From NCBI GenBank assembly GCA_033558025.1, contig JAUCEF010000001.1, positions 4,588,001 through 4,652,000 of the forward strand: DNA of 64,000 nucleotides. Direction: 5' to 3'. The notes beneath the pieces were generated by a model. The model had not been told where the DNA came from. It made no database searches and was given only the letters and a program-made list of their open reading frames with translations. This document shows, piece after piece, positions 1 through 64,000 of this stretch; position 1 is the first letter of the stretch; each line of letters opens with the position of its first letter. Source of the stretch: Phytophthora sp. 'mugwort' (lineage: Eukaryota; Oomycota; Peronosporomycetes; Peronosporales; Peronosporaceae). A program made the position numbers and the translations under genes.

Positions 1-72
1 AGGACTGTCCCGGCAGTTTTCAAGCGGCGAGCCGAGACGTTACCGGGACAAGGGTCGATCCGTTCTCCTGCG

Positions 73-1717
73 ATGGCTAACGGCATGGTGCGCGAGGTGG
101 ATCGTGCGATCGGCGCGCTATCGACACTAGTGCTAGGCGTGGGGCTGCTGGTGGTGCGTGTGGATCTGCTGCTGGTAGATTCATTCCAGTGGTGAAATAA
201 TCCTCACCAACTGTTTTATTTGTTGTTTTGTGGCACGATTTGAACAGCTTCGCGAGTTCTACCGCAGTATGCGGGACAATCAGGGCAAGTGGGAGCGTTG
301 CGACTTGGATGGAGGTGGCAAAGACGTCTACTACCAGTGCGTAGGCGTTAGCTATTTGACTGGCAGGCGAATTGATGCTGGACACTGACGACTGCATGTT
401 CTGTGCCTTTTATTCTCTCTCGACGTGACTATAGAAAGAAGTATGGGATGCCTAAGATGCCGCTGTTCCAGCATCGAGGAGGCTGCGACTGTGGATCGCT
501 GAGGTGGGAGCTGCTATTCATGGTGGTTAATGGGCGATAAGATACTTAAATCTTAGTGGTGGACAGATTTATGGTGCTTGCACCCAAGCGAGTGGAGGCG
601 TTTGATGACAGCAACACGTTCGCATGTAAGAAGGGCAGGTTTCCTTTTCTGGTGAGTAGGAGGATGCAATATTTTTGTTGCTATAAGTGAAGCTGGTGAT
701 GGAGGTGACTGACAATTTGTGGCGATGCTGCTGCCGCCGGTAGATTATCCCGACATCCTGCTTCGAGATGATGGAGTCATCAGACGTGTCACTTTATGAG
801 AGTCAGACCACGTCGTGTCAGCATGTCTTCTGTGCCAAATGCGGTAGGTTTTGCTGCGTCAACAGTTGGACGTGCTGCAACTCGGCTACTCTTTCATAGT
901 CTAATCTTGGTGGTTATGATGCTTGACGACAGGTATTCACATCTTCCAGTTCGACCACACGCAACCTGATTGCGTTGCAGTCAATGTGTACTGCGTGGAG
1001 GACGAGAATTTCGAAGACATGAAGGTGTGTGTGAAACATTGGTGCCCCCCGGCCAACAGCGAAAATCATTTTGTTTTTTATATGGTTGACTTAAGTTGAT
1101 GCGGTGCTCAATTTTTCTGCTCTTATCCGACTGAACTTACTACAGATCATATTTATTCCAAGAGGCTCGCGCCCGCTGTTCGGTCGAGCCAACCGACTGT
1201 CCGTGCAGTCGGAGCAGCCCTACCGACGCCCCCTGCAGTCCCAGGGATTCGATACTGTCCGAGAAGACAGCGAAGAGTCGACCATGTACGTAGGCTGGCA
1301 CACAGTAGCAACTCCGAGCAGTGATATTAAGTTTTGCTGACCCACTCCATGTTTGACACAACAGCGCGTTCCAGAAACAATTGATGATGTGGGCGCGCAT
1401 GGATAATCACGAAAAGTACCGAGAACCACTTTCGGATGACACTCAATCGTCCACCAGCTCTACCAGCCAGAACGGGCGCTTTTCGGTAGTTTTTATCGTG
1501 GTTAGTAAGTTTTGTTGGTGGAATTGCTGACGTTGTGATATATTTACTTGCAGTTTGCGTCGACAGAAGACTCGACGACCGTGACGAAAGACCAGCTAGA
1601 GTTCTACCTCAAGGTTCGTAGGTCTTCGGTTCTGGGAAAAGTTTGTGTTGCAGGCTAATAATGGGTGTGATGTGACAGCGCCACTTGGACGATCCCCCGC
1701 AAGAATTTCGCGTGTAG
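73..1717 (+). CDS. GFA/CENP-V-like zinc protein, multi-exon
   Basis: No long ORF is present; coding pieces are joined across short introns. Proposed exons are roughly 73-153, 248-336, 435-522, about 557-651, about 750-843, about 933-1024, about 1146-1284, about 1364-1504, about 1555-1614 and 1679-1717, most with GT and AG edges. The product contains GGCDCGSLRWEL, an IIPTSCFEMM stretch and HVFCAKCG followed by VAVNVYC. This is the CxC ... CxxCG pattern of the glutathione-dependent formaldehyde-activating (GFA)/CENP-V fold, a Zn-binding domain. Exon 1 would give a short hydrophobic N-terminus (AIGALSTLVLGVGLLV). A serine-rich C-terminal tail of about 100 residues has no match I know. The junction at about 522/557 is out of phase in my reading, so that boundary is wrong or the gene is damaged there. 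Substrate is unknown. Confidence 0.65.
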
Positions 1718-2011
1718 TTTGGAAGTCCGAAATTTCTTAAGCCGGCCCTTCGCCACGGACTATTTCAGCCTTCATATCCCTGGTGTCGCCAGGGTCTATC
1801 GTAGTCCCGCCGTTCCGTCCTCGACTGCCGCTGCGCTTGAAGCAGTGCCTCAGAAGGTTTTGCAGTTAGTTGTGAGCACTTAGGTCCCCTTTTAGGTAAA
1901 GTATGTAAAAAATAGTACAGCCGAAACTGACTCAAATCACACAATTGGTCGTGTTGTCAAAAATCTGGGGCTATTTTTCAACACTTGGCGAATAGAGTTC
2001 TTTGGTCAAAC

Positions 2012-2751
2012 ATGGCGCAGCGAGACAGCAAGCACCTGCAGCTCAACTACTACGAGGTCCTGGGCGTGGAGCGCTCCGCCTCGGCCGATGATATTAAGGC
2101 CGCCTACCGCAAGCTTGGTGCGTGCTCCATCCCATGTACTTGATGCCCTCAGAACCGCATTTCCTGACCTAACGACGCTATTGGCACAAGTACTCGAGCA
2201 CCACCCGGACCGCTACCATGCCAAGACCAGAGGCTCCGCCCGACGAAAGGATGGCAAGGTACAGCGATAAGCGTCGGAGTATACTATTTGACAATGAAGA
2301 GTAGTCTAATCCACTAATATTTGGTGAGCAGGATGCGGAAATTTTGCGCATTAATGCCGCTTACGACCTGCTAAGCGATGATACGGCGCGTGTCAAGTAC
2401 GACATCGAGATGTTCGGCATCTCGGCAGCCCCGGGCCATCCCGACCGAGTGGTTGTGGGTTCTGGCAACTACAAGCCCTTAAGTTCCGAGGACGTTCATG
2501 AAATGTTTGGGGGACTGAACGAGTACGAACGCTTCACCACAGCGCAGTACCACCGACAGCGATCGCACATTGCACCCGCTACTATTGGACGAAGAGCGAC
2601 GAACCTTGCGGAGCGGAAGAAATTCCGAGCTGCCACGTCGAAGCTGCCAACGCAGGGCGCGACGTTGATGTGGCTGGCCTTTCCAGTTGTGCTGGTAGCG
2701 CTGTGGGGAGTCAACATCAGCAATATCAATAACCAATCCAAGAAGCGCTGA
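2012..2751 (+). CDS. Tail-anchored DnaJ (Hsp40) domain protein
   Basis: Three exons, 2012-2117, 2191-2258 and 2332-2751, join in frame to 197 residues. The N-terminus is a J domain: NYYEVLGVERSASADDIKAA, then HHPDRYH carrying the HPD tripeptide that stimulates Hsp70 ATPase, then INAAYDLLSDDTARVKYD. Only the J domain is present; there is no Gly/Phe region and no zinc repeats, so it is a type III J protein. A single hydrophobic helix (LMWLAFPVVLVALWGVNI) close to the C-terminus predicts a tail anchor in the ER or mitochondrial outer membrane, with the J domain facing the cytosol. The ATG at 2012 is chosen because it directly precedes the J domain. Introns are 73-74 bp. Confidence 0.85.
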
Positions 2752-3147
2752 TTTCATTATACATACCACCGACGAGCAAGCACTAGAAGATTCTTGAGTG
2801 AACTGTGACCGATGAGCTGCGTACTACAGTGTAGACTTGTCGTTGACTGAAGTCGAATGGTTGTTCAGCTTTCAGAAGCTCAATGTGGACAAAATAAAAA
2901 AAATTGCCGGAAGACCTCTATCTTATGATTTCTACAATGACCTAGTTTTGACAACGACGAATAAATCCGGCACCACAAAAATACGGCATTGAACGGTGTC
3001 ACTTTCAAATCCCATACTAAAACCATTATTCGTTTTGACCAATCAAATCATGTCGATTAGAAATTCTAAACCCAATTACAAACAGGTAATAGTGATGGCT
3101 CTAAGTAAAACTGCATTAGAGATCGACCAAATCTTACTCATTTCTCA
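2752..3147. other. Intergenic, AT-rich
   Basis: This is the 3' flank of the DnaJ gene, with an AATAAA-like stretch near 2893 that may serve polyadenylation. It leads into the decayed transposon at 3148. I see no supported gene. Confidence 0.5.
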
Positions 3148-3420
3148 ATGCCGCGCGCCAAGCGCAGCTTCAGCATTAAGAAGAAGCGCGAGACGTTAGC
3201 GCTCATCGACGAAGTCGGCATTGAGGAGGTGGCATGGACACTTAGCGTTGCCCGTGGAACAGTACACGGGTGGACCAAGCAAGCCAGTGTCATCCGCGAA
3301 TTCAAGGGTAATGCATCGTCGAAGACTTTGAAAGGCCAGGGACGAAAGGAACTTTTTCCTTAAGTCCCTGCCCTTGTAACCTACATGAAAGACGTTCGAC
3401 GGGACGAAGCCGTAAGCTAA

Positions 3421-3454
3421 TACTTCCTCCGTTTTTTTTAATCTATTGGTGCAG
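3421..3454 (+). repeat. Left terminal inverted repeat of mariner element
   Basis: A 34 bp sequence beginning TACTTCCTCCG and ending TTGGTGCAG. It pairs with 5396-5426 read in reverse complement, with a 2-3 bp difference in the internal T run. Confidence 0.85.
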
Positions 3455-3534
3455 CTGGTTCCGCCACCTGTTACGCTTCTTTTGGTGCAGTTCAAATATG
3501 ATAATCAGCATTGATCTATTTAGGAAGGGATTAT

Positions 3535-5179
3535 TTATGTTTCCTGACTATCATTGTTTTTCGCGATGGTGGCAGCTGCAGCCACTCGGCGTTTGGCTGT
3601 CGACGCCTTCTTGGCGGCTGCGGCTGTTGCTGCCGTCTTCTTCCTTGCCGTCGTCGCCGCCTTGATGGCAAGCGCTATGGCTGTCATCTTCTGGATTGCC
3701 GTCATCGCCGCCTTCTGGCTTGCCGTCTTCGTCTGCGCTGCTTCCTTCACGTTGGTCGCCCACTTCTCTGCCGCTGCTGTCCTCTTTGCTGCTGCCTGCG
3801 CGGCGACGGCTGCCGCAATCTTTGGCGTTTTCTCGCGCACAAACTTTTTCCCCTGGGCGCAAGCCTCGCAGCTGCACGTGAACGACACCAGGAGCTCACC
3901 CTTCTTCGCGAGAGAATCTTTTCCCTTGTGCGGGATCTTGAACGCGCTGCTGCCGTCGACCAGGAGGATCTGCTCCATCACCGTTTGTAGCGTCAAAAAT
4001 ATTTGTTGAACGTGCTTCTCTTCATCGTGGCGTACGATTCGCTCACCACGTCGATGAGCTCCTGCACACCGCGGCAATCGCGCTGCAGCGACTGCAGGGA
4101 ACGAAAGTAGCCCAAGTTCAGAACGTTTAGATCAGGGAGTTCGCGGCTGGCAGCGCACGCGGATATCCCAGCCGCCGCTCGTCCCTGCGACAATCACGTC
4201 AGGATCGTTGACAGGGACGTGCGGCTTGGCATTGTCTTGTTGAATCCAAATTGCTCGGCTCTTACCCGCCGCTAGCCACTTTTCTTTGATCGCGGGAATG
4301 ATGTCGTGGATCAGAACGGCTTTGTATGCCTCGCGGTGGACTGTCTCCACGTTGCGCAGGACAACAGTGCCCTTTTCTCTCAGCTTGCTGTTGCGCTGCG
4401 CTTTGTACGGCTCCGCGAACGCCCAAATTCCGATTTTCCCCTCAAATTCCGTTTTTCGATATGGGTCATACCTAAAATATCATAGGCAAAATTTTATAAT
4501 TTTTTTAGGGGTTATCATACAACATAGAAAACAAACCTAGGTCGAGCGATGGCAGCAATGAACATGGTCTTTCCGATGTAGCGCTTGCTCCGTCGGCGGC
4601 GCACGGGCTCCTCCTCCTCGTCCAACAGGTAAAGCTGCTTCTTGTTGGTATCCTCATTAAACCACTTCTCATCGATATGCACCGTATCGTATAGGTCGCT
4701 AAACGCGTTGGTACCGTCGCTCTTGTGACCAACAGGTCGAGCACGAAGACGACTCGAGCGAGTATGTTGGCGTCTGTAAGCACGGGTTTGATGTTGTTGA
4801 TGTGGCGGCGAATGACGCCTTTTCGCATGAGCCGCAGGATGACGAAGTGGAGACCTTAAGCGCAGCGGCTAGGCTTCGCATGGTCGTGCGCCGAAGCGCT
4901 GGGATGGCCTTGATCCGCTCACGCATTTCTGCCGCGCTCATCGCAGGACGACCACACCTACTTCCAAACACTCAACTCCCCACATCCCCCAGAAGGTCCA
5001 TACACGTCTGAGACTCTTAAGTGTTGCTTCCATATCCTTCCCACCGTGTTGCGATGGCACTGAAATTTTAGGGCGGCAGCCTTGACGTCGCTCTTACCTA
5101 GCACGCTGTTATTCGTACGGGCAAATAGAAAGCAGACCAGAGACACCCTCCCCTGAGGTGTGAGACGCCGACGCTTCAT
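3535..5179 (-). pseudogene. Tc1/mariner transposase, frameshifted
   Basis: Reading 5' to 3' on the minus strand: an N-terminal HTH (MKRRRLTPQGRVSL ... RNTVGRIWKQH, 5179-4958), a second segment (MRERIKAIPALRRTTMRSLA), then LTDANILARVVF, WIQQDNAKPHVP (second catalytic Asp region, 4350-4132) and PDLNVLNLGYFRSLQS (third acidic region, 4193-3993). The C-terminal tail is very rich in Ala, Lys and Thr (4077-3535). The family reads as DDxD Tc1/mariner. Pieces lie in different frames with junctions near 4950, 4700, 4140 and 4010, so no active protein is made. The long Ala/Lys tail also yields spurious low-complexity ORFs on the plus strand. Confidence 0.8.
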
Positions 5180-5395
5180 CGTTGGTAGGCGACGAGGGCG
5201 ATTTTGAATTGTGGCGGGTGGAAAACGAGAGTGTAGCTTTCAGGTGTCTTGCTTCTCCACCATTGCTTCTCTTATGTTGAGCTTTTTTGGCGCCAAACGC
5301 ACCACCAATCGAATCAGGAGATCACGGAAATTATTTTTATACAATCAAAATCATCGAAACGGCTATGGGTCAAAAGTTGTTGGCAAAACATGCAA

Positions 5396-5426
5396 CTGCA
5401 CCAATAGATAAAAAACGGAGGAAGTA
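5396..5426 (-). repeat. Right terminal inverted repeat of mariner element
   Basis: A 31 bp reverse complement of the left end (CTGCACCAATAGAT ... CGGAGGAAGTA), bounded by TA. Confidence 0.85.
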
Positions 5427-6562
5427 TATTATTACTGTTGACCTAATCAACGGAAAATGTAACGAGCTTATTAATAATTTCATTTTGTAATTTTTTAACT
5501 GTACAGGTTACGTTCTTTCAACCTCTAGAATGATTGAATTCATGTGGAGGATTCTCCCGGGCTGGATGACTCTCTATCTCGATGGCAAAGAGAACGGTGA
5601 GGTCTCACTTGAGCGCATGGTGCAGCGTATAGCAAACCGGTACGTAAATATTGATTAAATTCAATTTAATGCTAGTTTGCCATGATTACGTTTTTACTTT
5701 ATCTTATTGTAGTCAAGTTATGGATTTTCTGCGCAGAAGCCGCAGGCTGCGAAAAAGTCACTTGAGGAGCTCGAAGAAGTCTGGGCGGCTTTTTTCACTA
5801 GACGTTGGGCTAGCTACGGAATATACGAAGGTTTGAACATTGACGAAACCGCCATTTTTTTTGTCGATATGACGCCGACCAAGAGCTAGGCACTGAAGGG
5901 CGCAGAGACTCAGCACGCATTTTGGGATAAACAAACACGCGGGTCGATTGATTGCTGTTCTGACTGTTCGAGATGATGGTAATTTTATTTATTTGCTAAT
6001 TATGTTTTTTAATTATTAATATTCCGTGATATATTATTATGAATGTAGGGAAAATACCGATTCTATTTGTTGTACGCGGCGTTCCTGGTGGAAAAATTGA
6101 TCAGGACGAGCTAGAAACATACCCGGATGGACATTTTTACGCAGTTCAAGAAAACGCATGGATGGATAAGGACGTTTGGAAACGATATGTAGAAAAGCTG
6201 TTAAAATGAAATAGATGGCCCGCTGTTCTTCTCCTTGACAGCTTTAAGTGTCATGTTTCAAAGGAAGGACAGCGGGTTGTAGCATAGGAAGCTAACGCTA
6301 CCATTACCACCGAACAGTACGTCGGTTTTGTCAACTTCTTGACGTCGGTGAAATGGGACCACTTAAGGCGAAGCTAAGAAATAATGCTAGACGCAGCGGA
6401 GGCACCGTAAAATTTATTGCCTACAATGCCATCCCCCCACATGCAATAATTAATTCGTAGCTTTAGAAAGGCAATTCCTCACCATCCTGAGGTTTCAGTC
6501 TAATCAAAGCACTTTTTTATCCGACCCCTCATGATCCTTTAATTGTTTCTACTCTAATAATG

Positions 6563-7137
6563 CTATATTCTACCAATCACGCCTTTATATATGTTCGTGC
6601 CGTATTTTTTTGTCGGATGCAGTAAATCTTCCGTTACTACGGGGGGGGGGGGGGGGGGGGGGCATTCAGCGATGTCAGATTTATCCGTCGTTGTCTGTAC
6701 TGTAAAACCAACGATACTCGAGACTGCCCCGTGGGGCCTTACATGAGGAACTATTACAGATGGGGCACTATTAAAGCGATGGTGTATCGTCATCGTAGCG
6801 AAGCCGAACGATTTCACGTTGACGTCCTTCGTTCCACGGAATCCGATGGTCGTGTTGCGATTGTGGTTAAGGAACATAGCAGTATCATCCTTGCTGTAAA
6901 TGTTCGAGTAATAAATGTTGTACTCCTTGATCAACTGCTGAACATGCTCGATATATTCCTGTCGAGCTTATGCTTCTTGGTAATCGGGCAATCCAAGCCT
7001 CCAGTTCTTGGACTACAAACAGCTTCTATTCCACCGTCAACTTGGGCTTCATTGGTACGACCCGAAACTGACAATGAAATGTGAAAGAGCTGCTCCCTGA
7101 GCTCGACCGGCATCACCACTTGAGGTTGTTCTAGCAA
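6563..7137 (-). pseudogene. Possible decayed DDE transposase fragment
   Basis: Two minus-strand reading pieces (7137-6931 and 6934-6563) overlap in a way that suggests one frameshifted coding remnant. The second contains IGFRGTKDVNVKSFGFATM, which resembles the region after the first catalytic Asp of jerky/pogo-type transposases (gene product followed by a KG-TKxVxVKS run). The match is weak and the catalytic residues are not clear. It is broken at its 3' end by a 22 bp G tract (read as proline on this strand). The family assignment is a guess. Confidence 0.3.
6641..6662 (+). repeat. 22 bp poly-G homopolymer
   Basis: Uninterrupted run of 22 G directly after CCGTTACTAC. It could form a G-quadruplex or be a length-unstable tract, and may also be a base-calling error zone. 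Confidence 0.95.
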
Positions 7138-7848
7138 CTCACCAATGCAGTTAATTTCTCCAATCTGACAATTCTAAGAATTCTGATAATTATCAGAGGT
7201 GGGTCGATTGATGGGCCCTTGTACAGTACGCGTTTGAGACGCGCAGGCCGAATGGGAGCTCGCTAAAGCCAATTAAACTGGGAGCGAAGCCGAGAGCGAG
7301 ACATCGCCACTGTAGCGTGTGTGTCGGCTCGCCGCAGTCGTACAGAGGGCCGAATCGACGGAAGACTCCGAAGCCATTGAACGGCATGAAAAGCGAACGG
7401 CGTTGCCCAAGCTACAATCGGCATCGACGGAAGAGATGATCCATTACTTGGAAGAGAAGATTGAGCGCGCCCACTGACTCTCGACGGTCGAGACCGGTTG
7501 AAAGAGATTGTTATTCTGCAGTATTTTTGCAGAAGTACAGATTAATTGCCCTTCAAGTTCAGAAAAATAGTATCTTGTCTAGAGCTCGATGATTGCGATG
7601 CATGAAAGCAGCAAAGCGGAAAGCCACTGACTCATGTTTAAAAGACATCGGATGCCCCATGGCTTTTACAGCCGAAAGACGATTGCGACTGGTCCTTGTA
7701 CGATATTGGCTGCGATCTCCGTGCTCTATGGTTCGTTGGCATTGGTAGGCAATCTGTATCTACGAGCATAGGAGTCATCGCAAACCCGGAATGTGTTGAA
7801 ACATAGCCGCGAATCTTCCTGTGTTTATAGGTATACTTGTAATGTTTT
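7138..7848. other. Transposon-derived spacer
   Basis: No intact gene seen. The short open frame at 7193-7387 has no recognisable motif. Given the position immediately upstream of the gypsy reverse transcriptase remnant, this probably holds decayed leader, gag or protease sequence of that element, but no LTR pair could be matched by eye. Confidence 0.35.
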
Positions 7849-10800
7849 ATGACGAGTATTTCTTTCATAATTTGCTTTTACCCGCCTTACATAAGCTTGG
7901 TTGCGTTCGCCAATTGCCTTCTTATTCTGCTCATTCTCGGCTTGACAGTTTTCGGCCGGATTCGGGACGACCCGCAAATCAAGGTCGTGCCATTGCTGGT
8001 GAGGTTAAAGCCCGGTGCTCATTCAACCAAGGCATACACGCATCGGTTACCACCCAGTGGCCGGGACTTTGTTGACCGACATGTCGACGTGCTGATACGG
8101 CATAACCTGGTGTACCGAAACCCGCGCAGTCGCTGGGCGTCCCCAGCTCGAATGGTTCGAAAAGGAACAAGGTTGAACCGAAAAGCCGATCCTCGGATGA
8201 CCATTGACTTGCGCGGGGCGAACGAGCACACAGAGTCGATGCCGTGGCCTATGCCAATACTAGAAGTAGTGGTTGGTGCGCTTGAATGTGCGAAGGTGTT
8301 TTTCGTGCACGACTGGTTCAAGGGCTATTGGCAATTTCCCCTCCACCCAGATTGCCAAGTGTTCTTCACCTTCGTCACGTATCGCGGGATGTACACACCG
8401 ACAAGGGTGCATGTGAGGGCTACCGATGCGGTAGCCTATTGCCAGGGCGTGGTCGAGGAGATATTTGGAGAGCTACTGGATAACGGCGTCCTTGCGTGGC
8501 TAGATGCCAATACGGGCTACGCTGAGGACTAGAATAAGCTCCAAGATCTCCTGGATAATTTTCCGGACCAGTGTCAGAAGTACGGTCTCAAGCTTCACGT
8601 GAAGAGAAACCAGTTCTTCAGCACAGAGGTGAAGTGTGTGGCAAAGTCTTAGCGGCAGCTGGTGCGCGTCACTGCCCGGAGAGGGTGCAAAGTCTTGTGG
8701 AGATGTGTGAGCCGAGCAACGCAGGGGAGCTGTAGGAGGTTCTCTGTGCCGTCAGCTGGATGCGGCAAAGCATCCCGAGTACGCAAAGGTGACAGCGCGC
8801 TTGTACGACGTCTTGGGGTGTGCGGCTAAGGCAGCCGTTTCAAGGAAAAATTTTAAACTCTTCAAGGTCCGTCTCGACGGTATCGGAAGGGACACCGAGG
8901 ACGTCCGCGCCTTCCAAGGCATACATGTGTCGCTGCTGAAGATGGTACCGCTGGCGCATCCCAGCCCTATGGCGGACGTGTGTCTTTACACGTATGCAAG
9001 CCAGGATTATTGGGAAGGAGTAGTGACCAAGCTGGAGCCGGGACAAGTCGAGTTACCGCTTGATCAGCAGGAGCACCGACCACTGGCATATCTAACCGGC
9101 CGTTTCGTTTGTGCGTCTAGATGTTGACAAACGATCGAGAAAGAAGCGTTTGCTATTGTCGAGGCAACGCGCCGTTTGGATATCTGCTTCTACGACCAGG
9201 TGGTTTCCGGATGGATACGGATCGTCGTAATCTCGTCTACATATTTGATCCGTACGTTAAAGACTAAAGAGGGCACGATGGCACGATATCAAGCGGATAA
9301 GCTACAGCGCTGGGCAATGCCCCTCATGGCGTTCCGGTATGTGATAGAGCATGTGCCCGGTGAAGTAAACGCCTGGGGTGGTCTGCTTAGCCGCTGGGTG
9401 GCGGGCCCAACGATTACGGAGTGGCGATCGACTGTAAGGGTGGCTGGGGTTAGCGGTGATTAAGCGTGTGTCCCCTCTGGAGGAACTGATTTCATCTGGC
9501 TGTCCGACAACGAGAGCAAGGTCGTGCACCAGCAGGGGCGAGAAGCTGAAGCCGTCGACAAGATCGACGTGATCTGGGTGGAGGACCGCCAGCTCTTCGC
9601 CACGAAGGATAAGAAGATGTGGATCCCAGCGGAAGCGACAGAGCTCCAGGACCGTCCGTGCGTGGTAGCCCATGCGGGAGGCAGCAGCCAGCGTGGTGCG
9701 AGGACCACCGCCACAGCTTTAGACGCGCTATTCTGGTGGCCGACGCCGGAAGTCGACGTCAAAAACATTCGTGCAGGAATGTTTGCACTGTATGGTGACT
9801 GTAATCGGCCGAGTACCGCGTCCGTTCGGGGAGACTCCGCGGTCTACAAAGCAACGAGCTTCTCCACTTCGACTTCCTTACGATGATGAAAGTCGACGGC
9901 AGTATGAAGTGAGTCCTAGTGATCAAGGACGGCATGAGTGGTTAGGTTGAGCTCGTCGCGTGCGCTCGGGCTGCGTCAGACCAGACATACCAAGGGCTTA
10001 TCGAGTGGTTCAAGCGATTTGGTGTTGTTCGTCAGTGTCAGATCAAAGTGCCCACTTTAAAAAAGTGGTGATTGACCGTTGCAGCACGCACTCAGCAATC
10101 ATCATCACTTCACCACCGCATATACGCCGTGGGCGAACGGGACTGCGGAGGTGGTAAACTGGGAGACAATTCGAGGTGTAAAGGCTTTGCGTAAGGTGGT
10201 ACCCAGTGACTAGCCAAAGGTGTTGCCAGTGGTTCAAGCGGCGTTCAATTCGATGCCGGTAGATCGTCTCGGAGGCGTTACGCCGTTGACGACGTTCACG
10301 GCACTACCTGGTGTCCGCCAGCTGCGCAGTATCCTCCACCCTCGTGATACCATGGTGACCAGTGTTGAGTGGGTCACGAACGAAGCTCAAAAGCACCTGG
10401 CGTCGGTGCGCACGACCGTGGACACCATGCATCAGGAGCTGACAGACTCTAGCGAGAGAAAAAAAACGGCGTGCTGCCCATGAGCGGCACCAGAAACGTT
10501 AGGGTGCCAAATTACCCAAGTTTAGTGAGGGTAATTTGTGCTTGCTGCTACTGCTACCGGGCGTAGCGGTAACAAGTTGGCACTCATATTTTTTTGCGTG
10601 GCCCAAAGCGCATTATACGCGCTCTGAGCGACTACACGTTCGAGGTTCAGGATTTTATGGCGCCGTGTGCCATTACAACTCGTCACGCGTCTCGGCTGGA
10701 GCTATATCGAGACGCCGACCGCGGTCGCGCCGACGAGCTCGTTGAGCAGGCCATTTACGGGGAGGGTGGTCATTTAATAGAAGATTTGCGTGTGTGCCGA

Positions 10801-11080
10801 CGCAGCCCAACCACACACCGCTGGGAGTCCAAGTCAAGTGGGTCGGGCTGGACGGCATCGAAACCTTTTGGGATCCAGCAGAGGACATCAAGCATGATGT
10901 TCCCGTGCTCTGCCCAGACATTTATCGACGCCGACCTAGCCGACGAGGATCGTACGCGCATGGCGGCTGCACTTGGTACTACCATTCCACCTCCACCCCA
11001 GACATCGGCCTACCACGCCAGCGTCGTCGCGCAGGCACCGGGCCGAAAGTCCACGCGCAACACGTTGCGAACGGCGTGAG
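7849..11080 (+). pseudogene. Ty3/gypsy chromovirus pol remnant
   Basis: Fragments in order across several frames. Reverse transcriptase at 7920-8640 (FFVHDWFKGYWQFPLHPD, TFVTYRGMYTPTRV, VLAWLDANTGYAED). RNase H at about 8970-9400 (YTYASQDYWEGVVT, EAFAIVEATRRLDIC, VIEHVPGEVNAWGGLLSR). Integrase zinc region and core at about 9600-10250 (WWPTPEVDVKN, YQGLIEWFKRFGVVRQ, SAHFKKVVIDR). Finally a chromodomain at about 10800-10930 (VQVKWVGLDGIETFWDPAEDI). The expected DD pair of the RT active site reads as DA, and nonsense codons and frameshifts occur throughout (for example at 8530 and 8650). The element is dead. The chromodomain places it among Ty3/gypsy chromoviruses that target chromatin marks. 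Confidence 0.85.
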
Positions 11081-12118
11081 TCTACGCTCCGACAGGAGGG
11101 GGGGGGGGGGTCCTGCCTACAATCGGCAGACGGCCCTGCCGCTGCAACCCATCCCGATTGAAGAAAACGGAGGTGCGTCTTGCCTCGCTCTGGCGTGCGC
11201 GGAAAAGCAGTGTATTTGCATTAACAGGATATGCTAGCATCTAAGCAAAATCTAAGACATTTTGGGTTTTGGCTCTGATGAGAGCGTTCCCTGTGGGAAA
11301 AGAAGAAGGCTGCTACAAGCAGTGGGCCTATTTTTCCAAAAATAAGTGATCGCAATTGATGGGATATTGCGTCTTTGCGCCAAACGGGGGGGGGGTCTTT
11401 GCGGACATATGTCCACATAACAGCTTGTGTTTGACAGAAGCGTACTAGTACTAAAGTTCAGTCTCAAGTTTTCGTGTTGGGTTGGTAAAAGTAGGTTTAG
11501 TTGATGTTTTATTTTTGTCTGGGCCCGGGATCGGGTCTAGCAACTGCAAGTAATATAAATATAACCAGATCCGTATTCCAGACCAGACCCGCTGACGACC
11601 CCAAAAATAAGTGACCCCATTCTGGACGAGCAAGACTGCAATCCGCAACTTTTACCCGTCCAACGATGCTACAAGCGGTGATCTGTAGTGAGTATTGCAT
11701 CAAGATCGACCCGCAATTTAGCATTACTCTGGCGCGCATCAACACAGCATTACAATAATTACCTAGACAGCATTACTATACATGTACTGCAGTACTGCAG
11801 CCCTCTCCAGAATGGGATTGCGTTGCGTACGGCGTATGGACCAATATATTTTCCGACCTCTGCTGCTATGTGATTTTTAATTTCTAACTACAAATTGTTC
11901 TCCGTAGACACTTTAAGGCAGCTTCACCCCAAATCGGTGGCATTTGTACTACCCAACCAAACGATTTTTGCTTTCTAGATGGAACTGATGTGGCGTGGTA
12001 CCTACATATCTGTAGTTATCCAAACAGCAATGATTCTGAGGGATCAAACAGCGCAATTAGTAAAGTGGCGGTCATCGTTTTGTCTTGTATGGTAACAGCA
12101 GAAGGCAAGGATGTTCGA
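11081..12118. other. Intergenic, probable element debris
   Basis: Includes a 13 bp G run (11098-11110) and two copies of CCAAAAATAAGTGA (near 11335 and 11600), which hints at a solo LTR or MITE remnant. No coding region is supported. It ends at the 3' end of the CCDC77 gene. Confidence 0.4.
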
Positions 12119-13850
12119 CTATGCCTCCGCAAGATCAGCCGATAGGTCCATTAAACGCCGCTGCAAGGCTGCGATTTCTTCACTAAGTTCATTGGAGTCC
12201 AACGCATAGTTTTCATCTGGCATAAACAACAACATTCACATTAATTTTCAAGCACAAAAGACAGCACTAACATAGAGAAACTCACCATAGCGCAAGACTT
12301 GCCGCTCCTGGGCTGTGAGTCCTTTTCCGTACAGAACAACCTCCAGCTTCTGTAAATGCCGCTTTAGTCCCGCCAGGTCCCGAGTAAACCCCTCCATCTC
12401 CATAGCCCGCCGCTTATCCAAACTCCGGTATCGACTTCTCAATTTTGTCAAGCGTACCTGCAAATCCTGAATTCGTTGCGTGCAAGCTTCTTGCATGGCC
12501 GCATACTGCTCCCTTAAAATATGGAGGTCCCGTTCTCGTGAAAGTGCCTGGTTCCGGAACTCCAGCACTGCGTGGTTTCCTTCCTCGCGAACAACTTCAC
12601 GGAGTGCATGAGTCTCCTCTCGTACCTTTTCCGTCAACTTGGTCTTCTCCGTGACCAAATTTTCGCACTTTTGTTTCATCTGGAAAATCTCTTCATGTGC
12701 AAGGCGCTCCGCCTCTTGAGACTTGTGCCGCAATACCAGATAATCCTTGGTAGTTTGGGTGAGAACCCGCTTTGACTTCTCCAATTGCTGTTCAAGCTGC
12801 ATGTTCTTCTCTTCAATTTGCTGCTGATGGAGCAGCATCTTGGCTTTTTCTTCGGCAAAACCGTCAAGAAGGGCCTGGTCAAAACAACCAGTTAGCAATA
12901 AAAAACAGATAAAAAATTATTGTATCTGGTACAGTCAATAGCATACCTGAATTCGCGTTTCAGAGAGTTGCTGGTGTGATGCAAGTTGCTTCTGGAGGTT
13001 CTCAATTGTCTTCGTCAAAGCTGCCGTCTGCTCATTTGGCATGTATACCGTCCGCAACACCTTGTTCGGCGGAATAGATTGGCTGAAGTTCTTCAGACTC
13101 GGTGCGTTACCTCTCACCGCAAAACCTCTGTGTTGTTGTTGTTTTTTCTTTGTCTCCTGCATATCCTCCGATCCAATGTGCATTGTCGACGGGTATGGGT
13201 ACGTCGTCGGGGTCGGCGCTCGACCCGACGGATACGTTGTCCGCGTACCAGGTCGACAATCCCTAAAGAACGTCACCTGCTCCGTAATTGGTTGAGTGAG
13301 CACCAGCAAGTGTTGAATCTTCTGTCGATCGTCCTGCTCCTGAAGCTTCAGTGTCTTGTTCTCGGCCTGAAGATCAATGAGCTCCGCTTTAACTTGAAAC
13401 AGTGCGGCATTTGTCTTCTTCAGAGACTCCTCCAGGTCTGCAATCTATCCAAATCCCCAATCCGTCAGTACTTCATTCCCCACATCTCGGAATGCCACCA
13501 ATTAATCTTCTACCTCCTCGTCCTTGTTCTTGAGCTCCCATTTTAAGCGATGCGCTTCTTCCTTAGACACCTGCAATACCACTTAATGAGTTTAGTACCA
13601 TTTTACAAATTAATTAGTCGTTATTGCCACTATTGCCAATGCGCACCTCGATTTGTGCCAAATGCGACAATGTTTGTTCCCGCTCGGCGTGGAACTGCTC
13701 GCACCGCTGGCGGTAGAACGCTAGCAGCTCCAACCCGTTCTTGCCTTCTTCCTCTTCCACCTGCCCTTCGTCCACGTAGTTGTGCACGGACGTCGAGAAG
13801 CCCCGCCGCGGAGACCCGAACGAGAGCAACGCATCCTCCTGGTTCACCAT
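12119..13850 (-). CDS. CCDC77: Coiled-coil centrosomal protein, CCDC77 orthologue
   Basis: Exons on the minus strand: 13850-13647 (MVNQEDALLSFGS ... LLAFYRQRCEQFHAE), a short exon at about 13576-13510, a large one from about 13446 to 12949, then about 12873-12289 and a last exon ending at the stop at 12119. The order of landmarks matches animal CCDC77: the LLxxYxxK/R start, a QKIQHLLVL...EQVTFFRDCRPG block (KKIQNLLAL...EVTYF in animals), long coiled coils, and RYRSLDKRRAMEMEGF near the end. CCDC77 is a centrosome/basal-body protein found mainly in lineages with flagella, consistent with a zoosporic oomycete. Nearly the whole protein is coiled coil. Exon edges are by eye; the region at about 13455-13510 is read as an intron. 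Confidence 0.88.
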
Positions 13851-14167
13851 AATAAATTATTGGCGGTTGAATTAAAAAACTGCTGAAAGGAAAGGCAAAA
13901 GTGCGATTTAGACAAACATAAAAGCTAAGTTTGTTTGCGAACTGAGTTGTCACTGTTTATTGAGAATTAATGGCAAACCAATAAAAAAATGCGCCTTGTA
14001 TAGGCTCGTCATGATAATATCAGATATTATCTGCATGCGGCTTTTAGTAAAGAGAAGTGGAGCGGTGGAGCAGGCTCTTTTAATGACGCACCACTTGTTT
14101 CGCTGCTTCCTTTGGCGAGCATCATCAGTGTCTTCTACTCGAGCGGTTTTCAAGGTTTCGCTGCAAC

Positions 14168-15565
14168 TTACAAAAGATTCTGCATATGCTGAATGTTTCG
14201 CAGCAGCTCCGTGGCGCTGGGTCGCACATCCGGATCCGAGTCGAGACAGCGATCCACCAGCTCCTTCACAAGCGGGGGGCAGTCTGGCGAGAATGTCGGT
14301 CGCAAGTTTCGTCGGATCACCATTTGCACGATCTTCATACCCTGCAGCTTTTTTCCAGAATTGTCGCGCTTGTCCGAGTACGGCACCACGTGCGTGTCCA
14401 ATTCTGCCATGACAATACCAAACGAAAAGATATCGGCCTTCTCAGTGTACTTTTTGCCCATGAGCACTTCAGGGGCCGTCCAGTATATTGTACCCACACC
14501 TGCAGTCATCGTGTCTTCCACAGATCGTTCACGACTGATACCAAAGTCGCTCAGTTTGGCGCGGAACGCGTCGTCCAATAGAATATTCTTCGACTTGAGG
14601 TCACGGTGAATCACCTTCGGCGACAAGCCGTGCAGGTATCCGAGAGCGTCGGCCACATCTTCTGCTAAGAAAATCTTGTGATCACGCCAGTTAAGCTGTC
14701 CCTGTCGGCGCTTGAGGAAGCCGTACAAGTCGCCCTTGGACATGTACTCTGTCACGGCACACACGTCCTGCATGGAGCTCCACGAAACGCCGAGGAATTC
14801 AACGATTTTCGGGTGGGAAAAGGACGCCATGAGTTTAATCTCGGCGCCGAAGCACTCGATCTCCTTCTCGTCGTTCTTTTTCTCGTTCAGAATCCGCTTG
14901 ACGGCCACCTGTCTGTTCTCCAGTTGGGCGAGCCACACCTCTCCGAACGCGCCTTTGCTCAGCACGCGCGTGAAATACAGCGACGAGTACGGGATGCGCA
15001 TTCTGCCGAGCGTCGGGTCAGTCTGGAACTGTTCGAGCACTTTGTTTGCCACCTTTCTGGACCTGTCGGTGATCTCTGAGTCGCGGTTGTTGCCCGAGCC
15101 AGCGGATCCACCACTTTGACGCACCTTCTCCGGAGCGACGGGCTCGATGTTGCGTACGACCGGACGGTCATGTCGCCCGTGGCGGTCGTATTGTTGCGGG
15201 CGAGGCCTCTGCTCTGGGTGCTGCGGCTGGTACGGCTGCGGGCGCGAGCTGTTACGTTGCCGCTGCTGCTGCGCGCTGGACGCTCTGTTCTGGCCGCTAG
15301 AGACCCGGGGCTGCGGGTTGGATGGACGCGGGTCGTGACGCAGCTCGTTGCCGTAGCTGGGACGGCTCTCGTTACTGCGTTGCTCCCGTGCGACGGGAGC
15401 GGCTGCGGGCGTGCCGTGGATGTCGTACGGGTGATGGTGCGCCAGCGCGGCGTTGTGCGGCTGGGCGGACGGCATGGGGATCGTGATAGTGTCCGGGAAG
15501 CTCTCGTGGCCGCGCTTGCGTCGGCTGGCGCACGCACCGCACGTGAGGAAGGCCACTAAACCCAT
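14168..15565 (-). CDS. TKL-type Ser/Thr protein kinase, copy 1
   Basis: 465 residues. The N-terminal ~170 residues are a Gln/Arg/Pro-rich linker; the kinase domain is roughly 190-460. Landmarks: glycine loop SKGAFGEVW, VAVK lysine, HRDLKSKNILL catalytic loop, SDFGISR, and GTIYWTAPEVLMG activation-segment end. Gly-rich loop, HRDLKxxN and the WTAPE form fit the oomycete tyrosine-kinase-like (TKL) group. The paralogue at 42090-43640 has a signal peptide and TM helix. Here the N-terminus (GLVAFLTCGACASRRKRG) aligns with the end of that TM helix (GIVAFFVWKRKQNRKRG), so either an upstream exon is missed or the ectodomain and most of the TM helix have been lost. A TATATATAA stretch lies just upstream of the ATG. 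Confidence 0.88.
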   Translation of the reverse strand: MGLVAFLTCGACASRRKRGHESFPDTITIPMPSAQPHNAALAHHHPYDIHGTPAAAPVAREQRSNESRPSYGNELRHDPRPSNPQPRVSSGQNRASSAQQQRQRNSSRPQPYQPQHPEQRPRPQQYDRHGRHDRPVVRNIEPVAPEKVRQSGGSAGSGNNRDSEITDRSRKVANKVLEQFQTDPTLGRMRIPYSSLYFTRVLSKGAFGEVWLAQLENRQVAVKRILNEKKNDEKEIECFGAEIKLMASFSHPKIVEFLGVSWSSMQDVCAVTEYMSKGDLYGFLKRRQGQLNWRDHKIFLAEDVADALGYLHGLSPKVIHRDLKSKNILLDDAFRAKLSDFGISRERSVEDTMTAGVGTIYWTAPEVLMGKKYTEKADIFSFGIVMAELDTHVVPYSDKRDNSGKKLQGMKIVQMVIRRNLRPTFSPDCPPLVKELVDRCLDSDPDVRPSATELLRNIQHMQNLL

Positions 15566-16211
15566 ACCGGGGTTATATATATACCTTTCAAGTCTCCGCG
15601 CTGCACCCCAGAAGGCCGAATGATTGTGGCTGCCTCGAGCTTGGAGGAATTCGAAATATACTTACGGATTTCAACCGCACTGACTACTTTTACGCGTGGG
15701 AGAGCTGCTCGTAGATGTGTTGGGAGTGGTGGACAAAGCCTAATATTTGTGAGAAATAGTGGGACCCTCGCTGTGAATGGCCGAAAACCTGAAATATTGT
15801 GAAATCGAGCGCGATTTTCGGAGCACCCATCGCCGTATCGTCCGTCCATTTAGATGATCCGCGGTATTGCTATAATAGCAACAGGCTCGGGGTGTAGGTA
15901 CGATATAGACGCAGAGCAATACAAGGTACATGTAGTTGACTTTACTTTGACAAAAGTGAAGAAATTAGGAGGTCCTACACATGCACAAACAAATTAGTCT
16001 TGGCGTGAGGGGCGACGCGCCTTGCTGTTGGTGCATACAGTGCTTGGCGTCGGTGGCTTCTTCGAGCCAATGTCGAGGTCGGGTATCAAGTTCGCGACCG
16101 CATTGAAGCATGAGAATCCAATGGTGAGAGGATCACCTCAGCTTTCAGCGGCTGTGCCAAGCGCTTATCAGACTGTCGACGACTGATTCCATTCTGTACC
16201 ATATAGTACCA
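15566..16211. other. Intergenic between kinase 1 and inverted-repeat arm
   Basis: Promoter side of kinase copy 1, then about 600 bp with no recognisable gene. It ends in a cluster of short GTACC/GGTAC palindromes at the outer edge of the inverted-repeat arm. Confidence 0.4.
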
Positions 16212-16443
16212 ATGGTACCATTGCGTACGCTCTAGAGTGGGGTAGGGGTACTCTAGATGCCATTTTATGCACAGATTGAGCGGACGCAGAGGACACGCGC
16301 TTATGTGCAGTGTGGATATACCTTATTGTTTCAAATAGAAGTCCTCTTGCTTCTTGGGACAAGACACAAAGAAACATGAGCGTTGCCTTCTTCGCGGACG
16401 GGATTCATACTTTGCGCCGACAGCTGCATCATCTACGCGGAAC

Positions 16444-17196
16444 ATGGCGATCAAGCAGATAAATGCCATCATCAAGAAGCTGGATTGGAAGGAAGTCGAA
16501 GCTACTTTGTTCTCTACTGAGCGCGATGACGCGGATCCTGGATTTGAAGTTTGCGAAGCCTCGTTAGAAGACTGGGAGAGATATGTCAAGTCGGAGAACC
16601 AAGCACTTGTATCGAGGGCAATGGCATTTGAAGATGGTAAAATCTACATTGTCGAACTCCCATCTGGTGTCTACGATGCTTTTTGCGCCATGCTGGTCTT
16701 TGATGTGCTGACTGCAACTGGTAGTGGTCGTCAGCACCTGACGTCGCGTGGATCGAGCTACCTGGAAAGCTTGAGAAGCTCGAGCCCGATTGCAGTTTCG
16801 GTCCAGTTCGTGGTATCGGTGCCAATCGACCAGTCGGCCTGACGTGGAACGAATACCACACATCGAAGGTGGAAGTGGAGTCTCACGAGGATGGCCCTAT
16901 TTGGATCGAAAAGCGGATTAATGAAGGCAATTTCCTGGCGTCGAATACATTCTCTGCATTCGTCTAGCACAAGCGCTGCGGGTTCGTCAGTACAAACTCT
17001 ACACGGTGGATAATCGAGCAAATTACTTCCGCGCATGGATCCGATAGCTATCGTCGATCTGAGAAATGTGACTTTCACTTCGCGCCGTCTGTTAGGCCTC
17101 GTTGAACGAGGTCGCACTCCCCAAGGCTTCTCTCGGCCCAATGTAGTGATCGATTTATTTCCGCTCGTAGAGAGGCTAATTCAGGAAAACCAGTGA
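16444..17196 (+). pseudogene. Oomycete multicopy protein, possible PD-(D/E)XK/Uma2-like fold
   Basis: Reading starts at MAIKQINAIIKKLDWKEVEA and runs to about 16740, shifts frame to WIELPGKLEKLEPDCSFGP and NRPVGLTWNEYHTSKVEVE, then shifts again to GVEYILCIRLAQALRVRQYK and ends at TGA 17196. The EPDxSFGP ... KVEVE pair resembles the Asp and Glu-x-Lys-type core of Uma2-like nuclease-fold families, which oomycetes carry in many copies; that link is inference. With at least two frameshifts it is not translated intact. A mirror copy with the same lesions lies at 40602-41354. Confidence 0.55.
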
Positions 17197-17274
17197 AGAC
17201 ATGTTCGATTCTCAATCAAAGTCGTCAACGATTAGCGTAGCAATGGGCGGCATGAAATGCATAAGAACCCTTAT

Positions 17275-17592
17275 GGTTGAATCGCTTGTTGGTTTGAGGG
17301 CAAATGCCGAAGTGAGGTTGATCTTAAGCTCTACAATCTACACGCTGTCCTCCTTTTCCTACTCTTCCCTTGGGCTTCCTTGTCGCATCTCATCGTCCTG
17401 GTTACCTCCCCGCCAGCTTGACTTGATTTCAGTATGCCATGACTTCCATGTGAGATATCAGCCGATCGCATCATGGCAAGGAACGTGCCGCTCGTGCCTT
17501 GGTCGTCCTATCCGACGTAGGTCATCACTGCATAAGTCCTCGTCGTCCGCTAGGTCGTCTTCTGCGCAAACTGGCGGCGCTCCATGTCAACA
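17275..17592 (-). repeat. LTR (3' LTR of dead copia)
   Basis: 318 bp, ends with TCAACA; the first base of the terminal TG has mutated to G. Shares GCTTGTTGGTTTGAGGGC with the partner LTR. Confidence 0.9.
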
Positions 17593-17606
17593 CTCCCGCT
17601 CGCCGT

Positions 17607-20600
17607 CTAGTGTTGCGCGGGCTTGGTGCGGATACCGCTCGCCCCGATCAGAAACTTGAGCCGCTTCGTCCCCCGTACCTTTGTGAGCATGTCCGCGAGC
17701 TGGTCCTCTGTCCCCACGTAGTCGACCTTGATGGTGTTCGTCGCCACATTCTCGCGGATGAAATGGTTGCGGATGTCGACGTGCTTCGTGCGCGCGTTGT
17801 ATCCCGCGTTGCTTGCCAACACGATCGCACCTTGGTTGCCATCCCAAACTTGTGTCGCTCCCACTTGCTCATGATCCAGGTCCTTAAGCATGGCGCGGGT
17901 CCACAGCATCTCCTGCGTACAGAAGCTTAGAGCCATGTACTCCGCCTCCGCCGAGCTCAGCGCCACCATGCGCTGGTACTTCGACTTGAAGATGGTCGGC
18001 ACGCCGCCGATCATGATCATGATCCCTAATACTGAACGGCGGTCGTCCAGGTTGCTGCCCCAGTCCGCGTCCGTGTACGCCTCCAACTTGATCTTGCCGT
18101 CATTTCCGTTGTAGACGATACCAAAGTCCTTCGTCGTCTTCAGGTAGCGAAGCACATGAATGGCAGCCTTCCAGTGTTGTTGCCCGGGGTTCTCCAAGAA
18201 CCGCGACAGCTGCGTGACGATGTACGCCACGTCCGGGCGCGTGCAGGTCGCGATCTACAACAAGCAACCGATCAACGACCTGTATGGCTTGGTCCGCATG
18301 TCCTCGCGTTCTACATCTGTGGTCGGCGACTGCATCTTCGTCAGCTTCATGCCTGACTCGCACGGGTTCACCACCGCTTTCGCGTTTTGTTGGTTGAACC
18401 GACTCGCGACATTATCGATGTAGCGCGTCTGCTTGATCATCAGCGTGCCTGCCGTCCGGTCGTGGTCGACCTCCATGCCGAGGATGAACTTGACCTCGCC
18501 CAATTCCTTCATCTTGAACGCACTCTTCAACGCCGTCTTGACCTCGTTGATCTCCTCGTTGGTCTTGCGGCGATGGTCATGTCGTCCACATACAAGCAAA
18601 CGTACACGTACTTGTTCTTCGAGCCCTTGACGTAGACGCACTGGTCTGCCCCACAACTGCGGAAGCCAAATTTCATGAACACTGCATGGATCGTCTGGTG
18701 CCATGCGCTCGCAGCCTGTTTGAGGTCGTAGATCGCCTTGTCCAACTTACACATCATGTTCTCCGCGTTCGTGATGCCATACGGCACCTCCATGTACACT
18801 TGTTCCTTCAGGTCACTGTTCAGGGACGCCATGTCAGCATCCAGCTGCTCGGTGACGTAGGCCTTCGCGAGCACCACCGATAGCACGACCCTGATCAAGT
18901 TCATGTTGGCAACGGGTGAGTAGGTCTCGAAGAAGTCCACGCCGAACTTCTGTTTGAAGCCCTTCGCCACTAGCCGGACCTTGTACCGCACGACTCGGTC
19001 GCGCTCGTTCCGCTTCTTAGCGAATACCCATCGACACCCAATCGGTCGGGCATCAGTGGTCCGTCGAACCAGGGTCCATGAGACGTCGTCCGCGTTGGCC
19101 TTCAGCATTGCCTTGATCCACTCCGACGCCTCGTTGCTCTTCATGGCCTGCTGGTACGTGGTTGGCGCATCGTCAGCGTTTCCCACACTGGCAGCGTAAA
19201 CACGTACTGCTTCGGCGAGAAGACCGTCTTCGTCAACTCGAGACCTCTTAGGCGATGGTGGCCAGAAGTGGTCGTCCTTGTCCGGGTCATCCTCGTCGTT
19301 CACCTTGTACTCGTCTGCACCGCTACCATCGTCTCCGAGAGCAAGTACTTGGTCACGTGCGCATCGGACTCGCTCGGGTTCCGAGTGGAAAACAAGGTTG
19401 TCACTGAAGGCTACCCCTGGCGTCCCTTGAAATGTTGCCAGCTCACGCCTCGTCGAGTCATTCGGCTCGGCCTCGGGCATCTCCGTGTCTTCCTCATGGT
19501 TCTCCTGCACCGATTCCATCGGCGCTTCAGCAGCGGACTGCTGCTCTTGTTCGTGCTGCACAACTTCATCGACGTCCTCCGTTGAATGGACGACCGTCGT
19601 ACTTTCCGTCGGCGTCGAGTCGTAAAAGCCGTTCACCTCGCGCTATCGAGCTTCATCGACCTGGTCACATTCACCTTGTTCGACTCCAAGTCGTACACGC
19701 GGTAACCCTTCGAGTTCTCAGCGTACCCCAAGAGCATACACTTGAAGCTCTTCGGATTCAACTTGGTACGCTTTTCTTTGTCGAGGTGGGTGTACCCGAC
19801 CGAGCCGAAGACACGCAAGTGGTCCAGCCGCGGCTTGTCCTTGAACGTCAGCTATTATGGCGTCATGATCGAGTGTGTACTGGCCGTTGACCAGTTGATC
19901 AGGAAACCGACGTACTGACCGCCTCGGCCCACCACATCGTCGAGATGCCCTTGTAATACAACATGCTCCGGGCCTTCTCCATGATCGTGCGGTTCATGCG
20001 CTCCGCTACACCATTCTGCTGCGCTATGGCACGGTTTTCTGGTGCGCGATTCCGTCCAGCGCGCACATCTTGTCCATCTCCTTGTTCATGAACTCGATGC
20101 CGTTATCTGAGTGCAGGCACTGGATGCGCTCCCCCCATTGGTTCTCGTACAAGTTCATGAACGTCTTGAACTTGATGGGACCTCGCTCTTCTTGGTGATG
20201 AAGTACGCCACCATACACTTGGAGTAGTCATCGAGAAACGTGAGCACGTACCGGGCTCCGCCCTTCGACTTCGTCTTCATGGGACCCATGACGTCCGTGT
20301 GCACCAGATGCAACACCTTCATCGCCTTCGACAGTGATCGAGATGGGAAGTGCGCGACCGTCTGCTTGCCCTTCATGCAGCCCCCGCACAACGTCATGGA
20401 CTTGTGGTTCACCACGGGCATGACGGTGGTGGCGCGCTGCGTCTTCGTCAGAGCGTCCTCGTTCAAGTGACCTATGCGCGCGTGCCAAAACTCCCACTCA
20501 CTGTCGACCCCGGCGTACTCCACGTAGTGCGCCATGTCCTTATCGCAGTCGAGCACGTAGGCCTTGCCGACCTTCTTGTTCAACACGATCGCCTTCGACT

Positions 20601-21675
20601 TGTTCAAGATCGTGCACGACTTCTGCTGGAACCCCACGCTCATGCCGCGCTCGGCCAGCTTGCCGACGGACAGCAGCTGACGGTCCAGCCCGGGGATGTG
20701 CAGCACGTCAACCATCTTGATGCGCGTGCCGTCGATGCCCGTCAGGCGCACCGACCCCGTTCCCACCACCTGGATCTTCTTGCCGTCCGCGATGGTCACC
20801 TCGATGTTCGAGTCGAGGTTCTTGTATTCAAACACGTCGTTGCGGTGAGGCATCATATGCGCTGTCGCACCGCTGTCGATCAGCCACCCAGGCGATCGAC
20901 TCTTCCTGACGGCAAAAAGGACGGCGTCCTCATCGTTACCCGCGTTCGGGTTCGGGCAGTCCCGCTTCATGAGGTCCAGCTGGCTACAGTTGAAGCACTT
21001 GCCCTTGAAACCGCCGCTCTTCCTTGCGCCGTAGCCCTTGCTGCCCTTGAAGTTCTTCGAGCCCTTGAACTTGCTGCCGTTCGCAGTAGCCTTCAGCGCG
21101 CGTTCTGCGCCTTCCTTCTTGTCGAGGCGCTCATACTCCTTGAGCAGCTTCTCCTTCACCTCGATCAACGTGAAGTCTTTCGCGTTCTCCACGATCGAGC
21201 TGGTCAACTCGTACTCTGTGGGCAGGCTGCTCAGCAGGATGACAAGCTGACGCGCCTGGTCCAGCGGTTCCCCGAGCGTCTGCAGACCCACGATGAGCTC
21301 GTCGAAGTTGTCCAGGTGCTTGGCCATGGTCACGCCGTCCTCCATCTTGAACTCGTGGAGGCGGCGGGTCATCGGCACCCTGTCGTGCAATGTCGCCCGG
21401 TTGTAGAAATCGCGCAACGTGTTCCAGGCCATTATGACCGACGTTGCCGACCAGATCGTCGTGTGGTGCTCCACCACTACGTCTTGAGCTTTGAGCCCGA
21501 GCGCCTTCATGTCGTTCAGCAGCCATGCCTCTGTGATCTCCGCCGGGTCCTTCACCACTTGCACGTGCGCCAGCAACCCCTTCCTCGCCAGCGTCATCCG
21601 CATGGCGAACTCCCAGTGGAAGTAGTTGTCACTTCCCAGGATGACTTCGGCCTTCTTAGCGGACGTGGTGGTCAT
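17607..21675 (-). pseudogene. Copia gag-pol polyprotein, frameshifted
   Basis: Three main pieces. 21675-20155 holds gag, a damaged zinc knuckle (CFNCSQLDLMKRDC), the protease (WLIDSGATAH) and the first part of integrase. 19636-18527 holds the reverse transcriptase (YVCLYVDDMT, QFKQK-type motifs). 18230-17607 holds RNase H (DADWGSNLDDRRS, SSAEAEYMALS). Frameshifts near 20160, 19640 and 18570 and a stop near 18250 separate them. The right-arm copy shows the same main breaks, so the element was already dead when duplicated. Confidence 0.9.
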
Positions 21676-21719
21676 GGCGGTGGTGGAGCTTGGTCTTGAG
21701 CGTCTTGCGGCTGTTAACC

Positions 21720-22033
21720 TGTTGAGTCGCTTGTTGGTTTGAGGGCAAATGCCGAAGTGAGATTGATCTTTAGCTCTACAATCTACACGCTGTCCTCCTT
21801 TTCCTACTGCTTTCCTTGGGCTTGTCGCATCTCATCATCCTGATTACTCCCCGCCAGCTTGAGTTGATTTCAGTATGCCATGACTTCCATGTGAGATACC
21901 AGCCAATCGCATCATGGCAAGGAACGTGCCGCTCGTGCCTTGGTCGTCCTGTCCGACGCAGGTCATCACTGCATGAGTCCCCCTCGTCCCTTAGGTCGTC
22001 CTCTGCGCACACTGGCGGCGCTCCATATTAACA
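21720..22033 (-). repeat. LTR (5' LTR of dead copia)
   Basis: 314 bp, begins TGTTGAGTCGC and ends TTAACA (mutated from TCAACA). Next to it on the internal side is GGTTAACAGCCGC (minus strand), the likely primer-binding region; the same bases follow the 5' LTR of the intact copy. Confidence 0.88.
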
Positions 22034-22239
22034 CTTATAATACGAACAAACCACTTCCGATTGCAAGCAGAACGCGCGACCACCGAAGAAGACACAAAAA
22101 TACCGTGAGATACGATCAGATTGCAATCACTCCGCATTAGGTGAGCGAAGATCAAGTACCGTATGAGACTGAAAGTACCGTGAACAACACATTATCGAAT
22201 TAACTATCGACAGTGACAATTGACCAATAATTTAATCAA
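22034..22239. other. Spacer next to copia target duplication
   Basis: Begins with the CTTAT target duplicate. No gene seen. Confidence 0.4.
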
Positions 22240-22651
22240 GGGACAAGTGTCCCGTGTCCCGTGCAGTGGAAAGGATAGTGTCCCTTTTAACAAATCGATA
22301 TCTACAGCTGTCCTAGGAGTTGTGGTGTAGTGAGAGATGTGATGTCCCGTGTCCCGCGCAGAGATGGTGACTTTAGTCATACACATTTTTTATACTTATG
22401 AATTACAGTATCAATGCCTTATGCTACTACTACTAATATATAATAACTAAAAAAATTTAAAGGGACACGGGACACTGAGAAAAGATCGCATGAAAACATG
22501 AGAGAGAAAGTTTAAATGTAAAAACTCAAAAAGAAAAGTGTCCCGCGCACAAAACGGGACAAAAAATAAGACGAGGGACAAGGAGGGACACAAACGGTGA
22601 CACATATGCGTGGACAAGAAGCGCAGTAGATGCCAATATCCGCGCGGGACA
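22240..22651. repeat. Cluster of GTGTCCC/GGGACAC motifs in both orientations
   Basis: About a dozen copies of (G)TGTCCC or its complement GGGACA(C) within 412 bp. Forward copies occur at 22247, 22254, 22278, 22343, 22349 and 22538; reverse copies at 22240, 22462, 22469, 22555, 22575, 22585 and 22646. Several are direct doublets (GTGTCCCGTGTCCCG). Forward copies dominate the left half and reverse copies the right half, giving a loose dyad centred near 22430. The surroundings are AT-rich. It sits at the left end of the viral block, so a viral terminus or replication-origin role is possible, but no function is shown. Confidence 0.8.
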
Positions 22652-22927
22652 TCACAAAATAGACATCTAATCGTCACTATGAGACGCGAGAGTAATATAA
22701 TCCGATAAATTTTATTCTCAAGAATCTGCCGCGAGATGGGCCAGCACAAATAGAGACTTTTAGATATAGAATAATAACACTGAATAGATAGTCATAGCGA
22801 GCAGATACGCGTTAAGCGTCAATTGCAAAAACGACACATGAACAACACAAAAGTAATTACATCGTTTCTACATTATATCAAATATATATCAGATATATTC
22901 GTTAATATTTTTAAACTTTAACGATGC

Positions 22928-22937
22928 ATATATAGCA
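22928..22937 (+). promoter_or_regulatory. TATATAG-type viral promoter candidate
   Basis: ATATATAGCA ends 3 bp before the ATG at 22941. A very similar ATATATAG precedes the ORF at 37043, and TATATATAAA precedes 36513. Confidence 0.35.
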
Positions 22938-22940
22938 GCG

Positions 22941-23114
22941 ATGGACATCGAATATGTTGACGATGAAACTATTGACTCGCCAGTTCATATCGATGAAGAC
23001 CACTACAAACCAACGGCAGTTGATCAATTAGTCCAGCCAGAACTCGAACACTTTTGTCCAACCCTCGAGGCCTTAGCCAACATGAAGCAAAAATTCTCAG
23101 AGATAAAACTCTGA
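22941..23114 (+). CDS. Small viral-block protein, unknown
   Basis: 57 residues, MDIEYVDDETIDSPVHIDED through SEIKL. Acidic, with no recognisable domain. Supported only by its open frame, coding-like composition and the TATATAG element just upstream. It lies at the left edge of the viral gene block. Confidence 0.4.
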   Translation: MDIEYVDDETIDSPVHIDEDHYKPTAVDQLVQPELEHFCPTLEALANMKQKFSEIKL

Positions 23115-23171
23115 AGCTGATTAAGATGAATTTTGAGCGAAGTAAGAAGTAGCTGCTGCATTCTTTTTTTT

Positions 23172-23456
23172 TTACAATTGCTGCAGATGTTTGACTTCAC
23201 TTTTGATAGTATCCAATCTGGCAGGTTTATCAGTGCAATTGTTTATAATGGTGCATGCACGATCGCGATATGCATTCTCAATATCATCAGGTAGAAACGC
23301 GCGATTAATGATGTCGAGTTGCATTTGCGCTTCTCGAATCCATTCGTGTTGGCATGCAATCATCTCCTCGATACCATCGAGTTCCTTGACAAAGTCAAAG
23401 CTTTCAAATTGAGTAACTAGGCGATGATTTAGATCTTCTCGAAAGTGGTCCCGCAT
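23172..23456 (-). CDS. Small viral-block protein, unknown
   Basis: 94 residues, MRDHFREDLNHRLVTQFESF to the end at KHLQQL. Charged and predicted mostly helical. No family recognised. Same strand and close spacing as the two genes to its right, which suggests one leftward group. Confidence 0.45.
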   Translation of the reverse strand: MRDHFREDLNHRLVTQFESFDFVKELDGIEEMIACQHEWIREAQMQLDIINRAFLPDDIENAYRDRACTIINNCTDKPARLDTIKSEVKHLQQL

Positions 23457-23544
23457 GGCTACTATATTTATGAGTCGATACTTTTTTCAGAATAAAAATA
23501 GTACGAAACTGAAGACTTGGAAGATGCAATCACGTGGCTGCTTA

Positions 23545-23795
23545 CTACCATAGATATTTTTTTGAGAACCAGTCAGCTGTGTAAGGATGTTGATCATCAA
23601 TCGGCCCGTGCCGCTTATAGTATCGTTCTCTTTGTTTCATAACTTTGTGATCATATTCACGGTATGCTTTTAACGTCGTGCGATCTTGATATTGCTGATA
23701 GGGCTCACCACTGCGTTTTATAGCTCCAAACGATACGATTCGGCCATCACTAAGCAATGCATCATATTTTTGTCTTGCGCTTAGAAACGCGGAAT
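23545..23795 (-). pseudogene. Viral DUF5754-like protein, 5' end damaged
   Basis: The frame reads KYDALLSDGRIVSFGAIK, YQQYQDRTTLKAYREYDHK, QRERYYKRHG and ends TADWFSKKYLW. The layout (FG motif, YQQYxDxTxL, a DHx-RRxxYxxRHG core, terminal KYLW) matches a short conserved protein found in many giant-virus, virophage and PLV genomes, of unknown role. The open frame begins after a stop with no ATG in frame, so the start has been lost by a mutation or lies in another frame. Confidence 0.55.
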
Positions 23796-23835
23796 TTATA
23801 GCCTAGGACTTGCATTCTCTATATTACACACGTGA

Positions 23836-24216
23836 TTATTCAAGCTGCTTGAATAGCTTCTAAAACTCGTCTTCTTTTCCGTGCTGCAAGTAGTAAAGCC
23901 AAAGCACGCAATATTGTCCACAATGCCCGAAACGTGGGTCTTGGATATCAACCTCGTGATAGGCATAATATTTTGGAATGACGCGAGGTCTTGGTAGGCC
24001 AAGAGGATCAAAGTAGCGCTCGTCTTTGTTAGAAACTGCGAGCCAGTGCGTACCCGAGATAACGGCACTTCCCATGTTGATAATACAGTAGTCTTTGCTT
24101 TTGTCTAGATTCTCTTTGAAGTCAATCTGATTAACTTTGACTCAGAGATTTTTCGCAAGATATAATAGCTGATCATCGGTTGTGCGAGAGAGCTTAATTT
24201 TTTTTTTCACGCTCAT
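23836..24216 (-). pseudogene. Adenain-like maturation cysteine protease
   Basis: The reading begins MSVKKKIKLSRTTDDQ (24216). It contains SGTHWLAVSNKDERYFDPLG with the catalytic His in THW, then YHEVDIQDPRFGHCGQYC with the conserved Gln and nucleophilic Cys. The order His-(acid)-Gln-Cys and the FDPLG strand are the hallmarks of adenovirus-protease-like (C5/C63) enzymes that process capsid proteins of adenoviruses, Polintons, PLVs and virophages. Two stops interrupt it (TGA near 24145, TAG at 23860-23862), each one base from Trp, so it is inactive. Length without them is 126 residues, short for the family. Confidence 0.72.
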
Positions 24217-25546
24217 TTGAATCACTTTGGCTCGAGCTACATATTCGTATAATATAAGAACTTCAAGCTTAATAATGTATACAGCAAGTGTTATCTCTAC
24301 TTTCGAACACTCTGTTGAACCAGCCCCAGCTGAATCTCTCTTCCGTGGTAAGAAAGTGACCTACATCCAGGATTCGACCTCGGATACAGGTATGCGGGCC
24401 AAATTCAATTCAATCTCTCAACTATCTCTTCGCAAGCTGCGTTTGTCAACTGGGATGAGGCTGTGATTGAACTTCCAATCAAGCTTCAAATTCTCAATGG
24501 CGGTGGCACCGGTAACGTCAACAGCTGCCTGTATCGTTGATCAGCTTGTACCGATGGCCGGTGCTTGGCAATTCATTGATTCAAGTCAAGTGGTTGTCGA
24601 TGGTGTTACCGTACAAACCAATCAAGTTCATGAAAATGTTATGCTACATTCAAGGCGCTAACGGATGGGACTACAATACTTACTTGAAACGAGGACCAAC
24701 CAGCAACCTTACAATTGATGAATTTGAAGCTCCTGTAATGGGATCTAGTACCCCCCAAACTGTTGATAATCTTCCACGTCAAATTTTACAACATCAACTA
24801 GCAATGTTGGTGAGTTCGGCTTAGCAAATACGTTTGTGAATAAGGGTGCATATGATCGTTCTCTATTCACTGCTTTGGATCAACAAAGTGGAAATCTTGC
24901 TTACGATATGATCGGCTCAGCTGCCAATATTCAGGCTGTATCGAAACCACAGGTCTACGCAGCTCCTGCTGGTGCTGCTGCTACCGGTGCCCCATTTTAT
25001 GTTGCGCATTATCTCGCGTGTGCAAAGCTTTCAGATGTCTGTGACTACTTCAAGAAATGTCCGATACAAAAGAACACAAAGGGAGTCATCTACATCAACT
25101 ACAATAGTTCTAGTACTACAGTAGTAACCACTGGAACTGCTGGCGTGCTAGCTCCATCAATCGTTGCCACTTTAAACAATAGCACGAACTTCGGCAACAC
25201 TTGTCCGATTCTGTGAAATTTCTATTCGAAAATCGCACGTCAACTGGTTCTGTTACGACTGGTCTAGCACTCCCAGCCAGTGTGGATACTCTCACTATTA
25301 CCGCTGATGTGAATGGTACTGCCGCTGCGGGAAGAGCATTGCGCCATCGCAGACATTCTCTCGTCTCCTTGCTCCAACCTACAGTCCCAATCCATCTGCT
25401 GATAATCTCTAATTCAAAAGAAGACATTCCGATATTTTAAACGAGTAACCAACAAGTTCACTGTTCAAGCCGGTCAGGCGTTTACTTGGACTGTTTCCAA
25501 CGGTATTGCAAATCCAAAGAAATTGATCATGCAGCCTGTTAACACC

Positions 25547-25830
25547 TGTTGAGATGCTCTTGTTGGTTTGAGGGCAAATGCCGAAGTGAGTTCTATTGTC
25601 TCCTTACTCTTGCTAACCTGCATCTACTTACCTTGTGTCCCAGGAGTAAATCGGAATATCGACCAATCCGATCCATCCACGTGTTCTCAACTGCCCCCCC
25701 TTTTTCAGCACAACGCCATTGCGTGAGCTCGCATGCATTGCGTCATCGCTGCATGTGCCCGCACGCATCGTGTCATCACTGCGCATGGGCATGACGTCAC
25801 CGCTTCGCCTATACGGCGCACACATCAACA
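25547..25830 (-). repeat. 3' LTR of intact copia
   Basis: 284 bp; same sequence as 29972-30255. The polyprotein stop at 25809 falls inside this LTR. Confidence 0.95.
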
Positions 25831-28800
25831 CTCCCACTCGCCGCATGCTGAGCGGTCTTGGTTCGGACGCCGCTCCCTGCGAGCAAGAACTGCAGTCTCT
25901 TCGTCCCGACCGCCTTCGTGAGCATGTCCGCCAGCTGACCTTCCGTCCCAACGTAGTCCACCGTGATGATGTCCCGGGCCACGTTCTCGCGGATGAAGTG
26001 GTGCCTGATGTCGACGTGCTTGGTCCGCGCATTGTAGCCGGCGTTGCTTGCCAGTGCAATGGCACCTTGGTTGTCCTCCCAGACTTGCGTCGCTCCCACT
26101 TGCTCATGACCCAGGTCCTTGAGCATCGCACGGGTCCACAGCACCTCCTGCGTGCACAGGCTTAACGCCATGTACTCCGCCTCCGCCGAGCTCAGCGCCA
26201 CCGTGCGCTGGTACTTGGACTTGAAAACGACCGGCGCGCCGCCAATCATGATCATGATCCCGGATACCGAGCGGCGGTCGTCCAGATTGCTGCCCCAGTC
26301 CGCGTCCGTGTACGCCTCCAACACGACCTTGCCGTCGTTGCCGCTGTAGATGACCCCGAAGTCCTTCGTCGTCTTCAGGTAGCGGAGCACACGAATGGCT
26401 GCCTTCCAGTGCTGCTGCCCAGGGTTCTCCAAGAACCGCGACAGCTGCGTGACGATATATGCCTCGTCCGGGCGCGTGCAGGTCGTGATGTACAACAAGC
26501 ATCCGATCAAAGACCTGTACGGCTTGGACCTCATGTCCTCGCGCTCAGCGTTCGTGGTCGGCGATTGCATCTTCGTCAACTTCATGCCGGACTCGCACGG
26601 GTTCACCACCGCTTTCGCGTCTTGCTGGTTGAACCGGTTCACGACGTCGTCGATGTAGCGCGTCTGCCTGATCATCAACGTGCCGGCCGTGTGGTCATGG
26701 TCCACCTCCATACCGAGGATGAACTTGACCTCGCCGAGCTCCTTCATCTTAAACGCGCTCTTCAACGCCATCTTGACCTCGTCAATCTCTTTGTTGGTCT
26801 TGGCAGCGATGATCATGTCGTCCACGTACAAGCAGACGTACACGTAGTTGTCCTTGGAGCCCTTCACGTAGACGCACTGGTCTGCCCCGCAGCTGCGGAA
26901 GCCGATCTTCATAAACACGGCGTGGATCGTCTGATGCCACGCGCTCGCGGCCTGCTTGAGGCCGTAGATCGCCTTGTCCAGCTTGCACATCATGTTCTCC
27001 GCGTTCGTGATGCCGTACGGCACCTCCATGAACACTTGCTCCTTCAGATCACTGTTCAGGAACGCTGTGTCCACGTCCAGCTGCTCTGTGACGTAGGCCT
27101 TCGCCACCACCACCGACAGCACAACCCTGATCGAGTTCATGTTGGCGACGGGCGAGTACGTCTCGAAGAAGTCCACGCCGAACTTCTGCTTGAAGCCCTT
27201 CGCCACCAACCGGGCCTTGTACCGCACAACTCGGCCGTGCTCGTTCCGCTTCTTAGCGAACACCCATCGACACCCAATCGGCCGGGCGCCAGACGTCCGT
27301 CGAACCAGCGTCCACGAGCCATTGTCCGCGTGCGCCTTCAACTCGGAGTTCATCGCCTTGATCCACTCCGACGCCTCGTTGCTCTTCATGGCCTGCTGGT
27401 ACGTGGTAGGCGCGTCGTCAGCTTCTCCCACACTGGCAGCGTAAGCCAGTACCGCTTCGGCGAGCAGTCCGTCCTCGTCGACTCGAGGTCGCTTAGGCGA
27501 CGGCGGCCAGAAGTGGTCGTCGTTGTCCGGGTCGTCCTCGTCGTTCACCTTGTACTCGTCTGCAACGTCTTGAAGAGCAAGGACTGAGTCACGAGGGCGT
27601 CGGACTCGTTCGGGTTCCGGGTGGAATACAAGATTGTCACTGAAGGCTGCCCCTGGCGTCCTTCGGTATCTTGCCAGCTCATGCCTCGTCAACTCGTCCG
27701 ACTCAGCCTCGGGCATCTCCGTGTCTTCCTCATGGCTCTCCTCCACCGATCCCATCGGCTCTTCAGTAGCGGGTTGGCGCTCTTGCTCGTGCTGCACGAC
27801 GTCATCGACGTCCTCCGTCGAATGGATGACCGTCGTGCTCTCCGTCGGCGCCGAGTCGTAGATGCCGTCTACCTCGCGCTCGTCGAGCTTCATCGACCTT
27901 GTCACCTTCACCTTGTTCGACTCCAAGTCGTACACGCGGTAGCCCTTCGAGTTCTCGGCGTACCCCAAGAACATGCACTTGAAGCTCTTCGGCTCCAACT
28001 TGGTGCGCTTTGCCTTGTCGACGTGAGCGTACCCGACCGAGCCGAACACGCGCAAGTGGTCCAGTCGCGGCTTGCCCCTGAACGCCAACTCGTACGGCGT
28101 CCTGCTCGAGTGCGTAATGGTCGTGGACCGGTTAATCAGGTACACCGACGTACTGACCGCCTCGGCCCACCACATCGTTGAGATAGCCTTGTAATACAAC
28201 ATGCTGCGGGCCTTCTCCATGATCGTGCGGTTCATGCGCTCCGCCACGCCGTTCTGCTGCGGGCTGTAAGGCACGGTCTTCTGGTGAACGATCCCGTTCA
28301 ACGCGCACAACCTGTCCATCTCCTTGTTGACGAACTCCGTGCCGTTGTCCGAGCGCAGGCACTTGATGCGCTCTCCCCACTGGTTCTCGTACAAGTTCAT
28401 GAACGTCTTGAACTTGACGGGCACCTCACTCTTCTTGGTGATGAAGTACGCCACCACGTACTTGGAGTAGTCATCCACAAACGTGAGCACGTACCGGGCC
28501 CCGCCTTTAGACTTCGTCTTCATGGGCCCCATGACGTCCGTGTGCACCAACTGCAACACCTTCGTCGTCTTCGACAGCGATCGAGACGGGAAGTGCGCGA
28601 CCGTCTGTTTGCCCTTCATGCAGCCCCCGCACAGCGTCATGGACTTGCGGTCCAACGTGGGCATGCCAGTGGTGGCGTTCTGCGTCTTCGCCAGCGCGTC
28701 CTTGTTCAAGTGGCCCATGCGCGCATGCCACAACTCCCACTCACTGTCGACTCCGGCGTACTCCACGTAGTGCGCCATGTCCTTCTCGCAGTCGAGCACG

Positions 28801-29927
28801 TAGGCCTTGCCGACCTTCTTGCCCAACGCGATCGCCTTGGACTTGTTCCAGATCGTACACGACTTCTTCTGAAACTCCACGCTCATGCCGCGCTCCGCCA
28901 GCCTGCTGACAGACAACAGCTGTCGGTCCAGCCCGGGGATGTACATCACATCGACCATCTTAATGCGCGTGCCGTCGATGCCCGTCAGGCGCACCGACCC
29001 CGTTCCCACCACCCGGATCTTCTTGCCGTCCGCGATGGTCACCTCGACGTCCGAGTCGAGGTCCTTGTACTCAAACAAGTCGTTGCGGTGAGGCGTCATG
29101 TGCGCCGTCGCACCGCTGTCGATCAGCCACCCAGCCGACCGACTCTTCCCAACGGCGAAGACCGCGTCGTCGTCGTTGTTGCCCGCGTTCGGGTCCGGGC
29201 AGTCCCGCTTCATGTGGCCCATCTGGCCGCAGTTGAAGCACTTGCCCTTGAAACCGCCGTTCTTCCTTGAACCGAAGGCCTTGCTGCCCTTGCCGCCCCT
29301 GAAGGTTTTCGCGCCTTTGAACTTACTGCTGTTCGCAGTAGCCTTTAGCGCGCGCTCAGTGCCTTCCTTCTTGTCGAGGCGCTCGTACTCCTTGAGTAGC
29401 TTCTCCTTCACCTCGATCAACGTGAAGTCTTTCACGTTCTCCACGATCGAGCAGATCAACTCGTACTCCGTGGGCAGACTGCTCAGCAGGATGACCAGCT
29501 GACGAGCCTCGTCCAGCGGTTCTCCGAGCGTCTGCAGACCCACGATGAGCTCGTCGAAGTCGTCCAGGTGCTTGGCCATGGTCACGCCGCCCTCCATCTT
29601 GAACTCGTGGAGGCGACGGGTCATCGTCACCCGGTTGTGCATGGTCGTCCGGTTGTAGAAGTCGCGCAACGTGTTCCAGGCCATGATGGCCGACGTCGCC
29701 GAGCGGATCTTCGTGTGGTGCTCCACCGCCACACCTTGGGCGATGAGCCCGAGCGCCTTCATGTCATTGAGCAGCCACGCCTCCGTCATCTCCGACGGGT
29801 CCTTCACCAACTGCACGTGCGCCAACAGCCCCTTCCTCGCCAGCGTCATCCGCATGGCGAACTCCCAGTGGAAGTAGTTGTCGCTTCCCAGGATGACTTC
29901 AGCTTTCTTGGCGGACGTGGTGGTCAT
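25809..29927 (-). CDS. Copia Gag-Pol polyprotein, intact
   Basis: 1372 residues from MTTTSAKKAEV (29927); the same frame is open 25 codons further upstream into the LTR, but the ATG at 29927 is used because the dead copy starts at the same point. Gag (1-~225) with a zinc knuckle at about 230-243 (CFNCGQMGHMKRDC). Protease with LIDSGATAH at about 268-276. Integrase with HHCC zinc site (H401, H406, C433, C436) and catalytic D464, D527 and E563 (35-residue spacing). Reverse transcriptase with YVCLYVDDMIIA. RNase H with DADWGSNLDDRRS and SSAEAEYMALS. Gene order PR-INT-RT-RH is Ty1/copia. No frameshift separates gag from pol. All key residues are present, so the product is predicted functional. 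Confidence 0.95.
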   Translation of the reverse strand: MTTTSAKKAEVILGSDNYFHWEFAMRMTLARKGLLAHVQLVKDPSEMTEAWLLNDMKALGLIAQGVAVEHHTKIRSATSAIMAWNTLRDFYNRTTMHNRVTMTRRLHEFKMEGGVTMAKHLDDFDELIVGLQTLGEPLDEARQLVILLSSLPTEYELICSIVENVKDFTLIEVKEKLLKEYERLDKKEGTERALKATANSSKFKGAKTFRGGKGSKAFGSRKNGGFKGKCFNCGQMGHMKRDCPDPNAGNNDDDAVFAVGKSRSAGWLIDSGATAHMTPHRNDLFEYKDLDSDVEVTIADGKKIRVVGTGSVRLTGIDGTRIKMVDVMYIPGLDRQLLSVSRLAERGMSVEFQKKSCTIWNKSKAIALGKKVGKAYVLDCEKDMAHYVEYAGVDSEWELWHARMGHLNKDALAKTQNATTGMPTLDRKSMTLCGGCMKGKQTVAHFPSRSLSKTTKVLQLVHTDVMGPMKTKSKGGARYVLTFVDDYSKYVVAYFITKKSEVPVKFKTFMNLYENQWGERIKCLRSDNGTEFVNKEMDRLCALNGIVHQKTVPYSPQQNGVAERMNRTIMEKARSMLYYKAISTMWWAEAVSTSVYLINRSTTITHSSRTPYELAFRGKPRLDHLRVFGSVGYAHVDKAKRTKLEPKSFKCMFLGYAENSKGYRVYDLESNKVKVTRSMKLDEREVDGIYDSAPTESTTVIHSTEDVDDVVQHEQERQPATEEPMGSVEESHEEDTEMPEAESDELTRHELARYRRTPGAAFSDNLVFHPEPERVRRPRDSVLALQDVADEYKVNDEDDPDNDDHFWPPSPKRPRVDEDGLLAEAVLAYAASVGEADDAPTTYQQAMKSNEASEWIKAMNSELKAHADNGSWTLVRRTSGARPIGCRWVFAKKRNEHGRVVRYKARLVAKGFKQKFGVDFFETYSPVANMNSIRVVLSVVVAKAYVTEQLDVDTAFLNSDLKEQVFMEVPYGITNAENMMCKLDKAIYGLKQAASAWHQTIHAVFMKIGFRSCGADQCVYVKGSKDNYVYVCLYVDDMIIAAKTNKEIDEVKMALKSAFKMKELGEVKFILGMEVDHDHTAGTLMIRQTRYIDDVVNRFNQQDAKAVVNPCESGMKLTKMQSPTTNAEREDMRSKPYRSLIGCLLYITTCTRPDEAYIVTQLSRFLENPGQQHWKAAIRVLRYLKTTKDFGVIYSGNDGKVVLEAYTDADWGSNLDDRRSVSGIMIMIGGAPVVFKSKYQRTVALSSAEAEYMALSLCTQEVLWTRAMLKDLGHEQVGATQVWEDNQGAIALASNAGYNARTKHVDIRHHFIRENVARDIITVDYVGTEGQLADMLTKAVGTKRLQFLLAGSGVRTKTAQHAASGSVDVCAV

Positions 29928-29971
29928 GGCGGTACTGAAGCTTGGTCTTGAGCGTCTTGCGGCTGTTAACC

Positions 29972-30255
29972 TGTTGAGATGCTCTTGTTGGTTTGAGGGC
30001 AAATGCCGAAGTGAGTTCTATTGTCTCCTTACTCTTGCTAACCTGCATCTACTTACCTTGTGTCCCAGGAGTAAATCGGAATATCGACCAATCCGATCCA
30101 TCCACGTGTTCTCAACTGCCCCCCCTTTTTCAGCACAACGCCATTGCGTGAGCTCGCATGCATTGCGTCATCGCTGCATGTGCCCGCACGCATCGTGTCA
30201 TCACTGCGCATGGGCATGACGTCACCGCTTCGCCTATACGGCGCACACATCAACA
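29972..30255 (-). repeat. 5' LTR of intact copia
   Basis: 284 bp; same sequence as 25547-25830. Flanked on the outside by ACACC. Confidence 0.95.
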
Positions 30256-30783
30256 ACACCAGTCCAACTGCAGGTGTCAGCTCTCTTCCTGATGTAATCA
30301 ATCCATTCCGTAGTCCATTCTCGACTGTGCCAGCTAAAAAATGCCAGCTACGGCAAGTCCATTCGCTGCGCTACGCAATCTTCAAATAACCGTCGGAAAC
30401 ATTCCAATTTGGAATAACCCGTCAACTTTGGTTATGATCTTTTCGTTCAGGAAATGTCAAAGTCTGGTGTTGATGGTGGTCTAGATGATGTTACAAACGC
30501 TGGTTTGTTATCTCAGCGTCTATGGGAATCGCTTTACCAATTCGTTGCTGTTGATATCCGTCGTTGTCTTCCATCTGAAGATGGCGCGAGCAAGTCAATC
30601 ATTGTATCCGGAACGACAACACCAACTATGCGTTAAGAAACAATTATTAGCATATTCTACGTAAGTTGTTGCAAGTGTCGATACTGCTATGGGTACTGAC
30701 TGTATCGCAAGATCCAGTTCAACACTAGACATCGTTGACTTCTCAATATATTTTTGATCAGCCAAATATAGTATCCAGCAATA

Positions 30784-31255
30784 ATGAACGGGTTCTTCAC
30801 TGATAACCAAACTAAGCAAAAAACTTACGATCGTTACTACAACACAATGGCGAAAAGTGATTTTGTGCAATGTGCGAAGTTAAAGGGAACGATTCAGCAA
30901 CAAGCATTGGATGATGCTAGTAGCAATTCTTTAGCAAATTTATTCCAACAAGTCATGAGCAAATCGCGTGATTATGACTTTGATCAGATCACTAGCAAAT
31001 TACAAAAAATGCTAATCGATTCAGCAAGGGAGAAGATGAGAAAAATGAGAAAAGACAAACAAAAACGACTGATTTCTTATCAAATAACACAAAAGCTTTC
31101 AACTACGTCCCAGATTAAACCGATACACATTCGTCTCCGAAAGATTCACAATTTTCATACGAAGAGATGTTTAACGACGAGAACTTTATGAAGCATATGA
31201 ACGAAATCGATTACACTAAATTACAGAAAGGAATAGATCTGGAACAAGCCGATTA
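30784..31255 (+). pseudogene. Viral-block protein downstream of capsid gene, unknown
   Basis: Opens MNGFFTDNQTKQKTYDRYYN, continues helical and charged to about residue 98 (LQKMLIDSAREKMRKMRKD), then shifts frame to HSSPKDSQFSYEEMFNDENF and stops at 31255. An AATATAG element precedes the start. No family recognised. Position right after the capsid gene on the same strand suggests a virion or assembly role, which is inference. Confidence 0.45.
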
Positions 31256-31804
31256 AAATCGGGTAAGGAAGTACTTGAAAAGGAACAACGAGTTTCGCAA
31301 CAAGATTTTCCAAAGTAAGATATGAAATTAATGACAAAGCCACTGAAATAGCGAAGCTCTGCTGACACGTAAACAAGAAGCACCGGCACCAAATGAGACA
31401 TCTCCCAACCTCCGACCAAAATCTCGTATTAAACAAGACGGAATTGAGCGGAAATGAGCTTTTTTTTCTCTGCTGATCTCGACGATCGCCAAAAAGAGAT
31501 GGATAGAGGGGTGGTATCATATTTCAACAAATAGCCGATGAATTCCAAGGTGCGAGTAGAAAAACCTTTACAAATCGATCAGAGGCACATCTAAATCGGC
31601 TCTGGATAATAAAAAGGGCATTGATTACTTTGATACGCACTTTCCTAAGATGGGGGGAGACACACATAAGAGAACATGCAGCAATTCAAGGAAACATTGA
31701 AGGCATGGATGTAAGATGTGTACGAAAATTGATACTTTGTATGAAAAAAATGAAGTTGGTATTGCCACATAGAGAAGCTATGCTCTCGAATAACGTCTTC
31801 ATCA
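31256..31804. other. Decayed viral-block sequence
   Basis: AT-rich, with only short open stretches (for example a plus-strand SALDNKKGIDYFDTHFPKMG near 31590-31655). Probably the broken end of a viral gene. No gene is supported. Confidence 0.35.
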
Positions 31805-32065
31805 TTAAAGACAAATGTACTTGGTGCTTTTTTCTTTGCTGGTTGAAAGAAATTTATTTGTCAAGCGTCCCTTCACGCACCGAAGCACCTCTATCTTTTT
31901 TTTTGCTTCAAATCTAAAACAAATCTCGATTACACTTGAATCTTTTTCATCCGTGAACTGGCAGTAAAATTCTGCCACCAATAATATCACACTTTCTGAT
32001 GATATCACAGTTGAGTTGATTATAGTTGTTCCCTCAGGGATTGGCTTAGATATTTTGATTCCCAT
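31805..32065 (-). CDS. Small viral-block protein, unknown
   Basis: 86 residues, MGIKISKPIPEGTTIINSTV onward, mostly beta-like at the start. AATATAGAGT lies a few bases upstream of the ATG on this strand, like other genes here. No family recognised. It follows the fibre gene on the same strand. Confidence 0.4.
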   Translation of the reverse strand: MGIKISKPIPEGTTIINSTVISSESVILLVAEFYCQFTDEKDSSVIEICFRFEAKKKIEVLRCVKGRLTNKFLSTSKEKSTKYICL

Positions 32066-32082
32066 TGCTCACTCTATATTAG

Positions 32083-34293
32083 ATATCAGAGAGTTTACGG
32101 TAAAGTTCGTCGATTTGCTGCTGATGCTACTTCAGAATTACTTTATGCAATAAGCAGACCATCTTACTAATCTACAGAGTATTGAATCTTATCCAAATCA
32201 ATTTCAGGATCCTCAATTTCCATGTTTTCGTTATCAGAGAATTTACACAGTGAGGCAGACCCGCACGAATTAAATATTGGGCTTTGTAACCAAATTGTAA
32301 TGGTACTGAATCATCTTGGCTCTTATATCGGAACATCAATGGTCTAATTTTTAAGCATTCCATCAAGGTAGAGTCATCTAAATCAGTAAAATCCTTTTTT
32401 ATTCTCGCATCGGAAGTAGTATAAATTTCTGCTCCTGCTAATATAGCATTACTTGTTTTAATACTAACATTGATACTGGCCAATAGTTCTATTGTGCTAA
32501 CCAATCCTCCTGATCGCAATAAATATGCATATATATATATATTCCCGTAGATCCTACATCGACAGTACTACTAACTGATCCGGAGACATTCAATTGAGCA
32601 GCTGGACTGCTTATTCCTATGCCTAAACGACCTGAAGCAGCCGCGTTATTTTACGACTATTATTTGTCATAATGACGAAATCATTATTTGATACAGTCCC
32701 CATATAGGCAGAGTTGGTACTGGTTCCTGAGCTTCCGTTGGAAAGCTGGAAGGCACAACTGATGGGAGCACCAACGTTGGACGATTCAAAAGGCGCGGCC
32801 GTATCAAATGCGCTAGAGCCATCGTTAAATGCATTTGTACGACGAATATACATATTGCCCTGCGACAATGTCGCTGGGGCCACCCCCAAAGCACCATGTT
32901 TGTATGAATAATAATTTCGGTGTAGTATCATTCACTAGATAAATGCATCCCCCACTTGAAGGCGTAGCAGTTGATTTATCTGGATTAAGACAAATCGCGT
33001 CAGCAGGTATGGCCAATGCGAAAGTGTGTGGGTATCCTGTTTTAGATGGTTGTGAATTACCAACATTAAAGCAAGATCGATGCGTTTGACTCGTAAACCC
33101 AACACTTGGTTTGTCGTTCCAGTTGATATTAAAAAGATCCGCTGATGTAGCACTCACACCGCCTATTTGAGCCGTAGGATCTATAGAAGATACCAGATTC
33201 AAAATCGGATAGGTTCAGTTGGTACTAGCAGATCCATCGATTTGGGTACCGATAGTCAACGGACTAGAATCGTCACCTCGGTAAACTCTGATACTATACT
33301 CTCAAACTGGTATTTGTAAAGAATTTTAACTGGTTAGTAGTAGCACTACCGGATCCAAATTGAATCACTGAAGTGGAGTTAGTAACCATTGCTTTGCTAG
33401 CTGCCACTGTTCCTGGCGTGGTTCCACTCAGGTAAGTTCCGTATCCAGAAATGCCGTTTAGATCTGAAGCTGTTGTTGTGACTAGCGTTCCATTCATGTA
33501 AAAAGCTGGTGGAGTTAAAAGATCCGCTTACATCTAGTTGATAGCTTGGAGAGGTGTTATTTTCGGACATTGCCACCTGACTTGATTGCAAGCCTTCTCG
33601 TATTATTTGCACAAAAGTATAGATCATTACCGGTAGTTGTTCGAAGGTCGCATGCTCCTCCTGAGCTTGCTATTCCAACTGTAAAAGTGCTCACAGCAGC
33701 CGAGTTAGTGATGGAAGCTAAATTGCCTCCTGCACTTTGTGTATGGGTAATATCTCCCGATAAACTCAAGCTAGATAGAGTTCCAACTGATGTAATACTT
33801 GGTTGAGCTGTTGTGCTTAGCGTTCCTGTAATTGATCCAGATACCGTAAGTGATGACAACGTCCCGAGAGATGTGATGTTTGGTTGATCTGCTGTGCTTA
33901 ACGTTCCTGTAATTGATACAGATACATTCAGAGATGATATAATTTCAAGTGACGTAATGTTTGCTGAGCAGATGTCTGAATAGTTCCATAGAAGTTTGTA
34001 GCTGTAAGATTTCTGAATGAACTGACGTCCTTGTTTGCATCAACCATAACAAGCTTAAACGCTACGACTGTTCCAGCTGTCACGCCTGAGAGACTCGACA
34101 AGTGGACTACAGATCCGGCAATGGTCAATGATCCACAGACGAGACTTTCAGCTACAGCAAGTGAACTGAAAACACCGGTTCCACCTAACTTTTGATATCG
34201 TTTGTCTCCAACTGCAATTGTGAGATAGTCATTTGATTCGAGGTAGAATGAGCTGTTGAAGATTGGACTGTTTGTTGTTGGAGGGAGAGACAT
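32083..34293 (-). pseudogene. Viral fibre with S74-type chaperone end
   Basis: Starts MSLPPTTNSPIFNSSFYLES at 34293. The middle has repeats of the form GTLST-QP-ITS-GTLSSL-SGSI (for example at 33560-33930), the collagen-poor beta-repeat pattern seen in fibres of phages, giant viruses and PLVs. The C-terminal part has SDARIKKDFTDLDDSTLMEC, the start of an intramolecular chaperone (peptidase S74) domain, and ends in a helix QQQIDELYRKLSDI. Ser and Asp of the SDxRxKxD motif are present. Frameshifts near 33930, 33560, 33490, 33200, 32930, 32520 and 32250 break it. Proposed role: trimeric host-attachment fibre that cleaves off its own chaperone. Confidence 0.68.
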
Positions 34294-34324
34294 TTTGATT
34301 ACTTTTATGTAAGAACGAAAAAAG

Positions 34325-34660
34325 ATGCTCAAGTTCTATCAATCAATACCAAAGTCAAAGCTCAAGAAATACCCAAAGAATGAGCACTTTGAACTTCCTT
34401 TTCGGACGTGCGTCGCAAGTCCATCTGGCAGCGGAAAGAGTATCACTGCACTCTATATCATCGCTTTGCTGAGCAAATGCTTACGAAGATTGTCATCTGT
34501 ACGAAAACGACGGAGATGGAGTCACTTCCGGAACTATCAAACAATTAGCGCCTGCTAAGACGGATCATGGTTCAACTAATATTGAAACTCTCACCAAGCA
34601 ACTGGAGAAGGTTACCGTCACTCAACTCGCGAACGAGAAAAAATAGCAAAGAAGCCCAAG
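34325..34660 (+). pseudogene. Packaging ATPase, N-terminal fragment
   Basis: MLKFYQSIPKSKLKKYPKNE, then PFRTCVASPSGSGKSITALY, a Walker A motif in the form used by the A32/FtsK-HerA-type DNA-packaging ATPases of PLVs, virophages and Polintons. After a frameshift near 34480 the strand KIVICTKTT is legible. Walker B and the C-terminal half are missing, so a deletion removed most of the gene. The open frame after that (KQLAPAKTDHGSTNIETLTK, about 34530-34645) may belong to a different gene. It diverges from the fibre gene with only 31 bp between starts. Confidence 0.62.
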
Positions 34661-34688
34661 TACATTAATACCAGCAAATTGCTTACGC

Positions 34689-35180
34689 TCAAGTGCGACT
34701 CGAAGGAAGCTTCATCAGACGCTTGAATTGAGTGTAATAATTGGTCGAGAAGACACCCTTCCCGTACAGTTTGTCGAGTTGTTGCTTCATTTTCTTTTTT
34801 ATGCTTGGATTATCATCACCGATAGATGTGGCTCCTTGCAGCATTTCCAGGCGCTTTACAATACTATCTAGCAATATCGCATTAAAAAAAAGTCTTGCTC
34901 TGTAATATTTTGATAATGGATTTGTAAAAAACATTTCATATATTTTTATATAATATTTGAAGCTAATGCTAATATTTTGAAAAATGTTTTCTTTCGGGGG
35001 CTCGTCGAGAAGGTCGAAGAGATGCTTATCAGAGCTCTTATCATCTTCAATCATATACCATAAATCAACCAAGGCATGAGAGACGAGCATAGTCTTCAAA
35101 TTTACATTTGATTTTACGCTTCTTAGACGCGCGTGCAAACCATTGAAACTCATAAGATGTGGACCACGTTTGAATGTCAT
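34689..35180 (-). CDS. Viral-block protein, unknown
   Basis: 163 residues, MTFKRGPHLMSFNGLHARLR to KLPSSRT, largely alpha-helical. AATATATAGAG lies about 20 bp upstream of the start on this strand. No family recognised. It follows the gene at 35197 by 16 bp on the same strand. Confidence 0.5.
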   Translation of the reverse strand: MTFKRGPHLMSFNGLHARLRSVKSNVNLKTMLVSHALVDLWYMIEDDKSSDKHLFDLLDEPPKENIFQNISISFKYYIKIYEMFFTNPLSKYYRARLFFNAILLDSIVKRLEMLQGATSIGDDNPSIKKKMKQQLDKLYGKGVFSTNYYTQFKRLMKLPSSRT

Positions 35181-35196
35181 TTGAATGCGATTTGCT

Positions 35197-35547
35197 CTAT
35201 ATATTAGGTGTGTTCATATTACTTCTTAAAATTTCAATTTCAAGTACCTTATCACTTCCAGATGATTTGAAATCCCCATGGAATATACGTTTCCTACGTG
35301 CTCTAGAGCGTGTTTTAGCCTTCGCGGGTGATTGGGGTTCAGGTGTTGGCTCAAATGAGAAGTCGGGAGCTTCCTCGACAACCTCTGATGATGTAGATCT
35401 ATTTGCAATCTTGTTGTAGCTAGTATTGGCAGCAAAAGTGATATGAAGTAGCTTAGCGTGAAGGTCATGTTTCTCTCTATTTGTTAGCTTCGCATACGTT
35501 GGCGATTGAATGAGATGCGATTCACCGATGTGATGGATCATACTCAT
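35197..35547 (-). CDS. Viral-block basic protein, unknown
   Basis: 116 residues. Folded-looking N-terminal half (MSMIHHIGESHLIQSPTYAK) and a Pro/Arg/Lys-rich tail (AKAKTRSRARRKRIFHGDF) that could bind nucleic acid. No family recognised. Confidence 0.45.
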   Translation of the reverse strand: MSMIHHIGESHLIQSPTYAKLTNREKHDLHAKLLHITFAANTSYNKIANRSTSSEVVEEAPDFSFEPTPEPQSPAKAKTRSRARRKRIFHGDFKSSGSDKVLEIEILRSNMNTPNI

Positions 35548-35703
35548 CGGCCTTCCGTTGTATTCACGAAGAGCTTTGATAGTGTCGAACTGAATTCAGA
35601 GTTGCTATCGTATTACCTGGAGTATTTTATAAACCACGCCAGAGCAGTTTTGTTGGATTTTGTCAAAGAGAGTCTGAAAGAAAATGAAGAAATCGAGCAA
35701 TGA
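35506..35703 (+). CDS. Viral-block short ORF, unknown
   Basis: 65 residues (MNEMRFTDVMDHTHRPSVVF ...), ending in a helical, acidic tail. It overlaps the 5' end of the minus-strand gene by 42 bp. Coding-like composition but no other support; possibly the tail of a decayed gene. Confidence 0.25.
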   Translation: MNEMRFTDVMDHTHRPSVVFTKSFDSVELNSELLSYYLEYFINHARAVLLDFVKESLKENEEIEQ

Positions 35704-35733
35704 GGTTCATTGGGTCATTGTGGGGGGATCCAT

Positions 35734-36327
35734 CTAGTTCGATAATTTGTGGACCATCAGCCGAACGTTCTTGAAGTCATTCAAATAAATCTTGATTCCT
35801 TGCAAGTAATTACCCATCGTCAGCTTTTCTCGAATGCACTGTTGGCCGTACGAGACGCAACGGATAATGGACGTTGAGATATAGAGAGTGATATAATCAA
35901 ATACAATGCGTAGATACGCAATGCGCTTCGCTTTTGATAGTTTACTTAGCTCATTGTTGGAAAGAAAGATTTCACCGTATGTATCCATGATAATCTTCTT
36001 GACTTTCTGGGGGACAGACATCAGTTCCTGGTAGCTAATATATTTCTTCTCTTCTTCAGGCGTAAACTCATTATCCAATATCTCCGACTTGTTTTGTTTG
36101 CTGAGATCTTTTCTTACTCCATTATAGTATCCAAATGCATCACGAAAGCGATTCTTGACCATCTTACAGAGAGCGTTTAGAGTGAGGATTAGACTTTTCT
36201 TGCTCTTATAGAGGCGCATTAATAAGGCGATCATATCAGAATTTTGCACGTCAAACACTTTCTGAGAATTTGATCGTCGTACTTGTTGGGATACTGGATG
36301 CGCGAAATAATTTTTTTTGGATCCCAT
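35734..36327 (-). CDS. Tyrosine-recombinase-like integrase, truncated
   Basis: 197 residues. SKKSLILTLNALCKMVKNRF is like the SAM-like core-binding helix of virus integrases; KKYISYQELMSVPQKVKKII and KRIAYLRIVFDYITLYISTS follow, then NYLQGIKIYLNDFKNVRLM, which resembles the NYL---Y-LN-FKTSK strand that precedes the catalytic box in PLV and giant-virus tyrosine recombinases. The frame stops before any H-x-x-R ... Y motif, so the catalytic end is lost. The family call rests on pattern resemblance only. Confidence 0.45.
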   Translation of the reverse strand: MGSKKNYFAHPVSQQVRRSNSQKVFDVQNSDMIALLMRLYKSKKSLILTLNALCKMVKNRFRDAFGYYNGVRKDLSKQNKSEILDNEFTPEEEKKYISYQELMSVPQKVKKIIMDTYGEIFLSNNELSKLSKAKRIAYLRIVFDYITLYISTSIIRCVSYGQQCIREKLTMGNYLQGIKIYLNDFKNVRLMVHKLSN

Positions 36328-36500
36328 TGCAAGCTCTCCTTTCCCGATTTGTATAATCTGAGCAGCTGTCTCAAATGCAGGTCCATTGTTGCTTTGGAGA
36401 GCTTGTCGTTCTCATTTCGAGATCACGAAGAATTATTTGTTTTAGTTCATCTAGATTTTGGGTTTTAGATTTAAGCTTTGGCCTTTTTTAAATTTGTGCT

Positions 36501-36510
36501 TATATATAAA
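36501..36510 (+). promoter_or_regulatory. TATATATAAA promoter candidate
   Basis: TATA-like element ending 2 bp before ATG 36513 of the minor capsid gene. Confidence 0.35.
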
Positions 36511-36512
36511 CG

Positions 36513-36986
36513 ATGTATGAAGAGTTTGCGTGAATCTTAGCCACCCGCAGGCCGTAAAAGTTTTGCATGGAAAGCCTGTTCGATTAACGCATCCACAGCT
36601 TAATGCTGGTCACGAACACTATTTTGGGCCCGAAACGTACAAGAAATTTGTGAAAGCATATGAATCTGGTAAAGGAACAACTTCACACATGACTCACGGC
36701 GAGGTTTTACGAACTCATCAATCTAAATTATATGGAAGTGGATTTTGGGGAGATTTGTGGGATGGTATTAAATCGGTTGGAAAGAGTACGTGGAATTTCC
36801 TAAAGAACAACTGGAAACCAATCGCGGGATCGGTAATGGACACCATTGATGATATTACCGCCCCGGAAACGGGAGGAATTAGCCGTGATTTTAGAAAGGG
36901 TATAAAAACTTTGACGGGAATTGAGATGACTGCTGAAACTTCGCCGAACGCATCGCATGAAAGGAGGACGCTTTAGACTTGGTTGA
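36513..36986 (+). pseudogene. Minor capsid protein, adenovirus protein VI-like
   Basis: The main open stretch (36530-36976, 148 codons) reads LSHPQAVKVLHGKPVRLTHP ... YGSGFWGDLWDGIKSVGKST ... IAGSVMDTIDD. The GSGFWGDLWDGIKS segment is an amphipathic Trp-rich helix after a Gly-Ser-Gly site, the layout of the membrane-active helix and protease cleavage site of protein VI-like minor capsid proteins in Polintons/PLVs and adenoviruses. The ATG at 36513 needs a one-base shift near 36530, and the natural C-terminus (MKGGRFRLG) is reached only by a second shift near 36955. Cleavage by the protease at 23836 would fit, as inference. Confidence 0.65.
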
Positions 36987-37042
36987 AGTTTTTATTCTGA
37001 TATATCTGTCGGTCAGATATATAGCACATACCGATATTTGAA

Positions 37043-37264
37043 ATGTCCGTGATAAACATCTAGCCAGCCAAGCTTCAGCGCCTGATCAGCAACTTGCACA
37101 AATTAGGAGCTGATGCAAATTTTGGCAACTATGAACGTCTAGGTATTCAATGGTTCGATTACGATATTGATGCTCTAATTCACAATAGTCGCTTGATGCT
37201 AAGCCTCAAGCATAGCGTAGTAAAAGAGGACGATCTTCCGGATATTCAAGACTTTTGCATATGT
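37043..37264 (+). pseudogene. Viral-block gene cut by inverted-repeat arm
   Basis: ATATATAG at 37017-37024 and an ATG at 37043 (MSVINI, then a stop), followed by an open frame KLGADANFGNYERLGIQWFD ... VVKEDDLPDIQDFCIC. At 37265 the sequence turns into copia integrase in the same frame, producing a 178-codon chimeric ORF (37094-37630). The viral gene is truncated and its function unknown. Confidence 0.5.
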
Positions 37265-40200
37265 GAGTACGCCGGGGTCGACAGTGAGTGGGAGTTTTGG
37301 CACGCGCGCATAGGTCACTTGAACGAGGACGCTCTGACGAAGACGCAGCGCGCCACCACCGTCATGCCCGTGGTGAACCACAAGTCCATGACGTTGTGCG
37401 GGGGTTGCATGAAGGGCAAGCAGACGGTCGCGCACTTCCCATCTCGATCACTGTCGAAGGCGATGAAGGTGTTGCATCTGGTGCACACGGACGTCATGGG
37501 TCCCATGAAGACGAAGTCGAAGGGCGGAGCCCGGTACGTGCTCACGTTTCTCGATGACTACTCCAAGTATATGGTGGCGTACTTCATCACCAAGAAGAGC
37601 GAGGTCCCATCAAGTTCAAGACGTCCATGAACTTGTACGAGAACCAATGGGGGGAGCGCATCCAGTGCCTGCACTCAGATAACGGCATCGAGTTCATGAA
37701 CAAGGAGATGGACAAGATGTGCGCGCTGGACGGAATCGCGCACCAGAAAACCGTGCCATAGCGCAGCAGAATGGTGTAGCGGAGCGCATGAACCGCACGA
37801 TCATGGAGAAGGCCCGGAGCATGTTGTATTACAAGGGCATCTCGACGATGTGGTGGGCCGAGGCGGTCAGTACGTCGGTTTACCTGATCAACTGGTCAAC
37901 GGCCAGTACACACTCGATCATGACGCCATAATAGCTGACGTTCAAGGACAAGCCGCGGCTGGACCACTTGCGTGTCTTCGGCTCGGTCGGGTACACCCAC
38001 CTCGACAAAGAAAAGCGTACCAAGTTGAATCCGAAGAGCTTCAAGTGTATGCTCTTGGGGTACGCTGAGAACTCGAAGGGTTACCGCGTGTACGACTTGG
38101 AGTCGAACAAGGTGAATGTGACCAGGTCGATGAAGCTCGATAGCGCGAGGTGAACGGCTTTTACGACTCGACGCCGACGGAAAGTACGACGGTCGTCCAT
38201 TCAACGGAGGACGTCGATGAAGTTGTGCAGCACGAACAAGAGCAGCAGTCCGCTGCTGAAGCGCCGATGGAATCGGTGCAGGAGAACCATGAGGAAGACA
38301 CGGAGATGCCCGAGGCCGAGCCGAATGACTCGACGAGGCGTGAGCTGGCAACATTTCAAGGGACGCCAGGGGTAGCCTTCAGTGACAACCTTGTTTTCCA
38401 CTCGGAACCCGAGCGAGTCCGATGCGCACGTGACCAAGTACTTGCTCTCGGAGACGATGGTAGCGGTGCAGACGAGTACAAGGTGAACGACGAGGATGAC
38501 CCGGACAAGGACGACCACTTCTGGCCACCATCGCCTAAGAGGTCTCGAGTTGACGAAGACGGTCTTCTCGCCGAAGCAGTACGTGTTTACGCTGCCAGTG
38601 TGGGAAACGCTGACGATGCGCCAACCACGTACCAGCAGGCCATGAAGAGCAACGAGGCGTCGGAGTGGATCAAGGCAATGCTGAAGGCCCACGCGGACGA
38701 CGTCTCATGGACCCTGGTTCGACGGACCACTGATGCCCGACCGATTGGGTGTCGATGGGTATTCGCTAAGAAGCGGAACGAGCGCGACCGAGTCGTGCGG
38801 TACAAGGTCCGGCTAGTGGCGAAGGGCTTCAAACAGAAGTTCGGCGTGGACTTCTTCGAGACCTACTCACCCGTTGCCAACATGAACTTGATCAGGGTCG
38901 TGCTATCGGTGGTGCTCGCGAAGGCCTACGTCACCGAGCAGCTGGATGCTGACATGGCGTCCCTGAACAGTGACCTGAAGGAACAAGTGTACATGGAGGT
39001 GCCGTATGGCATCACGAACGCGGAGAACATGATGTGTAAGTTGGACAAGGCGATCTACGACCTCAAACAGGCTGCGAGCGCATGGCACCAGACGATCCAT
39101 GCAGTGTTCATGAAATTTGGCTTCCGCAGTTGTGGGGCAGACCAGTGCGTCTACGTCAAGGGCTCGAAGAACAAGTACGTGTACGTTTGCTTGTATGTGG
39201 ACGACATGACCATCGCCGCAAGACCAACGAGGAGATCAACGAGGTCAAGACGGCGTTGAAGAGTGCGTTCAAGATGAAGGAATTGGGCGAGGTCAAGTTC
39301 ATCCTCGGCATGGAGGTCGACCACGACCGGACGGCAGGCACGCTGATGATCAGCAGACGCGCTACATCGATGATGTCGCGAGTCGGTTCAACCAACAAGA
39401 CGCGAAAGCGGTGGTGAACCCGTGCGAGTCAGGCATGAAGCTGACGAAGATGCAGTCGCCGACCACAGATGTAGAACGCGAGGACATGCGGACCAAGCCA
39501 TACAGGTCGTTGATCGGTTGCTTGTTGTAGATCGCGACCTGCACGCGCCCGGACGTGGCGTACATCGTCACGCAGCTGTCGCGGTTCTTGGAGAACCCCG
39601 GGCAACAACACTGGAAGGCTGCCATTCATGTGCTTCGCTACCTGAAGACGACGAAGGACTTTGGTATCGTCTACAACGGAAATGACGGCAAGATCAAGTT
39701 GGAGGCGTACACGGATGCGGACTGGGGCAGCAACCTGGACGACCGCCGTTCAGTATTAGGGATCATGATCATGATCGGCGGCGTGCCGACCATCTTCAAG
39801 TCGAAGTACCAGCGCATGGTGGCGCTGAGCTCGGCGGAGGCGGAGTACATGGCTCTAAGCTTCTGTACGCAGGAGATGCTGTGGACCCGCGCCATGCTTA
39901 AGGACCTGGATCATGAGCAAGTGGGAGCGACACAAGTTTGGGATGGCAACCAAGGTGCGATCGTGTTGGCAAGCAACGCGGGATACAACGCGCGCACGAA
40001 GCACGTCGACATCCGCAACCATTTCATCCGCGAGAATGTGGCGACGAACACCATCAAGGTCGACTACGTGGGGACAGAGGACCAGCTCGCGGACATGCTC
40101 GCGGACATGCTCACAAAGGTACGGGGGACGAAGCGGCTCAAGTTTCTGATCGGGGCGAGCGGTATCCGCACCAAGCCCGCGCAACATTAGACGGCGAGCG

Positions 40201-40523
40201 GGAGTGTTGACATGGAGCGCCGCCAGTGTGCGCAGAAGACGACCTAGCGGACGACGAGGACTTATGCAGTGATGACCTACGTCGGATAGGACGACCAAGG
40301 CACGAGCGGCACGTTCCTTGCCATGATGCGATCGGCTGATATCTCACATGGAAGTCATGGCATACTGAAATCAAGTCAAGCTGGCGGGGAGGTAATCAGG
40401 ACGATGAGATGCGACAAGGAAGCCCAAGGGAAGCAGTAGGAAAAGGAGGACAGCGTGTAGATTGTAGAGCTTAAGATCAACCTCACTTCGGCATTTGCCC
40501 TCAAACCAACAAGCGATTCAACC
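37265..40523 (+). mobile_element. Truncated duplicate of dead copia element
   Basis: Begins within integrase (YAGVDSEWEFWHARIGHLNE) and continues through RT (38150-39259) and RNase H (39555-40190) to a single LTR at 40205-40523. Gag, protease and the 5' LTR are absent. Frameshifts are the same as in the left-arm copy, plus a private 1 bp deletion near 39351. It arose by DNA duplication and not by retrotransposition. Confidence 0.93.
40205..40523 (+). repeat. LTR of truncated copia copy
   Basis: 319 bp, TGTTGACATGG to GATTCAACC; mirror of 17275-17592. Confidence 0.9.
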
Positions 40524-40601
40524 ATAAGGGTTCTTATGCATTTCATGCCGCCCATTGCTACGCTAATCGTTGACGACTTTGATTGAGAATCGAACATGTC
40601 T

Positions 40602-41354
40602 TCACTGGTTTTCCTGAATTAGCCTCTCTACGAGCGGAAATAAATCGATCACTACATTGGGCCGAGAGAAGCCTTGGGGAGTGCGACCTCGTTCAACGAG
40701 GCCTAACAGACGGCGCGAAGTGAAAGTCACATTTCTCAGATCGACGATAGCTATCGGATCCATGCGCGGAAGTAATTTGCTCGATTATCCACCGTGTAGA
40801 GTTTGTACTGACGAACCCGCAGCGCTTGTGCTAGACGAATGCAGAGAATGTATTCGACGCCAGGAAATTGCCTTCATTAATCCGCTTTTCGATCCAAATA
40901 GGGCCATCCTCGTGAGACTCCACTTCCACCTTCGATGTGTGGTATTCGTTCCACGTCAGGCCGACTGGTCGATTGGCACCGATACCACGAACTGGACCGA
41001 AACTGCAATCGGGCTCGAGCTTCTCAAGCTTTCCAGGTAGCTCGATCCACGCGACGTCAGGTGCTGACGACCACTACCAGTTGCAGTCAGCACATCAAAG
41101 ACCAGCATGGCGCAAAAAGCATCGTAGACACCAGATGGGAGTTCGACAATGTAGATTTTACCGTCTTCAAATGCCATTGCCCTCGATACAAGTGCTTGGT
41201 TCTCCGACTTGACATATCTCTCCCAGTCTTCTAACGAGGCTTCGCAAACTTCAAATCCAGGATCCGCGTCATCGCGCTCAGTAGAGAACAAAGTAGCTTC
41301 GACTTCCTTCCAATCCAGCTTCTTGATGATGGCATTTATCTGCTTGATCGCCAT
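40602..41354 (-). pseudogene. Second copy of decayed Uma2-like gene
   Basis: Mirror of 16444-17196 with the same frameshifts and essentially the same bases; only isolated substitutions (for example one near 41161). See the left-arm entry for the domain reading. Confidence 0.55.
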
Positions 41355-41583
41355 GTTCCGCGTAGATGATGCAGCTGTCGGCGCAAAGTATGAATCCCGT
41401 CCGCGAAGAAGGCAACGCTCATGTTTCTTTGTGTCTTGTCCCAAGAAGCAAGAGGACTTCTATTTGAAACAATAAGGTATATCCACACTGCACATAAGCG
41501 CGTGTCCTCTGCGTCCGCTCAATCTGTGCATAAAATGGCATCTAGAGTACCCCTAAACACTTTAGTGTACGCAATGGTACCAT

Positions 41584-42089
41584 GTAATGTGGACTCCGAG
41601 TAAAGGCTGCATGCCTTGCGAGCGTCAGCGGCGATGAAACTCACGGGGCTGCCATCCGGCGTTAGCTATCGAGCACCTCGCAGGATTACATACGCACGCC
41701 GAAAGTTATTTACGCAACGGCGCCAAACGTCTGTATTTCAGGCAACCCGCTCAAGTGAAGCATCTGCTGGAAGCGAAGCCATCATGGCGACGAGATTCGA
41801 CCTACAAATGCACGCGAATAGGTAGTGCTTCAGTTCACACAAGCTGCTGAACAGGCTCGCTTCATGCTTCAACGAGTACATCGAGCAGGTACCCGTATGC
41901 ACGACGAACGATACACCACATTCAACAGCGGTAATGACGGTGCACTCTTAAACTAAATGCCCAATCGACGAGCTACAAACTTAAATTTAAACCTAAATCT
42001 GTGTATTATCTGCAAAAAAATTAAATACCCCCAGGGAGCAACCGAATCTATCATGCCCTTGCTCGCTCTTCGCGCTTCTTCCAAAGCTT
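41584..42089. other. Intergenic between right arm and kinase 2
   Basis: About 500 bp that includes the 3' flank of kinase copy 2. The open frame at 41616-41825 has no motif. No gene supported. Confidence 0.4.
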
Positions 42090-43640
42090 TTACTGCAAAT
42101 CCTCCTGGATGTCGCGCAGAATGTCGAGCAGCTCGGGTGCATCCGGTCGTACGTCCGGATCGGCGTCCAAGCAGCGGTTGGCGAGCGCCTTAATCTGCTC
42201 GGGGCAATTGTCTTGGAACGACGGCCGAAGCGCTGATCGAATCACCATCTGGATAATCTTCATGCCCTGGAGCTTTTTGCCCGAGTTGTCGCGTTTGTCC
42301 GAGTATGGCACCTCACACATATCCATCTCGGACATGACAATGCCAAAAGAGTAAATGTCGGCCTTCTCCGTGTACTTCTTGCCCATGAGCACCTCTGGGG
42401 CCGTCCAGTAGATAGTGCCAACGCCTGCGGTCATAGTCTCCTCTACAGAACGTTTTCGGCTGATCCCAAAGTCACTCAACTTGGCACGATACTTGTTGTC
42501 GAGCAGAATGTTCTTCGACTTGAGGTCCCGGTGAATAACCTTCGGATTCAACGAGTGGAGGTATACCAGCGCCTCCGCGATGTCCTCAGCCAGCCACACC
42601 TTGTGGTCGGGCCAGTTGAGCTTGCCCTTGCGGCGCTCCAAGTAGCCGTAGAGGTCGCCCTTGGCCATAAATTCTGTCACTGCACACAGGTCCTGTTTGT
42701 CGCTCCACGACACGCCGATAAAGCCCACAATCTTTGGGTGTTTCAGAAGTGCCATGAGCTTAATCTCCGCTCCAAAACACTCGATCTCCTTCACATCATG
42801 CTTCTTCTCATCTAGAATCTTCTTGACCGCCACCTGTGTATTTTCCAACTGAGCCAGCCATACCTCTCCAAAGGCTCCTTTAGAGATGGAACGCGTGAAG
42901 TAGAGCGAGTCATATGGTATCCAGCTCTCCTCGAACTCCGGGTCTTCTTCCAGTTCCGCCATCACCTTCTCTGCTGCATCCTGAGTACGCGCGATAACGG
43001 CCGGATCTGTCTGTCTCCTTTGCATTCCCTCCACACTGGACTGCATGGACGACACTTGGCTCTGCTGCAGCTCCATCATTGAAAGACCTGGGCCCTGGTC
43101 CTCGTGTGGCTCAAGCATAGGGACCTCAGGAGGGGGAGGCGGCGGGAACGACTGCTGTGGCTGATACTGGCTATGGTACTCGGACTGGTACTGCGGCTGA
43201 TGTTGATACTGCAACTGCTGCTGCTGACGAGTATATGTCGGAGCTCCGTTGGCCGGCCACTGCGGTGGGCGTTCTACGCTTTGCTGCTGCGACTGAAACG
43301 GATGGGGCACCTTTTTGCTCTTGGAGTTGCTACTGTAGCCCGTAGAGTCCATGCGACGCTCGAAGGCCGTATTGTCATGCGAGGTGACGCGACTGATACC
43401 GGAGCGCGTCGTAGTCGATGGTAAACCGTAGCCGCGGTCGTCCCCACGCTTGCGGTTTTGCTTGCGCTTCCACACGAAAAAGGCCACGATACCGAAGAGC
43501 ACGACGATCACGGAGATGACGATGTAGATGATGGTAGATCCCGAGCTTGGATTCGTGGACTCTGGGTCCGTAGCCGCGACCGAAGTGATGACCAGCGGTA
43601 GAGCGGAAAGCGCCACGCTGCGCGGCGAAAACACTTTCAT
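42090..43640 (-). CDS. TKL-type receptor-like protein kinase, copy 2
   Basis: 516 residues from MKVFSPRSVALSALPLVITS, chosen over an ATG 33 codons upstream because it starts a clean signal peptide. A short Ser/Thr/Pro ectodomain (~20 residues) is followed by one TM helix (TIIYIVISVIVVLFGIVAFF) and a Lys/Arg stop-transfer. A Gln/Tyr/Pro-rich linker precedes the kinase domain at about 240-510: SKGAFGEVW, VAVKKILDEKK, HRDLKSKNILL, SDFGISR, WTAPEVLMGKKYTEKAD. The kinase domain is highly similar to copy 1, including C-lobe YSDKRDNSGKKLQGMKI. Single exon. The tiny ectodomain makes ligand binding unlikely without a partner. The two copies are a tandem pair separated by the 25 kb viral/TE block. Confidence 0.92.
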   Translation of the reverse strand: MKVFSPRSVALSALPLVITSVAATDPESTNPSSGSTIIYIVISVIVVLFGIVAFFVWKRKQNRKRGDDRGYGLPSTTTRSGISRVTSHDNTAFERRMDSTGYSSNSKSKKVPHPFQSQQQSVERPPQWPANGAPTYTRQQQQLQYQHQPQYQSEYHSQYQPQQSFPPPPPPEVPMLEPHEDQGPGLSMMELQQSQVSSMQSSVEGMQRRQTDPAVIARTQDAAEKVMAELEEDPEFEESWIPYDSLYFTRSISKGAFGEVWLAQLENTQVAVKKILDEKKHDVKEIECFGAEIKLMALLKHPKIVGFIGVSWSDKQDLCAVTEFMAKGDLYGYLERRKGKLNWPDHKVWLAEDIAEALVYLHSLNPKVIHRDLKSKNILLDNKYRAKLSDFGISRKRSVEETMTAGVGTIYWTAPEVLMGKKYTEKADIYSFGIVMSEMDMCEVPYSDKRDNSGKKLQGMKIIQMVIRSALRPSFQDNCPEQIKALANRCLDADPDVRPDAPELLDILRDIQEDLQ

Positions 43641-45177
43641 AGTAGAGATTCCCTGTTTTCTGTTTCGTATCGGGCGAGCGAGCGGGTCCTTCCTTCGCGC
43701 CTGCCGATTGAGGAATGAGCTGCAGTGTGCAAAGTCCACTCAAATGCTGCGAGGGGATTAGGGGAGCACGTGACTCGGATTCAGTATGTCGCGCCCGCTC
43801 TTTTGGCGCAGAGTTGTGGACGGTGCCAGAGCATTGTCGCCAACATCTGTGCGAGAGGTACTGTAGAGTACAGTACAGTGTACATGTACTTAAGTACTGT
43901 ACTGTACACGGGTTGCTTTGCGGCGCAGTCGTGCGTTGTATGGAAGGGCTCAAGTGTCCGTGCGAGTGGCTGTAGGTGTCGGTATTTACGTGTACCGTTG
44001 TACCAAGGTTGATTCTGCCTTCGGGATTCGCCGCGGCTCCATCGAAGCTTGCTGTGAGAATATAAAGAGACAGGAGCTATATCTCAAGGAATTGGGGGAC
44101 ACGAGTGTCGGCGAGTCTCGCTGCGGAAACGAGTCGGCTTGCTGATTGCGTCGGCCCCATGTACGGTGCATTGTACCAACATCCTAGCCCGCTTGCGAAG
44201 GATGAGTCAATGCTAGTGGAGCGCGATCTGCTGCCTTGGCCACGACCGTGGCACTGGCAGTTTGGCAGTGCCAGGCGTTGACGGGACCCGGTCTCATCGA
44301 GACCGTATGGGGAGCGCAGCTTTTTGGCTCGCGGTTGCTGTTGCTGCTCGATCGGCAGCTACCCGTGAAGCATTAGCATCGCCTGCGACCGACGCTGGTA
44401 TCGTTAAGCTAGACTGTAATTGCATTAAAAAATCGGCCAGTTCGAGTGCCAGCGCTTGAGCGTTTTGGTCATAAGAGACGACAAGAAATGGATTCATTGT
44501 GCAGTAGCATGTCATGCCTGCGCTTGAAGTCGGACGAAGTTTAGCATGTGGATATCCACGCAATCAGATGCAACTGCTTGTCCAAACGAAGCTCGTTGTT
44601 ATAAAAGCTAGTTTTCGTATTCAGGTCACTGTAGTCGCCGAAGCCTGCGCGCTGCCTTTAAGCTAGTCACGTCGTGAAATTTTGCATAACTAGCACGTCG
44701 TCGTCCGAACTAGTGAAATCGTAGGGAAGAAAGATCTACAGCCTACATGTATAACCCGCATTAATGGCAAGGTCTATGGCGAAAAAATATATTGGAGCCG
44801 CAATATTTTCAACAAAAATATACTTCTGCACTTGACTTATTGGCAAGATAATTTATAACCATTTCTGATATTTATCGCACCCGTATTTTATGTTTTAATG
44901 ATTTTCATTTCTAATAACATTGTCAATTATTTATTACGGAGCTTTGCCTACATAATGTAATATACTGTGATGGAATGGTTACTTCAATATTGCGATCGCG
45001 TGTACCCTCCGATAACCATCGCCGTGTGGTCCACAGGATGGTTCCGGTACCACCGAGGTGGTCAGCTCAGCTATTCTTGGCTCAAGTCTCAAGTCTCCCG
45101 AGGAGCTATTTCCAGAGGCTAGTCAGCTCGCATCTTGCCGTGCCGACGTCTAGTGCTTCCGATCCGCAGGTGCGATC
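43641..45177. other. Intergenic, divergent promoter region
   Basis: Between kinase copy 2 (minus) and the DIX-auxilin gene (plus). Contains the GTAC palindrome cluster at 43868-43907 and AT-rich sequence at 44780-44960. Short ORFs at 44262 and 44563 are unsupported. Confidence 0.4.
43868..43907. repeat. GTAC-rich hairpin
   Basis: GTACAGTACAGT (43868-43879) pairs with ACTGTACTGTAC (43896-43907) across a 16 bp loop that itself contains the palindromes GTACATGTAC and GTACTTAAGTAC. It lies about 230 bp upstream of kinase copy 2. Confidence 0.85.
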
Positions 45178-46599
45178 ATGGAGGGCGGCATCTGGGCCTT
45201 CTACTACCTGCAAGGCGAGGACGGCGAGGACCGCGCGCACCCAAACGCCTTCCGACTGCCGGGTGTCCCCTCGGGTGCCGACGTGACGCTCGCCGACGTC
45301 CTGCGCAGCTTTCCGCTGCGCAACCCGGCCGCCTTCCACTTCCGTTTCCGGCTAAACAGCAGCAAGGGCAACACATTCTACTGGCTGGACGTGACACAAC
45401 CCACGCAGAAGGTCCCGCTGGCAGGAGGTCGCGTCATTTGCAAGCTACTGCGGCTGGAACGGCCTTTGAAGCCCGGACTCGTCTTCCGACGCAGACCCGT
45501 GCTCAAATGGGCGAGCGGCAGTCAGCCGCCCAAGCGCCCGGGAAGCTCCAGTGCTCTGGGCGATAGCTCAAGCAGTGTGCAGTCAGCCAAGGCCGTGCAG
45601 CCATTGGGCGACGGTAGCAATTTTCATCGCTCGTCGTCGTCGCCGGCATTCGAGCAGGGTCGGCCGGTCAAGTACTCAGACCGGGGCAATGGAGCCGAGT
45701 CGCGGCATAGCAACTCGTCAAGCCGTGCATCGTCTACCTCTGGAGAGAAAAAGTCGGTCGCGCGGACGGGATCGGGATCCAAGACGACGGCTGCGGCGGC
45801 ACAAGGCAATCTGGAAGATTTCCTGTCGGGCGGCCAGCAGTCGCCCAGTGGTGCTACGACTGCTCCGGCCCCGTCGCCACCGAAGAAAGATGTGAACCTG
45901 ATGAGCGATAGCGGTTGGAATGACACGCCTGCGCAGCCAGCTAACGCATCCTCGGACTTCCTGAACTCGATGGACCCGCTGGCTGCTCGCACATCGCCAG
46001 CTGCTCAGGTTTCGCCGTCGAAGGCTGTACAGAGAGATCCGCCCAAGTTTGACGATGACAACGGACAGACGGTCGGTCCTGTGACCATGGCGGAGATGGA
46101 GGCACACTCCAAGTCCACGTCGGACGGCTCCAATGTATACAATCCGAATCTGGTGGACAAGTCGACGAAGAGTGAAGATGTGCGTCGCGCCATGGAAGAG
46201 CGTGAGCGGCAGGTGCAACGCGATGTGGAGCGTGCTCGTGAAGACTTGCGAAAGCGAGATGAAGCAGCGCGCAACATGTCGGCTATGAAGGAGAGTGCCA
46301 ACGCTGTGCTTGGACCCAGGTTGAAGGCTTGGGCAGAAGATAATGGTCGAGTGAAGAACATTCGCACATTGCTGTCCACAATGCATCAGGTCATGTGGGA
46401 AGACTGCAAGTGGACTGAGGTAAACATGGGCAAGCTCATTCAACCTAACGATGTGAAGAAGCACTACCGGAAGGCTATGATCGTCGTGCACCCTGACAAG
46501 TCCGGTGGCCGCAACGCTGAACAGTTGCTGATCGCGGAGCGCGTTTTCGCAGCACTAAACACTGCGTGGGAAGACTTCCAGAAGACGAATCCATGCTAG
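45178..46599 (+). CDS. DIX-like domain plus auxilin-type J domain protein
   Basis: 473 residues, single exon. Residues ~5-95: FYYLQGEDGEDRAHPNAFRL, VTLADVLRSFPL, FHFRFRLNSS, FYWLDVTQPTQKVPL and GRVICKLLRLER follow the strand order of a DIX domain, a head-to-tail polymerising module of Dishevelled/Axin and plant SOSEKI proteins. The middle is Ser-rich and disordered with SGWND and DPLA stretches and a coiled coil (~310-370). Residues ~385-470 are an auxilin/GAK-type J domain: RTLLSTMHQVMWEDCKW, VKKHYRKAMIVVHPDKSGG with HPD at 438-440, AERVFAALNTAWEDFQ. The J domain predicts recruitment of Hsc70 for clathrin-coat removal. The DIX call is by pattern. The ATG follows an upstream stop and precedes the DIX strand directly. 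Confidence 0.85.
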   Translation: MEGGIWAFYYLQGEDGEDRAHPNAFRLPGVPSGADVTLADVLRSFPLRNPAAFHFRFRLNSSKGNTFYWLDVTQPTQKVPLAGGRVICKLLRLERPLKPGLVFRRRPVLKWASGSQPPKRPGSSSALGDSSSSVQSAKAVQPLGDGSNFHRSSSSPAFEQGRPVKYSDRGNGAESRHSNSSSRASSTSGEKKSVARTGSGSKTTAAAAQGNLEDFLSGGQQSPSGATTAPAPSPPKKDVNLMSDSGWNDTPAQPANASSDFLNSMDPLAARTSPAAQVSPSKAVQRDPPKFDDDNGQTVGPVTMAEMEAHSKSTSDGSNVYNPNLVDKSTKSEDVRRAMEERERQVQRDVERAREDLRKRDEAARNMSAMKESANAVLGPRLKAWAEDNGRVKNIRTLLSTMHQVMWEDCKWTEVNMGKLIQPNDVKKHYRKAMIVVHPDKSGGRNAEQLLIAERVFAALNTAWEDFQKTNPC

Positions 46600-46887
46600 A
46601 AAAGGCCGCGCAAGAAGAGCTTGGGCGGCTGCAAAAGAAAGCAGCTGAAGCAGGATACAAGTACACAACCACCACATGAATATCAAATGCACGTTCAGAT
46701 ATATAGGCACGCCAAGCCTGCCGTTCATTGTTCTTATACGTTGAGCTGTAGCAAGAGCAGCAACGCAGCTTGCTTTGCACGCATAGGCCACCAGGCTCTC
46801 AAGGCCTGGCGCGAATGTCAGCGCTCGACGTCAAACTGCTGAGATATCAAATTTTCATGGGCGAATCTTGGATCTTGACGCAAAGGC

Positions 46888-47893
46888 CTACATTTTCTTG
46901 ATCACAGCGTGCTTCCGCCAGTACTCGACAGCCTTCATGTACTCTTCGCGGTCAATAGGCACTCCAGAGCCGCCCTGTTCCTTGCCAACAGCATTCCGCA
47001 TCATTGTGATCGGCTTCATTGGCAGCTCATAGTCCACGTCCTGCGCCTTGATGGACACGATACCCCACGGGGCGTCGCCATGCATCGGGTCGGCCGGGAC
47101 GTCTACAGCCTCGTTCTCCTTGATGATTTGTTCACGGCTGTACAGGATAATATCCAGATATTCGGCCACCCTCGGGGTCACGCTGTGGCTCGGGAACCAG
47201 CGGCCGAGCCTGTAGTACCAACAAGTAAAACCAGAAACAGCCACGACTCAAATCAGTACCTCCGAACGTCCGCACTAAACGAATCTTCCTCCAAGCTCGC
47301 CAGTAGCAACGTACACGGGCAGCTCGTATTCCGTACGGGCCTCGTAGTCCGACATGAGCATGTGAGCATTGGCCTGCGTGATAGGCACCATATTGAGGCG
47401 GGCCCTAGTGAAATTCTTGACGAAAAGGTGCTTGCAGAACGGCGCGTAGCTGTCGTCACGAACAACCACGTCATTTACAATGTTTAAAACCTCATTGCAA
47501 AGGTAGACAATGCAACATACCCGTCAACCAGCTGTTTGCCATTAGCCTCGTAGATCTCATTCACCTTCTTGACGAACGCCTTCTTGTCGAAGTCAACCTG
47601 TGTGCCCGAGTACGTCTTGTCGTCGAACTGGCGCTTGGCGAAGCCGTCTGCAGAGACGCAATGAACGTTCGCGTCAGTCTCGTTATCCCTACAATGCCCT
47701 TCACTGTACCAAGCGGAAATTATGGATGCGCACCCAGCACGATGTCGCCGCGATCCTGAGGCTGCGCAGCCTCGGCGGTCTGGGCAGCCGCCTTCTCCGT
47801 CTTGCTCGTGGCAGCGCCGAACATGTTGGCGACTCCACGTGTCTGAAAGCTGCGGGTCACCGCTGCCGTCGTCCGAAGGCGCGCGAGCAGCAT
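46888..47893 (-). CDS. Mitochondrial DUF3228-like protein
   Basis: Exons on the minus strand: 47893-47734, 47647-47521, 47449-about 47277 and about 47215-46888. The N-terminus MLLARLRTTAAVTRSFQTRG is a typical mitochondrial presequence. The conserved body includes GYAPFCKHLFVKNFTRARLN, YEARTEYELPVYVA, EYLDIILYSREQI, APWGIVSIKAQDVDYELPMK, TMMRNAVGKEQGGSGVPIDR and a final YWRKHAVIKKM. This matches a conserved family of unknown function (DUF3228) present in bacteria and protists; the name is from memory. Joins at GG|C (DGYAPFC) are in frame. The last junction is uncertain by a few bases. Confidence 0.8.
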
Positions 47894-48257
47894 GTTAGCG
47901 ATCTTTGAACGGCTGGAGAGGAGAGGAACGGAGCAAGCAGACCTGGGGTTGGCTGCAAGCTGTGGTGGTGGGAGGATCTCCGAGAATGAAATGCGGCACC
48001 AGTTTTTAACGGGCGGTTGATCGCGTTCTTATTGGTTGAAATCCCACCCCTTTCGGCCTATCCGATTGGGGCCGGCCAGAAAAGGGATGGAAGCGCGTTC
48101 CACGGTGTTCGTAAGCAGATAATGCTTTCTTGGAGGTTATATATCGGTTAGGACAGGGAATTGAGACCGGCTCAGTCTGGTTAAGTATAGGAAGTGAGAC
48201 GCGACATTTGCTCACACTTTAAAATTGTATGTCAATATGACCACTTCAACATCCGCA
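47894..48257. other. Intergenic
   Basis: Promoter side of the DUF3228-like gene and 3' flank of the K+ channel gene (both minus strand). No gene seen. Confidence 0.4.
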
Positions 48258-49854
48258 CTAACTTATCTCGGGAGGTCGAGCTGCCGGTTCATGATTCTGT
48301 CGCGTCAGCACCGTCGACGCACTGTTTCCGACCCCGAGCGCGGCCTCGACGAGCCGCGTAAGTTGCTCGAGCTGTTGTCGCTGCTGGCAAAACTGCGCCT
48401 CCAGGTGGCGCTGAAGGGAGTACAGTAGCACAGACACACACGTCACTTTCATTGCTACTACGGCGTGCAGTACATCTAAGCGTACATGTACCTGTCCCGC
48501 TGTTATGACCTCGACCTTCTGATGCAGCGCCTCGATCCGCATGGCGGCCAAGATGCGCGGCGTCGACGGGTTGTTCGGCGACGCCACTGACACGGGGGTG
48601 TGAGTTGCTACTGCTGCTCCCGTAGCCGACGCGTACTCCGAATGGTCGTGCTCCCTATGATTGTGCTCGTGATACTGCTCGTCATCGCTGAAGCTCCCCA
48701 CGAACAGCGGGTTGTTGCTATTGACCGAGCTCCCGCCGCCAATGGCCATGCTGTACATCTCGGCCTCCTCCTCGCGCTGCTTCTCTAGCATCAACTCGAT
48801 GAACCCGCTCCCTAACACGGCGCCGGGAATCGTGAACAGCACGATGCCCCAGAGCGCCAGCGAGGCCCCGACCACGCGGCCCAGGCTTGTGATGGGTACC
48901 ACGTCGCCGTAGCCGAGTGACGTGATGGTCTCGATGGACCACCACACGCAGACGCCAAAGCTCGAAAACACGCTCGGCTGCGCCAAGTGCTCGAGGAAGA
49001 AGATCAGCAGCGACGATGTGAGCACCACCACGGCTGTGAGATATGTCACTACCAAGAGCTCCTCCTTCTTTCGCGCGAAGATCACTCGGAGGTTCTTCAT
49101 CGCGTTGTACATGCGCTCCAGCCGCAGGAATGACATGATCCGCAGCAGTCGAAGACTTCGCAGTGTTAATCCTCCATGGTGGTGCGCGCTACAATGGATG
49201 CACAAATTAATTAGCGCTTCCAACAACAAATCAGCCGACATGGAAACAGGATTGATCTGCTCAACGCACTCGAGTTCCATGCTGAGCTCTAGATAGAACG
49301 GGATCAATGACATCAGATCGATAAGCGACAGCGGCCGCGTCATCCATTTTAGTCTGCAGCACAACGATAGTTTGTGAGGAATGATACAGTCAACCGGTAT
49401 TCTACTTTGTAGCACTGTACCTTCCTTTAATTGCTCCGTTGCTAAACCGGTCGTCCTCCACACATGACCACAGTCGCAGCATGTACTCAATGGAGAAAAT
49501 GATGGTGGATACAAGCAAGAAGATATCGGTCCAGTTGTTAACATCAGGTGTCGGCCCGGAAGAAGACCCCTTCGTATCGGCATCCAGCACTGCGGAGGAC
49601 TCAGAGATGGCCACCACCACGTTCAGCAAGATGAGCGTTAGGATGCTTAGTTCCAGCACATAGGACGCGAGCTGCAGGCCAAAGCGGTGCTGCACGGACG
49701 AGCGGAAACGCAATACGGTCCAGATATCTTGGCGCAGCGTGGTATGGCGCCTGTGCGCCGCATGATAGCGGCGCCATCGCGAAGGCGACGGCGTGGACAG
49801 CAGCGTCGAGTGCTCCGTGTATGAGCGGACGCGCTGCTCATGCGACGTCTTCAT
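48258..49854 (-). CDS. Voltage-gated potassium channel, Kv/KCNQ-like
   Basis: Exon 1 (49854 to about 49422) encodes a cytosolic N-terminus and S1-S2 (YVLELSILTLILLNVVVA; IFLLVSTIIFSIEYMLRLWS). After a ~65 bp intron come S3 (LIDLMSLIPFYLEL), the S4 sensor LRSLRLLRIMSFLRLER with Arg every third residue, S5, the pore with TSLGYGDVVP selectivity filter, and S6 (LALWGIVLFTIPGAVLGSGF). A second intron of about 75 bp (GTACATG...CTTCAG near 48413-48490) is read through as an in-frame ORF; skipping it joins ITAGQ to RHLEAQFCQQRQQLE, a C-terminal coiled coil like the assembly helix of KCNQ channels. The cytosolic loop is His/Glu-rich. Product is a plasma-membrane K+ channel. Confidence 0.88.
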
Positions 49855-51009
49855 CTTCGCGGTGTCGCCTGCAGGTCAAGTCGAAGGATGCGACCTCTGA
49901 TTTGCCCTGATCTCGCCGCCGGGTCTATGCTCGCTGGCTTTCACAGATACCGGTACCGTTGGATAACCAAACTATTATCAGAATTTATCAGACCACCCGA
50001 TGACAATAGGATATTTCGGCAAAGCAGGAAAGGCAGCTCGAAATTTCATAATAGTTGGCGATGTCAGGCGGGAGATGCAACGTGTTGCAGCAGCTGCAAC
50101 TATAGGTTGATGCTTGGTGTCACCGTATACAGCATTCTATCAAGCCTTGATTGCGTCAAATGCATATTGCCTGCCCAGACCTCGCAGCACCTTGCTGTAG
50201 TCGTCTGGCTAGGCGCTGACGACAACGAACCCGCAGCTCTAGCTCTACTAGAGATCTAACATCAAGTTGGCGCTCCGTAGAAACGATATCAAGATTACTT
50301 GCGAGCAAGCTGTAGCAAGTGGTACGAATGAGCGAAGTGGTCTTCGACGAGAATCTCGGACCCAATACAGTGTGTTACACACCGCATGCAGAGCGGCATC
50401 CGTCGAGTTCGAATGAGCTTCATGTTTAATTTGGGTTGCCATCCAAGAAGGTGGTCCTTTGCCCCTACCTTCCAGCACAATGTTGACCCGTGCGCGTATT
50501 GCTTTGTCTCCTATGCACAGGAAAGCCTTGCCATGGTGTCGCAATTGTAAACTTCCGATGGGACGAAGCATGTGGATCGCCGCAAACCATACTTAGCGGG
50601 GACTTGATGGATACGAGACCTGCTAAATGCGATATTCTGCTGCGAGCAATCGGATTTCGCGGGATGGGACAGAAATTTGCGCTCTGTCCGATGATGAGTG
50701 CCGATCGAACACTGATGTCTTGGGAGGCAGCCTCAGTTTATAACGGCGGTCGCATCGAAGAAGCGAACTCGTTCAGCCTTGGCCCCACTTAACTACACGC
50801 CCCCTACCCATCCCCCAAACAGATCCGTACGTGGCTGCTTTTGCCGACGCTGATGTCCCCCCTCCTACTACTGCTGCTTGTCTTGTGAATCTCCCGACTT
50901 ACGTGTCGTTGGTCTCGATGTGCATCATCGTTTTCGGCGGTATGCTGTCTGCGTGCCGCGTGCGTGTTGATGCATCGACTGATGTGGTCTCTATCTGCGC
51001 CTTCAGACC
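49855..51009. other. Intergenic, divergent promoter region
   Basis: 1.15 kb between the K+ channel and MPC1, which point away from each other. Several short ORFs (50156-50792) lack motifs. No repeat or gene supported. Confidence 0.4.
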
Positions 51010-51556
51010 ATGTCGATGGCCGCTCGTTTGCGTTACTTCATTAACAGCCCAACGGGACCCAAGACCACGCACTTCTGGGGGCCCGTCGCCAACTGGGGCT
51101 TCGTGCTCGCTGTACGTGACTCTCTTTGTGCTATCATCTGTATCTATTGGCAGAGTGAAATCTGGCTGTACGCTTCGATGCAGAAGTCAGCCATTTGATG
51201 ATTTAATTAAAGCGTTGACTGGTGGTTCTGGCGTTGCTGTTGTTGTCTCTTTAGGCCATGGCGGACATGAGGAAACCTGCTGATGTGATCTCCATCAACA
51301 TGACGTCGGGTGAGTCTCAATAACGACTGCAACAGATTTTATAGACCGAGTTTATAGGGTACTAACTGTTCTGGTTTTTCTGTTTGCAGCCCTGTCGATC
51401 TACAGTCTGATTTTCATGCGGTTTGCGTGGATGGTGAAGCCCCGCAACTACCTGCTGCTGGCGTGTCACGCCTCGAATGAGGCGGCGCAGCTCTACCAGC
51501 TGCAGCGCGGCTTGCGCTACCAGGCTAGCACGAAGGCTACCGAGAAGCAGGCGTAA
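51010..51556 (+). CDS. MPC1: Mitochondrial pyruvate carrier subunit 1
   Basis: Three exons, 51010-51111, 51255-51309 and 51390-51556, give 107 residues, the normal MPC1 size. Landmarks: [15 protein letters not shown], then [20 protein letters not shown], then [20 protein letters not shown] and [17 protein letters not shown]1 pairs with MPC2 in the inner mitochondrial membrane to import pyruvate. Splice sites are GT-AG and phases agree. It converges on the MCC beta gene, with 260 bp between stop codons. MPC2 is not in this window. Confidence 0.95.
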
Positions 51557-51816
51557 GCTTCTACTGCTCTCTATCGTCCAGTGCAGGACGCAGCGCTGTC
51601 GGCCACCAAATTCGTCTGCGGCGTTCCAGTTTACTTTTCCGACAGGATTTGAAACTCTACTTTCGTGTTCGTGTTTCTGCGTCAGCAAGTGCTCCCTTGG
51701 CAAGCTTAGACTGCATACAACCTCCTGGCAATAGAGAAGAGATATTGACAAGTAACAAAGGATAACTAACCCACTCGTCACAGGACCTGCTTCTTTTGTC
51801 TCCTTGGTATATCGTC

Positions 51817-53532
51817 TCACATGCGGAAGACGCCAAACTTTGTTTCCTGGGGCTTTTCGTTTAGTGCAGCACTCAGACTTAGACCAAGTACCTTGCGAGT
51901 GTCCTTAGGGTCAATAATCCCATCGTCCCAGAGGCGCGCTGTCGAGTAATAGGCAGAACTTTCCTTCTCGTACTTGTCGAGAATTGGTTGCTTGAAGGCA
52001 GCCTCTTCGTCAGCGGACCAGGTCTCCTCACGGCGCTCGTAGTTATCGCGCTGCACTTGAGCCAAAACACCAGCTGCCTGCTCGCCACCCATGACGGAAA
52101 CACGGGCGTTCGGCCACATGTACAGAAAGCGAGGGGAGAATGCACGACCACACATGCCGTAATTCCCTGCACCGTAGGAGCCGCCAATAATGCACGTAAT
52201 CTTCGGCACCTTGGCGTTGGAGACGGCCATTACCATCTTGGCGCCGTCTTTAGCGATGCCGCCGTGCTCGGCCTTCTTGCCGACCATGAAGCCCGTGATG
52301 TTCTGCAGAAACAGTAGAGGGATACCGCGCTGGCTGCACAGCTCGATGAAGTGCGCTGCCTTCACCGAAGACTCGGAGAAGAGAATACCATTGTTGGCTA
52401 CAATGCCTACCGGATTCCCGTACAGGCGTGCAAAGCCCGTAACTATAGTCGAGCCGTACTCCTTCTTGAACTCGTCAAAGCGACTGCCGTCCACAATGCG
52501 GGCAATCACCTTCCTCACATCGAAAGGCTTGCGCGAGTCCACAGGAATCACCCCGCCTAGCTCATGCGGAGAGTAAACCGGTTCCTCGATGGGTGTTTGC
52601 GTGACGGAAGGCTCCTTGCGGTAGTTTAGGTTGCTGACAATTCGCCGGGTGATATCCAACGCATGAGCGTCGTTGTTGGCGTAGTGATCGGTCACGCCGG
52701 ACGTCCGGCAGTGTACATCGGCGCCGCCTAGTTCCTCAGGCGTGACGACTTCACCCGTAGCAGCCTTCACAAGAGGCGGTCCTCCGAGAAAAACTGTACC
52801 GTTGCCCTTTACAATGACGCTCTCGTCCGACATGGCCGGCACATATGCTCCTCCAGCCGTGCAACTGCCCATAACCACAGCGATCTGCGGAATTCCCATA
52901 GCCGACATCGTCGCTTGGTTGTAGAACTCCCGTCCAAAGTGGTCGCGATCCGGGAAGATGTCGGCCTGCAGCGGTAAGAAGGCGCCGCCCGAGTCTACGA
53001 GATACACACAAGGCAGGCGGTTCTCCTGCGCGATCTCCTGCGCTCGCAGGTGCTTCTTGACGGTCAGCGGGAAGTAGGTGCCGCCCTTGACGGTGGCGTC
53101 ATTGCCCAAGACCATGCACTCTACGCCGCTGATGCGGCCGATGCCCGTGACGATGCCGGCGCTGGGAACGTCGCCTCCGTACATATCGTAGGCGGCAAGC
53201 GGTGACAGCTCCAGGAAAGGCGACCCCGGGTCCAGCAGCGAGTCGATACGGTCGCGCACTGGCATCTTGCCTCGGGACTCGTGGCGCTCTCGGGCCATCT
53301 CTCCACCGCCCTGACGCGCCTTGGCCACGCGCTCGCGCAACTCGGCCGTGAGTTTGGCCATATGCGCCTGAGACTCTTGGAACTGCGCCGACTTGACGAT
53401 GAGCGCACCGTCTAGCACATTAGAAGAGGAGCCTAGCGCACCCGCGTGTGAGGCGAAGCTGCAGCTGGGGAGCAGGAGCAGTGAGCGGCGCGCTGAAGAG
53501 CCCAGGAAGCCGCGCAGGTTTAGCACCAGCAT
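51817..53532 (-). CDS. MCCC2: Methylcrotonyl-CoA carboxylase beta subunit
   Basis: 571 residues, single exon, similar in length to animal MCCC2 (~563). N-terminal presequence ([20 protein letters not shown]) for mitochondria. The carboxyltransferase domain starts at about residue 80: [129 protein letters not shown]. The [12 protein letters not shown] and [14 protein letters not shown] motifs separate MCC from propionyl- and acetyl-CoA carboxylases. It transfers CO2 from biotin to 3-methylcrotonyl-CoA in leucine breakdown with the biotinylated alpha subunit (not in this window). Confidence 0.97.
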
Positions 53533-54103
53533 TGGTGATGAATAATGGGGGGCGGGTAATTGCCGAATACCACCTGATTGAATCAGTGATTCAGGGCCTG
53601 AATACTAGGTATTGCTTCTGGTTGAAGTTTGCTGGGCTTGAAGCTCGGATCTGTACTCAGATCTGAGTCCGTAGCAAATGAACCAACTTGAAGCTGTTAC
53701 TAACAGCCTGTTAGTCAGCTTGGCTGCCAACAAATACTGCTTGCACCAAGAGTTTGTAAGGCGGGTTTCTTCTGCAGGAGACGAACGGGTACAACTTCAA
53801 CTGCATGTAGTATGGTGATGCGTCTGTTAAACAGGTTCAGCCCCGAGATCAGCCGTAAGATTCCAGCAAGATGTGCGTGTGGAGAACATCAACACTTCCC
53901 ATACCCACTTCGTTGACAAACTACCACATGTATTAACACACCACAGACATCCTACACTTACTTCTGCTACATTACCTACTCGTCTCGACGAGCCCCGTGC
54001 CCTCGATTTGCTGTGCGGTGATCCGTCCTGCCCGCCCTGTTGCGCAGTCACATCGACTGCCCGACAACGTTCCGCATTATGATACTTGATAAATAACTCT
54101 CTC
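53533..54103. other. Intergenic
   Basis: 5' flank of MCCC2 and 3' flank of the RING gene. The open frame at 53873-54082 has no motif. Nothing else seen. Confidence 0.4.
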
Positions 54104-55321
54104 TTATCGCAACTGTATCCCTCCCCATGACTCGTTAGGACTCTCTTCTGCGTCTGCCTGCATGGCCATCGTCACTGCCAGCATCTGGTCTCGTTGGAGC
54201 TGCTCAAAGTGTTGCATCGCCGCGTACTGGTCCTCGCCAGACGCCAGTTCGAGCGCCAGCATCAGGTCCGAGTCGAACTCCGTTGCGAGCCGGATCCCAC
54301 TGCGTAGGATGGACGGGAACCCGAGCGGCAACGCTGTCGGGAACAAATCCGTGTGCACAAACTTGCGCAGCGGCGTCTGCTTCACGGCGATCGCGGTCGT
54401 GTACAGCTCCGCGGACCGCTTGATGTCCTCCTCCGTGTGTTTCGATTTGTCACGCTTGTCCAGGTACTCATAAATCCGTGCCACCAGGTCTGTCGCGTAA
54501 GAGCCCAGGTCTTCTACCTCGTCCGACGTGAGCTGCCACAGTTCATCGCCCTCGGAGCAGTTGAATCTGGCGCGGCAGATTGGGCACGTCTGACTCTGTG
54601 TGCTCCAGTGCTGGAAGCAGTTGAGGCAAAAGCTATGTGCACAGGGCAGCACGACCTGTTTCTTCTTGTCCATGCATATCTGGCACTCAGTTTCGTCAAA
54701 ATCCACATCCCCAGTACTACACGTCCGAAAAAGTCCATACCAAAGTTAGCGACACAAGTTCAACCCTGGGCCGCAGTTACTTCAATGTAGTATCCCAGCA
54801 GTACCTGGCCGTCTTCTCGGGGAAGCGCACGGTGTGGGCCGCGCAGGCCTTGACGTCGGATAGAAAGCAGTAGATGTAGTAGAATTGGGCGACGGTCAGC
54901 GTCTTGGCTGGACCAATAACCTCGCAGCTCTCAGGCTTGTAGGTCGGGTCGCGCGGGATCTCAACGCGGAAGTCGCCTAAGTCTAGTTGCAGCTCCACGG
55001 GCCGCCGCATCTTGCGAACCTCGACGGCAACGTTGCCGCGGATCCGCCACACGTACGGCAGCAGCTCGGCCGACACGTTCGGGTCGATCACGATGCGGAA
55101 CGAGAGGTAGCAGTTCTTGGGCGTCGTGCAGATCTGGGCCCTGTTCAATGGATGGGAAGAACGAGAATGGTTAGAATTATTTGTCTCATCGGACTTCAAC
55201 ATGGCGGCGCGTACCACTCGTTGGCGTTTTTCAAGTGCGTGCCGAAGTCCATGAACGTGCCCATAGCTTGGCGGATGCGCTTCTTGACCTTGTCTTCCTG
55301 AATGGACGTGGTTTGCCCCAT
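54104..55321 (-). CDS. RNF141-like RING E3 ubiquitin ligase
   Basis: Exons 55321-55215, 55140-54805 and 54716-54104 join in phase to 351 residues. The start MGQTTSIQ is a likely N-myristoylation signal, as in animal RNF141 (MGQ...). The middle holds a beta-rich region (CYLSFRIVIDPNVSAELLPY; TLTVAQFYYIYCFLSDVKAC) like the RNF141 N-terminal domain. The RING C3HC4 is CQICMDKKKQVVLPCAHSFC ... CFQHW ... CPICRARF. After the RING there is a helical region not found in RNF141. The splice at GCCAG|TACTGGGG restores TGDVDFDETECQ, so the ATG inside exon 3 (54706) is not the true start. Likely a membrane-associated E3 ligase; substrate unknown. Confidence 0.85.
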
Positions 55322-56108
55322 CGTGTCGTCTAACAATGTCGATGCGCGCTGAATCTAGCTGGGGTCTGGGCGTGACGAAGAAAATGGCAAAGTGGCTTCC
55401 ATGTGGGAGCTTTTTCTCTCGTCGCTTGTCTTTTCGGCATTATGTTTTCTGAAAAAATCGGAAATCGCCGTCGTCTCTTCGGGCAGCCATCTGGTTCTTT
55501 ACGAAACGCAGACTGCGGAGGCTACGGACGGATCGGTCGAGGGGTAGCTCGGTTATGATAATTCGCTTTCTGCTTCGTTTCTTAAGAAAAATACATGTGG
55601 CGCCTAGATCAGCGATTAGGGTAGTTAACCACCCGGCTTTTTTATTGCCTAACTTGTTGCTTCGCTGCATGCTCGGCCATGATGGTCTATGACATCATGG
55701 CGCTAGCGCCGCCAGGTGGCGCACTGCATACGGCCTCGAAGCAAGCGTGTTGGCGCGAGAAGTTACACCGCCTTAGCCTGTCCTACAGCTTTAGGCAGAG
55801 ATGGTGCGTATGGATGCGCACGACGCGCCAGCACGCGACCTTGATGCAAATCAGCTCCGCTCGGTGGTGCCTTCAACCAATAACCAATAAGCACCGCTGC
55901 CGGCATGACACTGCGCTACACAACGGTCTGGCGGCGACGGCAACGACACGAAGAAAACGCTCAAGTCAACAATAGGCTGGCCATCTGCATATCGCAGGAT
56001 GTTGCTGCTACTTGGACCCATCGGTTTCGGCGTGAGAAACCTTTCAAGATCTAAATTCCGTACCTATGAAGGAGACGCGACGACGGGTGACGATCATCAT
56101 CTCGAAGC
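55322..56108. other. Intergenic, divergent promoter region
   Basis: Between the RING gene (minus) and the four-TM gene (plus). Short ORFs at 55440-55670 and 55679-55975 have no motif and are likely chance. Confidence 0.4.
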
Positions 56109-57296
56109 ATGCCCAGCGACAACGAGCAACAGGAGGACGAGGCACTTGCGAACACGGAGGAGCTGCACCCGAAGCGCACAACGTCGTTCGCCGCGCGCCG
56201 AAAGAAGAAGCCGACGGTCCGTTGTCTGCTCTTTCGGCTCCATTATACCAGCCACACGCGAGGAATGACGCGGCATGCCACCGCCGTCACTGATACGTGT
56301 GACAAGGCGAGCAAGTTCACTGACGTACGGTGTGGTGCGATTCCGGACTGTAGGTGCAGTATGACCTCGCGACGCGCATCGCGATGGAGCGCGAAAAGAC
56401 CAAGTATTGGGCACGGATCCTGCTGCTATTCCCGCTCGTGCCCGTGTGTCTGGCGCTCACGACCATGGTCTTTGGCGGCGTGATCATTAACGTAGCCACC
56501 AACGAATGCAACGCCGACCTCATGAGTGCGCCTGTATTTTTATGTATTTAGTCTGCTTCCCCCCAGGGGTGCAGGAAGCTCATTGATGGGTGATGTGCTT
56601 GCTGGTTGTTGATGTCCGTTGCTGTTGAGACTAGGATTCATGCAGGGCGCGGTGGTGTTGAGCCACGTGCTTGTGTGTTTTTACACGTACTGCTGGATGG
56701 GGCCGTGTCCGATCAAGAGCCTGCGCACCGTGCGCGTATTTTACCTCGTGTACGGCGTCGTGTGCGTGGTCTGGTGGGGGCTCTACGGCACGCTGCAGGC
56801 CGTCATAGCCACGAGCTCGGGCTTCGAGTCGTGTCTGTCCATGTCGACGACGCTGTATATCTTCTCGCAATACGAGGTAGCCTCATTTTGGGTCGTGTTC
56901 ATTGCGGCGGTTGTCTTCTTTGTGAACGAGAAGACGGCGCGAATGCGGCAGGACAAGCTGGGCCAGTGGACGCGCAAGAAGGAGGACGCCAAGCGCGCCA
57001 ATCAACAGAAAGAGCAAGAGAACCGCAACCGCATGCTTCAAGATGCGCAGGACGAGGCGCGCAGGATCGAGGAGGAGCAGCGCCAGAAGATCGCGGCTGA
57101 CCAGCAGCAGCTCTACGGTAGCGACGACGAAGACGGCGGCGGAGAGCACGACGATTACGAGCAAGACCCCGACGGTGTCAACGAATATGGCGGCACTGCT
57201 AATGGTGCTGGAAACGTCCCAAACAACAACCAGCAAGAGGACGAAGAAGATGAAGAGGGAGAGGAGGAAGTTTTCCTTGCAGAGAAAGCAGTGTAG
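56109..57296 (+). CDS. Four-TM membrane protein with acidic coiled-coil tail
   Basis: Exons roughly 56109-56218, 56357-56524 and 56627-57296. Reads MPSDNEQQEDEALANTEELH, a basic RRKKKP stretch, then four hydrophobic segments (ILLLFPLVPVCLALTTMVFG; VVLSHVLVCFYTYCW; VFYLVYGVVCVVWWGLYGTL; FWVVFIAAVVFFVNE). A charged coiled coil (KKEDAKRANQQKEQENRNRM ...) and a very acidic C-terminus (EEDEEDEEGEEEV-like) follow. No family recognised; it may be a small oomycete-specific membrane protein. The proposed first donor (GTCCGT) is weak. Exon 3 joins as MRFMQGAVVL in phase. Confidence 0.7.
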
Positions 57297-57463
57297 CCAT
57301 CCCATGTATGGTTGTAGTTTAAATTTTACGTGCTCCACTCCAAACTCCTTCTATACCGAATACAGGGTAGGGATATAATCTGTAAACCTATTACATTGAA
57401 TGTATCACGAGAGAAAGAGACTCGATACGGAGAGGCACGCAGAGGACTTACTCCGCGAGCAGC

Positions 57464-60375
57464 ATGAGCAGCGCCAACGGACAGACGATCACTGTGTGCG
57501 GCAACATATTCCGGTGCGTGACTCGATACCCTTTAAAGCCCACCGTAATTTTCCGTTGCTTAGGCTGAACTTCTGATGATTTATGCCCTTATCTGCGCAG
57601 CCTGGTAGAGACGATCGGCCGCGGCTCCTACGGCACAGTACGGCGGCAACACTTGATAGCGCATGTGTGTATGAACGAATTAAAGCGAACTATTACGTTT
57701 TGGATCGACAATTTAGGTTCACAAGGCCATCAATTTGTCATCGGGGGCGGCTGTGGCCGTCAAAATGATCGGTAAGGACAAGCTGCGACGGCCGCACGAG
57801 CGCCAGAGCATCGAGAAGGAGATCGAGACCATGCGCGTGGCTGTGGAGCAGTTTGAGAACGGCCACCCGCATATCGTGCGCCTGCTATGTACCAAGGAGT
57901 CGCAGCACCACATCTTCATCGTGCAGGTCGGTAAAGCTGGAGAGAAGAAAGGAGGGAATTGGTTTGCTGATGTGGGGTTCACTTTTGTGGTTTGCAGGAG
58001 TATTGTGCTGGTGGAGATATTGCCCAGCTGATGAAGGTGAATCACGGACTGACAGAAAATCAGGCAAGGCTTTATATGTCGCAGCTGGGTGAGTGGCAGA
58101 AGACTCGAGCTGTGGTTATGGGATGGGCGTGACTGAGAAAGCTTTGGTGGTTTGCAGCGTCAGGATTGCAGTTTCTCCGCTCGCAGAATGTGGTGCACCG
58201 TGATCTGAAGCCTGCCAACTTGCTGCTGTCGTCGCGAAACTTAGCGACGGCCAAGCTGAAAATTGGTGAGTATATTGGTTCTGCTTTGTAAAATTGTGAT
58301 ACATAGGGATATTTGCTGATAATTGCACTCTGATTTGTGACTTTGTGTAGCGGACTTTGGTTTTGCACGTGAGTTAGAGTCGGAGATGATGGCTGAGAGT
58401 GTTGTGGGCTCGCCGCTTTACATGGCCCCGGAGCTCTTAGAGTACAAAAGTTACGATGCCAAAGCTGACTTGTGGTCGGTTGGCATCATTCTGTACGAGA
58501 TGCTGGCCAACGAGCACCCGTTCCTCGTAGTGGACAAGGTTCACGCAACTAACCACCTGGGGTTGCGCCGCAACATTTACCGGTACTTTGAGCGCTACGG
58601 TCACGTTCGTCTGCCGAATAAGGTTAAGGTGTCTCCCGAGTGCAAGCAGCTGGTGGAAGCGCTGTTGCGGGTAGATCCACGCAAGCGAATCTCTTTTGAG
58701 GACTACTTCCGTGCTCCGTTTTTGTTGCCGCCAGCTCCGTCGGACACTGAAGTTGTCACCGACAATGCAGGTTTGGAGAGTTCGGAGACGAAGCAACTTC
58801 TCGTTGCTGAAAAACAACCCGAATATGGTACGTTATTGAGACTTGTGAGGGGTTTTTCCTAATGAGTGCTTTTGCAAGTGAATTACTTACATAGCTGGTC
58901 ATGGTACAGAGGATTGGGCTACCTTCAGTGACGAGTATGTGATGGTAGAGAATGAGTATGAGGACGTGGGCCGAAAGGTTCTTGACAGCCAGGACCTGAA
59001 CGTGGATTTGGAACACAAGGTAATAACGATGAGACGAAGCAAACGATTCAGGGGTGAAATCTTAGGATTCCAAGACGTTTAACAACTTTCTCGTTGTTCC
59101 TTCTATGATATTAACGCAGGCAAAGCACCACATGAAAGATCACGTACCTGTCGCAGACTCAGGCTCCACCATTGTCGATGAAGGCATTGAGATTAGGGAC
59201 GTCGTGATCGACACATCTTCTCCTCGAAACGGGAAACTTGCAGTTGAACCCGTGGAAACCCCAGTGCCGACTGAATTAGAGGGTGAAGCAAAAATGCTTG
59301 CACGCGAAGTGATTCCAGCTGCGAAGAATGACAATTGGCTGGCTGGTGAGCGCCGTCAGTGGGTGACCGACGACAACCGGCTTGAAGAACTGCTGGGTAT
59401 TTGCTACAAGAGTTTTTCATGTGGCAGTGTGGCACTGTTTGTCCCCACACCGTTTGGTGACTACATTGCGTTCCACGAAGGATGCCCGCACTATTATCTG
59501 TCGGAGGAATCGATCGCCGCTTCTAAGAAAGATGACAGGTGCGCTAGACAATAGTACTATGTATGACATGACAGTTTTGCAGGAGTGGACTCATTTTGTA
59601 TTTCCTATTGTTTTATTCGTTCATAGAAACCCTCCCTACGTTCTCGGTCATATTGTATACATTGAAGACCATGAAACGACTGATGTAAGACTGATGGGCT
59701 ACCTGCTTTTTCTAAATAAGTCTGACGAGTTGTGCGTTTTTATTTTGTATTTGTTTCACAGAAATTGAACCCATATTGCCTACGCGAAGGAACCAAGTAT
59801 CACGTGGTGTCTGTCACTCCGTTGGCGACCTCATCCCATGATGCTAACGGCAGTGCGGGGACGGCAGATAGCTCATCTGCTTCTGATGAGTTGCCACTCT
59901 CTCAGGTTCTCACTGGTCGTACAGTGGCAAGTGATGTGGAGGAAAACGGTCTGCATGAAGTGGTGAGTGAGCAGTTTTCTGCTGAGGTTTCCTACGGTCC
60001 GACCGAACACCAGCGGATATCATTCCGTAGCTTCCAAATCAGTTCACTGGCATTGTTTTTCCTGAAGGGAGGAAAATTACCGTATGTGGCTTTCAACGAA
60101 GGGGCTCCAAACTACTATCTAGCAAACGAGTCGATTCAAGCAGCGATTTTGGGTGTGGGCAACGATCGCACACCGCCCGCATACATCTGTGGTGAAATCA
60201 TTTTCATCGATACTTTCCAGGCGCTAGAGGTAGAGTTCCTATTTTGTAACATTATTCTAGGTGTTTGTGTACTGACTGACACCTTTTATATTTTTTGCAG
60301 GATTTTAATCCATACCGCCTTCCGTACGGAACGCGATTCCACGTTGTGACGGTGGCAAACCCGAAGAGGACGTAG
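57464..60375 (+). CDS. ATG1: Atg1/ULK kinase fused to tandem Atg11/FIP200 Claw-like domains
   Basis: About 11 exons with small introns; first exons 57464-57513, 57601-57637 and 57717-about 57926. Kinase: IGRGSYGTVHKA loop, VAVKMIGKDKL, EYCAGGDIAQLM, NVVHRDLKPANLLLSS, ADFGFARELE (the ADFGFAR form typical of Atg1/ULK), VGSPLYMAPELLEY. After the kinase comes EDWATFSDEYVMVENEYEDV, an ULK/ATG1-like DEYVMV segment. C-terminal domain 1 (about 59370-59830): VALFVPTPFGDYIAFHEGCP, HYYLSEESI, YVLGHIVYIED, NPYCLREGTKYHVVSVTPL. Domain 2 (about 60020-60375): LALFFLKGGKLPYVAFNEGA, NYYLANESI, YICGEIIFIDTF, NPYRLPYGTRFHVVTVANP. Both follow the strand order of the Claw domain ending Atg11/FIP200, which binds cargo receptors. 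ATG 57464 is the first that leads in phase into the glycine loop. The early P-loop exon and intron phases agree. Confidence 0.87.
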
Positions 60376-60960
60376 CTGATACAGTAAATGCGCAATGGGC
60401 TCGAAATTGGTGTTGTAGTGCACACAAACAGAAACTCAAGGCAAAAAGCGAGTCGTTAGATCGTTTTAATTGTTTTATGCTATTGTTCTTTCTACTCAAG
60501 TTTCCAAGCCCAAATTTCATTGATTCAATCAAGCAGCATATCGCGCAAGGTCGTGAACTGCTAGACCGGGCATGATCAAAGGACTGAAAGATTGTATTGG
60601 GGCGTTTCGCTCAATCGGTCAATTTTGGCAAATATAGGCGGGAAGCACAACGTGAAGTACTTCGACGCACGAAAGATAACTCCAAGAATGAGTTTTTTAT
60701 CTGACTCACAAGAATCCCACAAGAGGTAGCTTGACGCTATGCGATCCAGTTAGAGAAGTATGGCAAAATCAGTATATTTGTACGCACCCAGTGAGCGCTT
60801 AGAAGCGGTCAGAGTCGCGGCGCTGTCGCGAGTCGTTCCGGTGTAGGACGGTCGATGCTGGATAGAAGTAGTACACGCTTGTAGGGCTCAAAGAACAAAC
60901 AAACTAACAAAGCCGGATATAAAACTCAACTTGTTATTCATCGGGTAAATTTACGACTGA
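60376..60960. other. Intergenic
   Basis: 3' flank of the Atg1-like gene, then sequence of no clear identity up to the retrotransposon-like block. The minus ORF at 60305-60532 is a shadow. Confidence 0.4.
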
Positions 60961-63900
60961 CTAACTCAAACCTGGCACTGAAGCCCCAGAGAACCGCTCT
61001 CTCAGCTCTGGAATCCGCACGCCATCCTTCGCGACATTGGTACGCCCATCCTCATCCCACGGGTCAGGCATTTGTCCCCTCCGACCGTTCCTTCCACACA
61101 GACTTAGCTGCCGTCCGCACGACGAGCCGGAGACCATTGCCCAGCCCGACCCGGGTTGACGGTATACTGAAGGCAGGTGTAGACCAGACCAGACTCGCCT
61201 AACCGTAAAGCTCAACCCCCGGCCAATGGGTGTCGACAGTTCTTCAACCGTGGACCGTCGCGCAAGCCGTGGCCCACCCCGACCCAGACGGTAACCACCG
61301 TTTGGACTCGGGATATCCTCCCCGACTGAAGCTCGTTGTCCTCGACGAGCATGGGCCGAACGGCGGGCTTGGCTTCGGCACGGCTTGCTTCCATCTTGGC
61401 GCGCAACTAACATAGCGCTGCGTCCCTTTAACTTTGACTCGGAACGGTTCGGCGGGGACGGTTTTCTCCTCCGTCGATCTACCAGAACGCTTCACTTAGC
61501 CATTCTGCTTGCTGTTGCTCCTCGACTGCTTTGCACCAAGCCGCATAACCATCACCGGCCATCTCGAACGGAGATCGTCCTCCAGCAGAAGCCTCGTACC
61601 ACCGCCCGCCAACACCGGCTAGTAAAGGACACCACTAGAACGGTCATGTCGAAGCCCAGCAAGGCTTAGCTCACGACTAGACCGTCGTGCTCGACCGTTC
61701 CACCCATTCTGAGAAATGGTAGTTGATTGCTACTACCATTAGGGCGAATACCCCAAGCAATCCTCGGCATGCTCATTCAATCAATTCATAAGCGAACGAT
61801 ACTCCATAAAACGAGGAGTAGACCACCAACGAGGCGACCGTCCCCAACGCTCGCCGGACTAACCACACACGGCTAACCGTTCGCTTCCATTCCAGTTTCA
61901 GTGCTTTGCCATATTTCACGATTGACATCCAGGTCAGCTCAACCGTGTTCGGCAAAAAACACGCACAAGTACTCGTGAAAGGCGTCCAACCACTTGTAGA
62001 GCAGCCAGCGCAATCCGTCTTGGTGTTCACGGCTCGTGTCGCCAACAGAGCCTCGTAGATTTTCCACAGTCTGATCCGGCGGGGTTGACCTTGCACGGTC
62101 GCTCCCCTCACGTAGCGACGGTATCGACAGACGCAAACTGAGCGAGGGCAGCCCACTCGTATACAAGTAGGCTCGCCGCCGAGACCAGTCGAGCCGTCAG
62201 GCCACGCAAAGGCTCCGTGACCGTCCAGATCACGATGCTGCCGAACAGATAGAGTAACTCCGTCCGAAAATCGTCGTGTGCTTCATAGCTAGCTTTAGCG
62301 GTAGCTATTACCAACTTGAAGCCCCACTCGGCCACCTCGTAGATCACTTCCATTTTTCAAGGCGGATTCGCTGATGACCCGCTCCACCTAGATGGTCTAG
62401 TACAGTCAAGGCTGTACCCGTCCATCATTCTTCAGATGTCGAGTTGCTCAACCGCATGCCCATCACAACCCATACCAAGGAGACCGTTCTTGGCATAGTC
62501 TATTCAACAAACAGTTCTAGTTCGAGTCATCCATAAACGAGTGAGCGACCGGATTTCGCGGATCCATTGCCACCTGGGACATCATAATCAGGTGGGAAGA
62601 GACCGTGGTCAGAACGCATCAAGAAAGGGCTTCGTCGAAATCGATTCCTCTTCATTCCGCAAATTGCCAAGGCTCTCGAGTCCCCCATCGAAATGGCCAA
62701 GTCACCCGCCAAGAAGTCGGCCGAGTGTGGTGGAGCGGATCAGTAAATATCACTAGATCCGTGCACCCACTACGCCCAGACACCGACTGCGGAGGGGGTA
62801 CTTCGATTGCCGTGTTGTTGCTGAGGTTCACCTTGTGTACCCGTCGGCGGGCTGGATCTGCTCTCTCGTTGACACGAGATGCGCACACAGGTGAGCACTG
62901 AATCTTCCTTTAGTAGGACTTGGGGTGGGGGTGGACCTGGCGTGGGTATTCCTGCACGCCGAGATCCGTTCGAGTTGATGTTAGACTTGGCCGTAGATCT
63001 TGTGGATCGGTATAGTAAACCGGATCCGGAGTAGTACCGCCTTGAGGGACTTCCTTTAATCTTTACGTTGCTTGTACCGCTACCAATAGCGGGGATCTTG
63101 AAGGGGTTGAGAACCGAAGGGCAGACTTCTAGCCAAACTTATCTAGTAAGTGCCACAAATGGCTGGAGTATATTAAGTTGGTTAAAATGTGGGCCAATGT
63201 GGATCCCTATACTAATAACGAGTGTTGTGTACTTCCAAGCAAATTCGATTCTGACTTATGGGGGCCCCTGGCCACCACTCGTTTCGGCCTTCCCATCCCA
63301 CTTGGACTCGTAGCCACTAGATCTTTGTCCACCGTCTACGCTATACAGGTTCTGTCCTCCTTTTACGCTTTTACCTATCTGGTTATTTTGTCCTGTTTCT
63401 ACGGCGTATCCGCCCTTAATATGGCCGGATCCGGTGTCTTGGATCCGGTCTAAGTCCGCTTCCTAATCCAAGTGGGTTGATCAGCACTTAGCCGGTTGCC
63501 GCGCATTCAGGGTCCTATTCCATCCAGTCCGGTCGGGATCCATCAACCCGCTGCCGTTGGTGTCTCCATCATCCTTCCAATCCGTTACGGAAAACCTCCC
63601 ACATCTTATTGGGAGTGGCTCCTGCCCTGTCTGTTGCGCAAGGTAACTTTCTCTTGTTCACTTCACCACACAAGCCCGAGACGGCCATCGACCGACTGCT
63701 CCTCGCTCTTGACGCAGAAACCAAGTCGGGCGACCCCGACCATAATCTGCTGACACGGATCGCCTTCTGGTCGGCAATACGAGAACGCTTCGCCGCTAAT
63801 AGTGCTTCCATGGGGCTCGAAACCCTCGCCGACCTCGCCGTGTCCGTTCTCCAAGACCAGCTGGGTCACCTAACCGTTCCTGTGATGATCCTGCCACCCC

Positions 63901-64000
63901 CTGACGCTATGACCAAGGGCGAGCCTAAGCGCATTCCATCTTCACGAATTTACTCGCTCCCATTCATTCAATCAAGCGTTCTGCCACGCAACACACGAGC
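60961..64000 (+). mobile_element. 5' part of LTR retrotransposon (probable Ty3/gypsy), incomplete
   Basis: GC-rich, base-skewed block unlike the neighbouring genes, leading into a plus-strand gag-like frame at 63492 that runs off the window. The intervening sequence has hydrophobic open pieces on both strands (a minus-strand SLVVYSSFYGVSFAYELIE near 61773; a plus-strand LLVPLPIAGILKG near 63068; a second SCFYGVSALN near 63400) of unknown meaning, usually interrupted by stops. LTR borders could not be fixed because the second LTR is outside the window. Start coordinate is approximate. Confidence 0.5.
63492..64000 (+). CDS. Gag-like N-terminal fragment of retrotransposon
   Basis: Open with no stop from after TAG at 63491 to the window end (169 codons), first in-frame ATG at 63810 (MGLETLADLAVSVLQDQ). 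Upstream codons also look coding: KPETAIDRLLLALDAETKSG, RIAFWSAIRERFAANSASMG; later PVMILPPPDAMTKGEPKRIP. It resembles gag leaders of oomycete gypsy elements by memory. The true start is unclear; the protein continues beyond the window. Confidence 0.5.

Follow-up and report, generated by a model that had tools for sequence, protein, structure and literature searches.

The window, that is, the whole 64,000-nucleotide stretch of Phytophthora sp. 'mugwort' DNA analyzed here, carries a gene predicted to encode a protein kinase of the ULK/Atg1 type followed by two copies of the Claw domain of Atg11/FIP200 (Table 1). An earlier note on this DNA had placed a ULK-family kinase and two Claw copies on a single gene model, and we reproduced its span exactly. 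Splicing at the GT..AG sites yields a predicted fusion protein of 705 amino acids plus a stop. Full-length models from other oomycetes are similar in size, and the closest full-length database relative, Phytophthora P0005, is 91.5% identical. On sequence grounds, this combination of a kinase with a double Claw is not due to chance.

Table 1. The fusion gene and the features of its predicted protein, in window positions
Feature	Position	Strand	Remarks
Fusion gene, whole coding region	57464..60375	+	11 exons; every intron GT..AG; in frame
Exons 1-6	57464-57513, 57601-57637, 57717-57926, 57998-58088, 58158-58265, 58351-58827	+	
Exons 7-11	58895-59019, 59120-59538, 59627-59684, 59762-60229, 60301-60375	+	
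Kinase domain, ULK/Atg1-type	57512..58724	+	residues 17-290, exons 1-6
Intron in the Ala codon preceding DFG	58266..58350	+	place and phase as in an intron of the C12 Atg1 paralogue
SDEYVMV, AIM/LIR-like motif	58927..58947	+	residues 336-342; also fits the published FIR consensus
Claw 1 (PF10377)	59399..59818	+	residues 460-544, exons 8-10
Claw 2 (PF10377)	60011..60360	+	residues 609-701, exons 10-11

Elsewhere in the window, we observed a 4.3-kb inverted repeat (16212-20530 and 37257-41583, 99.2% identical) with a third copy at 25825-30015 (86-88%). Short direct repeats at 17276-17594 and 21721-22035 (92%) resemble the LTRs of retroelements, and two more protein kinase domains, both on the minus strand, flank the inverted repeat (14198-14965 and 42126-42893). 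The gene immediately upstream of the fusion gene (56121-57296) likely encodes a membrane protein, as judged by eye. In Lagenidium giganteum (P0023) and Phytophthora cactorum (P0003), gene models join this upstream gene to the kinase; these joined models are probably annotation errors, and they indicate that the gene order is conserved there.

Kinase, linker motif, and Claw domains

The kinase matched PF00069 over residues 17-290 with 230.6 bits (Pfam), and at the level of motifs VAVK, HRDLKPANLL, DFGFAR, and APE were all found. Among the best 60 of 2,781 PDB matches, the top ones were ULK3 (177.7 bits), ULK1 (158.5 bits), and ULK2 (155.3 bits), followed by SIK3 (143.3 bits). Pairwise comparison likewise gave a higher score for ULK3 (183 bits) than for ULK1 (159 bits), with plant, green-algal, and oomycete Atg1-type sequences reaching 201-233 bits. 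The activation loop reads AESVVGSP, as against AATLCGSP in ULK1 and AETLCGSP in Atg1b, and the Ser in place of the Atg1b Thr is found in the fusion kinase and in the three oomycete relatives compared. In the C-lobe, residues 231-245 form a ATNHLGLRRNIYRYF stretch; a stretch of similar type occurs in the metagenomic protein P0062 (ATNQVALRGNIMAYF), and none was seen by eye in Atg1b.

In canonical Atg1/ULK kinases, C-terminal tandem MIT domains bind Atg13. A Pfam search of the fusion protein at E<=1 found neither PF12063 (MIT1, which we take to be DUF3543) nor PF21127, and Pfam also gave no match to the ATG17-like region PF04108. Because MIT domains were undetected, we regard the fusion protein as an Atg1/ULK paralogue by its kinase and not as a canonical Atg1. 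In a kinase tree of 22 sequences, the seven Claw-bearing oomycete kinases formed a single clade (98/96). The tree does not fix the order of this clade relative to ULK1, ULK3, and Atg1; P0062, ULK1, ULK3, P0132, and the outgroup sit on long branches, and two of the long ones meet.

SDEYVMV, which lies between the kinase and Claw 1, is a putative Atg8-binding motif. By script, 34 of the 36 proteins with two Claws have a motif of this Atg8-interacting-like type; in P0032, one of the two exceptions, the motif lies near the start, before the script filter, and P0025, the other, has no match. The YVMV core occupies a similar place after the kinase as the LIR of ULK1, published as 357-FVMV-360 (PMC7297954), and its counterpart in Atg1b is GEYVLV.

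The Claw family, PF10377, was matched by two stretches of the fusion protein with a total of 112.4 bits (Pfam, cut-off 22). Taken by itself, Claw 1 scored 62.0 bits (E 8.2e-17) and Claw 2 scored 57.5 bits (E 2e-15) against the same cut-off, and the Claw of the genome's own Atg11 scored 83.3 bits. Profile comparison of Claw 1 with Claw 2 gave an E of 1.8e-25 at 42% identity. Identities to the Aphanomyces (P0030) and Saprolegnia (P0035) proteins are 80% and 77% for Claw 2, 74% and 69% for Claw 1, and 76% and 75% for the kinase, so the Claws are conserved about as tightly as the kinase. A Claw tree, from which the doubtful first Claw of P0062 was left out, does not fix the order of Claw 1, Claw 2, and the Atg11 Claw.

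The earlier note had likened both C-terminal domains to the FIP200 Claw, and structural comparison bore this out for Claw 2. A single-sequence PDB search with Claw 2 retrieved human RB1CC1/FIP200 Claw chains (6DCE, E 1.3e-5) over nearly the full length. The same search retrieved no FIP200 chain for Claw 1, nor for the genome's own Atg11 Claw. We also built Claw profiles from seven of the nine proteins in the FIP200 Claw alignment, and with the seven-row Claw 1 profile the FIP200 Claw came first, weakly (E 0.043). An AlphaFold2 model, made from 25 rows, was obtained for P0042, a Hyaloperonospora arabidopsidis piece that contains the ortholog of Claw 2; all 24 of its 24 Foldseek matches at E<=0.001 were FIP200 Claws. 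Overall this model has a mean pLDDT of 52.0 and a pTM of 0.35, with block means of 62-82 over Claw residues 111-190, the part that alone bears on the fold. Going by this ortholog model, and not by the fusion protein's own chain, Claw 2 is predicted to have the FIP200-type Claw fold. For Claw 1, which belongs to the Claw family by sequence, the corresponding prediction (P0032, both Claws without the kinase, 18 rows) had a mean pLDDT of 40.7 and was not used.

We compared the binding pocket on the FIP200 alignment of nine proteins, using the FIP200 residues named in PMC7946963, where the available text assigns the binding of FIR peptides to K1569, R1573, and R1584. Both Claws keep the hydrophobic type of pocket (F1574 is replaced by Tyr, V1576 by Leu, and F1582 by Tyr/Phe), and in both the basic K1569, R1573, and R1584 are replaced by Asp/Glu, Pro, and Val. 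As the Claw of the genome's own Atg11 carries the same changes at these three basic positions, the altered pocket is not a special trait of the fusion. In Albugo P0027, Claw 1 retains Lys at 1569, so this position varies among oomycetes. Position 1573 is Pro in every aligned row except FIP200, and position 1584 is Val/Ile in the oomycete rows and Glu in P0062.

The FIP200 Claw is described as a dimer formed via its beta0 strand (PMC6477179, PMC7946963), with D1500 belonging to a salt bridge of the dimer (PMC7946963). ICYKSF and ISFRSF, from the two Claws of the fusion protein, align with FIP200 1496-1501 (IAIRDF), near the published interface. This segment is partly kept in both, with Lys/Arg for Arg1499 and Ser for Asp1500. 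In the available text of PMC6477179, dimerization of the Claw is argued to give avidity rather than ULK1 signaling.

Spread of the fusion and the rest of the initiation machinery

A kinase and PF10377 occur together in 38 of 41 homologous proteins; the remaining three are P0032 (PF10377 only), P0038 (kinase only among the listed domains), and P0041 (Atg11-like). Our own Claw profile gave two separate Claw matches, some of them partial, in 35 of these 38 models, and a single match in P0037, P0039, and P0040 (models of 402-473 amino acids). The named carriers are Phytophthora, downy mildews, Pythium and its relatives, Albugo, and Saprolegniales. No stop interrupts P0059, a metagenomic frame with 50% identity to the fusion protein, between the kinase DFG region and the opening residues of Claw 1, a span that includes the Atg8-like motif. 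Three other frames, P0038, P0039, and P0044, reach past the kinase and far into Claw 1, and contain intron-like inserts. Some models are shorter: those of P. infestans (P0061, 370 amino acids) and A. astaci (P0060, partial) end after the kinase, and H. arabidopsidis P0042 contains only the end of the protein. No stretch of the fusion locus convincingly matches the end of P0061, so we take this model to be faulty. Close to where exon 8 begins there is an in-frame ATG. The two Claw matches in most kinase-PF10377 models and the P0059 frame support a single predicted transcript for kinase and Claws.

A profile of the linker and Claws from five oomycetes, with scoring restricted to the 7,992 candidates richest in shared words, gave 55 matches, which were oomycetes and metagenomic pieces resembling oomycete exons by eye. 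In a search with the Saprolegnia P0035 kinase, PF10377 was present in 36 of the best 120 of 3,619 matches; these 36 were named oomycetes, the close copies P0011 and P0017, and P0062. P0062 is a metagenomic protein of 809 amino acids in which a kinase 44% identical to the fusion kinase is accompanied by an FVLV motif and a single clear PF10377 domain; in the kinase tree it joins the sampled oomycete clade at 99/99, on a long branch. Pfam reported two PF10377 stretches in P0062 at E<=1, our Claw 2 profile found one Claw in it, and pieces of the first copy scored 1.1 and 0.4 bits with the Claw 1 profile; the first Claw of P0062 is doubtful. If the source of P0062 is not an oomycete, the fusion would predate the oomycetes.

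The genome also encodes a separate Atg1 paralogue of 898 amino acids (C12), with MIT2 at 34.8 bits, over its cut-off, and MIT1 at 14.7 bits, under its cut-off. PF10377 was found at two places in the genome only, the fusion gene and C13. At C13, tblastn with the Atg11-like P0041 gave matches, in order, to the N-terminal part, the middle part, and the Claw, and the unspliced frame matched the ATG17-like PF04108 at 41.7 bits, just below the cut-off of 43. Atg13 was located on C14 and Atg101 on C9. The genome kinase search returned no second near-identical copy of the fusion kinase, other frames being at most 49% identical. The earlier note had supposed that the fusion stands in for a separate kinase and scaffold and so shortens the initiation pathway. 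With an Atg11/FIP200-like gene bearing its own Claw, and with Atg1, Atg13, and Atg101 alongside, that claim does not follow; judged from these genes, the fusion gene is an extra Atg1 paralogue, not a shortened pathway.

Possible mode of action and relation to known systems

The reading we favor, at a probability of roughly 45%, is that the fusion protein would be a receptor-docked, Atg13-independent ULK kinase of selective autophagy, activated by clustering and working in parallel to the canonical complex. It would act beside the canonical Atg1b-Atg13-Atg101-Atg11 set, with the hydrophobic pockets of its Claws docking the kinase directly on cargo receptors, without Atg13. Kinase domains would be brought together by clustered receptors or by contacts between Claws of the same or of different molecules, and their proximity would favor autophosphorylation of the activation loop. 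YVMV would then keep the kinase on the Atg8 of the growing membrane. We infer docking on receptors, independence from Atg13, activation by clustering, and binding to Atg8 from the predicted protein. The absence of an MIT region together with the two Claws suggests that the kinase may go directly to cargo. In S. pombe, dimerized Atg1 bypasses Atg11, and the piece of Atg11 that dimerizes Atg1 lies outside its Claw (PMC7511232, available text). Receptor docking and clustering are favored because of the missing MIT region, the two Claws, the partly kept dimer segment, and this bypass by Atg1 dimerization. The lost basic rim speaks against a FIP200 mode of receptor reading. Further points that weigh against the favored reading are the Ser at position 1500, the location of the S. 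pombe dimerizing piece outside the Claw, the avidity argument of PMC6477179, and the models P0061 and P0060 that end after the kinase. Bivalent receptor binding by the two Claws, another suggestion of the earlier note, is possible, with the FIP200 residues that read an acidic or phosphorylated FIR not kept.

The strongest of the other explanations, though unlikely, is that the Claws serve only in structure or substrate docking: they would bring about kinase dimers or attach the kinase to the Atg11 scaffold or to a membrane factor, and would not bind receptors. Loss of the FIP200 rim fits this, as does the activation of S. pombe Atg1 by dimerization alone (PMC7511232). However, the F1574, V1576, and F1582 positions are aromatic or aliphatic in both Claws, and the rim is no fair test of receptor binding here because the separate oomycete Atg11 Claw lacks it too.

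Somewhat more doubtful is a self-contained switch, in which SDEYVMV would dock into one of the protein's own Claws and hold the kinase off until receptors or Atg8 displace it. The motif is conserved along with the Claws and fits, besides the LIR consensus, the FIR consensus, [DEST][DEST][FWYILV]xx[ILV]; p62 and optineurin have published motifs that are bound by Claw and Atg8 alike (PMC7615515). The FIR consensus is loose, though, as it has three matches within the fusion protein; a similar motif occurs in ULK1, which is without Claws, and as GEYVLV in Atg1b; and the basic rim of the pocket is absent.

A bolder extension, to which we give a similarly low weight, would be a ULK class older than the oomycetes in which tandem Claws form an intramolecular pseudo-dimer resembling the FIP200 Claw dimer and are gated in cis by the dual LIR/FIR-type motif of the linker. 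The kinase would be turned on by the binding or clustering of receptors, without Atg13 or FIP200. P0062, with its kinase, FVLV, and one clear and one doubtful Claw, would be the witness to this class outside the oomycetes. If real, the class would be a natural counterpart, existing beside the canonical set, of the forced Atg1 dimerization that bypasses Atg11 in S. pombe.

An autophagy role is itself not certain, as the top PDB match of the kinase is ULK3 and not ULK1. A ULK3-like kinase acting outside autophagy would agree with this match, with the higher pairwise score of ULK3, and with a kinase tree that does not separate ULK1, ULK3, and Atg1 relative to the Claw-bearing clade. We nevertheless consider it improbable: Atg1-type sequences score above ULK3 in the same comparison, the Claw and the Atg8-like motif are autophagy modules elsewhere, and the intron is common to oomycete Atg1b. 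An artefact of annotation or splicing, with a kinase gene and an adjoining Claw gene on separate transcripts, could draw on P0061, P0042, and the in-frame ATG mentioned above, but is highly improbable given the two Claw matches in most kinase-PF10377 models, the four frames that join kinase to Claw 1, and the unmatched end of P0061.

The fusion protein allows a direct question, whether a ULK kinase can be switched on by receptor contact and clustering alone, in the absence of the Atg13/FIP200 scaffold, and it offers a single natural chain in which Claw specificity, Claw dimerization, and kinase activation can be tested together. Its retention from Saprolegniales to Phytophthora suggests that the oomycetes, many of which parasitize plants or animals, have an autophagy branch of their own.

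Compared with canonical Atg1/ULK1, the fusion protein has in common the kinase domain, the catalytic motifs, and an AIM/LIR-type motif after the kinase, but it has two Claws in place of a detectable MIT region, and Ser rather than Thr in the activation loop. With FIP200/RB1CC1 and Atg11 it shares PF10377, the Claw fold (for Claw 2, on the ortholog model), and the hydrophobic type of pocket, whereas it carries two Claws behind a kinase, has no ATG17-like match, and has lost the basic rim.

The nearest known system is Atg1a of Phytophthora sojae, in which DUF3543 'is replaced by an Atg11 domain in Atg1a', according to a 2017 survey of P. sojae, P. capsici, H. parasitica, and Py. ultimum (PMC5431975). 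The kinase-Atg11 domain architecture was therefore already known, and the earlier note was mistaken in thinking it undescribed. The available text of PMC5431975 also reports that P. sojae has both Atg1a and Atg1b, that oomycete Atg11 bears an extra Atg17 domain, and that PsAtg1a transcripts rise more than 2-fold at infection stages; two ULK kinases have been counted in P. infestans (PMC3019232, available text). Within the literature searched, which comprised sources other than subscription papers and bioRxiv, we found no further description of the fusion besides PMC5431975 and no account of two Claws in one kinase or of a mechanism, and the available part of PMC10913709 does not mention oomycete Atg1a. 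The fusion protein is most likely this published oomycete Atg1a, matched by domain make-up and not by sequence: both have a kinase and an Atg11 domain without DUF3543, and each has beside it an Atg1b and an Atg11 that carries an Atg17 region, in the present genome a match just below the cut-off. The published Atg1a is given 'an Atg11 domain', not two, and the available text leaves the Claw fold, an Atg8-binding motif, the pocket, and a mechanism unmentioned. What is added here to the published Atg1a is the doubling of the Claw, its fold, the Atg8-like motif, the altered pocket, and the spread over the oomycetes.
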